From a virus, in the IMG/VR virus record IMGVR_UViG_3300031753_000014, positions 1-43,232 of that record: DNA of 43,232 nucleotides; one strand, given 5' to 3'. Within the stretch, counting starts at the first letter, position 1, and every line of letters begins with the position of its first letter. Below are positions 1 through 43,232 of this stretch, one piece after another. The notes below the pieces were generated by a model. That model did not search any database. It was not told where the DNA came from and saw nothing but the letters and a program-made list of their open reading frames with translations. The position numbers and the translations under genes are program-made.

Positions 1-624
1 ATCCACGGCTGCTACATCAATTCGCTGGGTCGCCACTACAACAAAGCCATGTCCAACGGCGAACTTACCGGGGGCTACGGGTATGGCACGCTGTACGTTC
101 TGCGCGACCTGCTCCACTATCCCAACCTGTACCGCTGGAAAGGCAAGGACGACAAGGTGGGCTCGTGGGCCTCAGGACGCAACGCGGTGTGGTATGAAAC
201 CACCATGCACACGAGAACCATGCTGTTCGAGTTGATGCGCGCGGCACTAAGAGAGGGCGCGGGAACCTCCGGCGATTACGGAGTGACCATCTACGACGAA
301 TTGCTCTCCGCGCAAGTCCGCATGTGCACCAGAAAAGAGACCGGGCGGGTGGACGTCAAGAAAGGCCACGACGACATTCTGTTCGGCGCCATGCTGGCCA
401 ACGTGGGAATGCGCCAGTGGGCTCCGCCGCGCACCATGAACGTGATAAAGTCGCAGGCCCGCGAAGAGGACGAAGAAGTGCGCAAACTGCTGGGAGCCAA
501 AGGCGATCAAGTGCTGGATGAAGCCAGCATGAGCCTGATAAACCACATCAAGAAAATGCAGGGCAAGATCGACGCCGGACAGTACGCCGAAGATTCCGAG
601 TTCGATGAGATAGGAGTAAGTTGA
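1..624 (+). CDS. terL: Large terminase subunit, C-terminal (nuclease) part, 5' truncated by window edge
   Basis: This is the DNA-packaging motor; the visible part is the RNase H-fold nuclease that cuts the concatemer. The frame is open from base 1, so 207 C-terminal residues are seen and the ATPase half lies outside the window. Support: an alternation typical of this domain (a segment aligned with the family's 'exchange Thr...Leu..al+.g...i.d..l..El' block around WYETTMHTRTMLFELMRAAL) followed by the late acidic motif GHDDILFGAMLAN, matching the conserved G-x-H-D-D of terminase nucleases. It is followed 8 nt after a GGAG by the next gene, with overlapping stop/start (TGATG), and by the portal gene 0.9 kb on. 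That order is classic for tailed phages. The functional assignment is confident; the boundaries of the domain are not. Confidence 0.82.
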   Translation: MHGCYINSLGRHYNKAMSNGELTGGYGYGTLYVLRDLLHYPNLYRWKGKDDKVGSWASGRNAVWYETTMHTRTMLFELMRAALREGAGTSGDYGVTIYDELLSAQVRMCTRKETGRVDVKKGHDDILFGAMLANVGMRQWAPPRTMNVIKSQAREEDEEVRKLLGAKGDQVLDEASMSLINHIKKMQGKIDAGQYAEDSEFDEIGVS

Positions 625-1040
625 TGCCAGCCCACGCCATAGACCTACGTGACCCGCAATCCGCGCTCCGTGTGTTGCTCACCCTCGTTTTACAGAATGG
701 AGGTGAATTGCGTTTCAAAGCCTGCGATTACGACCAACTGGACAGAGGGCGCCTGCTCACTGTAGACTTCGACCGAAAGCGCAGCCAAGTGGTGTTGCGC
801 GCTACGTCGGATTTCGCATCGGCGGTTCCAGTCGCGCCAGAGGCTCACGCATGGGTCAAACCAATCGACGCCGCACCTACCGAAAGAGCCAGAGTGCAAG
901 CGGAAAAGGACGCAAGCCGGATAGCCGTACACACCGACGAGGAACTGGCCGAGCGCGAGGAGGAACTGGCCCGCAGGCAGGCGGTGGCCCGTCTGGTACA
1001 GGAAGGCAAGAGCCCGATGCGGATCAAGACCGTCAAGTAG
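624..1040 (+). CDS. Hypothetical phage protein between terminase and portal (138 aa)
   Basis: No function recognised. The start chosen is ATG 624, overlapping the terminase stop (TGATG), with GGAG eight bases upstream; TTG 621 is an alternative. The N-terminal 80 residues look globular (alternating strands such as RFKACDYDQLDRGRLLTVDF). The last 45 are a charged helix (HTDEELAEREEELARRQAVARL) ending in a basic tail. The gene sits in the packaging operon, translationally coupled to terL, so a packaging or head role is an inference from position only. The reading frame immediately downstream (-1 relative to this one) is coding but lacks a start, so this protein could be the first part of a longer frameshifted product. 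Confidence 0.7.
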   Translation: MPAHAIDLRDPQSALRVLLTLVLQNGGELRFKACDYDQLDRGRLLTVDFDRKRSQVVLRATSDFASAVPVAPEAHAWVKPIDAAPTERARVQAEKDASRIAVHTDEELAEREEELARRQAVARLVQEGKSPMRIKTVK

Positions 1041-1090
1041 CGCATACCCCGGAAGAGATCGACGCTTGGCACGTTAATTCCGCGCGCGTA

Positions 1091-1330
1091 GTGCTGACCG
1101 AAATGGGCATCGAGTTCAACGAGTTGCGCGAGAAAAACAAGACGCTGGCCTGGAAAACCTACCAGCGCAGGCTGAATGAAAACGCCGGGCAGCTTTGCGA
1201 AATCATGAGCATGAAAGACATCGTGGAATTAAGCATGCGGATCGAGAGCGAAATCAAGAGCGAATCCGGCGGCGGTTCCGGAAGCCCGCTCGATGAAGTG
1301 CGCGAGTTCCTAAATGACAAAGTCAATTGA
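1091..1330 (+). CDS. Hypothetical helical protein, start uncertain (79 aa from GTG 1091)
   Basis: The frame looks genuinely coding from about base 1043 (HTPEEIDAWHVNSARVV...) to the stop at 1330: well-mixed residues and a helical, charged C-terminus with a Gly/Ser linker (SGGGSGSP). No ATG, GTG or TTG lies between 1043 and 1091 in this frame, and no ribosome-binding site precedes GTG 1091 or ATG 1103. Upstream, the same frame reads as an Arg/Gly-rich shadow. Either it starts at 1091/1103, or the previous gene (624-1040) shifts back one base near its stop to fuse with it. It overlaps the next small gene by 17 bases. Function unknown. Confidence 0.5.
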   Translation: MLTEMGIEFNELREKNKTLAWKTYQRRLNENAGQLCEIMSMKDIVELSMRIESEIKSESGGGSGSPLDEVREFLNDKVN

Positions 1331-1493
1331 AGAAATCGAACTGTGTCCGCATTGTCATTCCCCGATGCAAGTCGCGGACACTGTGTACCACGGCGACAAA
1401 GTAATCTCACGGCGCTACGTCTGTTTCTGCCAAGGCGTTGTTTATCATGTGAATAAACACGTCGGTCAGGCGGCAGGAGGACGGAGCACTTAA
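1314..1493 (+). CDS. Small zinc-ribbon-like protein (59 aa)
   Basis: ATG 1314 lies inside the end of the previous gene. The product has a Cys-x-x-Cys knuckle (CPHCHSPM, residues 11-18) and a second Cys pair (CFC, residues 37-39), spacing consistent with a short zinc ribbon. It ends 3 bp before the TTG start of the portal gene, and its C-terminal codons (QAAGGRST) contain the AGGAGG that probably serves the portal gene. No specific role can be assigned; small zinc proteins in this position are common in phages. Only the cysteines are direct evidence. Confidence 0.55.
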   Translation: MTKSIEEIELCPHCHSPMQVADTVYHGDKVISRRYVCFCQGVVYHVNKHVGQAAGGRST

Positions 1494-1496
1494 ACT

Positions 1497-3200
1497 TTGG
1501 CGTTCACCAATTTTAAGACCATGCCGGCGACCGGCTCTCCGAAGACGGATAACGACGCATCGACAAAAGATATTCGCGCCCGCCAGATTGACGAACTTGT
1601 AAGACAATCCACTTCAAGACGCCGAGAGGTGTATGGGCCTAATCATGACGAGGATTGTTCTAATTTTTACAATCTTTTTGAAAGAACCCGCCGGATGCCC
1701 ACCTTCCGGCCGCGCATAGCCGCCCCGCAACTGCAACTGCTGCTACTGCAGGAAGCCGCCGACTCCACCGACACCAATATGCGGGTATTCATTCACCACG
1801 ACGACGCGCGCGACAAGCAAAAAGAGAAAGCCTTTCAGGAACAATGGAAGCGCGAGTTCTGGGGCTTGCAAATGCTGATGGCTCAGGTGTACGCGCAGTT
1901 CTGCGGCACCGCGTTCCTGCAGGCGGGCAACGACGCGCTGGCCCGCAGAGGCAAAGGCAACGTGTGGTGTCGCGCGCGATTGCCGCAGCACGTGCACTGC
2001 GACCCGTGCAGTCCATGGCCGGAGGACTGGTCCTGGCAGGTCATCGAGGATCATGTGTACCTTGACCAGATTAAGCGCGAGATGCCCGACCACGCGGGTA
2101 GCATCAAACGCGCCTCCGCTAAATCGGAAAGCCTGAGCGGTGCCGCCGCCGGAGCTCTTGAAATGCCTCCCGGTCCCATGTCGGTTACCGTTCGTGGACT
2201 GCCGGAAGGCGAGTCCTACTCTACTGATGGTTTGATGAACCGACGCACCTGCTATGCCCGGGACACCACTATGCGCGACTTGAAGCGCGAAGAAGAAGTG
2301 CTGTTCATCAAGAGAAAACTTCCGGTTCCTGACCAGCTTCCGAAATATCCCCTGGGCCGCATGATCGTGGAGTGCGAAGGAACCATTCTCTCCGACGGCG
2401 ATTCGTGGATTCCCCTGCCTGATATGTGGCCCGCCGTTCCGGTGTGGGCCGTTCCGCCGTGGGATTCGGTGTGGTGTCCAGCACCCATGAAGTACACCAA
2501 GAGCTTACAGGACGCCGCCGAGCAGCAGATGACCAACACCTACGAGAATGCCAAGCGGCTCAATCAAGGCATCGTGGTCATTCACGAGTCGACCGGAGTT
2601 ACCGCCAACACGTTCGGCGGATTGCCCGGAGAGATCGTGGTGGTGGCCGCCAACTCCGCGCCCGGCGCGGGAATCGACATCAAGTTTCCGCAACCCTTCC
2701 CCCCGCAGATGATTCAGTACCCCAAGATGCTGCTGGACTTGCAGAAGGAATTGCGCGGCGCGACTCCCGCGCGGCAAGGCAACATGAGTCCCGGCAACGT
2801 GGGCAGCGATTTATTCGAGGCCGCGATTTCGCAGTCGCAGGGCGGCACCCGGTTGACCGCCAGATTTTTCGCTTGGTCGGTGCAAAAGATTGTCGAACTG
2901 CTGTTCTACACTATGGCCACCAGTTACACCGAGGAGCGCAGCTTCCGCGACAAGGATAAAGTGGTCAAGTGGGAGCCGGACACCGCCGCCGAGGAGTACG
3001 AAGTCCAGGTTCCAGAAGGCGCGGTGCGTCCGATGTCGCAGAGCGCGCTACGCGCCATGGTCATTGAACTGAAGAAGGCTTCACTTATTGATAGCCGTCA
3101 TGCTCTGGAGCTTCTAGATATTCCCGAGGCGGATGAGATCGCGGATGCTATAGAAAAAGAATTAGCAATGGCTGCTTTGGCGAAGGGCGTTAAAAAATGA
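1497..3200 (+). CDS. Portal protein (567 aa)
   Basis: Probable dodecameric portal at the unique vertex, through which DNA is packaged and ejected. Assigned from size (portals are mostly 400-750 residues), place directly after terminase and before scaffold/capsid, and sequence character. There is an N-terminal helical region (RTRRMPTFRPRIAAPQLQLLL), a mixed wing region, and a long helical C-terminal part with the ATPARQGNMSPGNVGSDLFEA stretch followed by amphipathic helices, as in podovirus portals. The start is TTG 1497; AGGAGG at 1475-1480 is rather far upstream (16 nt), and ATG 1521 is a weaker alternative. The stop lies 2 bp from the end of an antisense HNH gene. I saw no disabling change. 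Confidence rests on context plus architecture, not on a signature motif. Confidence 0.78.
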   Translation: MAFTNFKTMPATGSPKTDNDASTKDIRARQIDELVRQSTSRRREVYGPNHDEDCSNFYNLFERTRRMPTFRPRIAAPQLQLLLLQEAADSTDTNMRVFIHHDDARDKQKEKAFQEQWKREFWGLQMLMAQVYAQFCGTAFLQAGNDALARRGKGNVWCRARLPQHVHCDPCSPWPEDWSWQVIEDHVYLDQIKREMPDHAGSIKRASAKSESLSGAAAGALEMPPGPMSVTVRGLPEGESYSTDGLMNRRTCYARDTTMRDLKREEEVLFIKRKLPVPDQLPKYPLGRMIVECEGTILSDGDSWIPLPDMWPAVPVWAVPPWDSVWCPAPMKYTKSLQDAAEQQMTNTYENAKRLNQGIVVIHESTGVTANTFGGLPGEIVVVAANSAPGAGIDIKFPQPFPPQMIQYPKMLLDLQKELRGATPARQGNMSPGNVGSDLFEAAISQSQGGTRLTARFFAWSVQKIVELLFYTMATSYTEERSFRDKDKVVKWEPDTAAEEYEVQVPEGAVRPMSQSALRAMVIELKKASLIDSRHALELLDIPEADEIADAIEKELAMAALAKGVKK

Positions 3201-3202
3201 AA

Positions 3203-3721
3203 TCAAAGAGACCGTCCGTTCAAAACCGCTCGGCCTTTTACGATAGCGTCCATTCTATTGTCCCGACTGCTACCAAGAAACAGGTGGCCTGGATTTACGC
3301 ATGTCGGAGTGTCGCAAGTGTGAAGCACAAACTTGCCTTTTGGTATTCTTCCGTAGTGAATGTTCCAAGATACTTTGTGAGCTTTGAGGGTTCTATTCCT
3401 CATGTCCGGACCAGCGAAGAGCAACCCGTACTTCCAGTCTGTTGCTCCAATCCAAAACCAGCAACTAGCGGTTTTATAAACCTGCGCCCAGAAGCGCACC
3501 TCCAACGGCGTGAACTTGCAGCGGTTGCTGCAATAGTTGGCTTGGCCGTTTTTGATTTGGTATGGCCTTACTCTGTACTTACGTCCGCATCTCAGGCAGG
3601 TCTTTATGTGCGTAGGGTGCTGACACTCTCTACTACAAAACTTCGCTTCGTTTTTACGGTATGGCTTCACTTCAAAAACTTTAGAGCATGTTGCGCATTT
3701 AATTTTGATGAGGTTTTGCAC
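3203..3721 (-). CDS. HNH homing-type endonuclease, antisense in head module (172 aa)
   Basis: Site-specific or nicking endonuclease of the HNH_3 kind, probably a selfish homing nuclease. Two Cys4 zinc knuckles come first (CATCSKVF...CSREC and CLRCGRKY...CSNRC). Then comes the nuclease core: CWFWIG, a conserved AHKVSW helix, and the catalytic block LHTCDTPTCVNPGHLFLG with its His, Asn and final His. GTG 3721 is chosen because the frame upstream of it runs into the divergent 3763 gene; the initiation signal is weak. The gene is convergent with portal, its stop 2 bp from the portal stop, so it interrupts the + strand head operon without breaking a gene. That is typical of freestanding homing genes. 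No intron signature was seen around it. Confidence 0.85.
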   Translation of the reverse strand: MQNLIKIKCATCSKVFEVKPYRKNEAKFCSRECQHPTHIKTCLRCGRKYRVRPYQIKNGQANYCSNRCKFTPLEVRFWAQVYKTASCWFWIGATDWKYGLLFAGPDMRNRTLKAHKVSWNIHYGRIPKGKFVLHTCDTPTCVNPGHLFLGSSRDNRMDAIVKGRAVLNGRSL

Positions 3722-3762
3722 GCCTTGAATTGTACCAAAGAAATTAGTCTTGCGGCTATTGC

Positions 3763-3981
3763 ATGAAGAAAACCCACACCACTTTGCTGCCGCACACGCC
3801 CGCCCCGATTCACTGGAGGTCCACCACCTTCGCGGCAAAATTCTACGGAATAACCTATCGGGGAATCATGCAGTGGATCGAGCGCGGCAGATTTGCCTCG
3901 GTAGGCGTGCAGGTTTTTAAGGACGCTTCCGGTCGCTGGTGGGTTTTGATGGAAGATTCCGAATCCGATTTAGGAGTATGA
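3763..3981 (+). CDS. Small helix-turn-helix / excisionase-like DNA-binding protein (72 aa)
   Basis: Residues about 20-60 (STTFAAKFYGITYRGIMQWI followed by ERGRF, then VFKDASGRWWVLM) fit the MerR/excisionase-type winged helix: helix, turn, recognition helix ending in a W-I-x-x-G turn, and a wing of two short strands. It could bind DNA or be a structural packaging component such as a small-terminase-like protein; its position among head genes fits either. ATG 3763 follows GC from the far end of the HNH insertion and lacks a good ribosome-binding site, suggesting the insertion may have replaced its original leader. The stop overlaps a 10-codon ATG frame at 3978 that I do not regard as a gene. 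Confidence 0.6.
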   Translation: MKKTHTTLLPHTPAPIHWRSTTFAAKFYGITYRGIMQWIERGRFASVGVQVFKDASGRWWVLMEDSESDLGV

Positions 3982-4032
3982 ATGAACAGCGGCTATTGAC
4001 CCGCCTGTAGTTCCACTACGACACTCCCATCC

Positions 4033-4272
4033 GTGGAACAAGTCGGTCTCATTGAATTAGATACTATCAATCACGGCGAATATATTCTTGCGCAACTGGC
4101 CGTCGACGGCGTTCCTTCCGTGCCGTTCCACGTACACAAAAGCGTGCGCGAAAAATTTCCCAGAGAAGAAGACTTCATGGCGTATCTCGCGCGCATGGCC
4201 AAGGCGTGCATCCGGCGCTGCGGTGACGCGCGCAATCCATTTTCGCAAGAGATCGTGGAAGGAGCGGCCTGA
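4033..4272 (+). CDS. Hypothetical protein (79 aa)
   Basis: No recognised family. The frame has an in-frame stop at 3997 and only GTG 4033 as an initiator, with no clear ribosome-binding site, so the start is tentative. The product is alpha/beta in character with a C-terminal helix (EEDFMAYLARMAKACIRRCG). Its TGA overlaps the ATG of the next tiny gene (TGATG), indicating translational coupling. Function unknown; context is the head module. Confidence 0.55.
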   Translation: MEQVGLIELDTINHGEYILAQLAVDGVPSVPFHVHKSVREKFPREEDFMAYLARMAKACIRRCGDARNPFSQEIVEGAA

Positions 4273-4367
4273 TGCGCGGAAGGAAAATGGGCAAGACCGG
4301 AGTGAAGGGGCGCAAGGATCGAGAGACTTCCACGCGGCGCGGACGAAGACGCGGCGGCCGCTACTAA
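4272..4367 (+). CDS. Tiny Arg/Lys/Gly-rich peptide (31 aa)
   Basis: ATG 4272 overlaps the stop of the previous gene. The product is almost entirely Arg, Lys and Gly with one acidic pair (for example GRKMGKTGVKGRKD and a C-terminal RRGRRRGGRY). Such a peptide would bind nucleic acid non-specifically. A second, 15-residue basic peptide is encoded 74 bp downstream and a 49-residue one at 18167. A DNA-condensing virion role like that of the J protein of phiX174 is only an analogy. The frame is GC-rich, so chance openness is possible; coupling and similarity to the neighbouring mini-genes raise confidence. Confidence 0.5.
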   Translation: MRGRKMGKTGVKGRKDRETSTRRGRRRGGRY

Positions 4368-4383
4368 TTTTACGCAGTTCGAT

Positions 4384-4424
4384 TGCCCTATTTGCGATCT
4401 TCCGGGTTAAACCGGAGTAGGGCA
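4384..4424 (+). promoter_or_regulatory. Two-tier stem-loop just upstream of a strong ribosome-binding site
   Basis: TGCCCTA (4384-4390) pairs perfectly with TAGGGCA (4418-4424). Inside it TCCGG (4401-4405) pairs with CCGGA around a GTTAAA loop. It ends immediately before the AGGAAGGAGGAG leader of the 15-residue peptide gene and is not followed by a T-run. It is therefore better read as an mRNA structure controlling or protecting that leader than as a terminator. Confidence 0.5.
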
Positions 4425-4440
4425 GGAAGGAGGAGCGCAT

Positions 4441-4488
4441 ATGGCTCGTAGAGGTCGTAAGCATCGGCGCGGTGGCAAGCGCAAGTAA
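4441..4488 (+). CDS. 15-residue basic mini-protein with strong ribosome-binding site
   Basis: ATG 4441 follows AGGAAGGAGGAG at ideal spacing, one of the strongest initiation signals in the window, yet the frame is only 15 codons (MARRGRKHRRGGKRK). Nearly every residue is Arg, Lys, His or Gly. The C-terminal H-R-R-(S/G)-x-x-GGKRK pattern recurs in the 49-residue protein at 18167-18316 (SHRRSKRGGKRKGRRKG), so the two are probably related. Likely nucleic-acid binding. It could also be a leader peptide, but the sequence similarity argues for a functional product. Confidence 0.55.
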   Translation: MARRGRKHRRGGKRK

Positions 4489-4510
4489 GTCAGCGTAAGT
4501 GCTTGGCGAT

Positions 4511-4531
4511 GGGGAGCAATGAAGGCTCCCC
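4511..4531 (+). terminator. Perfect 7-bp hairpin, possible weak terminator or processing site
   Basis: GGGGAGC (4511-4517) pairs with GCTCCCC (4525-4531) around a 7-nt loop, followed only by TT, so it lacks the T-run of a strong intrinsic terminator. It sits between the 15-residue peptide gene and the next gene. Confidence 0.35.
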
Positions 4532-4553
4532 TTCCCACAGAAAGCGAGGCAGT

Positions 4554-4745
4554 ATGCCGGACAAATTGAAAAAGGGCGGATACGACGAACTGATTACCCC
4601 GATCAACGAAGAGGGCAACCGAACCAGCAATGACCCCGACACGGCCAATGTTCCTTCAGACATCACTCCTCCCGACCCTATGGATTTCACGCACGGTATT
4701 TTCAAAGGTGGCGGGCGGAAAGGCAGCGCTCCCCCGAAAGGGTAG
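4554..4745 (+). CDS. Hypothetical acidic/proline-rich protein (63 aa)
   Basis: The start ATG 4554 is preferred over the in-frame TTG 4503 because GCGAGG precedes it and the upstream codons overlap a hairpin. The product (MPDKLKKGGYDELITPINEE...) looks largely disordered: Asp/Pro/Asn-rich centre and a Gly/Lys tail (FKGGGRKGSAPPKG). Position before scaffold and capsid suggests a minor head protein, but nothing shows this directly. Confidence 0.6.
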   Translation: MPDKLKKGGYDELITPINEEGNRTSNDPDTANVPSDITPPDPMDFTHGIFKGGGRKGSAPPKG

Positions 4746-4754
4746 TAAATTCTG

Positions 4755-5171
4755 ATGGGTGCTCCAGCCGTCAATCCTCAGATGCTATTGTCGCTCCTCA
4801 AGTCCAAGATGGGCGGAGCGGGCGGCGCTGCGGGCGCGGCTACCGGGACTCCGGGCGCCGAGGAATCGGTGGGACCGGCGGCCAAGGAATTGCAAGGCGC
4901 CGATCCCGACTACGCGCTGAAACTGGTTTCGAGCCTCAAGAAGCAAATTGCGGACATGATTCCCACTCTGGCCTTCCGCGCGCCAGCGGCCAGCCGAGCT
5001 CTGGTGTCCACCTTCAAAGGACTCGACGCGGCCATCAAAGAACTCCAGCAAGCCCAGGCTACTCTCAACGCGGTCGGAGGTCCGCTCAACATGAGCGCGA
5101 TTCCCCGGCCGCAACCCCCCGGATCGAGCGGCGCTCCCGAAATGATGAAGCCGGCCGGACAAGGACTATGA
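4755..5171 (+). CDS. Hypothetical head-module protein, Ala/Gly-rich with helical centre (138 aa)
   Basis: ATG 4755 follows the previous stop by 9 bp. Residues 18-45 are Ala/Gly/Pro-rich and probably flexible. Residues 50-105 form amphipathic helices (YALKLVSSLKKQIADMIPTL and STFKGLDAAIKELQQAQATL). The C-terminus is Pro/Gly-rich. It immediately precedes the probable scaffold gene with one base between stop and start, so an assembly or minor structural role is plausible. No family recognised. Confidence 0.65.
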   Translation: MGAPAVNPQMLLSLLKSKMGGAGGAAGAATGTPGAEESVGPAAKELQGADPDYALKLVSSLKKQIADMIPTLAFRAPAASRALVSTFKGLDAAIKELQQAQATLNAVGGPLNMSAIPRPQPPGSSGAPEMMKPAGQGL

Positions 5172-5172
5172 A

Positions 5173-5946
5173 ATGGCAAAGACACTCGCAGAACTAATCG
5201 CGGAAGCCAGCGCAGGCGATGACCTTCAATTTACAGGTCCGGATGGCCTGGTTGTTAAACTCGGTGATATTCGCAGTTTTCGCGGGACCGTGGATGCGGA
5301 AACGCGGGCGCTGAACGCCAAGCGGCAGGAAGCTGAGCGCATCGCCAAGGAAGCTGAAGGACTGCTGGCCGGTTTGCAAGCGGCCATGAAAGAGCAGGAA
5401 AAGAAAAATACCCCTCCGGACAAGAAGGCTGAGGACTGGCGAAAGAACCCTCTGTACGAAGACATCCTGCCGGTAATCGATTCTCTCAAAGCTACCGCCG
5501 AAGAAGCCCGCGAAAACGCCAAAACCCTCAAGGCTTCTCTCGACCAGTCCCAGGCTATCTACGCGCTCGAACGGATGCGCCGGCAGTGGGCAGAAGCCAA
5601 GTCTAAACCCAAGGACAAGAAATTCGAGGAAGTGGTGCAGGAAGTCCTCACCGCTAAGGAATTGGACAATCTCGGCCTGCCCACCCTTGAAAAGTATTTG
5701 TATCGCGCGACCGAGCAAGAACGCTTAGACGCCTACGCCGCCGAAAAAGTGGCCGAGGCCGAGAAAAACTGGAACAAAAAGAAAGCGGCGGAAGGCGTGC
5801 CGAAACCCGGAAAGTTCCAGACCGTCTCGAAGGATGCCGGGAAATCTCCGATCAAGAATCTACAGGAGCTTGATTCCGCAGCCATCGCCAAGGCTGCCGG
5901 AGAAGATCCGGACTTCGCGGCGGCCATTGAAGGAATGGTGCAATGA
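5173..5946 (+). CDS. Probable capsid scaffolding protein (257 aa)
   Basis: Scaffolds guide procapsid assembly and leave or are degraded before packaging. Support: Lys/Glu/Ala-rich, strongly helical with coiled-coil stretches (about residues 40-80 and 100-140). It has no cysteine, has a short basic/helical C-terminal region, a size usual for the class (200-350 residues), and a place upstream of the major capsid gene and downstream of portal. The N-terminal 35 residues (LIAEASAGDDLQFTGPDGLV) form a small beta unit. It overlaps the next gene by ATGA. No sequence signature is diagnostic for scaffolds, so this is a context-plus-composition call. Confidence 0.65.
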   Translation: MAKTLAELIAEASAGDDLQFTGPDGLVVKLGDIRSFRGTVDAETRALNAKRQEAERIAKEAEGLLAGLQAAMKEQEKKNTPPDKKAEDWRKNPLYEDILPVIDSLKATAEEARENAKTLKASLDQSQAIYALERMRRQWAEAKSKPKDKKFEEVVQEVLTAKELDNLGLPTLEKYLYRATEQERLDAYAAEKVAEAEKNWNKKKAAEGVPKPGKFQTVSKDAGKSPIKNLQELDSAAIAKAAGEDPDFAAAIEGMVQ

Positions 5947-6212
5947 GCCTTGAAGAAAAATATCCGCGCCTTACCGAGATCGAGGACTTCAACCTCAAGC
6001 ACGTAATCGCGTGCGTGCTGACTTCGAAGGGTGTAGTTGCCGAGTCCGGGCTAGTATCTGAACTCGCGCACGCGGTCGAAGAATTCTACGATCCAACACC
6101 CGAACCAGAACCTGAGCCTGCTCCGCCTGCACCACCGGAACCGCCCGTGCCTACGCCGGAGCCAGTTCCTCAGCCGGAACCGCCTGCACCAGCGGCGGAG
6201 CCGGGCGCATGA
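5943..6212 (+). CDS. Small protein with Pro/Glu-rich tail (89 aa), paralogue of next gene
   Basis: Coupled to the scaffold gene by ATGA overlap. Residues 1-50 are a compact helical domain (EDFNLKHVIACVLTSKG...LVSELAHAVEEFYD). Residues 51-89 are a repetitive Pro/Glu/Ala tail (PEPEPAPPAPPEPP). The helical domain resembles residues 30-62 of the following gene product (QVMDKVLTVNGIQ..SLAADLAGAAEDYY), so the two are probably a tandem duplication. Function unknown; a minor capsid-assembly component is possible from position. Confidence 0.6.
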   Translation: MSLEEKYPRLTEIEDFNLKHVIACVLTSKGVVAESGLVSELAHAVEEFYDPTPEPEPEPAPPAPPEPPVPTPEPVPQPEPPAPAAEPGA

Positions 6213-6403
6213 GCAAGGCTTTACAAGAACGGTTTCCCGACCTGTATTTCGATACCAAACAGGTCGAGGAAAAAATCCCGAAGGCGACGCCCCCGAGCAT
6301 CGCGCAGGTCATGGACAAGGTTTTGACGGTGAATGGCATTCAGAACACGTCACTCGCCGCAGACTTAGCGGGTGCAGCAGAGGATTATTACAAGGGAGCT
6401 TAG
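6209..6403 (+). CDS. Small protein (64 aa), paralogue of previous gene
   Basis: Overlaps the previous gene by ATGA and ends (TAG 6401-6403) overlapping the stop of the antisense HNH gene. The pattern V-x-x-V-L-T...G...S-L-x-x-(D/E)-L-A-x-A-x-E-(D/E)-(F/Y)-Y is shared with its upstream neighbour, minus the Pro/Glu tail. Last + strand gene before the capsid gene in the pre-insertion arrangement. Confidence 0.58.
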   Translation: MSKALQERFPDLYFDTKQVEEKIPKATPPSIAQVMDKVLTVNGIQNTSLAADLAGAAEDYYKGA

Positions 6404-6939
6404 TGCTGCAATACGAATTCAGTGGGGAAAACAGATTCATCGGGTTGATGAGGACAATGACCGTACTTGCCAAACGCGAAATTACAGTTCATGCAGAGAA
6501 GGCGGTATCCATCTCTCGGGAACTGCTTCTTTTCCAAGTAGGCGTAGAACCCCGCTCCAGCTTTGTGCATCCGGTCTTTTCTTCCGCCGCCGTTGATGTG
6601 GTCGATAGTCAGAAACTCGAAATGGCTATCCCCGCAGCATTCGCACTTCCCACCGTAAGCCGCAATGACTCGCTCTTTCAATTCTCGGTAGTACTTGCGG
6701 AAGTACTCCTTGCGTTTAGTGTTTGTTTTTTGCTTCATCAGAAGTTCTTCTCGGTTCTCATGGTAGTAACGGCGGGCGTAGTTTTTCTCACGCTCGGCAT
6801 TTTGTTGGTACAACGCTCTGCGATTTGCTCGGAGACGTTCTGCGTTCTTCGCATAGTGCTCGGCGTTTTTAATATTGAAATAGTCGGGATGAAGGTTTTT
6901 GAATCTCTTCATCGCGGCTTTTCGTGCAGCAAGATTCAT
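6400..6939 (-). CDS. HNH endonuclease next to intron-bearing capsid gene, antisense (179 aa)
   Basis: The start ATG 6939 (MNLAARKAAMKRF) is chosen; the open frame continues upstream through the capsid exon and intron but that part is a shadow. Residues 1-95 are a very basic helical region (DNA-binding, many K/R/N/Y). Residues 100-175 carry the HNH nuclease: CECCG, F-L-T-I-D-H-I-N-GGG with the catalytic His after Asp, then CMNCNFAFGKYGHCPH with the second Cys pair and terminal His. The gene is inserted between the scaffold-side genes and the major capsid start, reading opposite to both, its start 40 bp before the capsid ATG. With a group I intron sitting 59 nt into that gene, this looks like a homing pair in which nuclease and intron are separate. 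Confidence 0.85.
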   Translation of the reverse strand: MNLAARKAAMKRFKNLHPDYFNIKNAEHYAKNAERLRANRRALYQQNAEREKNYARRYYHENREELLMKQKTNTKRKEYFRKYYRELKERVIAAYGGKCECCGDSHFEFLTIDHINGGGRKDRMHKAGAGFYAYLEKKQFPRDGYRLLCMNCNFAFGKYGHCPHQPDESVFPTEFVLQH

Positions 6940-6979
6940 TGGTTGAGCAGTATAGCAGGTTTGTTGAAGGAGAATCAAC

Positions 6980-8198
6980 ATGGCCAGCGTAACGGGTACT
7001 GGAATAAGTACCCCACCCGCACAATTGGTGAACACCGTCGGATAGCTCTGGGCGGCTCTCGGCAGCAATGCCGAGATGAAAAATTCTCTCTGATCGACTT
7101 GGATGCTGAGATGCAAACAGGGCGGAAGGTCAGCGATGACCACCGTGACAGACTAAGCGAGAGAACATCCCTTGTGGATGATGCGATAGTCGGGTCTTGC
7201 GGGAATTGGAACCGCAAGAGAACAGCAGAAATGACTGTTCCATGCTTCGCGTAGAAGCAGAGTAACAATATCGCCAAGCGATTGTGCAGAAGTTCGTCGC
7301 CCCAGTGCTCGGCGACCAGGTTCTATTACCTTGCCCGACCATGTGGGCACTCGTTCGCCGCGGCAAGAAGATGGCTGGCGGCGCGCTGGTCTATCCGGAG
7401 TTCTTTCAGGAAGAGACCACCGGAGGCGCGTACTACGGCGCGCAGTTGCTCAACACCGCGCTACAAGACGTGGTGCAGCCCGCCGAGCAGCAATGGCGCT
7501 TCTACTACGAAGCGGTGGTGCTGCCGTACACCGACATCATCCTGGGACGCGGCGGGTACGCTGGCGTGGACATCGTGCGCCAGAAGTTCCAGACTGCGGC
7601 CGGTTCATTCATGCAGAAATTGGCGCGTTCGCTATGGAACGTAGCGCCGCAAAACACTTCGCTGGACATCGACGACATCGACTCGTGGATCGGGAAGACC
7701 ACCAACGTCATCGCCGGTATCGACCGCTCGGTAGCCGCCAACGCTTTCTGGAAGCCGCAAGCCAACCAAGCGGGAGGCTCCGCGCCGCTCTCTATAGCCA
7801 ACGCCGACGCCGCTTATTGGTCTACCGTGTTCGGCTACGACGAGCCGGACCTGATGGTGATGGACAACACCCGTTACGCCAACTTCAAACAGGCGTTCCA
7901 GGCCACCATCCGCTTCACGGAAAACTTGCAGGACAAAGAAGCGTTGCAACAGGGCTTCCGCTACCACTTCCTGTTCAACAACTGCGTGGTGCTGGCCGAC
8001 CGCAACTGCCTGGCCTCGGTCGCCTATATCATCAACACCAAATATATGTTCCCGGTGTTCCACGAAGCCGATTACTTCGTCATCGATCCGTGGGTGAAGC
8101 CTTCAAATCAACGCGTGCTGGTTTCAAACGTATATTTGACTTGGCAACTCGCGGACCTGTCTCCAAGAATGGGCGCCAAGATCACTTCGATTTCCTAA
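6980..8198 (+). CDS. Major capsid protein, two exons: join(6980..7038, 7274..8198), 327 aa
   Basis: Main shell protein, most likely of the HK97 fold, judged from size, position after scaffold and a mixed alpha/beta sequence typical of podovirus capsid proteins. The obvious initiation signal (GAAGGAGAA, then ATG 6980) gives only 21 codons before an in-frame TAG at 7043. The long downstream frame has no good start (GTG 7284 lacks a ribosome-binding site). Removing 7039-7273 joins ...LVNT-V-QAIVQKFVAPVLG... in frame with no stop. The V codon is split GT|C. Exon 1 contributes 19 residues plus two bases, exon 2 the remaining 307. If splicing failed, only a 21-residue peptide would be made, so intron removal is predicted to be essential for virion production. 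Confidence 0.82.
7039..7273 (+). ncRNA. Group I self-splicing intron (235 nt) in the major capsid gene
   Basis: All core helices can be drawn. P1: exon CCGT 7035-7038 with guide GCGG 7052-7055, giving the U-G wobble at the 5' splice site. P2: 7058-7064/7069-7075 with a GCAA tetraloop. P3: TTCTCTC 7084-7090/GAGAGAA 7159-7165. P4: 7098-7101/7118-7121. P5: 7104-7106/7113-7115. P6: 7122-7125/7143-7146, capped by GGTCA 7128-7132/TGACC 7137-7141 with a GCGA tetraloop. P7: GACTA 7151-7155/TAGTC 7187-7191. P8: CATCC 7166-7170/GGATG 7176-7180. P9: 7196-7202/7212-7218. Two more 3' hairpins are at 7220-7240 and 7244-7258. Terminal G is 7273. P10: exon-2 CCA 7274-7276 with TGG 7049-7051. No protein is encoded inside. 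Exact ends are inferred from pairing and frame. Confidence 0.85.
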
Positions 8199-8211
8199 AG
8201 GGAGAGCTTCG

Positions 8212-8664
8212 ATGGCTATCGTCAATTCAGTTGCAAAATTTGCCGGGGTAGGTGCGCAACTTATTCAGCGCATCGGCGTCGTCATCTTGACGGCCACCCC
8301 GCAAACGGTGACCCTTCCCGCGTCCGGATCTATTTCACCGGCGGTGACCGTTGGGTACTGGCGAGCCAAGATTTATAACCAGTCGGTAGCCATCAGCGTT
8401 ACCGCGCTGCAGATAAACGCCAGCGACGGCACCAACACCGTCACGCTTGACGAAGTTTCCCCGCAAGCGGCGTTGGCTATCACCGCCACCGCGTACCTTG
8501 ACATGGATGGAGATTTCCTTCTTGATACCGCGCCTTCCGCTTCGGCTGGCGGCGGCGGCGGCACGCTGATCTTCGGCGGTGCGACCACCTTCAACTTCCT
8601 GGTGTTCACCTCCGGCGCGGGCGGTACCGCTTCCGGCGACTTCGAGATTGCTGCGGAGCCGTAG
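8212..8664 (+). CDS. Probable capsid decoration or minor head protein (150 aa)
   Basis: Lies 13 bp after the capsid stop with GGGAGAG ahead of ATG 8212. The product is almost all beta and Thr/Ala/Ser-rich (VILTATPQTVTLPASGSISP, a YWRAKIYNQS strand pair, a Gly run SAGGGGGTL near residue 112), with no helix-forming core and no cysteine. Small beta-sandwich proteins directly after the capsid gene are often decoration or head-fibre proteins, hence the suggestion; no family is recognised. Followed by the strongest terminator-like hairpin in the window. Confidence 0.6.
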   Translation: MAIVNSVAKFAGVGAQLIQRIGVVILTATPQTVTLPASGSISPAVTVGYWRAKIYNQSVAISVTALQINASDGTNTVTLDEVSPQAALAITATAYLDMDGDFLLDTAPSASAGGGGGTLIFGGATTFNFLVFTSGAGGTASGDFEIAAEP

Positions 8665-8699
8665 ACAAGTTTGTAGTGCACGTGAGTAGGAAGGGCCGT

Positions 8700-8739
8700 G
8701 GGCAAGGTCGTTTTCGGGGCGGCCTTGCCCATACTTTTT
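8700..8739 (+). terminator. Intrinsic terminator after the capsid module
   Basis: GGGCAAGG (8700-8707) pairs perfectly with CCTTGCCC (8723-8730), extended by CG/CG inside, followed by ATAC and TTTTT. It separates the capsid-decoration transcript from the adaptor gene and would lower tail-gene expression relative to capsid. Confidence 0.72.
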
Positions 8740-8749
8740 GGAGCACACT

Positions 8750-10006
8750 TTGTTAATTGGAGACTTGGTTCAGGATGTGAGAGAAGCGGTGACCGACCAG
8801 CCGCAGACTCTTCCTCCGCCTTTCCAGACAGCGTTGCCGACGCTTAGTTTGATTGCTTCGGCAAATCCTCTAGCGCAAGTGCCCTATACCTTCACTTTTA
8901 CATCAACCAATAATTGGGGCGAAAGCCAACCTTCCGGGGAAGTAACCATTACCCCCGGACCAGGTCAAGCCATTCAAATTAGCGGAGGTTTTTTCCCTGG
9001 CCCCGGTGTCGGCTTGCGCGGGTATGTTGCCGTCGGCGGAGGACCGGGAACAGAAACAAATTATTTTATTATTCCAGTGATCAATGGCGTAGCCAGCCTG
9101 CCGTTTATCTTCGATCTATCGTTGCCCACTTTAGTTGCCGCGCCACCATCGCGCAACACCGCGTATCTGCCGGACACCAACGGGGATGCTATTTCTGCTG
9201 GCACATTGTTTCGCTGGATCAACCGTGCCCTGGAACTGGCTTCAGAAACCGTTGGCGGCCTACTCGATTACTCCGGCATCAGCACGGTTTCCGGAGTGCC
9301 GCAATATATTGCGCCGGGACTATGGAGCAAAATTTCAACGCTCTGGTATGACGGCTACCCGCTGGCCATGGATGACGCGGGAACCTTTTTCCGGCGCAAC
9401 ACTATCACCGCGTCGATTCTCGCCTCGGTAGGCACTTCGCTTCTGACCGACCGCATGATGCTGGAAGTGTGGCCGCAGCCTTCGCGCACCGCCGCGCAAA
9501 CCACCCTCGCGCAAGCCTTGACCGCGACCGCCACGCAAGCGGTGCTCACTTCCATGCAAGGATTCCTGCTCACCGACGGCATGGCCAACATCAACGGCGA
9601 AATCGTGTCCTACAACGGCATTTCCGGAACCACGCTCAAAGGATTGATTCGCGGGCTATCCGGAACCACACCCACCGCGCAAGTGGCCGGAGCGCAAGTC
9701 AATGAACTGAATATGTTTTGGCAGGGCTTCCGGCGCTACGCCCCGGCGTTCAAGCCCGGAGATTCCATGTTGAGCATCCCTGTGCCGGTGGGCTGGAACG
9801 CGCATATTTTCAAGTATGTGCTGGGCCGCGCTAAACTCGCCGAGCAAAACGTCGGCGACTTCAGCAAGCTCGAAGAGTCCTTGGTTAAAAGCCTTTCCGA
9901 CTGGCAACGCGCCAACAAAGTAACCACCGGGCCTCGCCAGGTCGGAGAGCAAACGAACTCTCTTGAGGTTATGAACAACATGGGCGGGGGGTTTGTAATT
10001 CCTTGA
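8750..10006 (+). CDS. Head-tail adaptor (connector) protein with inserted Ig-like domain (418 aa)
   Basis: The start TTG 8750 is preferred (GGAG at 8740-8743); TTG 8738 in the same frame is possible. Residues 1-16 (LLIGDLVQDVREAVTD) and the later ISAGTLFRWINRALELASE...IAPGLWSKISTLWYDGYPL match the two halves of the usual podovirus adaptor pattern, a helical ring protein under the portal. They are split by about 110 residues of beta-rich, Pro/Gly/Thr sequence (YTFTFTSTNNWGESQPSGE ... RGYVAVGGG) that looks like an FN3/Ig unit also seen in the nozzle and fibre genes. The C-terminal third (VPVGWNAHIFKYVLGRAKLAEQ) is helical. The call is family-pattern based, not certain. Confidence 0.65.
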   Translation: MLIGDLVQDVREAVTDQPQTLPPPFQTALPTLSLIASANPLAQVPYTFTFTSTNNWGESQPSGEVTITPGPGQAIQISGGFFPGPGVGLRGYVAVGGGPGTETNYFIIPVINGVASLPFIFDLSLPTLVAAPPSRNTAYLPDTNGDAISAGTLFRWINRALELASETVGGLLDYSGISTVSGVPQYIAPGLWSKISTLWYDGYPLAMDDAGTFFRRNTITASILASVGTSLLTDRMMLEVWPQPSRTAAQTTLAQALTATATQAVLTSMQGFLLTDGMANINGEIVSYNGISGTTLKGLIRGLSGTTPTAQVAGAQVNELNMFWQGFRRYAPAFKPGDSMLSIPVPVGWNAHIFKYVLGRAKLAEQNVGDFSKLEESLVKSLSDWQRANKVTTGPRQVGEQTNSLEVMNNMGGGFVIP

Positions 10007-10019
10007 TATACTTGACGTT

Positions 10020-10601
10020 ATGACACATTTTACTTACATCTACACGCTCACCGATCCTCGAGATGGACTAATTTATTACGTCGGGCGCACCAACAGTCCT
10101 AAACGGAGGAATTGGGAGCATCGCAATAAATCAAAGGCACTGACTTACTCGCCTTGGCATCAAGAATTGCTTGCCGCTGGCCTGCGTCCATTGATGGAAG
10201 TAGTAGAAGAGGTTTCCGGTACAGGTGTAATAGCAGAACGCATGTGGATAGCGAAATTAAGAGAAGATGGGCACCCTTTAGTCAATTCGTGGAGATTTAT
10301 TCAAGGCCCGATCGGTGAAGGCAAAACAACATTTCGTGGCAAAGAGGTTATGTCCGCCGAGGAAGTTAGGCAATGGCGAGCAAGAGATATTCAGTCGAAG
10401 TGGCAGAAATGGTGGGACTCACTGCCAGCAGAAGAAAAGTCGCGGAGACAGCGCAATAGGACGAACGCAAAATCACGGCAAGCGGGACGCGACTTTTGGT
10501 CAAAGATGTCTCCAGAGGAAAGACAGGAGTTTTGCCGTAAACGCTGGGAGCGGATGTCGCCAGAAAACAGGGCTAAGGTTTTGGCCGGGAACAAGAAATG
10601 A
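10020..10601 (+). CDS. GIY-YIG homing-type endonuclease (193 aa)
   Basis: Nuclease domain residues 1-95: YIYTLTDP (6-13) and YYVGRTNSPKRR (19-30) form the GIY-YIG signature with the following Arg, then H34, and an Asn/Glu-containing segment with the catalytic Glu in IAERMW. The C-terminal half is basic and helical and contains three short repeats beginning MS(A/P)E(E/N) (near residues 111, 164 and 180), as in DNA-binding tails of phage homing nucleases. It sits between adaptor and nozzle genes; ATG 10020 has no ribosome-binding site and the stop overlaps the nozzle ATG (ATGA). It may be a mobile insertion that has become translationally coupled to the nozzle gene. Confidence 0.85.
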   Translation: MTHFTYIYTLTDPRDGLIYYVGRTNSPKRRNWEHRNKSKALTYSPWHQELLAAGLRPLMEVVEEVSGTGVIAERMWIAKLREDGHPLVNSWRFIQGPIGEGKTTFRGKEVMSAEEVRQWRARDIQSKWQKWWDSLPAEEKSRRQRNRTNAKSRQAGRDFWSKMSPEERQEFCRKRWERMSPENRAKVLAGNKK

Positions 10602-11719
10602 GTCCCGCTTACAAAGCCATTCCTACAAAGCCTTTTCTAAAAGGGCTGATGGCCTCCTCCGACCCGTACACGCAACCGGGTGGAACGTTTCCTCGCGGCT
10701 CAAATCTTCTGCTCAACAAGCGCGGAGCTCTGGACGTTTGCGACGGAACGCAACTGGTACACGCTTTTAACGGACAAGTGCAAAGCGGACGCGGGAAAAT
10801 TCTTTGCACCTTTCTGTTCTCGCCTACCGGAGTATCGAGCTATTATCTCGCACTCGCGCAGGCGCTCGATCTGCCGCTCGGGCCTCCGCTAAATCTGGCG
10901 GTAGCTACGGCGGGGGGGGGATTACTTGGCGCGGGCACTTACTATTACCTGGTGACCGCGCTCGACGGAGTAGGCGGTGAAACAACCTCAGCGGGAGAAG
11001 TAGCCGTTGCTACCGGAGCTAACGGCAAGAACACCCTTACTTGGGGTGTTGTGCCTAACGCAGCGGGCTATAACGTCTATCGGTCTTCATCCGCGGGGAC
11101 GGAAGTGCTGCTTACCGGAAGTTCCAGTGCTGTCCTACCTGTGCCGCAAGTTGCCACTGGAGGGCTTTCTGTTTCTTTTGTGGATGATGGGACTACCTCC
11201 ACCGGACCGACGCTACCTATTTTTGCTATCTCTAAAGGCAATAACGATCATTTCGACGTGATCGTAGTCATCGCAGGAGCAGGATTCCCTAATCTGGCGC
11301 ATGGCTTGAGTGTGATGTTCACAGGGGTCACGCCAGCCACATTCAACGGGACCTTTCCGATTGATATAACTACCGGGCCAAACGTGGTTTCCGTGGTGAA
11401 TCCGAGTGTTCCTAAAAACACCAGCGGAACCGGCGGGACTATTACCCTGTCGAATAATATTCCACCGCCGCTAGTGGATACCACCCAGCAAATCGTGCTG
11501 TTCCGGATGCCGGTAATTGTGGGTTCGCCTGCGTCTCTTCCGGTGTCCTACAACAACTCCAATATCGTTGCGCTCTTTCCAGCCAATCTTACTTTCCTTG
11601 CCTCGGGTGGAACTTCCGGAGGAGTCAGTGGCGGCGGCGGCGGCGGATCTGGCGGCGGCGGTGGGACCGGCGGTGGCGGTGCAGGTGGTGGAAGAGGAGG
11701 GCCAATAAACATCTTCTAA
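10598..11719 (+). CDS. Tail nozzle / gp10-like protein, N-terminal part (373 aa)
   Basis: Together with the next gene this appears to form the nozzle that plugs the short tail (the P22 gp10 / T7 gp12-like role). Residues 15-55 (MASSDPYTQPGGTFPRGSNL, NKRGALDVCDG) match the opening of such proteins. Then come an FN3-like unit about residues 100-200 (GAGTYYYLVTALDGVGGETT...AAGYNVYRSSSAGTE) and a second beta unit about 213-275 (NLAHGLSVMFTGVTPATFNG) with the 'HGL..G...GV...FNGTF' pattern repeated in the next gene. The last 35 residues are a Gly run (GGVSGGGGGGSGGGG...) ending PINIF. The TAATG overlap couples it to the second half. A single uninterrupted protein would be the family norm. Confidence 0.62.
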   Translation: MSPAYKAIPTKPFLKGLMASSDPYTQPGGTFPRGSNLLLNKRGALDVCDGTQLVHAFNGQVQSGRGKILCTFLFSPTGVSSYYLALAQALDLPLGPPLNLAVATAGGGLLGAGTYYYLVTALDGVGGETTSAGEVAVATGANGKNTLTWGVVPNAAGYNVYRSSSAGTEVLLTGSSSAVLPVPQVATGGLSVSFVDDGTTSTGPTLPIFAISKGNNDHFDVIVVIAGAGFPNLAHGLSVMFTGVTPATFNGTFPIDITTGPNVVSVVNPSVPKNTSGTGGTITLSNNIPPPLVDTTQQIVLFRMPVIVGSPASLPVSYNNSNIVALFPANLTFLASGGTSGGVSGGGGGGSGGGGGTGGGGAGGGRGGPINIF

Positions 11720-13410
11720 TGCCTCTGCAAATGGTGGAGTTTACAAACCGGGTGGCTATCGCGTTGGGAAACGCCTTTCCACCCCAACTTTTTTCCGATC
11801 CCGGAACGAAAGTGAATCCGGCCGTCACCGCCGTTATCTCGGCTATTTCCGTGGATGCGTTTGGAGTGGTTACGGTGACCACTTCCACGGCGCACGGCCT
11901 CACCGCCGGGTCGAACGCGCAGATTTCCGGACAGGGCGCTTACAACGGAGCGTTCCCGGTTTTGGCGGTGCCCTCGGCCACCCAATTCATTGTGCGCAAT
12001 CTCGCGGCCATCGGACAAGGGGCTTCCGCCGGCGGGACGTTTACAGCAACGGCAGTCATCATCACCAGTTCTTTCACTCCCGCTTTCCCGCAGTGGTCGG
12101 CAACCACGGTTTTCAATGTGAACGCTATCGTCCAGCCCACTGCGGCCAACGGGCACTTCTACAAAGCGATTCAGAACGGAACTTCCGGTGGCGTGCAGCC
12201 CGTATTCCCGACCGGAACGGGACAGCAAGTTGCCGATGGCTCGGTGATCTGGCAGGAAGCGGGATTGACCAACACCGCCGCCCCCGCGCCTCCCGGCGCT
12301 TCTCATCTGTTCGTTCATGCCGGTTCGCTGTGGGCCTGGAATACCTCGCCAAGCAACACGGCTAGCGGAATTGACGGCCCGTGCTCGCTGCGCATGAGCG
12401 ACGTCAATAACCCGACTTCGTGGAATCCTCTCAATCAGGCGTTCCTCGACAAAGACGACGGCACCGAAGGCATGGGGCTGGCTTCGTTTACCATCACCGC
12501 GCAGGGCATTCCGCCAGAAGGATCGCTAATCGCTTTCAAGAATTACAACACCTACGAAATTGTGGGGGTGTTCGGTTCGCCCACCCTGACTATCCAGCGA
12601 ACCAAAAGCGATATGGGCTGTCTCGCGCCGCGCAGCATCCAATTCGTTCCCGGTTTCGGCATCATGCGCTTCACGCATCTAGGCTTCGCCGTTTTTGATG
12701 GCGTGGATGACCGCATCGTGAGCGAGGATATTCGCCCGTACCTGTTTCCCACCGCGGACTTCAGCGAAAACGATATTGTTGTACTGGACGCCAGTTTCCA
12801 GTACGGCATCTGGGGATTCCAGACCGCCAACCCGCCCATGTACTGCGCGGCCTGCCCTATCGGATCGAGTGCAGGGCAACTCACCCGCATCTTCTGCTAC
12901 GACTTGGTGCTCAAGGCGTGGACCGCTCCGGTAGACCTGCCGTGGGCTATCTCCACCGCCGCGCAGTTCCGCTCCACCAGCGCCAATCCAGTAACCATCC
13001 TCGGAGGATTTTCAGACGGCTTGCTATCCCGCTGGCAGGCTGGCGACCAACTCTGGGATGTCGGCGCGACCGGAGCGCGCAGCCCTTCACAAGTCACTTT
13101 CAGCGTTAAATTGCCGGAAACTATTTCGCAGTCAGCGGACCAGAAATTGAATTGCCGGAGAGTCGCTATTCGTGGGATCGCGACCTCGGCGGTAGGGGTT
13201 TTGAACGTCGTTCCGGTGGTGAACGGAGCAAATAAGCCTTCGCAGCCGTACGCTGTTCCAGCCTCCGGAGACTTTGAAGTGTTCTGTTCATTCATGCTCG
13301 ATGGTTTGCGATTTTCCGCTGTAGTCTCGGGCAGTGGTCAACTGGAACTGAACCGCTTTTCCTTCCACGTAACACAGAAGGAAGTGGGCGCGGCCAAGGT
13401 GATTTCGTGA
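11719..13410 (+). CDS. Tail nozzle / gp10-like protein, C-terminal part (563 aa)
   Basis: ATG 11719 overlaps the stop of the preceding gene. The N-terminus (MPLQMVEFTNRVAIALGNAF) reads like the middle of a nozzle protein. Residues 40-105 are an inserted 'HGL' beta unit (TAHGLTAGSNAQISGQGAYNG) and 125-180 a second (TVFNVNAIVQPTAANGHFYK). Residues 280-345 carry the family-typical stretch QRTKSDMGCLAPRSIQFVPG...RFTHLGFAVFDG followed by IVSEDIRPYL, as in beta-propeller nozzles; the remainder is beta-rich. It overlaps the next gene by GTGA. Role: closing and opening the DNA channel, acting with fibres at infection. Confidence 0.68.
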   Translation: MPLQMVEFTNRVAIALGNAFPPQLFSDPGTKVNPAVTAVISAISVDAFGVVTVTTSTAHGLTAGSNAQISGQGAYNGAFPVLAVPSATQFIVRNLAAIGQGASAGGTFTATAVIITSSFTPAFPQWSATTVFNVNAIVQPTAANGHFYKAIQNGTSGGVQPVFPTGTGQQVADGSVIWQEAGLTNTAAPAPPGASHLFVHAGSLWAWNTSPSNTASGIDGPCSLRMSDVNNPTSWNPLNQAFLDKDDGTEGMGLASFTITAQGIPPEGSLIAFKNYNTYEIVGVFGSPTLTIQRTKSDMGCLAPRSIQFVPGFGIMRFTHLGFAVFDGVDDRIVSEDIRPYLFPTADFSENDIVVLDASFQYGIWGFQTANPPMYCAACPIGSSAGQLTRIFCYDLVLKAWTAPVDLPWAISTAAQFRSTSANPVTILGGFSDGLLSRWQAGDQLWDVGATGARSPSQVTFSVKLPETISQSADQKLNCRRVAIRGIATSAVGVLNVVPVVNGANKPSQPYAVPASGDFEVFCSFMLDGLRFSAVVSGSGQLELNRFSFHVTQKEVGAAKVIS

Positions 13411-13787
13411 GTGTGAAAATCCGCAATCTGGTTGTAGGCGAAGCACTTCCGGAACGGTTGTGCACCGGCTATGAAACCGGACAGTGTGATCCGCGCTGGA
13501 TTTGGGTAGCGGAACGGGACGGGAAGCCGGTAGCGATTTTGGTCACCGCGCCAGCGCATGTGGTGGTGATCCTTATGCGCTTGGTGGCCACCGAAAATGC
13601 CGAACCTTTGGATGTGCGTGCGTTGCTGGTGAACGCCATGGCCGCCATCAAGGAACGCGGGTACGCGGGCTATGTAACCTGGGTGGACCCCACCAAAGAA
13701 TCCGAGAAGACGCTGATGGAAATTATCAAGACATCCGGTGGAGGGCAATGGGACCGACCGCAAGTAGCGTGTTACGGAGCCGCATGA
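13407..13787 (+). CDS. GNAT-fold-like small protein (126 aa)
   Basis: GTG 13407 overlaps the nozzle stop. The order of elements (WIWVAERDGKPVAILVTAPA strand pair, a VVVILMRLVAT strand, then an AMAAIKERGYAGYVTWVDP helix-strand and a final helix MEIIKTSGGGQWDRP) resembles a reduced acetyl-CoA-type N-acyltransferase fold. Small GNAT-like proteins occur beside internal virion genes in T7-like phages, which fits the position here. I cannot see a clear acetyl-CoA loop (Q/RxxGxG/A), so enzymatic activity is doubtful. Confidence 0.5.
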   Translation: MSVKIRNLVVGEALPERLCTGYETGQCDPRWIWVAERDGKPVAILVTAPAHVVVILMRLVATENAEPLDVRALLVNAMAAIKERGYAGYVTWVDPTKESEKTLMEIIKTSGGGQWDRPQVACYGAA

Positions 13788-14186
13788 ATGCCGGACTTCG
13801 GGGTAAGCGAGATTATCGGGTTAATTGGGGCGCTGGCCAGCGGAGTCGGTGTGGGCACCTCGCTTTACTCGGCGGCCAATCAGCCCGGAGCTCCCAAGCC
13901 GGTAACTCCGTCTCCCGCGCAGGTTACTGCCGATGCGACCAAGACGCGCACGGCGCAGGAGGCTTCGCTATCGCAGCAGTTTCCGGGGATTCAAGCGGCC
14001 ACCGGAGGTTCTTTGGCACCTGAAGCATGGGTTCGATTAGCGGAACTAATCTCCGGGCAGGCTGGCACGCCGGGGATTGGCTCTGCGGGACAGGACTTGC
14101 TTTCTAAGTTACAAGTTAGTTCCGGTGCGACCAATTCAACGGTCAACACCGGGCCGGGCTTAACTGCCAGCGGGTACGGAGCGTAA
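13788..14186 (+). CDS. Putative internal virion / membrane-active structural protein (132 aa)
   Basis: ATG 13788 directly abuts the previous stop. The N-terminus (VSEIIGLIGALASGVGVGTSLY) is a hydrophobic Gly-rich helix capable of entering a membrane. The rest is Gln/Ala/Thr-rich and probably extended, with a helix near residues 80-90 (EAWVRLAELISG). The next two gene products have a comparable build, together resembling the ejection-protein cluster of short-tailed phages. The role is inferred from context. Confidence 0.55.
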   Translation: MPDFGVSEIIGLIGALASGVGVGTSLYSAANQPGAPKPVTPSPAQVTADATKTRTAQEASLSQQFPGIQAATGGSLAPEAWVRLAELISGQAGTPGIGSAGQDLLSKLQVSSGATNSTVNTGPGLTASGYGA

Positions 14187-14188
14187 CT

Positions 14189-14833
14189 ATGCCTGAGGTC
14201 CTCGGCAATATCGGAGGGTTGTTCAAGACCGCGGCTCCCGCCATCGGCGGAATCACTGCGGGTGCCGGGCTCCTCGGCAATATCATGAATTCCATCACCC
14301 GCGGGAAAGAAGTGAGCAACCTGCAGTCGGCGGAAAAGAAGTTTGCCGATCTGACCCCGGAAAAACTGGCTGGATTGGTGTCCCGCGCCGAACAACCTCT
14401 CGATGCCAGCCTAGTGCAAGGCATCAACAATCAAGTGCAGGCGGATATGGCCTCGCGCGGGCTTTCCGAAGCGCCAGGAATTTTCGCGGCCGGGGAAGCG
14501 CAAGCGCTCGCACCTTACAAACTACAGGAGCAGCAAAACGCGCTGCAATTGATTATGAAACAGATGGGCCTACCCATCGAGTACGCGCAGGCCATCTTGG
14601 GAGCGGTTGGACCGAACGCGGATGTGTCGCGCATTCTCGCGTTGCTGATGAACCAGAACAATCCGGGCGGTGGAACACCAGTTGATACCGGGAATATCGG
14701 TGCGCTCGTAAAGTTAATTCAGTCCTCGCAGATGCCGGGGCAGTCGCCCACCGCGTCGCCATTGCCTGCATGGGACGGCGGAGCCACCACCGGAGACGCG
14801 ACCATAGCCAATGCCGGAGGGATTAGCGCGTGA
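14189..14833 (+). CDS. Putative DNA ejection / internal virion protein (214 aa)
   Basis: Starts 2 bp after the previous stop; its own stop overlaps the next gene start. Residues 1-35 are a Gly/Ala-rich hydrophobic helix (AAPAIGGITAGAGLLGNIMN). Residues 45-130 are helical, Gln/Ala-rich (GINNQVQADMASRGLSEAPG... a pattern often seen in small phage pilot-type proteins), then a Gly/Pro/Ser C-terminus. The combination of an N-terminal membrane-prone segment and a long soluble helix fits a protein injected into the host envelope. No homology-level proof. Confidence 0.55.
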   Translation: MPEVLGNIGGLFKTAAPAIGGITAGAGLLGNIMNSITRGKEVSNLQSAEKKFADLTPEKLAGLVSRAEQPLDASLVQGINNQVQADMASRGLSEAPGIFAAGEAQALAPYKLQEQQNALQLIMKQMGLPIEYAQAILGAVGPNADVSRILALLMNQNNPGGGTPVDTGNIGALVKLIQSSQMPGQSPTASPLPAWDGGATTGDATIANAGGISA

Positions 14834-15981
14834 ACCTCGGCAGTTTATTTACGACCATCGGGGAGTCGGGTAATCAATTTGCCGATGCCAAGATGCTCGC
14901 GTACCAGACGCGCATTCAGAAGTTGCTTGACGACCTCGCGCTGAAGCAGGGCGACCTCTCGCTCAAAAAGGGCGCACTAGGACTCGAAGAAGGGCAGGCT
15001 TCGCTAGACGAAATCAAGGAACGCACCCGGCGGCTGAAGTTGCAGCCGGAGACCGACGATGCGAAGTTCAAGCAAACGCTGGCTACGTTTCGCAGCGTAT
15101 TCAACCGCGAGCCGACCGATCAGGAAAAGTCCGTTCTCTTCGGATTACCCGCTCCGCAACAGGAGAAAATTACCAACGAGTTCGAGGGCTGGCGCGCGGC
15201 GTTCAAGGAACGCATGGGACGTTTTCCGACCGATCAGGAAATCGAAGCGCATCACCGCGAAGAGGGCACACAAAAGAAAATTGAAGTGAAGACCACGGCG
15301 GGTACCGGAATGCCCTACGAAATCACCGATGCCAACGGAAAATCTTGGCGAGTCAGCGACCCCAACATGCCTCCGGAACTACAAGCGCAAGTCAAGGATT
15401 ACGTGCAGGCGCACGTCGCGGGGCTAAAACAACAAGAGATTATTGAGGCCCGCAAGAACGCCGAGGCGCTGAATCGCGCACTGCAAATTGGCGACCAGCG
15501 CGAACTCCTAAAGCAGCGCGACGAAGTGTTCAAGACCGCCAAGCGCGGAATTGCCGGACACAGTTTCCTGAAGACCGTGGCGCAGGAAGTTAATCAGGCG
15601 GAAATGACCGGCGGAAAAGGGACCACAGCCGGCGACATGATGATCGTCGAAGGCTTTATGCAGTTGATGTTCGGCGTCGATCCTAAAGCATTGCGCGGCT
15701 CGCCCAAAATGATGGAAGTGCTCTTGAAGCAGGGCGGCTGGGACGACCGCGCGATTGCGTCCATGAACTCGGTAATGACCGGAGGAAAACTCAGCCAAGA
15801 CGTGCGCAAACAAATTCTCGATGGTGCGACCCGGCAGGTAAGTTCCTGGGACCAAGCGGTGACGGCCAGCGGAGCACTAGTGGACGACAAGCAGACCAAG
15901 GCGCTCGTCGACCGCTACATGCAGCACATCGGACAGGGCGAGGATGACGCTATCAAAGCGCTAGGAGGCAAGCCGCACTAA
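14830..15981 (+). CDS. Putative internal virion protein with coiled coil (383 aa)
   Basis: GTG 14830 overlaps the previous stop. Residues 15-75 are a long coiled coil (LDDLALKQGDLSLKKGALGL...). Residues about 85-140 contain two copies of a short motif (FRSVFNREPTDQE and WRAAFKERMGRFPTDQE), apparently an internal duplication. The central and C-terminal parts are helical (AEMTGGKGTTAGDMMIVEGF). Position between small membrane-active proteins and a large coiled-coil protein suggests it is one of the ejected internal core proteins. Confidence 0.58.
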   Translation: MNLGSLFTTIGESGNQFADAKMLAYQTRIQKLLDDLALKQGDLSLKKGALGLEEGQASLDEIKERTRRLKLQPETDDAKFKQTLATFRSVFNREPTDQEKSVLFGLPAPQQEKITNEFEGWRAAFKERMGRFPTDQEIEAHHREEGTQKKIEVKTTAGTGMPYEITDANGKSWRVSDPNMPPELQAQVKDYVQAHVAGLKQQEIIEARKNAEALNRALQIGDQRELLKQRDEVFKTAKRGIAGHSFLKTVAQEVNQAEMTGGKGTTAGDMMIVEGFMQLMFGVDPKALRGSPKMMEVLLKQGGWDDRAIASMNSVMTGGKLSQDVRKQILDGATRQVSSWDQAVTASGALVDDKQTKALVDRYMQHIGQGEDDAIKALGGKPH

Positions 15982-18170
15982 TGCCGCAAGCGCAACAATC
16001 CCCGACGGTCACTGTTAGGCTTCCGAGTGGGAAGCTGTATGACATCCCGCGCGAGAATCTGGTGCGCGCTAAGTCGCTCGGTGCAGTCGAGTACAAGGAA
16101 CCGGAAGCTCCTGCGCCGGAAGGGACCGCAACTAAAGTGGCCCGTGGCGCAGCACTCGGCGCTTTCTCTGGTGCTGGAATTGCCGAGACTAAATCTCCGG
16201 TTAGTGACACGCTCGCGGGACTGCGCGAGCAATTTGCAACCATGATGGGTGGCAAAGCATGGAAGGGGGAAGACCCTTACGGTATCGAAGCTATCAAAGC
16301 AAATCCTATTATTGCTATCCCGCGTAATTTGGTAAAAGGCGGCTCTGAACTGGCTGAGGATGTTCTTGAATCAGGAACATCCTACGGAAATATCAAATTA
16401 AAGAAAAACATCGATCCTGAAAAACTCTCTCACGACGTTGCCTCTCTATTTACACAACTGGCAACTCTCGGACTCTTCAAAAAAGCGGCCACGGCCGATA
16501 TAGCCGAAGGTGCGGTAGCACGCGGAACCAGGACCGGAGCTCGCGAAATCCTCGGCGTGGGCGAAAAGCAGGTGGAACGCGCCAAGAAGACCGCTGACAC
16601 TGCGGCGGCCGAGAAGATGGCCGAGTACAACGAGAAGAAAGCCAAGTACGACGCCAAGGTAGCCGAAGCCAAAGCCGAGCACGAAGCGAAAATGGCCAAA
16701 AAACAGGCCGAGCATGAAGCGGCAGTGGTGGAAGCCAAAGCCAAACACCAAGCCGATCTTGACGCCGCCGAGCAATCACTGGCCGGGCGTGTTTCCAAGG
16801 AAGCGCACGCGCGATTGAAGGAAAGCCGACTCAACAAAGCGACCAAGACGCTGACCGACTATCGCGACAAACTGGTCAAACAGGCCACCGAGAACATGGA
16901 TAAAGCGGAGGCCAACGAGCGGAAATCGCTCGACTCGCGCTACGAGGACTTTCGCAAGAAAGTTCTGGGAGTAAGCGAAGCGAATCCCAACGGCACTCTG
17001 CAGTCGGAATTGACTCCGGTAGGCCAAGCGGTGCTCGACGCCAAGAAAAACATCCTCAAGGGCTCGCGCACCAATATCACCATTTTCAACGACATCATGG
17101 GACGCCTGAAAGACTTGATCGAAGCTCCTGATGGCACGGTCAAGCCGCTCGAAGGGCAGATGATAGCGACTGACCAGTTACGCGGGTACTACAAGGAACT
17201 GGGCGACGCCATCTACGAAAAAGACCTGCCCGGAGACGTGCGTCAGGCGCTCAAGTCGGTGCAGGACAAAATCCACTCGGAAGTAAAAAGCGCCATCAAG
17301 GACAACCACGGCCAAGCGGCACTTGATGTGTACGACAAGTTGAGCGAGGACTGGGCAGCCTATAAGCGGGTATGGTACGACCGCTCTTCCGGATCGCCAT
17401 TGCCGCGCATTTTGAGGACCATTCGCTCCCCAGTGGCCTTACATGAGGGGGTAAACGTCGAAGGGCCGGTTGCCGACCTGTTAGCACGCAAGCACGCCGG
17501 GAACGCGGTGACCACGATTCTAGCGCGCAAGGCGCAGTTCGGTGCCGATCCCGCGGTGATAGCTCGTCTCGGTGCGGTGTCCAAGAAACTCGCGGGCATA
17601 CAAGACCTGTATGAAACTATTCCGGTAGCCAAGTATCCGCGCTTCCCGAAACTGGAAGTTCCGAAGGCGCCGGAGCGCGAACCGTTCAAGGCGCGCGGCG
17701 AGGAACCGGAAAGGCCGAAGACCGAGCCGTTTAGTGCTCCCAAATATCGCCGGGAGATCATCGGCAAGGAAGTCGAACAGATGTCGCGGCTAAATTTCTG
17801 GGACGTCGCGGCCATCACCGGAGCCATCGAGGAACTTATCCGCGACCCGGAACACTTGGGCAAGGCGGCCGGTATCGCTTCCTATCCGCTCATCAAGCGC
17901 CTTTTAGCACGAGGCATTGAATCGAGACCGGTAATGGATTGGCTGTCCGGAGAAGGAGAGACCGGGAAACCATCACCGCCTAGCTACCGTCCCAGCGAAA
18001 AGGCCCAGACCATGAGCGGTGAACGAAAGAGCCTCGGCAAAGAATTTGAGGCCGGGGAACGCACTCATGAGATTGACCGCTATAAACGAATCATGCGCGA
18101 TCCAAATGCCACATCGGAAGACCGCGTGATTGCCTTGCAAAGACTGATAGAAATGGGGGTTGCACCATGA
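15981..18170 (+). CDS. Large internal virion / ejection protein (729 aa)
   Basis: ATG 15981 overlaps the previous stop (TAATG). It opens with a short beta unit (VTVRLPSGKLYDIPRENL) common at the start of large phage core proteins. A Gly/Ala-rich segment near residue 55 (GAALGAFSGAGIAE) is followed by mixed helices. Residues about 195-265 are an extended Ala/Glu/Lys coiled coil (AEAKAEHEAKMAKKQAEHEA), and more helices run to about 560. A Pro/Glu/Arg linker (EPERPKTEPFSAP) lies near 570, then a C-terminal helical domain. No transglycosylase or peptidase motif is visible. Best explained as the large protein of the ejection complex, by size, composition and place at the end of that cluster. Confidence 0.6.
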   Translation: MPQAQQSPTVTVRLPSGKLYDIPRENLVRAKSLGAVEYKEPEAPAPEGTATKVARGAALGAFSGAGIAETKSPVSDTLAGLREQFATMMGGKAWKGEDPYGIEAIKANPIIAIPRNLVKGGSELAEDVLESGTSYGNIKLKKNIDPEKLSHDVASLFTQLATLGLFKKAATADIAEGAVARGTRTGAREILGVGEKQVERAKKTADTAAAEKMAEYNEKKAKYDAKVAEAKAEHEAKMAKKQAEHEAAVVEAKAKHQADLDAAEQSLAGRVSKEAHARLKESRLNKATKTLTDYRDKLVKQATENMDKAEANERKSLDSRYEDFRKKVLGVSEANPNGTLQSELTPVGQAVLDAKKNILKGSRTNITIFNDIMGRLKDLIEAPDGTVKPLEGQMIATDQLRGYYKELGDAIYEKDLPGDVRQALKSVQDKIHSEVKSAIKDNHGQAALDVYDKLSEDWAAYKRVWYDRSSGSPLPRILRTIRSPVALHEGVNVEGPVADLLARKHAGNAVTTILARKAQFGADPAVIARLGAVSKKLAGIQDLYETIPVAKYPRFPKLEVPKAPEREPFKARGEEPERPKTEPFSAPKYRREIIGKEVEQMSRLNFWDVAAITGAIEELIRDPEHLGKAAGIASYPLIKRLLARGIESRPVMDWLSGEGETGKPSPPSYRPSEKAQTMSGERKSLGKEFEAGERTHEIDRYKRIMRDPNATSEDRVIALQRLIEMGVAP

Positions 18171-18316
18171 GCAGAGGAAAACTAGATAACGCACCGGATC
18201 ACGAAACATCAGCCGAAAGTTACGGCGACCAAGAATCCATGCGCGGAAAGAAGATGTCGCATCGGCGCTCCAAGCGCGGAGGAAAGCGCAAAGGGCGCAG
18301 GAAAGGTTCGCGATGA
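18167..18316 (+). CDS. Small protein with extremely basic tail (49 aa)
   Basis: ATG 18167 overlaps the stop of the large core protein; its stop overlaps the next start. The first 25 residues are acidic/polar. Residues 26-49 (MRGKKMSHRRSKRGGKRKGR...) are almost all Arg/Lys/Gly/Ser and resemble the 15-residue peptide at 4441. Probably binds nucleic acid. It sits too deep in a tightly coupled gene string to be chance, although GC-rich shadow frames can look basic. Confidence 0.62.
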   Translation: MSRGKLDNAPDHETSAESYGDQESMRGKKMSHRRSKRGGKRKGRRKGSR

Positions 18317-18411
18317 GTCCACGTGAAGAAAAAGTGTTGCAGTACGCCAAGGTCGCTCTGCTGTTTATCCTGACGGCGGTAATGACTTGGTTCGCGTACG
18401 GGCATCGCTGA
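18313..18411 (+). CDS. Single-span membrane mini-protein (32 aa)
   Basis: ATG 18313 overlaps the preceding stop (ATGA). A charged N-terminus (MSPREEKVLQYAK) is followed by one hydrophobic helix (VALLFILTAVMTWFAYG) and HR at the end. The stop is directly followed by the GAGGAGG that serves the next gene. Could be a small holin-like or membrane-docking peptide; nothing more can be said. Confidence 0.55.
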   Translation: MSPREEKVLQYAKVALLFILTAVMTWFAYGHR

Positions 18412-18420
18412 GGAGGCGTC

Positions 18421-18822
18421 ATGCGGAAAATTAATTGGTCTCTTACGGTCGATATACTCATTCTGCTGGTGCTCCTGCTCACTTTATATCCGACCAAGTC
18501 GGTGCAGGCGCAACTCGCGGCTTCGAGCGGTTTCTCTTATACCAACATCACGACCGCGACGAACACTCAGATAAAGCCCGCTAACGGGACATTTCACACG
18601 CTGGTTATCAATTCTCCGGGTGCGACCGCCAACGCTATTACTATTTTCGACGCTTCGACGGGTAACTGCACGGGCGGAACAACCATCGCTACCATCCCCA
18701 CGGCTGACCTGCCTGCGGCCATGGTGCCGACGACGGTTGCATTTGACCTTCAATTCACAAACGGACTGTGCGTGACAACCGCTGGGACCACTCCTCCCAA
18801 TATAACGGTCACGTACCGATAG
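18421..18822 (+). CDS. Secreted beta-rich protein with Sec signal peptide (133 aa)
   Basis: First of six consecutive tail-module proteins with export signals. ATG 18421 follows GAGGAGG. Signal: charged MRKINW, hydrophobic core (ILILLVLLLTLY), predicted cleavage after VQA before QLA. The mature part is about 105 residues of beta strands with Thr/Ala/Asn-rich loops and two cysteines (NCTGG, LCVTT) that could form a disulfide outside the cytoplasm. It has no homologue I recognise. In the string it immediately precedes the 767-residue spike-like protein, so a cap, adhesin or chaperone-like partner of the fibres is possible. Confidence 0.65.
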   Translation: MRKINWSLTVDILILLVLLLTLYPTKSVQAQLAASSGFSYTNITTATNTQIKPANGTFHTLVINSPGATANAITIFDASTGNCTGGTTIATIPTADLPAAMVPTTVAFDLQFTNGLCVTTAGTTPPNITVTYR

Positions 18823-18829
18823 GAGATTC

Positions 18830-21133
18830 ATGCGAAGGATTGTCCTACTGCTGGCGTTGTTGGTAGCGCCGCTCTGCCGCGCTCAGAACCTCACAAGTGT
18901 CACCTCGACGGTAAAAGACCCGAGCGGAACAGCCTACGCTCTAGGCTCGTACACTATATCGTTACTGAACACTTCTAACCAGCAACCACAGTTCGGAGGA
19001 AATGCTAATTTCCAAACTACTTATTCAGGCTCGCTAGATAGCAGCGGAAACCTGAGCATCGTGCTACCCTCCAACGCGGTCATAACCCCGCCAGGAACGC
19101 AATGGAACTTTTATATTTGCGCGAATCCCAAACAGATCGCGTCTGTGTTCCCAGCGCCCGTGTTACCGTGTTTCACTTCCGCGCAAACCGTGAGCGGGTC
19201 GACACAAGTAATTACTTTCACTGCTGCGGCGATTCCGTTACCGTCCAACAGCTCGGGCAGCAGCGCATTTAGCCCACAGCAATCCATTACGGTGAGCGAT
19301 AAATGTGCTGTAGTAACAGGAAATTGCTATCCCGTTGCTAATACAGGGCGGTTCGACTGGCAAACCACGCTGGCAAATTCCAGCCCTACGGTGACAACGG
19401 CTTCGACCGCTCCTGTCTTTCGCTGCCCCGGCTCTGTTTATCCTTGCTCTGCCGCTGGAACAGGGAGCGATGTAGGGCTAAAAATTCAGGCGGCTAATGC
19501 CTCTACGCCGGGCTACACGTCGCAAATGACCTCTGTCATTACGCTGCCAGTGGGCACGATTTCCTCCATCACCAGCGCGCACGTCGCTACTGCGTCCACG
19601 ACGGCGGTATCGAACGCCGCAACGCTCTGCGGGGCGACGCCACAAGTTGGCTGCTTAGTTGTTTGGGGGCCGGATGAAAGTGGCGCACTCACGACCGCCT
19701 TTAATGCTCTACTGGCGGCGTGTGGCGGAATGCAGTTGCCGGGAGTGAACGCCTATGGGGATGGCCCGTCAGCATTCCTGACGACGAAGGCGCTTTTCAA
19801 TACCGCATCGGCAGGTGGCAGTGGCACCCGCGCTACTTGCTCGATGGGTTCCGAGGGGGCGCGTTCCGGCATCACGATACGCGGGTACCTCAGTAGCACA
19901 TTCATTATCCCCACCGCCGACTTTGACCCCACAACCTGCATCTACGGGACTTCCGGCAAGGCCTGCTTCTTTACCGCTTGGGACGGCATGAACTTAGAGG
20001 ACATCAACCTGTTCGGCGCGGGAATTAGTTCTCCTTCGACCAGCATGGCCACCAATATCGTCTCGGAGCCGAATCCTCTGGCCGGGACGGTGGCCAGTGG
20101 CGGCAACGTGTTCTGGGACCACGTTAGCTTGATGAATTGGGGCGCTGGAACGTCGGGAATACTGAATTGTCTGCGTGTCAACGGCGGCGTCAACCTGTTT
20201 AATTTCCTAAACATCGACGGCTGTGGCAAGCGCGGCATGGAAGTAGGCACCGGCTCGGCAACTGCCAGTCTGAACGTCACGCTCACTAACGTGAGCATCT
20301 TCGACAACTGGGAAGGCAATTTATTGATTCAGGCGGGGACCGGGCAGCAAATCAATGTCACCTCGACGGGAGGCTCCTACGCATTTCTCGGCTCCGCTGT
20401 GAATGGCTGCGATGTTTCGGTAGTGGCCACAAGTGCCGCAAACACGTCGGCTACCTTTAATTCCTTTGGAGATTTTCTCGGCTATAACCAAGGAATTAAT
20501 AACGGCGTCAAGCAGATCGGCGGATTGTGCGTAAATCTGGGCGCGAACGGCGCGAGCACTGGCGTTGCAGTTGCGAATCTTCACAGTTCCATCGCAGGCA
20601 TCGGTACCGGCAATCAGACTGGTTCCGAAGGCGCATTCATCAACACGGGCGGAACGATTCATGCCTGCAATTCTACATTCTCAGGGTTCGGCTCGGGTAG
20701 CGTGTTCGGGCTGTTCAACTCGGGAACCTTTTTCGATGATTGCCCCAACATCCTGACCGGAACGTCGGGAGGGTACAGCGGAAGCGGAGCGGTTTTTGGG
20801 AGCGCCTCTGTCACCGGCACGGCCTGCGCGACGGGTAATTGGGCGCTTACCTCCGGGTGGGGCACAAGCTCTATTGCCAGCGTAACGGCGGGCGGGGATT
20901 CGCACCGCTGCCAAGTAGTGATTACGGGCGCGGCAGGCTCAGCAAGTCCGGTCCTGACGTGGACCTTCCCGAAAGCCTATCCGACTGTAGCGCCGGGTTC
21001 CTGCCAAATCAGCTTCAACGGCACGCTAACCGGGGAAAGTACGGGAGCGCCTTCCGTAACCTCGGTGGCCTTCACATTCACCGGTACGCCCTCTGCGCAG
21101 ACGTACAGACTGGATGCGTCATGCGGACCGTGA
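18830..21133 (+). CDS. Signal-peptide-bearing tailspike/fibre-like protein (767 aa)
   Basis: ATG 18830 after AGGAG. Residues 1-19 are a clean Sec signal (MRRIVLLLALLVAPLCRA, then QN). Residues 20-140 form a beta domain with the V-T-(S/A)-T-V-x-DP-(S/N)-G start and a PPGTQWNFYIC strand, shared with the 2247-residue protein. The centre (about 290-620) has repeating short Asn/Gly-rich strands with stacked turns, consistent with a right-handed beta-helix as in tailspikes. The last 110 residues (TGTACATGNWALTSGWGTSS...) form a separate beta domain, possibly for trimerisation. Multiple cysteines suit an oxidising location. Probably binds or degrades host surface glycans. The export signal is unusual for a virion protein. 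Confidence 0.68.
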   Translation: MRRIVLLLALLVAPLCRAQNLTSVTSTVKDPSGTAYALGSYTISLLNTSNQQPQFGGNANFQTTYSGSLDSSGNLSIVLPSNAVITPPGTQWNFYICANPKQIASVFPAPVLPCFTSAQTVSGSTQVITFTAAAIPLPSNSSGSSAFSPQQSITVSDKCAVVTGNCYPVANTGRFDWQTTLANSSPTVTTASTAPVFRCPGSVYPCSAAGTGSDVGLKIQAANASTPGYTSQMTSVITLPVGTISSITSAHVATASTTAVSNAATLCGATPQVGCLVVWGPDESGALTTAFNALLAACGGMQLPGVNAYGDGPSAFLTTKALFNTASAGGSGTRATCSMGSEGARSGITIRGYLSSTFIIPTADFDPTTCIYGTSGKACFFTAWDGMNLEDINLFGAGISSPSTSMATNIVSEPNPLAGTVASGGNVFWDHVSLMNWGAGTSGILNCLRVNGGVNLFNFLNIDGCGKRGMEVGTGSATASLNVTLTNVSIFDNWEGNLLIQAGTGQQINVTSTGGSYAFLGSAVNGCDVSVVATSAANTSATFNSFGDFLGYNQGINNGVKQIGGLCVNLGANGASTGVAVANLHSSIAGIGTGNQTGSEGAFINTGGTIHACNSTFSGFGSGSVFGLFNSGTFFDDCPNILTGTSGGYSGSGAVFGSASVTGTACATGNWALTSGWGTSSIASVTAGGDSHRCQVVITGAAGSASPVLTWTFPKAYPTVAPGSCQISFNGTLTGESTGAPSVTSVAFTFTGTPSAQTYRLDASCGP

Positions 21134-21267
21134 AACACCTACTTCTCTTTTTGCTCTTGGCCAGCACCGCGCACGCGCAGACCCCCATCCGCCTGCTGTG
21201 CGCCTCGCATTCGAGGTATACCGATAGCGCAGCGCACGCTGCTGCAAAGTGGAATATGGCATTTTAA
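21121..21267 (+). CDS. Short signal-peptide protein, possibly a remnant (48 aa)
   Basis: ATG 21121 lies in the end of the previous gene. Residues 1-19 are a textbook Sec signal (MRTVKHLLLFLLLASTAHA, then QTP), nearly the same form as the start of the 28260 gene product (..GLARA, then QTP). Only 29 residues follow (PIRLLCASHSRYTDSAAHAA...), so it is either a tiny secreted peptide or a decayed stump of another fibre gene whose body was lost by recombination. Confidence 0.5.
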   Translation: MRTVKHLLLFLLLASTAHAQTPIRLLCASHSRYTDSAAHAAAKWNMAF

Positions 21268-21285
21268 ATTGAAAGGGAATAAAAC

Positions 21286-21519
21286 ATGAGACGTAATAGC
21301 AGTCCGACAGATCGCAGCGACAATTTCGAGCGCCGACTGCGCGAGACGATGGACTCTGAACTTGAGCCGGAGATGGTCACTCCGAACACTGCCGGGGAAG
21401 AAGAACTCCCTGAATACACAGAGGTATTTCCGCTCACCAAGCAGTTCAATCAGACCAACTTCTCAGGACGCCGTGGAGGGCCATCCAAGAGTCAGAGCGG
21501 AAGAGGTCGCGATCAGTGA
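21286..21519 (+). CDS. Hypothetical acidic/polar protein (77 aa)
   Basis: ATG 21286 is preceded by AAAGGGAATAAAAC. The N-terminus is charged (DRSDNFERRLRETMDSELEP), the middle acidic and Pro-rich (AGEEELPEYTEVFPL), the C-terminus basic and Gly/Ser-rich (SGRRGGPSKSQSGRGR). No signal peptide, unlike its neighbours. The stop overlaps the start of the 2247-residue fibre gene. Function unknown; a cytoplasmic partner of the fibre is a guess from coupling. Confidence 0.6.
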   Translation: MRRNSSPTDRSDNFERRLRETMDSELEPEMVTPNTAGEEELPEYTEVFPLTKQFNQTNFSGRRGGPSKSQSGRGRDQ

Positions 21520-24500
21520 AGCGTTGGCTGCCACTACTGTTGTTGCTGTGGGCGCTGCCTGCTCGCGGGCAAGGTGGGTACACCACGGTTACAGCTACCG
21601 TCTTAGACCCTAACGGCGCACCGTACGTGGGGTGTCACGGGAATGCTTCGTTTGTTCCTTCTCCTACCGCTACGCAGGCGCCGCTTATTTCCGGCTCGAC
21701 ATTTCAAACCGATGTGCCGATTCCCGCATGCGACAGCTTCGCCAATTTCACTCTCGTTTTAGTGGACAACAATCAAGTCACTGATGGGCACGTAAGCCCT
21801 CCCGCTTCGCAGTGGAATTTCAACATCGTCTCGCAGGACGGCAAGACTGGGTTTAGTTGCCAGATGACCATTACCGGCGCCACCCAGAATATAAGTTCGC
21901 AGATCCAGGCTTGCGCCGCGCCGCTCTCCGCGCAAGCTGGCGGTGGCGGGGCTTTTGTTGTAAAGCCTGTTCCTTGCGCATCGACCATGGTTTTTACGCT
22001 TGGCGGCGTGGCTCCCAACACGGCCAGCACCGCCTTTACAACCACATTAAATTGCAACGTAACCACTACTAGCATAGCGCCGCCAACCGGGGGAACTATC
22101 CAAGTCGGGGCTATCGCGCAATTCACTCTTACCCAAAACAATGTCGGCGGCTTCACCTTCGCTTGGCCCAGTAATTTTGTTGACCAGCCGACGATTCAAG
22201 GTAACTCCAACGCAACCACAAATGCTTCGTTCTGGTATGACGGGACCAAGTGGCACGCGCAAACTTTCCCTGCTTCGGGTGGTGGAGCGGCCAATGCGGC
22301 CGGAGTGTTTGGCGATCTACAGCGTAATAATGGCTCCGGAGGTTTGGCGGTTGCTCATATCAATGACAACGGAACTGCCCTACGGGTGACAGAAGATACG
22401 CAATTCGCTGGACCGAATCCTTACATTGATGTCCGGCAATATGGCGTGCGCAGCGTGGCTACCGTCCCATCCACAACCGCTAATATTTCATCGGGCACCG
22501 CAACCGCTTCGTTGGCATCGACCAGCACGTTCCAGAACGGAGACGGCGTAATTATCTACGGTGCCGGCCCACCCAGCACGATGGCTACTCCCTCTGCTCC
22601 TACCGTAACTCCCTCTTTGGCGGCGGGCGCGTTGCGCACAACCGAAGTGGTCAGTCCCAGTGCCGGTTCGACCACCTACAATTATCAAATCTTCGCGCGG
22701 GATTTCGCTGGGGGTTTGACTGCGGCAAGCACGGTTGGCTCGACATCCACTGGACTTGCCACCTTGGGGCGTATCGCCGTGACCGTTACAAGCGAGACTC
22801 GCTCCAACAACGTCGTATCAGTAGTGATGTCCGCTCCAACTAGTCTCGTCGTAGGCGCGGCATTCTGGCTGGAGGGTGTCAGCGACACGACTTTCGATGG
22901 TGCATATCTGGTGGCCACCGTCACCGATTCTACTCACTTTACCTTCGCGCAACCCTACGATACTCGCGTGGGGGCTACCACATCTGCGACTGGCGGGACG
23001 CTGTCTTATTACGCATGCAATCGCCTAACTTGGGCTCCGGTCGCAAACGCGTGGCAATACTACATCTATGGCCGAACCGGAGGAACGCTAACCTATTTAG
23101 GAGCCAGCACTCCGCTGGAAACGACGTTTGACGATTACGGTTCGACGATCATGGGATCGCCATACGTTCCGTCTTACGTTCCCACGAATCCGCCAAGTTC
23201 CGCAGTGAATGACCCATTGGTTACGACTATCGTTTCCGGGGCAGGCACTACCAATCTCGTTTTGGCAGCATCGGCCAGTAACACGGTAAGCGGAGCCACT
23301 ATCCTTTTCGACGATGGCATCAATATCCTCACCGCTAAAAACGCGGCAGGGACCGTGCCTCTTTATTTCCCGTCTGGTGGCTCAGGCAGTTATGTGATCA
23401 ACTCCGCGACCGATTTCACGACCGGTAGTCCACCGACGATCTGGCAGGACGGGCCCATCACGCTCAACGAGACGATCAAGGTACAGAACGCCAATTGGTT
23501 CGCCAATCTGGGCGGTTCGGGGCTGCAAGGCATCAATTTTGGACGCGATGCCAACCAACAGGTTTCCGTCAACGCGATGCCTGGAGTATACGCCCCGGCC
23601 AATGGCGCATCGCACCTCAAAAACATCAGCTTTGTGAACACCAACGACCAAGGGCTCAACTGGCTCGAAGATGACACTTTTCCGGGATCGTGGTTTGAGA
23701 ACGGTAACTTCACTACCGGTAATCCAGGGAAAAACGCGGATTATCTAGGCATTGGCTGGGAAGGCCGGGGCAGTTCTATTCTTGAATTTGACCACATCAC
23801 ATTCAACGCTGCGTTTTCGGCGCTGGCCAATATCGGATTGTATGCTCCGTCACTCTACGAACGCGGCGACCTCTCGGCGACACAAGGTGCCGGGACCATG
23901 TTCATGAACGACATCCGGTTTGTCCACAAGGGAATGGTGCAAGACCTGTCGGTAACTATCTCAGGAATCGCCTCAAGCATCCAAGCTCCCTATTCCCAAG
24001 GCGGAAGAACTCCGCTGTTCATGCTCCAAGAGCCCGCCTCTCCTTGCTGCGTAGGCGGAGGCATAACCATCAACAATGCGGTGATGGACACTACAAACGC
24101 TCCGGTCATAGCGAACCTTACAAATTCCGCTCTCAGCCTATCAATATCTTCCATTCTTGGCTCCTCTTCTGGGTATCCGTCGATCACCGGGAATAAAGCG
24201 ACTATCACCAACGGAGGAGCGACAGGAACCTCCGCCGCCGTATCCGGATCCTATCTCAGCGACACTCTGCCCACAGTTCTAGGTTCCGGAGCCTTCCAGT
24301 ACGGAACCACCGCCGCAGTCGCCGCTCCCGGCACGGCGGTAAGCGCGGGGGGCAGCGTTACAAACGGTGCGCATCTATACACCGTACAGTTTCTTGACAT
24401 CAATGGAAGCTACGGCCCGCAGAGTTCCTCTTCCACAGCGACTACGACTACCGGAAACAATACTGTGACCATCACCCGGCCCACCGTTCCTGCCGGGATG

Positions 24501-27500
24501 GTGAATTGGGTGGTTTACCGGGATGGAGTACAGATTCCCCATAATGGTAATCAGTGCACCAATCTTCCGGTAGGGACCACAACTTGGGTGGATAGCGCAT
24601 CGATCTGCGGGAATTCGGTAAGGGCCAACACGGCGGGCGTTACCATGGTTGGCGCCGCTGGACTCAGTAGTCCGACCTTGACCCTGATCAACAATGGATT
24701 CACTGTGTCTCCCGATTTTCCGTCCCCACTATCAGCCAATCGTCTCTGGCACGCTCCGGACGCCACAGGTACCTTGGCCTTCATCGACCTGGCGCAAAAC
24801 TGGACAGCCACGCAGACATTTAGTAATGCGTCGCAGTTACGCTTTTTGTCCACCAACGGGACCAACTATGCAGGTTTCCAGGGCGGTGCGTCGGTCGCTA
24901 ACCTCGTATGGCTATTCCCCACTACAGACTCTTCGGGTACCCAATGCTTATCCTCGAACGGTTCGTTGCAGCTTTCTTGGTCTAACTGTTCAGGGGGCAC
25001 TGGCACGCCGGGTGGCGCGACTACGCAAGTGCAATATAACGCGGCGGGGTCATTCGGCGGCTCGACCAACCTGACGTGGGTATCCCCCAAGCTATCTATC
25101 GGCTCGGCTTCGGGCGCTACCGGGCAATTAGGATTTGTCGGCACGACCAGCGGCGTAGTCACCGCGCAAGCGCAGGACGCTGCAGGCACATGGACCTTCA
25201 AGTGGCCCACATCCGGAGGCACCAGTGGATTTCCGCTCACCACCGACGGCACAGGAGTATCCTCTTGGTCGCTACTCGGCTTGGCGGGCGGTGGAACGAA
25301 TCAAACTACATTTACCGCCAATCAACTTGTTACCGACACTTCCGGATCGTTGGCGTCGCTGGCGGGAACGCTGACAGGCACTAACCCAGTTCTGACTTTA
25401 ACCGCTGGGTCTGCGAGCGCCGTACCGCTCGCGCTAAATACCGCTTCTACTCCCACGGGGGACATCTTCGATCTGCAAGTAAACGGCACAAAAACGTCGT
25501 TCTTCGATAACGGGGCATTCCTGCACGTGCCGCAAATAACCTTCAACGCCGGCAGCAACGCCCTGGTGGTAAGCGGCACCGAAGCAACTTGCCCGATTCC
25601 TCAGGTGGGGGTAGACATCCTTTGCGTCGGCAACTCGGCAACGCATACGATTCAAGAGTTACTGAATGGCACGACAGCTAAGGATGTGGCCCTTTTCTCT
25701 AATAGCGGTCCTTCCGCGCACGGCGTTTGCCTTGTCGGGCTGGCTTTCCCACAGTTGAACTGCACCTCTGCGGGGACTCTAGGGCAAGCTTTCGTGTCTC
25801 AGGGCGGTTCTGCCGATGGCATCTTCACTACTCTTGGAGCAGTCGGCGGAGGTACAGGGAACACCACCAATACGCTGCACGGCGTAGGGATGGGCGAGGG
25901 CACGGCCGCAATGAATTTCTCCAGTGCTGGAACGGCGGGGCAGCCTTTTATCTCTGGAGGCGCGGGTGCTGATGGAGCATATGGGGCACTCAACCTCGCT
26001 GGGGGGGCAAGTATCTTCACGGGGATTCTGCCGATTAGTAACGGAGGTACAGGATCATCAACCTTGTCTGCCGCGAGCATTGTTACGGTCACTGGCGCGA
26101 TCACGCCGGGCGACTGCGTGAAGTGGAGCGCGTCAACGGTAGTGACCGACCAAGGAGCAGCTTGCGGAGGCGGCGGGGGTTCTCCTCCGTTGAACACCAT
26201 CACGGCTGCAACGGGAAGCAACACCATCAATAACGGGTCTAACCCGCAGATATGGAATTCCGCACCCGCCGGGAATTTTACCTTTCTAAAGATTGGCGAG
26301 AGTGCGGCAGGAACAGGGTCAAACAATATTCTGCTGCAAACCGAGACTCTCTCGTCCTCAACAGCGGCTCCATTCCAAGCGGATAGTAACGGAAAAGGAG
26401 TCAAGGTATCGTCCTCCGGGTTCTTGAGCTCCGTAAGCACTGGTGGGACCGACAGCAACATGCTCTATTGCGACGTCACTACCACAACAAAATGCCTGCA
26501 GTTTGTCCTTTCAGGGATCACTGCGGCGAACACTCGTAGCTGGACTATTCAGGATTCGAGCGATACGTTTTTAGGCCGCGCGACGACCGATACGTTGACC
26601 AACAAGACTTACGACACGGCCGGAACAGGCAACGTGTTCAAGATTAACGGGTCACAAGTCGTAGGGTCAGCCTTACCCAACGGAGTCGCAGCCACTACAC
26701 AGGCACAACTCGATAATTCAACCAAGGTATCGACAACGGCCTATGTTGATCTTGCCGTAAGCAACGCTGTGGCAGGGGTAAATCCTGCGATTGCGGTTCT
26801 CGCGGCTACGGCTGGCAGCAATTTAACCGGCACGTATAGCAATGGAGTTTCAGGTGTAGGCGCCACTTTTACGATCACTGCGACAGGAGCCTTTACACTC
26901 GACGGCGTGGCTATCAATACTATCGGTCAGCGAGTATTGCTCAAGGATCAAAGTTCGGCGTTTCAAAATGGGGTGTATACAGCTACCGTAGTGGGAACTA
27001 CCGGAATTTCTCCGGTGTTTACCCGCGCTCTGGACTACGACAGTTCATCCGACATCAATAGCACCGGTACTATCCCGGTGCAAAGCGGAGCGGTAAACGC
27101 CGATACATCTTGGCTCATCACCTCGACGGTCACCACCGTGGGAACCGACTCGTTAACCTACGTTCAATTCAGCCTTTCACCCACCACCTTGGTTACCGCG
27201 GCTTCTAATGCTTCCGGGGCGAATCAAATTGCCGTTTCAGCGGGTGCCAACAAAGCTGTTAATTTTGTGGGTTCCATTCCGCTTTCCTCGACTTCCGCCT
27301 TGACTACGAATTGGACCATCGACAACGCGGCGAACGTCGCAGAATGGGATTTCAGTGGCACCTCCGCATCGTCTTTCTTGATCGGGCAAGATACCGTAAC
27401 CACCAGCGGCTCGGGGAACTTCAGTTCTCCCATCCTCGACCTGTACGGAAAGTATTGGAACGGCACAACTGATTCCAAAGACCACTGGACAACACAAGAT

Positions 27501-28259
27501 ATTCTCGGAACGGGCAACGGGCCGTCTACTTCCACTTGGCAACTCACCCACAGCGGCAGCACAGCGAATTTAATAATCGCTTTCCACAATCTGCTTCAGA
27601 TGACCAACGGCGTGCAGTTGCGCGCTGGAACCTCGGGTTTAACCTGGTCGCTGGTTGGCGGGCAGGATGTAGGTAATCCCGCCGGTCAAGTCGGAAGTCT
27701 TGATGTGCGAGGGGGTAATGTTACTAGTGGTTCTTCCACCGGGAATAAAGCCGGTCACGTGTGGGTCACGGGGGGAAATAACGGCGGTACCAGCACATCC
27801 TCGCAAGCCGGAAGCGCGGAGATCGGTGCCGGACAGTCCACGGGAGCCACGCAAGGGCAACAGGGACTTTACGTCGCGTATTTATCTTACGTCAAAGGTG
27901 CCACGGTAACCCAATGGAACCTTGAGTGTTTTTCCTCCGCGATGACCGTGACCGATTGCGGGGCGAGTCCTGGAAACTGGCTAGGGGTTGCGGAGGTCGT
28001 GGGAACTAACACGATCCAAGTCGTTTCGGAAGGTTTGGTTCCCGTGAACAGCAGCAACTCAGCGACGGTTGGCCATACTTTTTGCGCGGGTTCCACGGCG
28101 GGACAGGGCACCGACAGCGGAGGAACGACCGCTTGCGCACTCGGTTCGCAGATCGGCATCGTCGCCGATGTCACCGCGTCGCGCGTTTATACCTATCCGG
28201 ACGGCACCAGCGTGACTATCTCTGCGACGCTGCCATTGATCCAAATTGCGAGGGATTGA
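21516..28259 (+). CDS. Giant signal-peptide-bearing tail fibre/spike (2247 aa)
   Basis: GTG 21516 overlaps the previous stop. Residues 1-19 are a Sec signal (MKRWLPLLLLLWALPARG, then QGG). Residues 22-140 repeat the TVTATVLDPNGAPY domain of the 767-residue protein, including PPASQWNF. Residues about 305-330 (DVRQYGVRSV) are the usual opening of a pectate-lyase-like tailspike helix. FN3-like units lie around 345-415 and 930-1030 and a 'V..G...GV.D..FDGAY' unit near 425-485; beta-helix-like sequence fills about 560-900. From about 1160 on come typical fibre repeats: QVQYNAAGSFGG, GGGTNQTTFTANQLV, SNGGTGSSTL, TLTNKTYDTAG, and QNGVYTATVVG...RALDYDSSSD. Probably the main receptor-binding fibre. 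Confidence 0.72.
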   Translation: MKRWLPLLLLLWALPARGQGGYTTVTATVLDPNGAPYVGCHGNASFVPSPTATQAPLISGSTFQTDVPIPACDSFANFTLVLVDNNQVTDGHVSPPASQWNFNIVSQDGKTGFSCQMTITGATQNISSQIQACAAPLSAQAGGGGAFVVKPVPCASTMVFTLGGVAPNTASTAFTTTLNCNVTTTSIAPPTGGTIQVGAIAQFTLTQNNVGGFTFAWPSNFVDQPTIQGNSNATTNASFWYDGTKWHAQTFPASGGGAANAAGVFGDLQRNNGSGGLAVAHINDNGTALRVTEDTQFAGPNPYIDVRQYGVRSVATVPSTTANISSGTATASLASTSTFQNGDGVIIYGAGPPSTMATPSAPTVTPSLAAGALRTTEVVSPSAGSTTYNYQIFARDFAGGLTAASTVGSTSTGLATLGRIAVTVTSETRSNNVVSVVMSAPTSLVVGAAFWLEGVSDTTFDGAYLVATVTDSTHFTFAQPYDTRVGATTSATGGTLSYYACNRLTWAPVANAWQYYIYGRTGGTLTYLGASTPLETTFDDYGSTIMGSPYVPSYVPTNPPSSAVNDPLVTTIVSGAGTTNLVLAASASNTVSGATILFDDGINILTAKNAAGTVPLYFPSGGSGSYVINSATDFTTGSPPTIWQDGPITLNETIKVQNANWFANLGGSGLQGINFGRDANQQVSVNAMPGVYAPANGASHLKNISFVNTNDQGLNWLEDDTFPGSWFENGNFTTGNPGKNADYLGIGWEGRGSSILEFDHITFNAAFSALANIGLYAPSLYERGDLSATQGAGTMFMNDIRFVHKGMVQDLSVTISGIASSIQAPYSQGGRTPLFMLQEPASPCCVGGGITINNAVMDTTNAPVIANLTNSALSLSISSILGSSSGYPSITGNKATITNGGATGTSAAVSGSYLSDTLPTVLGSGAFQYGTTAAVAAPGTAVSAGGSVTNGAHLYTVQFLDINGSYGPQSSSSTATTTTGNNTVTITRPTVPAGMVNWVVYRDGVQIPHNGNQCTNLPVGTTTWVDSASICGNSVRANTAGVTMVGAAGLSSPTLTLINNGFTVSPDFPSPLSANRLWHAPDATGTLAFIDLAQNWTATQTFSNASQLRFLSTNGTNYAGFQGGASVANLVWLFPTTDSSGTQCLSSNGSLQLSWSNCSGGTGTPGGATTQVQYNAAGSFGGSTNLTWVSPKLSIGSASGATGQLGFVGTTSGVVTAQAQDAAGTWTFKWPTSGGTSGFPLTTDGTGVSSWSLLGLAGGGTNQTTFTANQLVTDTSGSLASLAGTLTGTNPVLTLTAGSASAVPLALNTASTPTGDIFDLQVNGTKTSFFDNGAFLHVPQITFNAGSNALVVSGTEATCPIPQVGVDILCVGNSATHTIQELLNGTTAKDVALFSNSGPSAHGVCLVGLAFPQLNCTSAGTLGQAFVSQGGSADGIFTTLGAVGGGTGNTTNTLHGVGMGEGTAAMNFSSAGTAGQPFISGGAGADGAYGALNLAGGASIFTGILPISNGGTGSSTLSAASIVTVTGAITPGDCVKWSASTVVTDQGAACGGGGGSPPLNTITAATGSNTINNGSNPQIWNSAPAGNFTFLKIGESAAGTGSNNILLQTETLSSSTAAPFQADSNGKGVKVSSSGFLSSVSTGGTDSNMLYCDVTTTTKCLQFVLSGITAANTRSWTIQDSSDTFLGRATTDTLTNKTYDTAGTGNVFKINGSQVVGSALPNGVAATTQAQLDNSTKVSTTAYVDLAVSNAVAGVNPAIAVLAATAGSNLTGTYSNGVSGVGATFTITATGAFTLDGVAINTIGQRVLLKDQSSAFQNGVYTATVVGTTGISPVFTRALDYDSSSDINSTGTIPVQSGAVNADTSWLITSTVTTVGTDSLTYVQFSLSPTTLVTAASNASGANQIAVSAGANKAVNFVGSIPLSSTSALTTNWTIDNAANVAEWDFSGTSASSFLIGQDTVTTSGSGNFSSPILDLYGKYWNGTTDSKDHWTTQDILGTGNGPSTSTWQLTHSGSTANLIIAFHNLLQMTNGVQLRAGTSGLTWSLVGGQDVGNPAGQVGSLDVRGGNVTSGSSTGNKAGHVWVTGGNNGGTSTSSQAGSAEIGAGQSTGATQGQQGLYVAYLSYVKGATVTQWNLECFSSAMTVTDCGASPGNWLGVAEVVGTNTIQVVSEGLVPVNSSNSATVGHTFCAGSTAGQGTDSGGTTACALGSQIGIVADVTASRVYTYPDGTSVTISATLPLIQIARD

Positions 28260-31200
28260 GTGAGGCTGAAGCTATTCACGATTTTTGTTTTGTCTTTGCT
28301 GGGCGGCTTAGCTCGTGCGCAGACGCCGGTGACCGCCTGTGGGACACTCAGTAGCGCCAGCACCACTTACAAACTCCAGAACAACATCTCTTCCACAGGA
28401 ACCTGCATTACCCTCGGGGCTTCCAATATCACGCTAGACTTGAACGGTTTCAATATCACCTACGACTCAGGAAACAGCGCCTCGGTCTTCGGAATCACGA
28501 CGGCCAGCAATAGCGTGGTTGGCTCGCACATCACTTCCTCGGTAACCGGAGCTCCCTCGGTGGCTGGCGGCGGAATCTACACCAGCACGGTTTGCAAAAT
28601 CAATCTTCAGACCCAGGCCAATACTGCCAGTGGTTGCGACCACGCCGATCCCATCAGCGTTTTTGGAGACGTGCAAATCGACCATGTGCTTTTGGTCGAC
28701 TACGGACTAGACAACGAGGCTATCCGCACGCAGTCAGGCGGGAACATCAACATTCACGACAATCTTATCTGTCCGTACCACACGTTAAGCACGCTGAATC
28801 ACTTCGCGGTTTTTGGGGAAATAGACCTGACCAACGCGGCCGGAGGACCGGCCATCGTCAATAACAACACCATCGGCACCTCGGCCTGCCAGTCGGTAAT
28901 CGGATTCTCCAACGGCTTCGGGTACGTCTCCATCTACATCGCTCACCCCGGCACATTTTCTCCGCAACTGGAAATCACCAATAACAATATCTCTATGGCC
29001 TCAGCGGTACGCGACGGTTACGGCGTGGAAATTTTGTGCGTGACAAATAGTTCGGGAGCGGTGAACTTCGAGATTGCGAACAACACCATCAATCAGGTTA
29101 GCGCGCGCGGCATAATCGTCGACGGAGAAAACACCAACAGCCCTCCAGGTTGCGGAACCGGAACCATTCACGACAATACCATCACGGTGAAGGAGGCTGG
29201 CAACGAGGGCAATAGCGCCGGTGATTCCATCGGCATCCAAGCGCGGTTTGGGGCCAGCAACGTCCAAATCTACAACAACACGGTTACCGTCCCGGTGGGC
29301 GCAGGCCAGTGTCCAGCGCAATTCTTTACCGACAGCGGGAGTGATTGCGGGGGAATCGGCATAAAAATGATGGCTACCTCCGGGGTAGCGCAAAACCTGA
29401 CGGCCTTCAATAACACAGTGACAGCCACTTCCACCAGCGCGAGTTTCGTAGCCGCTGGTTTGTATGGAGACTTCACCGGGGAGTCTACTTCCTTTTTCAA
29501 AAACAATAATGTCTCCTCCAACTCTTCCCCTATCAGCGTAGATCCTCCGGGCGGCGGCGCGGGATTTGACGGATGCGGAAGGTTTTGGCTTTTCCAAGGC
29601 AACACCATCACGAAGCTCCCCAATCCGCAAGGCTACTTTACGTTTACGAATCTGTGGTTCTGCACCCCGACGCAGACCGGAGCTCAGGACACCACCAACA
29701 ACGTCTTCCTCGACAATACGTATAGCGGAGGAGCTTCACCGGACGACATTGGCCCGACCAACACATCCGGAACGACCTTCAGCTATTACCTGAAATGGTC
29801 TTATAACCTGACGGTTACAAACTCCGGAGTCCCTGTTTCCAATGCTTCGGTTACTGCTGTGGCGACCGGAGGCGGCAGCGAAACGGTCAGTGGAACTACC
29901 AATGCCAGCGGGCAAGTCACCTTGGTAGCCACTCAACATTTCGTCTCAGGCACCAGTTTTGCCTCGCAAACGACCACCAATTTTACGCCTCACAACCTCA
30001 CGATCGCCAAATCAGGATGCACGACGCTTAATTACACAGTCTCCCTGACCGCTACGACGAACGACACTCGCGCTTTATCGGGCAGTTGCGTCAGCATCCC
30101 TAATATTTATATCGCTCAGTCTTCGGCAGGAACAGCGGATGGTTCTTCATGCGTGAATGCCGTGGCGGCCACGTTCTTTAACACGGCAGCGAATTGGGGT
30201 GCGGCAGCTACGCAGATCGGCAGCGGGACCACCGTGCATCTGTGCGGGATCATTTCCACTACTCTGGTTAGTCCGGCCTCGCAAGGCACCGGGCTAATTA
30301 CCATCACCTTTGAACCGGGCGCCATGATGCAGCAAGCCGCTGCGCTAAATTTCTTTTCCATCACCAACAAAACGAATTCTTACCTGATTACCGGGCAGAG
30401 TCCGTGCGGCTCGCAAAACCATATTGATGTGGCCTGCACAGAGAAGATTCAGAATACCGCTAACGGGTCGCCGACCTCTTTCCCTAATTCGGTATTCGGG
30501 GTTAAGGCTATTGATTTTTCCGGCAGCACCGGTTCCCTGACCGTCCAGAACTTGGAAATAAGCAACCTTTACGTGCATACCGACCCTAACGATCAAGCCA
30601 ATTTCGACGGTGCTCACTTAGCCATCGGATTGTACGCCGACCTGATGCTGGGCAACATGACCATCCAAGACTCGGTTATGCACGACAATGCTTGGGCGGT
30701 TTCTCCTAATCCGCGGCAGGGCGCTCCAAATCCGGTTCTCACCGTCGCGCGCGTAAACTTCTACAACAACGATCACGACATCGCGCTCGGTTCGACCTGC
30801 AACCCCGCCTGCTATTCTGTGGTCATCAACGGCATCCACTCGCACGACCATCGCGCCTGGAACACCTACAGCAATCAGTTTCACCACGACGGAATACATA
30901 TCTTCGGAAGCCAGAACCAGGTTACCAGCGCGTTGCTGTACAACAGCCTGTTCGACGGTCCATGGGACCAAGACGTTACCGGGCCAATGTTCGATCAGTC
31001 GTCGATTGCCAACTTCACCGTCTTCAATAACGTGTACCGCTGCGACACAACCTGTACCGGAGATCCCATCGCGCTCTGGCAGTACGGCGGTGGCCCAAAC
31101 CACCACATGTACAACAACACCTTCCTGCAGAGCGGGGTTCCACGCACTGGCACGGTAACGGTGATAGCCGTCAATTCCGGGGGTTCCGGAGCCACTTCGG

Positions 31201-32528
31201 CATGCTCCATGACCGGAAACGCGACGTGCACGGCAACGGTGGTTGGCGGCGTGGTGACTGCGGTGACGGTGACCAACCCTGGCTCGGGCTATCAGTTCCC
31301 TCCGACTGTCACTCTTTCTGGTGGGGCAACCGCGACGGCTGGAATTGGATTCAGCAACAACAGCGGCCTTGAGCTAAACGGCAAGCCCGCAGGCTTTCTC
31401 GCCCCCAGTTCCAACGTTACTGTTATGAACACCATCGCGGACAGCACGGCACAGTGCTTCGCCTATATCGAGGTGGGATTCGCGCCCAACACCGCTACCT
31501 CCGGCCTCGATTACAACATCTGCTCGAACTACATCACCAGCGGCAACAAAGCATTCAACTGGACCTTTAACGGAGTGCAGACGACTACCGACGTCTTCGC
31601 CACTTGGCAGGGGCTTTCAGGCGAGGGTACCCACTCAAGTATGGTGGCTAGTGCCAACCTCGATCCCACCGGCAAGCCGCAAGCAGGCTCTCCCGCCATC
31701 GGCGTAGGCGCCAATCTCACTTCGTTGTGTGTAGGGGCCCTGGTGCCGCTGTGTACCGATTATGCTGGCGTCAGCCGGCCGGCGTCGGGACCTTGGACTA
31801 TCGGAGCGTTTCAAGTCAGTTCCAGCAGTCCGATAGTCGTTTTCAACCCAACCACCCTTACCTTCGCTAGCCAATTGGTAGCGGTACCGAGCTCCACGCA
31901 AGCGGTTACGCTGACCAACAACGGTCCTGGCAACGTGGTGGTTTCCTCTGTTTCGATCACCGGGACTAATGGCGGAGACTTCTCACAAACCAATACTTGC
32001 GGGACGGTGGCGCAAGGGAATACCTGCACCATCACAGTGACCTTCAATCCGACCGCAACAGGCTCGCGCACAGCCAGCGTCAGCATCACCGACAATGCTA
32101 CGGGCAGCCCGCAGTCTATTCCACTCACAGGGACGGCGGTGCTTCCGACGCTTTCTCCCGCGTCGATGGCTTTTGGCAGTCGCTTGGTGGGCAGTTCGGT
32201 TTTGTTGTCGCAGGCTGCTACGCTCACCAATCCATCATCGGTGCCATTGAGCATTTCCAGCATTACGATCCCAGGCGCGGTCGACCCGCAAGGCTTTACC
32301 GACTTCACGCAAACAAACAATTGTGGCGCGTCATTGGCAGGCGGGAACAGTTGCACGATCACGGTAACCTTCACTCCGCACGTCCTGTCTGCGATGGCGG
32401 CAACACTGACCGTGGCGCACAACGCGGGAAACAGCCCGCAGACCATGGCGTTAAGCGGAACAGGGATAGGGAACCTTTCAGGCACAGGAGCTATTTCAGG
32501 CAGCGGAAGCATCATCGTTAAACCGTAA
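28260..32528 (+). CDS. Signal-peptide-bearing beta-helix protein with C-terminal HYDIN/ASH repeats (1422 aa)
   Basis: GTG 28260 directly follows the previous stop. Signal: MRLKLFTIFVLSLLGGLARA, then QTP. Residues 30-500 are a right-handed beta-helix (ITLDLNGFNITYDSG, then many NNTI/NNTV turns as in pectate-lyase folds). About 515-600 is a carboxypeptidase-regulatory-like beta unit (VTNSGVPVSNASVTAV...GQVTLVATQ). About 612-1180 is a second beta-helix with NGIHSHDHRAW and NNTFLQSG turns and a GGSGATSAC insert. About 1190-1290 and 1295-1405 are two ASH/HYDIN-type repeats (FNPTTLTFASQLV..., LSPASMAFGSRLVG..., each with NTCTITVTF or NSCTITVTF and an L-(T/S)-GT end). The tail is Gly/Ser-rich (GAISGSGSIIVKP). 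Likely a surface or fibre protein acting on glycans. Confidence 0.7.
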   Translation: MRLKLFTIFVLSLLGGLARAQTPVTACGTLSSASTTYKLQNNISSTGTCITLGASNITLDLNGFNITYDSGNSASVFGITTASNSVVGSHITSSVTGAPSVAGGGIYTSTVCKINLQTQANTASGCDHADPISVFGDVQIDHVLLVDYGLDNEAIRTQSGGNINIHDNLICPYHTLSTLNHFAVFGEIDLTNAAGGPAIVNNNTIGTSACQSVIGFSNGFGYVSIYIAHPGTFSPQLEITNNNISMASAVRDGYGVEILCVTNSSGAVNFEIANNTINQVSARGIIVDGENTNSPPGCGTGTIHDNTITVKEAGNEGNSAGDSIGIQARFGASNVQIYNNTVTVPVGAGQCPAQFFTDSGSDCGGIGIKMMATSGVAQNLTAFNNTVTATSTSASFVAAGLYGDFTGESTSFFKNNNVSSNSSPISVDPPGGGAGFDGCGRFWLFQGNTITKLPNPQGYFTFTNLWFCTPTQTGAQDTTNNVFLDNTYSGGASPDDIGPTNTSGTTFSYYLKWSYNLTVTNSGVPVSNASVTAVATGGGSETVSGTTNASGQVTLVATQHFVSGTSFASQTTTNFTPHNLTIAKSGCTTLNYTVSLTATTNDTRALSGSCVSIPNIYIAQSSAGTADGSSCVNAVAATFFNTAANWGAAATQIGSGTTVHLCGIISTTLVSPASQGTGLITITFEPGAMMQQAAALNFFSITNKTNSYLITGQSPCGSQNHIDVACTEKIQNTANGSPTSFPNSVFGVKAIDFSGSTGSLTVQNLEISNLYVHTDPNDQANFDGAHLAIGLYADLMLGNMTIQDSVMHDNAWAVSPNPRQGAPNPVLTVARVNFYNNDHDIALGSTCNPACYSVVINGIHSHDHRAWNTYSNQFHHDGIHIFGSQNQVTSALLYNSLFDGPWDQDVTGPMFDQSSIANFTVFNNVYRCDTTCTGDPIALWQYGGGPNHHMYNNTFLQSGVPRTGTVTVIAVNSGGSGATSACSMTGNATCTATVVGGVVTAVTVTNPGSGYQFPPTVTLSGGATATAGIGFSNNSGLELNGKPAGFLAPSSNVTVMNTIADSTAQCFAYIEVGFAPNTATSGLDYNICSNYITSGNKAFNWTFNGVQTTTDVFATWQGLSGEGTHSSMVASANLDPTGKPQAGSPAIGVGANLTSLCVGALVPLCTDYAGVSRPASGPWTIGAFQVSSSSPIVVFNPTTLTFASQLVAVPSSTQAVTLTNNGPGNVVVSSVSITGTNGGDFSQTNTCGTVAQGNTCTITVTFNPTATGSRTASVSITDNATGSPQSIPLTGTAVLPTLSPASMAFGSRLVGSSVLLSQAATLTNPSSVPLSISSITIPGAVDPQGFTDFTQTNNCGASLAGGNSCTITVTFTPHVLSAMAATLTVAHNAGNSPQTMALSGTGIGNLSGTGAISGSGSIIVKP

Positions 32529-32538
32529 GGAGGACTTT

Positions 32539-32916
32539 ATGAAGAGATTTGGAGTAGGACTTTTGTTGGCTACGTATGTGGCGTTTATCTTGGCCAGCGC
32601 TTTTTTGCTCAACGAGAAAACGTTAAAGGCGCAAACGGTGGTGCCGCCGATCACCATTCAATCGACCATCCCACACACGGCCTGCCCGGTAGCGGCGACC
32701 GGGGTGACCAGCTATTGCTTCGCGTCGGACGGGCTGTGGGAATCGATCAGCGGTGCCGCCTACACGCAGTTGGGCGCAGCGGTAGCGGGGGGGGTGACCA
32801 GTTTCAACGGTCGCACAGGCGCGGTAGTTTCGGTGACCGGAGACTATTCCTTCACTCAATTGAGCAACCAACCCACCACAGTAAATTGTGGTGCAAGTGG
32901 TTGTGTCATCAAGTAG
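32539..32916 (+). CDS. Signal-anchor protein with fibre-type NGRTGAV motif (125 aa)
   Basis: ATG 32539 follows AAGGAGGA. N-terminal hydrophobic segment (VGLLLATYVAFILASAFLL) with a possible cleavage after LKA before QTV, or retained as an anchor. The C-terminal half contains GVTSFNGRTGAVVSVTGDYS, the fibre-tip motif 'NGRTGAV' found in many tail fibres, and two Cys pairs (ACPV...SYCF, NCGASGC). It looks like a small secreted cousin of the fibre ends; perhaps a fibre tip or accessory piece. Confidence 0.62.
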   Translation: MKRFGVGLLLATYVAFILASAFLLNEKTLKAQTVVPPITIQSTIPHTACPVAATGVTSYCFASDGLWESISGAAYTQLGAAVAGGVTSFNGRTGAVVSVTGDYSFTQLSNQPTTVNCGASGCVIK

Positions 32917-32949
32917 CATTTACGTCGACGGTAAGAGGAGCCTAGCCTA

Positions 32950-33240
32950 ATGAACACGATCATCGCGTTCCTGCAAGCGCACTCGACCATTGCGTCGTTG
33001 GTGGCCTACTATATCGCTATATCGTTCGTGGGTTCGCTGCCTGCGCCTCAGGCAAATTCCTCGCAGTTCTATCAATTCGTGTTCAAGTTCGCCAATACGC
33101 TGTCCGGTAACTTGTCGCGTGCCTATGCCACGAGGGTCGAAGGCTCCCCCAACTTCGCCGCCGCGGTCAATCTCGCCAATGCGCAGTCCGGCGAGACGAA
33201 GGTTGTTGTGCCCGTGCCAGCGGAGCCGCCTAAACCATGA
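32950..33240 (+). CDS. Small membrane protein (96 aa)
   Basis: ATG 32950 after AAGAGGAG. Residues 5-30 form a hydrophobic segment (IIAFLQAHSTIASLVAYYIA...), then SLPAPQANSSQFYQFVFKFANTL, a pattern recurrent in small phage proteins near lysis genes, with a polar Pro-rich C-terminus. Holin or holin-accessory roles are possible; no direct proof. Confidence 0.6.
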   Translation: MNTIIAFLQAHSTIASLVAYYIAISFVGSLPAPQANSSQFYQFVFKFANTLSGNLSRAYATRVEGSPNFAAAVNLANAQSGETKVVVPVPAEPPKP

Positions 33241-33647
33241 CTGACGAGCAACTCGCGGAGGAACGCGACCGGCGCTACGTGGAACGGTTCGAGGCCTTAG
33301 AAAAATTGGCGGAGGAACGCGACCGCCGCTACGAGGACCGTTTCACAGCCATGGACGAAAAGACCGGGCTGGCGCTTAACTCCAGCAAAGAGGCGGTGAT
33401 CAAGGCCGAAGCCGCAACAGAGAAGCGTTTTGACTCAGTGAACGAATTTCGCGGTAGTCTGAAAGACCAAGCCGCTACGTTGCTCCCACGGATCGAAGCG
33501 GAAACGAGATTCAAGGCGCTTGAGGACAAGTTGGAAGAGGTAAAAAACAACCGTCAAGCCACCGCACGGTATAGTTTGGACAAAGTTATCTCAATAGTTT
33601 CCTTACTCATCGCCGCGATTGCGGTGTTCTCAAGGTTTATACGCTAG
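33237..33647 (+). CDS. Coiled-coil protein with C-terminal membrane anchor (136 aa)
   Basis: Overlaps the previous gene (ATGA). Residues 5-33 hold a tandem repeat (LAEERDRRYVERF / LAEERDRRYEDRF). Residues 40-110 are a heptad-rich coiled coil with the widespread phage pattern KAEAATEKRFDSVNEFRGSL. Residues 114-133 are a hydrophobic tail anchor (ISIVSLLIAAIAVF). Such proteins sit beside holin/endolysin genes in many phages and may be holin regulators or membrane-docked virion proteins. Confidence 0.65.
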   Translation: MTDEQLAEERDRRYVERFEALEKLAEERDRRYEDRFTAMDEKTGLALNSSKEAVIKAEAATEKRFDSVNEFRGSLKDQAATLLPRIEAETRFKALEDKLEEVKNNRQATARYSLDKVISIVSLLIAAIAVFSRFIR

Positions 33648-33662
33648 AAACGGGGGAATAAA

Positions 33663-33824
33663 ATGACAAGCAAACACGCTGCACCACTCGAACTGATCTT
33701 CGTCGTGCTCGCGCTGGTGCTGTTCGCTCTGGCCGGGTTCGGCTGGCCCGCGCCCATCGAGCCGTACCGTACCAAACTGGTAGCAATGGGCCTTTTCTTT
33801 TGGTGCCTCAGCACGTTTTTCTGA
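33663..33824 (+). CDS. Two-span membrane mini-protein, holin candidate (53 aa)
   Basis: ATG 33663 after GGGGGAATAAA. Two hydrophobic helices (LIFVVLALVLFALAGFGW, and VAMGLFFWCLSTFF) are joined by a short Pro/Lys/Arg loop; the N-terminus is short and polar. The topology and size match small class II/III holins, and it lies next to the lysis cluster (on the opposite strand). Assignment is by topology only. Confidence 0.58.
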   Translation: MTSKHAAPLELIFVVLALVLFALAGFGWPAPIEPYRTKLVAMGLFFWCLSTFF

Positions 33825-33836
33825 TATACCCTCTCA

Positions 33837-34016
33837 ATGACCAGCCCTGATAAGTTAGACACGCTAATCGCCCGTCTGAAGAAACTCTCTGCCAGGTTGA
33901 AAGAGCAGGAGAAGGAATTGCGCACCACTGAACAGCAACTCCTCAAGTACATCGAGAAGCTAGGACGGGAGGATGTAGGCCCAGACCGCCTCTATTCCTC
34001 CATCAGTAAAAAGTGA
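33837..34016 (+). CDS. Small coiled-coil protein (59 aa), last + strand gene
   Basis: ATG 33837. Residues 5-45 are a continuous heptad helix (LDTLIARLKKLSARLKEQEK...), followed by a polar tail. Its 3' end overlaps the end of the convergent endolysin gene by 57 bases. No signal or membrane segment, so it is not an obvious spanin. Function unknown. Confidence 0.52.
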   Translation: MTSPDKLDTLIARLKKLSARLKEQEKELRTTEQQLLKYIEKLGREDVGPDRLYSSISKK

Positions 34017-34436
34017 CCTCATCTCGTCGTCTGGTGAGGCAGGACATTCCTGCGGGTACAGGTGAGGGTTATCGGGCGTCGGGCGACCTTGGTGGTCGCA
34101 CCACTTAGCGCCTTCCGCCAGCCCGCACGACGGCGCTTTCTCCAGCAGTTCTTCCCATTCCGGAGTATCAATATTCCAGTCGGGAACGTTCATCAGCATC
34201 GGACAGACGTCGACTGCGTACCCGAAATTATGGGCGCTATAGCCGGCGCGAGCGTCGGTAACAATCCTGCCTGGAGTGGTTCTTCCTTGGGCGTAGAGCG
34301 CGTTCTGTTCTGCGAAGGTGCGCAAGCCTTGAACCACGCGAATAGTAAAAGACAGCAGGTCCGCGAGCTGGTGGATGCGGCGCGAGAGTTCTGGGTGCAC
34401 CAGTGCAAGGCGCTCTTCGCTGATGGCATCAAGCAT
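33960..34436 (-). CDS. Endolysin, peptidase M15 (L-Ala-D-Glu endopeptidase type), 158 aa
   Basis: Cleaves the peptide cross-links of peptidoglycan for host lysis. Residues 35-55 have the family start QGLRTFAEQNALYAQGRT. The zinc site SAHNFGYAVD gives H69 and D76, and the third ligand H125 is in DNPHLYP, matching the SxHxxGxAxD...H arrangement of M15 lysins. Length is normal for phage-T5-type enzymes. No signal peptide, so release depends on a holin. ATG 34436 lies just after the stop of the upstream gene (TAATATG). It is the last gene of the - strand string. Confidence 0.88.
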   Translation of the reverse strand: MLDAISEERLALVHPELSRRIHQLADLLSFTIRVVQGLRTFAEQNALYAQGRTTPGRIVTDARAGYSAHNFGYAVDVCPMLMNVPDWNIDTPEWEELLEKAPSCGLAEGAKWCDHQGRPTPDNPHLYPQECPASPDDEMRSLFTDGGIEAVWAYILPS

Positions 34437-34437
34437 A

Positions 34438-35199
34438 TTAGTTTTTTATGAGTTGAAGATCGGAAGTCAGTTGGTCGAGATTTAACGTGTTAGGGGCTAG
34501 GCCGGACGCAGCGTTCAGCCAATCGGCGGTTATAACCGCGTACGCCTCGTCGAAATAGGTTTGCTCAAAAGTGTTGGTGAGTTTCTGGTTCTTGGCCCAC
34601 GTACAGCAGTCGAATCCTTCTGAGCCAAAGCCGAACAATGGGACCGAATGGCCGCCGTCAATCGGCGACCCGTTCACTACATCCCAAGTCACTCCGTTGT
34701 CGAATTGATCCATACAGGAATCGGGCACCTCAAATCCAGCGTCGACACCTCCGAACAGATAAATAGCTTGCCGCAAGCGCACTGCGTTCGTGGGATCGAT
34801 GGAGGCCCAACCGAGGATCTTGTGCCCTGCAATCCCTTGGGTCTGCCAATAGTTGAGGACATCAGTGATAGCCGCGCCGTCGTCGTTCATCCCGACGAGC
34901 AGTTTGTCTGGACTAACTGGTACATACCCCGACACGGCGGAATAGGCGGTGATGACATCCTGCAGGGTGGGAACGACCATCGTCCCAGTGTGCGCGGTCA
35001 CCAGCATGAGCATGTGCGCGATACAGGCGCAGGTACAGTCGCCCAGTTGATCGTTACCGAACATCTGCCACTGATCTTCGGGAATTTTGTATTCGCGCCA
35101 CACGCGTGCCGGCGGGTCGGGCAACGCCTCGGGAAGCAGATACTTCCCGAGGCGCAGCGTCTTTGGATGGAACTTCGGTGCCAGTTTTCCGAGTTTCAT
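34438..35199 (-). CDS. Papain-like (cysteine peptidase-fold) phage protein (253 aa)
   Basis: The order of motifs is that of a C1/C39-like peptidase: NDQLGDCTCACIAHM with a candidate nucleophile at C55 or C57 on a helix start, followed by a long insert and SPIDGGHSVPLFGFG with candidate His H184, then a CCTWAKNQ segment where the Asn/Trp element falls. The central part (VLNYWQTQGIAGHKILGWAS) is typical of phage proteins of this kind. No secretion signal. It lies just upstream of the endolysin, so a second wall-active enzyme is possible, as is a virion protease; substrate unknown. Confidence 0.62.
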   Translation of the reverse strand: MKLGKLAPKFHPKTLRLGKYLLPEALPDPPARVWREYKIPEDQWQMFGNDQLGDCTCACIAHMLMLVTAHTGTMVVPTLQDVITAYSAVSGYVPVSPDKLLVGMNDDGAAITDVLNYWQTQGIAGHKILGWASIDPTNAVRLRQAIYLFGGVDAGFEVPDSCMDQFDNGVTWDVVNGSPIDGGHSVPLFGFGSEGFDCCTWAKNQKLTNTFEQTYFDEAYAVITADWLNAASGLAPNTLNLDQLTSDLQLIKN

Positions 35200-35212
35200 T
35201 TTCCCTCCGCGA

Positions 35213-35854
35213 CTACGGCAATGAAGTGGGCAGCGTGTTCAGCGCGCTATCAACCTCGGCTTGTTGCGTCGGAGTATTCCGAATCTTGAGGTAGGCTTCC
35301 TGCAAGCCTTTGTGCGCGGCGTCTAGATGAACACTCGCCTCTTTGTCCTGCGCCGCGAGCACCGTCTTGGAAGCTCCGGAGGTCATGGCAGCAGTAACCA
35401 GCGGGATGAGCGCGGCGATAGATTCCGCAGCAGCGACCGCGAGGCCAACCAATGCGGTTAGTTTGCTTACCGTCGCGCTGTCGGTGATATTTGCCCCGCT
35501 CAAGATGTTGCCCAGGTTGGCGACGATGGCTTGCATCACTGCTTGGATCTGGCTCAGTGTGCCGGTCGAAGCGGCCGCTTTGTATGCGGCGATCAGTTGC
35601 TGGACCTGCACGACCTCTGCAGCGATGTCGTCGCCTATTTTCTGGATGGCGGCAGATACACTCGCTGGGACCGTTTTGTTTTCCAAAGCTGCTACAAATG
35701 AAATCGCGGCTGAGACCGCAGCCTCAAGGGCGGGGAGTAAACTTGAGACCGCTGACAGCCAAGCGGCGCTGCAGCCGGACAGAATCGTTGCGGCTAGCAG
35801 GACTGCGTAGGTAATAGCGAACGTGGCCCAGAACTTCCGTGCGTTTAGCTTCAC
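35213..35854 (-). CDS. Phage lipoprotein (213 aa)
   Basis: GTG 35854 is preceded by TAGGAGG. Residues 8-28 form a lipoprotein signal with lipobox LSGC (C28). The mature part is Ala/Val-rich and helical throughout (SSLLPALEAAVSAAISFVAA). Location beside endolysin suggests an envelope role at lysis (outer spanin-like) or superinfection exclusion, but it is longer than usual outer spanins. Conversion to a membrane-anchored lipoprotein is well supported by the signal; function is not. Confidence 0.65.
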   Translation of the reverse strand: MKLNARKFWATFAITYAVLLAATILSGCSAAWLSAVSSLLPALEAAVSAAISFVAALENKTVPASVSAAIQKIGDDIAAEVVQVQQLIAAYKAAASTGTLSQIQAVMQAIVANLGNILSGANITDSATVSKLTALVGLAVAAAESIAALIPLVTAAMTSGASKTVLAAQDKEASVHLDAAHKGLQEAYLKIRNTPTQQAEVDSALNTLPTSLP

Positions 35855-35866
35855 TTGTGTTGCCTC

Positions 35867-36064
35867 CTAAGATTTCGTTTCGACCGTGGCCTGTCTCGGG
35901 CTGGATTGTACCACCGTAACTCCGGGTGCAAGTGAGAGAATTCCGAATAGTTTGCCCTCTTCGTCGCGCAGCACGTACTCGGGACTACCGGGCAAGTCGG
36001 CGACTTCGTGGCATTCGATGCTGCCCAAAGGCATACTCGCCCGGAGGATTGAAAAGTGTTTCAC
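35867..36064 (-). CDS. Hypothetical protein (65 aa)
   Basis: GTG 36064 overlaps the stop of the upstream gene by GTGA. Small beta-type sequence (ADLPGSPEYVLRDEEGKLFG, LSLAPGVTVV). No family recognised. Confidence 0.55.
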   Translation of the reverse strand: MKHFSILRASMPLGSIECHEVADLPGSPEYVLRDEEGKLFGILSLAPGVTVVQSSPRQATVETKS

Positions 36065-36426
36065 TCTTCTTCGCTGTTGTGTTTAACTTTTACCTTGACC
36101 GTCTCTTCCTCGTGAACAATCTTTATCTCAATTCCGTCACGGAGGTATTTTTCTTTCCCATGCCGCTTCATGGCGGCGTGCAGGTCATACTTGAGTTTCT
36201 TCTCTTGCGGGGTTAGCGCCATGCGTTGGTCACGAACACTCGCGTAAGTTTCGGCCAAGCCTTCCAGTTCCTCTATTTCTGGGTCTTCCATTTCAGGTAG
36301 GCGGGCTTGGCGCGGCTTCTTTGGTGGCGAGGTTTCCTCGTCATGCGGCCCGATCCCGCGACGTCCGGTTCGCTTTGGCGCGTGTTTGGGCAGCGAGGCT
36401 CCTGCGTTTCTTTTCGTCTTTGGCAT
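36061..36426 (-). CDS. Basic/acidic hypothetical protein (121 aa)
   Basis: The start ATG 36426 (MPKTKRNAG) is preferred over GTG 36468. The N-terminus is Lys/Arg/Pro-rich and probably disordered. Residues 45-110 form a helical segment (EIEELEGLAETYASVRDQRM... LKYDLHAAMKRHGKEKYL) followed by a beta pair (IEIKIVHEEETVKVKVKH). The helix-then-hairpin pattern occurs in small phage proteins of unknown function. Overlaps both neighbours. Confidence 0.62.
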   Translation of the reverse strand: MPKTKRNAGASLPKHAPKRTGRRGIGPHDEETSPPKKPRQARLPEMEDPEIEELEGLAETYASVRDQRMALTPQEKKLKYDLHAAMKRHGKEKYLRDGIEIKIVHEEETVKVKVKHNSEEE

Positions 36427-36610
36427 ATCTTCTGTCTTTCCTTTCTTTGCGAGTTGTGAAGCGGGCACAAATCAGGGAAACAACACTAGGGTCAAGACAC
36501 TCGGATACGATGCGACGCGAACAGGGACGGCAAAGGGCGCGTTGCAGTTCGACGCGCGAGACGCCGCTGGCACCTTCGCACTCTTCGCTGAACTCGGATT
36601 GGCAAGACAC
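36341..36610 (-). CDS. Zinc-ribbon-like small protein, start uncertain (89 aa from GTG 36610)
   Basis: The frame contains FFCVSCQSEFSEECEG and, 24 residues on, ALCRPCSRR, a good two-knuckle zinc ribbon, but the first Cys of CVSC lies just before the only nearby initiator (GTG 36610). The true start may be an unusual codon further up. The C-terminus is strongly basic and overlaps the next gene by 86 bases. Bases 36611-36794 upstream hold no gene I can defend; they contain a 6-bp hairpin (CCAACC/GGTTGG around 36740-36757). Confidence 0.42.
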   Translation of the reverse strand: MSCQSEFSEECEGASGVSRVELQRALCRPCSRRIVSECLDPSVVSLICARFTTRKERKDRRYAKDEKKRRSLAAQTRAKANRTSRDRAA

Positions 36611-36794
36611 GCAAAAGAACTGGCCGATGATTGCTGACGACCCCGCTCGCGTTGCGCGAAGATTATCACAAGTTGCCTTTCCAAAAGTGCGGGACTCGCT
36701 GATGATCCCTGTTTCCAGGCCCAGCCAGCGAATCCCGCGTCCAACCTTTCACGGTTGGGCACACTGTACGCCTCTCCTAACGCTGTTTGCAAGG

Positions 36795-36995
36795 CTAAAC
36801 TTGACCGCGCTGCACAAATACATCAGTCCAGCACTCTTCCCAAAGCATCAGCGGGATCTGTGCGGCTTGGTATCGCTCGCGAAACGCGAATCCAGTATTC
36901 TTCCAAATATGAGTGTGGATGTGCAGCAAGAGGTACCAAGGACCCCGACGGCGCAGCGATTCGGTTATATCCAAACCTGAATAGTCGTCTTTCAT
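36795..36995 (-). CDS. Hypothetical Trp/His-rich protein (66 aa)
   Basis: ATG 36995 overlaps the stop of the upstream gene (ATGA). Contains WYLLLHIHTHIWKNTG and LMLWEECW; alpha-helical character with several aromatic residues. No family recognised; supported by coupling and a balanced composition. Confidence 0.52.
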   Translation of the reverse strand: MKDDYSGLDITESLRRRGPWYLLLHIHTHIWKNTGFAFRERYQAAQIPLMLWEECWTDVFVQRGQV

Positions 36996-37171
36996 GTGCG
37001 CACCTTACAGTTATGGGCGCGGCAGAAAAGGCAGGCCGCGAAGGAATCGTTAAACGATAACTCAGGGAACGGGCACTGGCATGGCACAGCCTGCCCGCAG
37101 CACTTACAGGGGTGAGAATGAGCCTGTAATGACTTGTTGACCTCGCTTGTACTGTGCTCTTGTTGATTCAT
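36992..37171 (-). CDS. Cys-rich zinc-binding mini-protein (59 aa)
   Basis: The start ATG 37171 (MNQQEHS) is chosen because CAGGAGGAAGA lies just ahead of it; an earlier in-frame start would lack this. Eight cysteines occur in pairs (CKCCG, CQC, CLFC, NC), enough for two zinc sites. Role unknown. Confidence 0.6.
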   Translation of the reverse strand: MNQQEHSTSEVNKSLQAHSHPCKCCGQAVPCQCPFPELSFNDSFAACLFCRAHNCKVRT

Positions 37172-37202
37172 TCTTCCTCCTGGCACACACGGCTAACTTC
37201 CC

Positions 37203-37337
37203 TCACCCGCCTTCTCGTCCAGCGCGTGTATAAGTCAGATGGTGCATGTGAGCCGCTGGCTTTTTGTGACACTTCTCGCATACCCCACGAGATCGTGTCC
37301 AGATAATCGGTCTTAAAAGCGGATTGATTCGACTCAT
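37203..37337 (-). pseudogene. Truncated HNH-type nuclease fragment (44 aa)
   Basis: ATG 37337 gives MSRINPLLRPIIWTRSRGVC. The sequence then runs CEKCHKKPAAHMHHLTYTRAGRE, the first half of a standard HNH nuclease (C-x-x-C, then A-x-x-HH-x-T-Y-x-R-x-G-x-E), but a TGA follows where the family continues with a second Cys pair and the terminal His. So this is a decayed remnant or a deliberately short zinc-knuckle protein. An 11-bp inverted repeat abuts its start codon. Confidence 0.5.
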
Positions 37338-37390
37338 AGCGGGTAGCTCTTTTCTGTCTGGCGCCGACCGATTCAACAGGCTACCCGCTA
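37337..37390. repeat. Perfect 11-bp inverted repeat abutting a start codon
   Basis: TAGCGGGTAGC (37337-37347) and GCTACCCGCTA (37380-37390) are exact complements separated by 32 bases. In - strand RNA the second arm ends right at the ATG 37337, so folding would hide the initiation region. It could also be a protein-binding or recombination site. Confidence 0.55.
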
Positions 37391-37427
37391 AGGAAGGATG
37401 CCGAACCGATCTACGCCAGAACATCAA

Positions 37428-37556
37428 AATCGTAAAGGAAAACTTGTAGAGAAATCAAGCACTACAATTCGTTTATTCTGGTAGGGTTAGCGGACTTTTC
37501 CACATTTCGCAAGTTTTCCACAGTTCCCCCACCTTGACTCCCCTCCCCTATCCCCC
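37428..37556. other. Intergenic stretch with two DnaA-box-like 9-mers
   Basis: 129 bp without a gene. TTTTCCACA occurs at 37496-37504 and 37514-37522, same orientation, 18 bp start to start; it differs at one position from the DnaA box TTATCCACA. The right side is C-rich (runs of CCCC to 37570) and the left side A/T-richer. A replication or regulatory site is possible. Confidence 0.4.
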
Positions 37557-37763
37557 TTAATAATCCCCCTCGTTTTTGAATGCCCCCTCCCAAGAGAAGA
37601 CCCCCTCCATTGCAGCAACAAGCAACGATCCTTCCACTTCTTGCGCCATCTTACAGGCAGGGCAGAAACCTTCGTCGTAGTGGACTGGCTTAGGATGGCG
37701 CCGGCAGATTTTCAGCCTCGGTCGATCCACTAACTTGCGACGGGATCTATTCGTCGTGCGCAC
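37557..37763 (-). CDS. Small zinc-ribbon-like protein (68 aa)
   Basis: GTG 37763 follows GGAG and abuts the previous stop (TAAGTG). The N-terminus is basic (TNRSRRKLVDRPRLKI); then C-R-R-H...GFCPACKMAQE supplies a Cys-His...Cys-x-x-Cys site, and a helical C-terminus follows. Likely zinc-bound. Unknown role. Confidence 0.6.
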   Translation of the reverse strand: MRTTNRSRRKLVDRPRLKICRRHPKPVHYDEGFCPACKMAQEVEGSLLVAAMEGVFSWEGAFKNEGDY

Positions 37764-37996
37764 TTAAGGCTCCTTTGCCGGTGGCGCAGCGGCCAGCGCA
37801 GCCCGCACGACTGTCACGCGCACTTTGTCTCCCGGCTGAAATTTGCTCTTATCTAAAATCGGCGTGATTATGTCCAAGCACACCTTCCCGCGATTCTGCT
37901 TAAGCGGCTGATATTCGTGATAATCGGCTACTCGCGCCTCGAATGTTTGTTCCTCCCGTAGCGCGTTGGCTCGTCGAGCGGCTTGGGGTCAGTCAT
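37764..37996 (-). CDS. Frame-disrupted small gene (fused reading about 77 aa)
   Basis: From ATG 37996 the frame MTDPKPLDEPTRYG ends at a stop after 22 codons. The -1 frame then reads a convincing protein to TAA 37764: LREEQTFEARVADYHEYQPL...KSKFQPGDKVRVTVVRAAL. That second frame has no initiator before GTG 37883. A one-base shift in the first 15 codons restores a whole protein, so this is a frameshift (mutation, sequencing error or programmed). ATG 37996 overlaps the end of the upstream gene. Confidence 0.5.
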
Positions 37997-38204
37997 GCGC
38001 CACCTCTCGGTCATACTGCTCCTGCGTCAGCCCTGAAATCATCCAATTATCTTCGCCGTCTAAGGCAATCGCCGCGCGAATCGCAGCTTCCCGGTCAGCA
38101 TAAATATCTCCAGACGAACGCCGCAGTGTGTTGGTCCCGCGCAAATAAGGAACAACCCGCCATGCCACGTACTGTTCAAGTGGACCTTGTTGTGTCTCGC
38201 TCAT
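37989..38204 (-). CDS. Hypothetical protein (71 aa)
   Basis: The start ATG 38204 (MSETQQGPLEQYVAWRVVPY) is favoured by GGGGAGAGAAG upstream; the longer in-frame extension is not needed. Residues 8-60 look like a strand-strand-helix unit ending in WMISGLTQEQYDRE. No family recognised. Confidence 0.58.
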   Translation of the reverse strand: MSETQQGPLEQYVAWRVVPYLRGTNTLRRSSGDIYADREAAIRAAIALDGEDNWMISGLTQEQYDREVAHD

Positions 38205-38241
38205 AGTTTCGCTTCTCTCCCCTAACTCTTCCGCCGCCGCG

Positions 38242-38535
38242 TCACGTCCACACTTCGCCTGCTCCAGCAACGAATGCGCGGCATGAATTTATCATCGCGG
38301 AGCAAAGTTCTTCGCCAAACTCCTGCCCTTCGTAAACATCTACGAAAATATCAGACGACCAATACCCATTGCCTCCGGTCGGGTCGTAAAAGCGGAAATT
38401 GATTAGGTCGCCGCGCAAATCTGACTGTGGGTAGCCGTGTCTCTGCCGCAGGTACTCGACGCAGAGAAGTGTGGTTTTAATAGTTCGTGCATGGCCTATG
38501 ATGTGATGCGTTGGTGGCTTGCATATATCGCTCAC
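38242..38535 (-). CDS. Hypothetical protein (97 aa)
   Basis: GTG 38535 overlaps the upstream stop (GTGA). Alpha/beta composition (TIKTTLLCVEYLRQRHGYPQ, then GYWSSDIFVDVYEGQEFGEE). No family recognised. Part of the coupled early-gene string. Confidence 0.55.
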   Translation of the reverse strand: MSDICKPPTHHIIGHARTIKTTLLCVEYLRQRHGYPQSDLRGDLINFRFYDPTGGNGYWSSDIFVDVYEGQEFGEELCSAMINSCRAFVAGAGEVWT

Positions 38536-38717
38536 GGCTTCCGCTCCCCGGCCTGCGCGGTGGGCTGGCGAGCATTCTCCGCTTCTAATCGTCGCCGTTC
38601 CTGCATAGGCGTCTCGGTACTATCGAATACTGCGCAATCGTTTAATAAATGGCCTTTCAGCCCTACCGCGTCAAAATCATTGTCGCCACAAAACGGGCAG
38701 ACCATGTAGATCGTCAT
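38532..38717 (-). CDS. Small C2HC zinc-finger-like protein (61 aa)
   Basis: The start ATG 38717 follows AAGGAAGGTGG. CPFCGDNDFDAVGLKGHLLNDC (residues 7-28, with C7, C10, H24 and C28) is a compact zinc-finger pattern resembling C2H2 fingers with a terminal Cys. The tail is Arg/Glu/Ala-rich. Probably nucleic-acid binding. ATGA overlap with the upstream gene. Confidence 0.62.
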   Translation of the reverse strand: MTIYMVCPFCGDNDFDAVGLKGHLLNDCAVFDSTETPMQERRRLEAENARQPTAQAGERKP

Positions 38718-39343
38718 CTTCCACCTTCCTTTCCCGCCGCCGCGCCCCACAGTAGATAGCCTGCAAGGTGCTTTCCTTCGTGCCCTTCGCACAATTCACA
38801 CTGGCCGCACTCTTCACTCTGCGCTTGACAACGTTCTACGCGCCCGCTCGCTATCCCGCTGCTGCCCCGCGCGGCCAGTGTCAATTCAATAATCTGGTCA
38901 ACGCACTCGCGCACCAACTTCGCTGTCGCTGGACGGCTTGGAGCAAGCTCCAATTTACTGGCAATTTCGCGCAGCGTTCTAAGTGGTTGCTCCAGTCGCA
39001 CTGGCCCCACACGCTCGGTACGCGGCTCGACGGGCGCAGCGAATCCATTGCATCCGCATAACCCGCACTTTGGAGAATGCACTCGCTCATCGTGGCCGCA
39101 CTTGCACAGTCCCGCTCCTGCTGCTTCGCGGGAGGACTCCGACAGCGCAACTTCTATCTGCCGAATGCGATTGCTCAACGGCCAAGCCTTGCAGTTGCCA
39201 ACCGAATAGCTCTCCTCGGTATCGTCCTCGAAGTGGCAACCATGAGCACCCAAGGCTAAACCTTTCGCACAGGCATCACACTTGCCGTCGCGCTCAACTT
39301 TCCATTTCGCAAGAATCTCTGCTAGTCGCTCGTTGGTATTCAT
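38714..39343 (-). CDS. Cys-rich multi-zinc protein beginning MNTNERL (209 aa)
   Basis: ATG 39343 lies in a leader cassette duplicated at 40589-40623. Several cysteine clusters: CDACAKG, then GHDERVHSPKCGLCGCNGF with CKCG before it, and CGQCELC...GHEGKH near the C-terminus, suggesting three zinc sites linked by helices (LREIASKLELAPSRP). No enzymatic motif; function unknown. The first seven residues are shared with two other genes here because the cassette carries them. Confidence 0.6.
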   Translation of the reverse strand: MNTNERLAEILAKWKVERDGKCDACAKGLALGAHGCHFEDDTEESYSVGNCKAWPLSNRIRQIEVALSESSREAAGAGLCKCGHDERVHSPKCGLCGCNGFAAPVEPRTERVGPVRLEQPLRTLREIASKLELAPSRPATAKLVRECVDQIIELTLAARGSSGIASGRVERCQAQSEECGQCELCEGHEGKHLAGYLLWGAAAGKEGGR

Positions 39344-39358
39344 CCCTGGTTCACCCGC
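39324..39358 (-). repeat. Leader cassette A, copy 1 (35 bp)
   Basis: Identical to 40589-40623 and, for 19 bases, to 40419-40437. On the - strand it supplies the GGTGAACCAGGG leader and the first codons ATG AAT ACC AAC GAG CGA CT of three different genes. Confidence 0.8.
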
Positions 39359-39902
39359 CCTTTCGCTCCACTGTCACAATCGTATCGTTGTGCGCTCCGC
39401 CGTGCTGGACCAGAAGAATTTCCAATAATTCGTATCCGCGTACTTTGCCAAACCCGGAGGAGTTCCACCCGCAGCAAATTGCTATGCCACCAGGGGCCAG
39501 AATCCGGTCAAGCCCATCCTTTACGACCTTGCAAAGCTTGGCGTTCTGAGTGTCCACCATCTGCGCCTTTTTCTTCGCTATGCGATAGCACTCGGCAATC
39601 TGGCGCGGGGAGTAGGGAGGATCGAACAAAACAGCATGGGCAAATCTCTTCTGATTAAAATTGGCCAGGAACTCCTCGGCAGGAAGATGCAATGATGCCT
39701 TCGTTCTTGGGTTCAAATCGTTAGTACAAGTTCCCCACGTGCTGTTACGCGCGAAGGGGTCAACAATCAAAGTCATTCCCTTGGGTAGCCAGCGCTCCAG
39801 AAGTGCCGCAACCGGACGCATCGAAAATGTAGCCTCGTCGGGCATACAAAACTCGCGCGAAAACTTAACTTCTAACTGATTCTCAACCGCCGTCTCGCTC
39901 AT
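39351..39902 (-). CDS. DNA methyltransferase-like protein, DPPY type (183 aa)
   Basis: Start ATG 39902 (MSETAVENQLEVKF); a longer frame from 39959 is possible but its first 19 residues look non-coding. VDPFARNSTWGTCTNDLNP (48-66) is an AdoMet-site-like strand-turn, and DPPY (94-97) in AVLFDPPYSPRQIAE is the catalytic motif IV of N6-adenine/N4-cytosine methylases. ILAPGGIAICCGWNSSG is the following strand. The order matches a compact phage family of putative adenine methylases. Probably modifies phage DNA against host restriction. Confidence 0.68.
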   Translation of the reverse strand: MSETAVENQLEVKFSREFCMPDEATFSMRPVAALLERWLPKGMTLIVDPFARNSTWGTCTNDLNPRTKASLHLPAEEFLANFNQKRFAHAVLFDPPYSPRQIAECYRIAKKKAQMVDTQNAKLCKVVKDGLDRILAPGGIAICCGWNSSGFGKVRGYELLEILLVQHGGAHNDTIVTVERKGG

Positions 39903-39906
39903 CTCG

Positions 39907-39930
39907 CTCGCTCCCCCCTTCTCTCGACCC
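39907..39930 (-). repeat. Leader cassette C, copy 1
   Basis: GGGTCGAGAGAAGG... through GAGCGAG on the - strand, matching 40824-40846 apart from one extra base in the G run. It carries the G-rich ribosome-binding site of the gene starting at 39902. Confidence 0.65.
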
Positions 39931-39978
39931 TGCGGTGCCCCAGGCCTGAACCCTGCCATAGCCTAGCGCCCGACTCAT

Positions 39979-40368
39979 CTACGCCACACTTCCCGCTGGC
40001 ACTCCGCTGCTACCGACAAAGCCATGCCACCCGCAAGCCTCATCCTGTTCTTGAATCGATGGCGTTAACGACAAATTGTCCATTCCTGTGCCGCTCGCAT
40101 TCCAGCGCACCGTCTTGCCTTCTTTGTTTACGCCGAGATGTGGAGGCACAGGACTTCCAAAAAAGTACACTTGCACCCTATGCGTACCGACCGGGCCTCC
40201 GTTCTTTGCGAATGCTTTAGGGCAGAGAAAGTGAATCCCATGCGCCTCTGCGAATGAATCCACGCGCTTGAAATAATCCCCCGGATTCGCAACTCCGCGC
40301 GCAGCCATCTCTTCTTTACTTTCTAGGCGATAGGCGATGAACCGTCCTTCCAATTCTCTGAGCGTCAT
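39979..40368 (-). CDS. Conserved-looking phage protein with C-terminal WHGFV motif (129 aa)
   Basis: ATG 40368 follows GGGGAAGAGG. Residues 35-60 (HGIHFLCPKAFAKNGGPVGT) and the end (SLTPSI...ACGWHGFVGSSGVPAG) resemble a widespread family of small phage proteins related to DUF6527-type folds, which normally carry CxC and end in C-x-(W/S)-H-(G/Y)-F. Biochemical role unknown. Confidence 0.6.
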   Translation of the reverse strand: MTLRELEGRFIAYRLESKEEMAARGVANPGDYFKRVDSFAEAHGIHFLCPKAFAKNGGPVGTHRVQVYFFGSPVPPHLGVNKEGKTVRWNASGTGMDNLSLTPSIQEQDEACGWHGFVGSSGVPAGSVA

Positions 40369-40438
40369 CCTCTTCCCCTTTCTTAGAATGCAGGGCTTCC
40401 AAGACTTGCTCGCTCGTCAGTCGCTCGTTGGTATTCAC
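40316..40438 (-). CDS. Small protein made from cassette A (40 aa)
   Basis: GTG 40438 overlaps the stop of the upstream gene (GGTGA). It starts MNTNERLTSEQVLEALHSKK (GTG in place of ATG) and runs 53 bases into the next gene. The first 25 residues look helical. Supported by coupling and by the shared start cassette, weakened by the long overlap. Confidence 0.42.
   Translation of the reverse strand: MNTNERLTSEQVLEALHSKKGEEDDAQRIGRTVHRLSPRK
40419..40437 (-). repeat. Leader cassette A, copy 3 (19-bp partial)
   Basis: Shares AGTCGCTCGTTGGTATTCA (given on + strand) with the two full copies, i.e. only the first codons MNTNERL. Confidence 0.7.
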
Positions 40439-40608
40439 CGCCACCACCATCCCTTCACGTATCCCACGGCTTCGATGTAAGGCCACACAAAAATCATGAA
40501 CAGCGCAATGAGCGGACTCGCCAGAATCAACCCGATCACCGCCAAGGCCGTGTAACTCTCACTGCAATCGTAGCCGTCGCGCCCTGTCAGTCGCTCGTTG
40601 GTATTCAT
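40435..40608 (-). CDS. Small membrane protein beginning MNTNERL (57 aa)
   Basis: The start ATG 40608 is set by cassette A and by ATGA overlap with the upstream gene. Residues 20-45 are hydrophobic (ALAVIGLILASPLIALFMIF), followed by an aromatic/basic end (EAVGYVKGWWWR), giving one or two spans. Function unknown. Confidence 0.62.
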   Translation of the reverse strand: MNTNERLTGRDGYDCSESYTALAVIGLILASPLIALFMIFVWPYIEAVGYVKGWWWR

Positions 40609-40623
40609 CCCTGGTTCACCCGC
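40589..40623 (-). repeat. Leader cassette A, copy 2 (35 bp)
   Basis: Exact match to 39324-39358. Here it also encodes the end of the upstream protein (RVNQG and stop) and the start MNTNERL of the downstream one. Confidence 0.8.
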
Positions 40624-40820
40624 TCCCACTCCCTCTGCAACTTTTCTTCAATGGCCTCTTCTATGAAACGCTTCTGCTTCACGCTGATGTATTCCTCTTC
40701 AGTTAGGCAATCCCACAATGAGGCGAAGAATCCCAATCGAGGCTCGACTAGTACGGTAAAGTGCCCTTGCCCCCATCCGTTCGGCTTAACGCGGAAACCT
40801 GTAAAAAATCGCTTCCTCAT
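40605..40820 (-). CDS. Hypothetical protein (71 aa)
   Basis: ATG 40820 is preceded by cassette C (GGGGGAG). Beta N-terminus (FFTGFRVKPNGWGQGHFTVL) then a charged helix (SVKQKRFIEEAIEEKLQREW). No family recognised; coupled to the next gene by ATGA. Confidence 0.58.
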   Translation of the reverse strand: MRKRFFTGFRVKPNGWGQGHFTVLVEPRLGFFASLWDCLTEEEYISVKQKRFIEEAIEEKLQREWERVNQG

Positions 40821-40823
40821 CTG

Positions 40824-40846
40824 CTCGCTCCCCCTTCTCTCGACCC
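40824..40846 (-). repeat. Leader cassette C, copy 2
   Basis: Near-identical to 39907-39930 (one fewer base in the homopolymer); carries the ribosome-binding site of the gene at 40820. Confidence 0.65.
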
Positions 40847-40850
40847 CCAG

Positions 40851-41081
40851 TCACACCTTCTTCGCGGGCTGCTTCCCAACTACCGCGCCATTCTCTTCAA
40901 GGTGCTCTTGGTAGGCTGCCAGAAAATCAATTAAGCCCTCTATGGTCACTGTCATGGCTCGCAAGTCATCTACGCTGCCTTCGCATCCGCCGCCTCCGTC
41001 AAGCAACCAAAGCAGAACATCGCAACGCCTACGCTGGTCCGGGTCATCGGCTATCCAACCGCTGCCCACGCTAGTTATCAT
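40851..41081 (-). CDS. Hypothetical acidic protein (76 aa)
   Basis: ATG 41081 with AGAGGAG upstream, overlapping a 29-codon frame by ATGA. Helical (CDVLLWLLDGGGG, then MTVTIEGLIDFLAAYQEHLE). No family recognised. Confidence 0.55.
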   Translation of the reverse strand: MITSVGSGWIADDPDQRRRCDVLLWLLDGGGGCEGSVDDLRAMTVTIEGLIDFLAAYQEHLEENGAVVGKQPAKKV

Positions 41082-41167
41082 GCTGCCCGCTCCTCTGAAG
41101 TACCCAAAAAACTCCTGCCTTTTCTCACCCCATCCTCACTGGGTCGTGCATAAACTAACGCCGTCAT
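41078..41167 (-). CDS. Possible mini-protein (29 aa)
   Basis: ATG 41167 to TGA 41078 (MTALVYARPSEDGVRKGRSF...), the stop overlapping the next ATG. It fills the space between two genes in a region where nearly all genes overlap. No clear ribosome-binding site. Tentative. Confidence 0.3.
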   Translation of the reverse strand: MTALVYARPSEDGVRKGRSFLGTSEERAA

Positions 41168-41181
41168 TTCCGGGTGAGGGC

Positions 41182-41451
41182 CTAAGCCCCCACCTCCACC
41201 AGTGCATCCAGGGCCGCATAGATAGCTTTCATCTGCGTCTCTGGGCGAGAGAAGTAGACTTCGACGCCGTTGCCTTTGCCCAGTTCACCCACAAAGTCCT
41301 GTACGATCACGACCGTCTTCCCCAATGAGTAGAAGTCGAGGGCGCTTCCGTTCGGACCTTCAATAGACGCCAACCGTCTGCCTCCGCAATCCAAGATGCG
41401 CGTCTCCATTCCCTTCGCCTGCTCCGACATCGTTATCAGTTTAGAGTCCAT
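41182..41451 (-). CDS. Hypothetical protein (89 aa)
   Basis: ATG 41451 follows AAAGGAGAGCGG. Contains a strand-rich first half (METRILDCGGRRLASIEGPN) and a C-terminal helix (ETQMKAIYAALDALVEV). First gene after a 215-bp leader with a palindrome, so it may head a transcription unit. No family recognised. Confidence 0.6.
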   Translation of the reverse strand: MDSKLITMSEQAKGMETRILDCGGRRLASIEGPNGSALDFYSLGKTVVIVQDFVGELGKGNGVEVYFSRPETQMKAIYAALDALVEVGA

Positions 41452-41480
41452 AGTCCGCTCTCCTTTGAGCGTGCCCCTAT

Positions 41481-41511
41481 TTTACCAAACGCACTTTTGC
41501 ACTTTGGTAAA
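41481..41511. promoter_or_regulatory. Operator-like palindrome in a 215-bp gene-free leader
   Basis: TTTACCAAA (41481-41489) and TTTGGTAAA (41503-41511) form exact 9-bp arms with a 13-bp spacer that contains GCA/TGC inner symmetry. On the - strand a TAAAAT -10-like hexamer overlaps one arm, upstream of the gene starting at 41451. The bases 41452-41666 otherwise hold no gene I trust. Confidence 0.55.
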
Positions 41512-41666
41512 CGGGCAGCGAAAGGTGACGGCAACACTGGACTTGCAAGTGAAACCCCGCCGACTTGACACGCACTATCGCTAATGTTTATGCAGCCTTT
41601 CGCCTTCGCGTTCAGAACCTCGGCGGAAATGTGCGTTGTAATCATTGGAGATAAAATCTTCAACTT

Positions 41667-41903
41667 TTACTTTCCCCTTGTTTCGGGCACTGCCAAATAA
41701 TCCACAGGCGAGTTGAGAATCCGGCCCGGCTCAACGATGTGACCAAACGCACCATCAAGCGATTCCTTCGCGCACAAATGCCAGCCGTCCTCCAACTCGA
41801 CCAGCAATTCTACGTTTCCGCCAATAGAGCGAATCCATACGCCACCAATGCGTACAGACTTCCGTGGATTGCGATTCTCAAGTGGTACGTTCAATGCGCT
41901 CAT
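41667..41903 (-). CDS. Hypothetical beta-rich protein (78 aa)
   Basis: ATG 41903 lies downstream of cassette B (AAGAAAGG) with a closer GGAAGAGG. Residues 15-60 look like a small beta barrel (RIGGVWIRSIGGNVELLVEL, then WHLCAKESLDG). No family recognised. Confidence 0.58.
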   Translation of the reverse strand: MSALNVPLENRNPRKSVRIGGVWIRSIGGNVELLVELEDGWHLCAKESLDGAFGHIVEPGRILNSPVDYLAVPETRGK

Positions 41904-41917
41904 TCAACCTCTTCCCA

Positions 41918-41964
41918 CCTTTCTTGCTGCGTTAGCTATGGCCTTTGACGCTGGGGTGCCCGCT
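41918..41964 (-). repeat. Leader cassette B, copy 1 (47 bp)
   Basis: Exact match of 47 bp to 42625-42671. It is the spacer between a stop codon and the AAGAAAGG ribosome-binding region of the next - strand gene in both places, so the methyltransferase gene is flanked by direct repeats. Confidence 0.85.
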
Positions 41965-42623
41965 CAGCCGAACTCTAGTATTTCTTGACTGAGACGTTTT
42001 GCCGCTATCTCGCAGTACCGCTCCTCGATTTCAATTCCTATCGCTCGACGCGCCTGATTCTTTGCTGCTTCCAGCGTGGTGCCGCTACCCGCAAACGGGT
42101 CGAGGATGGTTTCTTCTGGCTCGCTCCACCAGCGAATCAAAAACTCAAAGTGGCTCAATGCTCGACTGCAGGGATGCCCATTCGCTCGGCGTCCGTCCGG
42201 TTGTACCGCGGGCGCTCGGCCGGGAATCACCTTCTGCCCGGCACGGCTTGGGATAGGGGTGCCAAAGCAATACGCTATTTCGTCGCCGCCTAACCAGCGT
42301 CCGATGTAACCCGGCATCACATAGGGCAACTGTACGGTGCGGGCATAATCCCACTCTTCGCCCATGACCGACAGAAAGCGCGGATCGCTGTCGTGGCGCA
42401 TAATCACAACCATCCGCGTCGGCTGAAAGTGTAGGCTCTCCAGCATTTCTAGGAAAAGCGCGTCCGGTCGATTCCAGCCAGCAAGCAATCCCTCTGGGCA
42501 GTTCGGCCAAACCGGGTCAGTGATGACGCTCTCGCATAGCTCGAGCTGCGGCAGTACCTCCCGGCAATCGCCGTGGTAGATGGTCACGCCCTTTTCGCTG
42601 TAGTACGGTTTCAACCTCTCCAC
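41964..42623 (-). CDS. DNA methyltransferase, DPVW variant of the DPPY class (219 aa)
   Basis: AdoMet-dependent N6-adenine or N4-cytosine methylase of the beta-type order (catalytic motif first). VTIYHGDCREVLPQL leads in, then ITDPVWPN (D36-P-V-W39) at the motif IV site, where Val replaces the second Pro of DPPY/SPPW. The AdoMet site DPFAGSGTTLEAAKNQ (175-190) is followed by IGIEIEERYCEIAAKRL. Length is normal. GTG 42623 starts just after cassette B. Predicted role: protecting phage DNA or altering host methylation. No partner restriction gene is visible. Confidence 0.85.
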   Translation of the reverse strand: MERLKPYYSEKGVTIYHGDCREVLPQLELCESVITDPVWPNCPEGLLAGWNRPDALFLEMLESLHFQPTRMVVIMRHDSDPRFLSVMGEEWDYARTVQLPYVMPGYIGRWLGGDEIAYCFGTPIPSRAGQKVIPGRAPAVQPDGRRANGHPCSRALSHFEFLIRWWSEPEETILDPFAGSGTTLEAAKNQARRAIGIEIEERYCEIAAKRLSQEILEFG

Positions 42624-42624
42624 G

Positions 42625-42671
42625 CCTTTCTTGCTGCGTTAGCTATGGCCTTTGACGCTGGGGTGCCCGCT
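42625..42671 (-). repeat. Leader cassette B, copy 2 (47 bp)
   Basis: Second copy, between the pentapeptide-repeat gene (stop 42670-42672) and the methyltransferase start. Confidence 0.85.
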
Positions 42672-43232
42672 ACACGTGTGCTTCTGCTTCGATTCGCGTC
42701 AAGTAGAAGTGAATCCCGCCGCCGCACTCTACCCAGCGGTCTGCGTTCCATTGGTCACAGCGCACCACTTTTCCTGCTCGGTATTCTGTTTTGCTGTCGT
42801 GAAGCGAAATACCCACTTCCGCGCCGATGACTTCCAGTACTTTCACGTAGGACGCTCGGCATTTGCGCCCGCTTGCGTTTGAGCGTTGCGCCTTCGATGG
42901 CACGGCTAATCTTACAATCACGTTATCGCGGCATTTCTTCCAGCCAACGAATGGGCCGCTGTCGGGCAGGATGGACGTGCGGGCGAGAATTAACTCAGCA
43001 TTATTGACTTCTTTGAGGTTCGCGCCGTAGAGGTTCGCGCCGTAGAGGTTCGCGCCGGAGAGGTTCGCGCCGGAGAGGTCCGCGCCGGAGAGGTTCGCGC
43101 CGTAGAGGTTCGCGCGGGAGAGGTCCGCGCCGGAGAGGTTCGCGCCGGAGAGGTTCGCGCCGTAGAGGTTCGCGCCGGAGAGGTTCGCGCCGTAGAGGTT
43201 CGCGCGGGAGAGGTGCGCGCCGGAGGGGTTCG
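42670..43232 (-). CDS. Pentapeptide-repeat protein, 5' end outside window (187 aa seen)
   Basis: The frame is open to the right edge. The visible N-terminal part is at least 14 pentapeptides of the A-(N/D/H)-L-(S/Y)-(G/R) type, which form a quadrilateral beta-helix. Then [20 protein letters not shown] leads into GWKKCRDN and a C-terminal domain of about 105 residues ([26 protein letters not shown]) of the kind found after pentapeptide repeats in phage and bacterial proteins. Some pentapeptide proteins mimic DNA and bind gyrase, but that cannot be claimed here. The GTG at 42921 is internal, not the start. Confidence 0.8.
43015..43224. repeat. Tandem array of fourteen 15-bp units
   Basis: GAGGTTCGCGCCGKA-type units repeat exactly every 15 bases with few substitutions and continue (ggggttcg) to the window edge. 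This is the DNA basis of the pentapeptide helix. Confidence 0.92.

Follow-up and report, generated by a model that had tools for sequence, protein, structure and literature searches.

Putative tail fibres and spikes with predicted Sec export and paired cysteines in a group of soil phages

The tail module of a podovirus-like phage (IMG/VR virus record IMGVR_UViG_3300031753_000014, whose whole stretch of 43,232 bases is called the window here) encodes proteins with predicted cleavable Sec signal peptides. On balance, these exported proteins are most likely fibres and spikes, with a virion location that we infer. The explanation judged probable is that export through Sec is followed by trimming and disulfide bonding in the periplasm and, at lysis, by capture on virions. 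The sequence gives strong support for export and oxidation, and attachment to the virion would follow them. The evidence consists of the predicted signal peptides and their conservation, a disulfide signature, the position of the genes and the homology of the largest protein to fibres. The carriers are a large group of soil phages, the window's phage included, and the signal-peptide pattern is much broader than in the sequence-only reading in which it was first noted.

Table 1. Positions of the window features discussed in the text (SP, signal peptide; SD, Shine-Dalgarno sequence; ^, cut site)
Feature	Position	Strand	Signal peptide	Remarks
Terminase large subunit, putative (ORF end)	1-624			From position and reading only
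Portal protein	1497-3200	+		phrog_156, E 4e-12
Major capsid protein	7341-8198	+		phrog_9953, E 1.5e-20
Last putative ejection protein, 729 aa	15981-18170	+		0 Cys; homologs in G005, G007, G009, G012
133-aa protein	18421-18822	+	18421-18510, 30 aa, ...KSVQA^Q	SD AGGAGG; SP by rule; mature part a small domain, 2 Cys
767-aa putative fibre/spike	18830-21133	+	18830-18883, CRA^Q	N-domain about 18884-19258; 22 Cys in mature part
48-aa ORF, 29 aa once cleaved	21121-21267	+	AHA^Q	Overlaps 3' end of the 18830 gene
77-aa acidic protein	21286-21519	+	None	Homologs in G005, G007, G012, L027
2247-aa putative fibre	21516-28259	+	21516-21569, ARG^Q	GTG start; N-domain 21570-21929; 25 Cys
Tail-fibre-homologous region of the 2247-aa protein	26622-27293	+		tblastn, aa 1703-1926
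1422-aa protein	28260-32528	+	28260-28319, ARA^Q	GTG start; 32 Cys
125-aa protein	32539-32916	+	32539-32631, long, LKA^Q	4 Cys; SFNGRTGAVVS motif

The sequence-only reading had described six consecutive genes with Sec-type N-termini cut before Gln. All six N-termini read as described and pass the signal-peptide rule given below; five of the genes are well supported, while the 48-aa ORF at 21121 is doubtful. Shine-Dalgarno sequences are good at 18421, 18830 and 32539, weaker at 21516 and 28260, and absent at 21121, which may be a doubtful gene or a leftover signal-peptide cassette; a comparable 67-aa ORF with a signal peptide lies between the fibre genes of record G012. The row is not strictly consecutive either, being broken by the conserved gene of a 77-aa protein with no signal peptide. 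Four phages and record L027 have this gene immediately ahead of the first (type A) fibre; its product had no match in PHROG and is possibly an adaptor or a fibre partner. A lipobox, with Cys at +1, is absent from all six N-termini, where +1 is Gln, and was seen only in an unrelated gene on the minus strand (35213-35854, LSGC). The latter lies beside a minus-strand gene for a 253-aa protein (34438-35199; phrog_19005, unknown, E 1.7e-31), and in G005 and G012 the genes found at about this place encode a twin-arginine-like N-terminus that ends in Cys.

Signal peptides were called by a home-made rule: a basic n-region, an uncharged 10-residue core with a mean Kyte-Doolittle hydropathy of at least 2.2, small residues at -3 and -1, and a cut no later than residue 40. 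The rule was used alone, because a cleavage-site matrix trained on signal peptides of E. coli proved over-fitted and its scores were dropped. For the 125-aa protein, the rule places the cut at residue 20, compared with 31 for the LKA^Q site. Applied to the window and three relatives, the rule scored 9 of 13 genes of the tail module as positive, versus 4 of 154 others (Fisher p = 2e-9). Among the controls, one of the 55 CDS of T7 and two of the 56 of P22 passed, the latter being the spanins Rz and Rz1, and both the T7 fibre and the P22 tailspike were negative. Shuffled N-termini pass the rule in 2-15% of cases because N-terminal composition alone is hydrophobic, and the signal-peptide case draws its weight from the enrichment, from conservation and from the tests on cysteines.

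The exported genes stand in the virion structural module, beside the tail and ejection genes. Adaptor and nozzle genes also belong to the window's virion operon, and several Cys-free proteins, the last ending at 18170, are ejection-like by gene order. The 729-aa gene, for which the T7-like gene order suggests an ejection role, is the upstream limit of the exported module. In the four related phages, all plus-strand ORFs of at least 120 aa called between the ejection genes and the first holin-like genes carry a signal peptide (the G005 gene at 36169 was counted by sequence reading), and therefore no candidate for a large fibre lacking a signal peptide is found in these phages. Within the same operon, the window has two nozzle-like ORFs, 10598-11719 and 11719-13410, with a 1-base overlap (TAATG). 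The intact form is a single 947-aa chain in G012, the first window ORF matching its residues 1-334 and the second 382-947.

Relatives were retrieved from IMG/VR with the portal as query, and all records are metagenomic and possibly fragments. Queries of viral_contigs and genome_contigs with the 729-aa protein, with the 767-aa fibre, with an N-domain DNA motif or with an alignment of two sequences gave no confirmed match, and both the portal and the 767-aa fibre were without a match in INPHARED. No bacterial carrier was found in genome scans, and a plasmid search gave no match. Within or just past the exported-fibre cluster of two relatives, an ORF with a LuxR/GerE-type helix-turn-helix (LTAREKQV...GKCNKEIA...SERTVKF) is present, at 36813-37136 of G005 (reverse orientation) and at about 29750-30070 of G012; none was seen there in the window. 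One end of the G007 record (4488-8462, reverse orientation) holds genes that look glycosyltransferase-like on reading.

In their mature N-termini, the 767-aa and 2247-aa proteins share homology (34% identity, E 1e-11). The AF2 model of this N-domain is a beta-sandwich (pLDDT 94.5, pTM 0.86), for which Foldseek gave a match with a "tail fiber protein" from a virus (E 5.8e-5, TM 0.68). A PDB sequence search gave no match. Weak PDB fold matches to an intradiol-dioxygenase-like sandwich (best E 6e-3, TM 0.55) were not read as indicating an enzyme.

In 28 IMG/VR records, 48 non-redundant copies of the N-domain were detected with a local profile search. In 45 of the 48 copies a signal peptide directly precedes the domain, mostly with a cut before Gln, and most copies retain small residues at -3 and -1 together with Gln at +1. 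Two of the 45, missed by the rule, were assigned by reading, in L034 (MRKLLLLAIAIIAIPQTMMA^Q) and L059 (MFVFLLLLSLAPFCHA^Q). Portal families differ among the 28 records (phrog_156; phrog_332/1216), which belong to at least two phage lineages, and in L032 and L048 the genes with signal peptides lie between the capsid/decoration and adaptor genes. The three copies with no signal peptide are all in L031 and L060 and begin right at the domain, that is, at the position of the mature N-terminus. Two of them have their own start, MAGFGFTTV... in L031 and MPSSTTVSG... with a strong Shine-Dalgarno sequence in L060, and in the third (L031, 9976-10663) no standard start codon precedes the domain.

Because a signal peptide may be decorative, cysteine use serves as independent evidence for export, and the cysteine content follows the signal peptide. 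In the four related phages, Cys makes up 1.87-2.20% of the mature exported proteins versus 0.53-0.64% of other structural proteins (capsid, portal, nozzle and ejection proteins). The number of Cys is even in 31 of 36 curated proteins with a signal peptide, and in 34 of 38 complete domain proteins with one (p = 3e-7, a value that overstates independence, as do the parity p-values in general, since the domain copies are related). The N-domain itself has 0, 2 or 4 Cys in all 48 copies and never an odd number. Its three pairs of Cys columns (5/12, 9/8 and 4/13) are strictly present as both or none, provided that for 4/13 a two-column shift is allowed in L034. Over the full length of the protein, the three copies lacking a signal peptide contain 0, 0 and 1 Cys and are the Cys-poorest of the 48, and their neighbours with signal peptides in L031 and L060 are Cys-rich. 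Homologs with no signal peptide in annotated phages have 0-1.1% Cys, and a G007 homolog of the 133-aa protein, 27% identical, has neither signal peptide nor Cys. Counting against the main reading, the 2247-aa protein has an odd number of Cys. For exported proteins, an even count of Cys is reported to be accepted as a mark of disulfide bonding and to serve in the prediction of DsbA substrates (PMC7678975). Signal and Cys pairing go together, as would be expected if the proteins with signal peptides fold in an oxidising compartment and those lacking them in the cytoplasm. This pairing, confined to proteins with signal peptides, makes maturation of fibres in the periplasm the best supported of the three options offered by the sequence-only reading.

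The identity as fibres is clearest for the 2247-aa protein. Its residues 1703-1926 matched by tblastn a protein of Limnohabitans phage DC31 (E 2e-6), as well as annotated tail fibres of Methylophilales Melnitz phages and Pelagibacter Mosig (E 1e-3 to 4e-3). The 125-aa protein has a motif seen in phage fibres (Table 1) and a weak tblastn match to the tail fibre of E. coli phage ES17 (E 0.05) and to other phages, and an L039 protein with a signal peptide is similar to virion structural proteins of cyanophages. Searches of domain databases gave no match for the 767-aa and 2247-aa proteins, and no fibre similarity was found for the 133-aa and 1422-aa proteins, nor for the 767-aa protein beyond the N-domain common with the 2247-aa one. 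Of the large beta-helix/fibre proteins proposed before, fibre homology was obtained for the product of the 21516 gene, while a beta-helix was not confirmed in the window genes. The case for a fibre is less clear for the 1422-aa protein, whose C-terminus is of the choice-of-anchor-D/ASH type (NCBIfam NF012200, E 1.4e-30; Pfam Cep192_D4/ASH; phrog_18474, E 5.6e-27). Choice-of-anchor D domains are characteristic of proteins that bacteria secrete, which counts against it.

According to the favoured explanation, tail fibres and spikes would be synthesised with cleavable Sec signal peptides and translocated late in infection to the periplasm of a host assumed to be diderm. Host signal peptidase I would cut them before Gln, and the host oxidation machinery would fold them, presumably as trimers, with disulfide bonds. 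Cys-poor heads and tails would meanwhile be assembled in the cytoplasm. Once the inner membrane has been opened by the holin, cytoplasm and periplasm would mix before the outer barrier fails, and the fibres could bind the virions on their way out, probably by docking of the N-terminal beta-sandwich. Mixing at lysis would be the simplest route from an exported fibre to a cytoplasmic virion. Late attachment is plausible because finished particles of P22 and T4 accept tailspikes and fibres, respectively, in vitro, but we know of no direct precedent in tailed phages for attachment after lysis. In broader terms, the chances seem evenly balanced that these phages represent a widespread two-compartment class of tailed phages, with cytoplasmic heads and tails and periplasmic fibres, in which signal peptide and beta-sandwich form a cassette swapped on and off fibre bodies.

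A possible but doubtful alternative is that the exported proteins never join virions and work instead at the envelope or beyond the infected cell, by masking receptors against superinfection, by degrading polysaccharides for release or as decoys. Such roles would require no more than signal peptides and disulfides, and would also suit the choice-of-anchor domains of the 1422-aa protein, a weak beta-helix/NosD match in an exported protein of a relative and the presence of several paralogs per phage. However, these podovirus-like phages would then be left without any fibre, and the genes are located within the virion operon. The regions that the 2247-aa protein has in common with annotated tail fibres also argue against it, as does the occurrence of the N-domain in phage proteins with no signal peptide, one of which matches a head-decoration PHROG. 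Display on lysogens, as proposed in the sequence-only reading, is disfavoured, unlike display or secretion during lytic infection, by the position in the late virion operon; in addition, lysogenic conversion was set aside because no tyrosine integrase (PF00589) was matched in 11 records, which may be fragments.

It is far less probable that the hydrophobic N-termini stay uncut and serve as virion anchors, another of the earlier suggestions, or as membrane-piercing tips at infection. Some of them are long (18421, 32539 and the G005 gene at 35681) and could anchor. Uncut anchors nevertheless fit poorly because the homologs with no signal peptide start at the mature end; the small -3/-1 residues and the Gln at +1, with AxA^Q sites, are kept in most copies, and paired Cys present only with a signal peptide would be left unexplained. 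Finally, ordinary hydrophobic N-termini or host-origin genes, arising by chance, assembly error or recent acquisition, might be invoked given the pass rate of shuffled N-termini, but this is already refuted by the recurrence of the arrangement in the 28 records and at least two lineages, and the strong enrichment in one module speaks against it as well.

Periplasmic maturation followed by capture at lysis can be compared with known systems. In the textbook view, morphogenesis of tailed phages is cytoplasmic, and assembly of the T7 fibre and of the P22 tailspike takes place in that compartment. Like T7 gp17 and P22 gp9, the exported proteins are encoded after the ejection and before the lysis genes (T7 order), and they are large and modular, with a common N-terminal domain and a variable rest. 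Unlike them, they carry predicted signal peptides; fibre homologs with no signal peptide contain 0-1.1% Cys. Coat proteins of filamentous phages have cleaved signal peptides and meet the genome outside the cytoplasm, and in this respect resemble the candidate virion proteins described here. However, filamentous coat proteins are membrane-embedded and extruded through the envelope, whereas the window proteins are predicted to be large, soluble and disulfide-rich and come from tailed phages with holin-like ORFs. Sec-exported endolysins are known, such as Lys44 of phage fOg44, with a cleaved signal peptide, and the SAR endolysins of P1 and phage 21 (PMC6116005). They are likewise late phage proteins that use the host Sec, but as lysis enzymes they are not virion parts. 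No peptidoglycan-hydrolase domain was matched in Pfam or NCBIfam among the exported proteins searched, and the window's M15 peptidase (33960-34436) reads without a signal peptide. The 1422-aa protein resembles bacterial choice-of-anchor D/ASH proteins in its C-terminus, signal peptide and many Cys, but is encoded within a phage structural operon.

In agreement with the earlier remark that no such system had been described, no exported fibres of tailed phages were found in searches of the open-access literature. The proteins are filed under tail fibres, and a two-compartment assembly route is a categorically new possibility. If true, virion assembly would require a final step during lysis, fibres could gain disulfide stability for life in soil, and the host Sec and disulfide-forming enzymes would be host factors for infection. 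A signal peptide with even, paired Cys would then provide a simple sequence rule by which to recognise the receptor-binding proteins of uncultivated phages from soil, for which annotation is usually unsuccessful.

Among the relatives, L036 encodes at 16593-18425 a 610-aa pectate-lyase-like protein with no signal peptide (phrog_27797, E 4.6e-14). It adjoins four genes with signal peptides, and its Cys content, 1.1%, is lower than that of most of the four.
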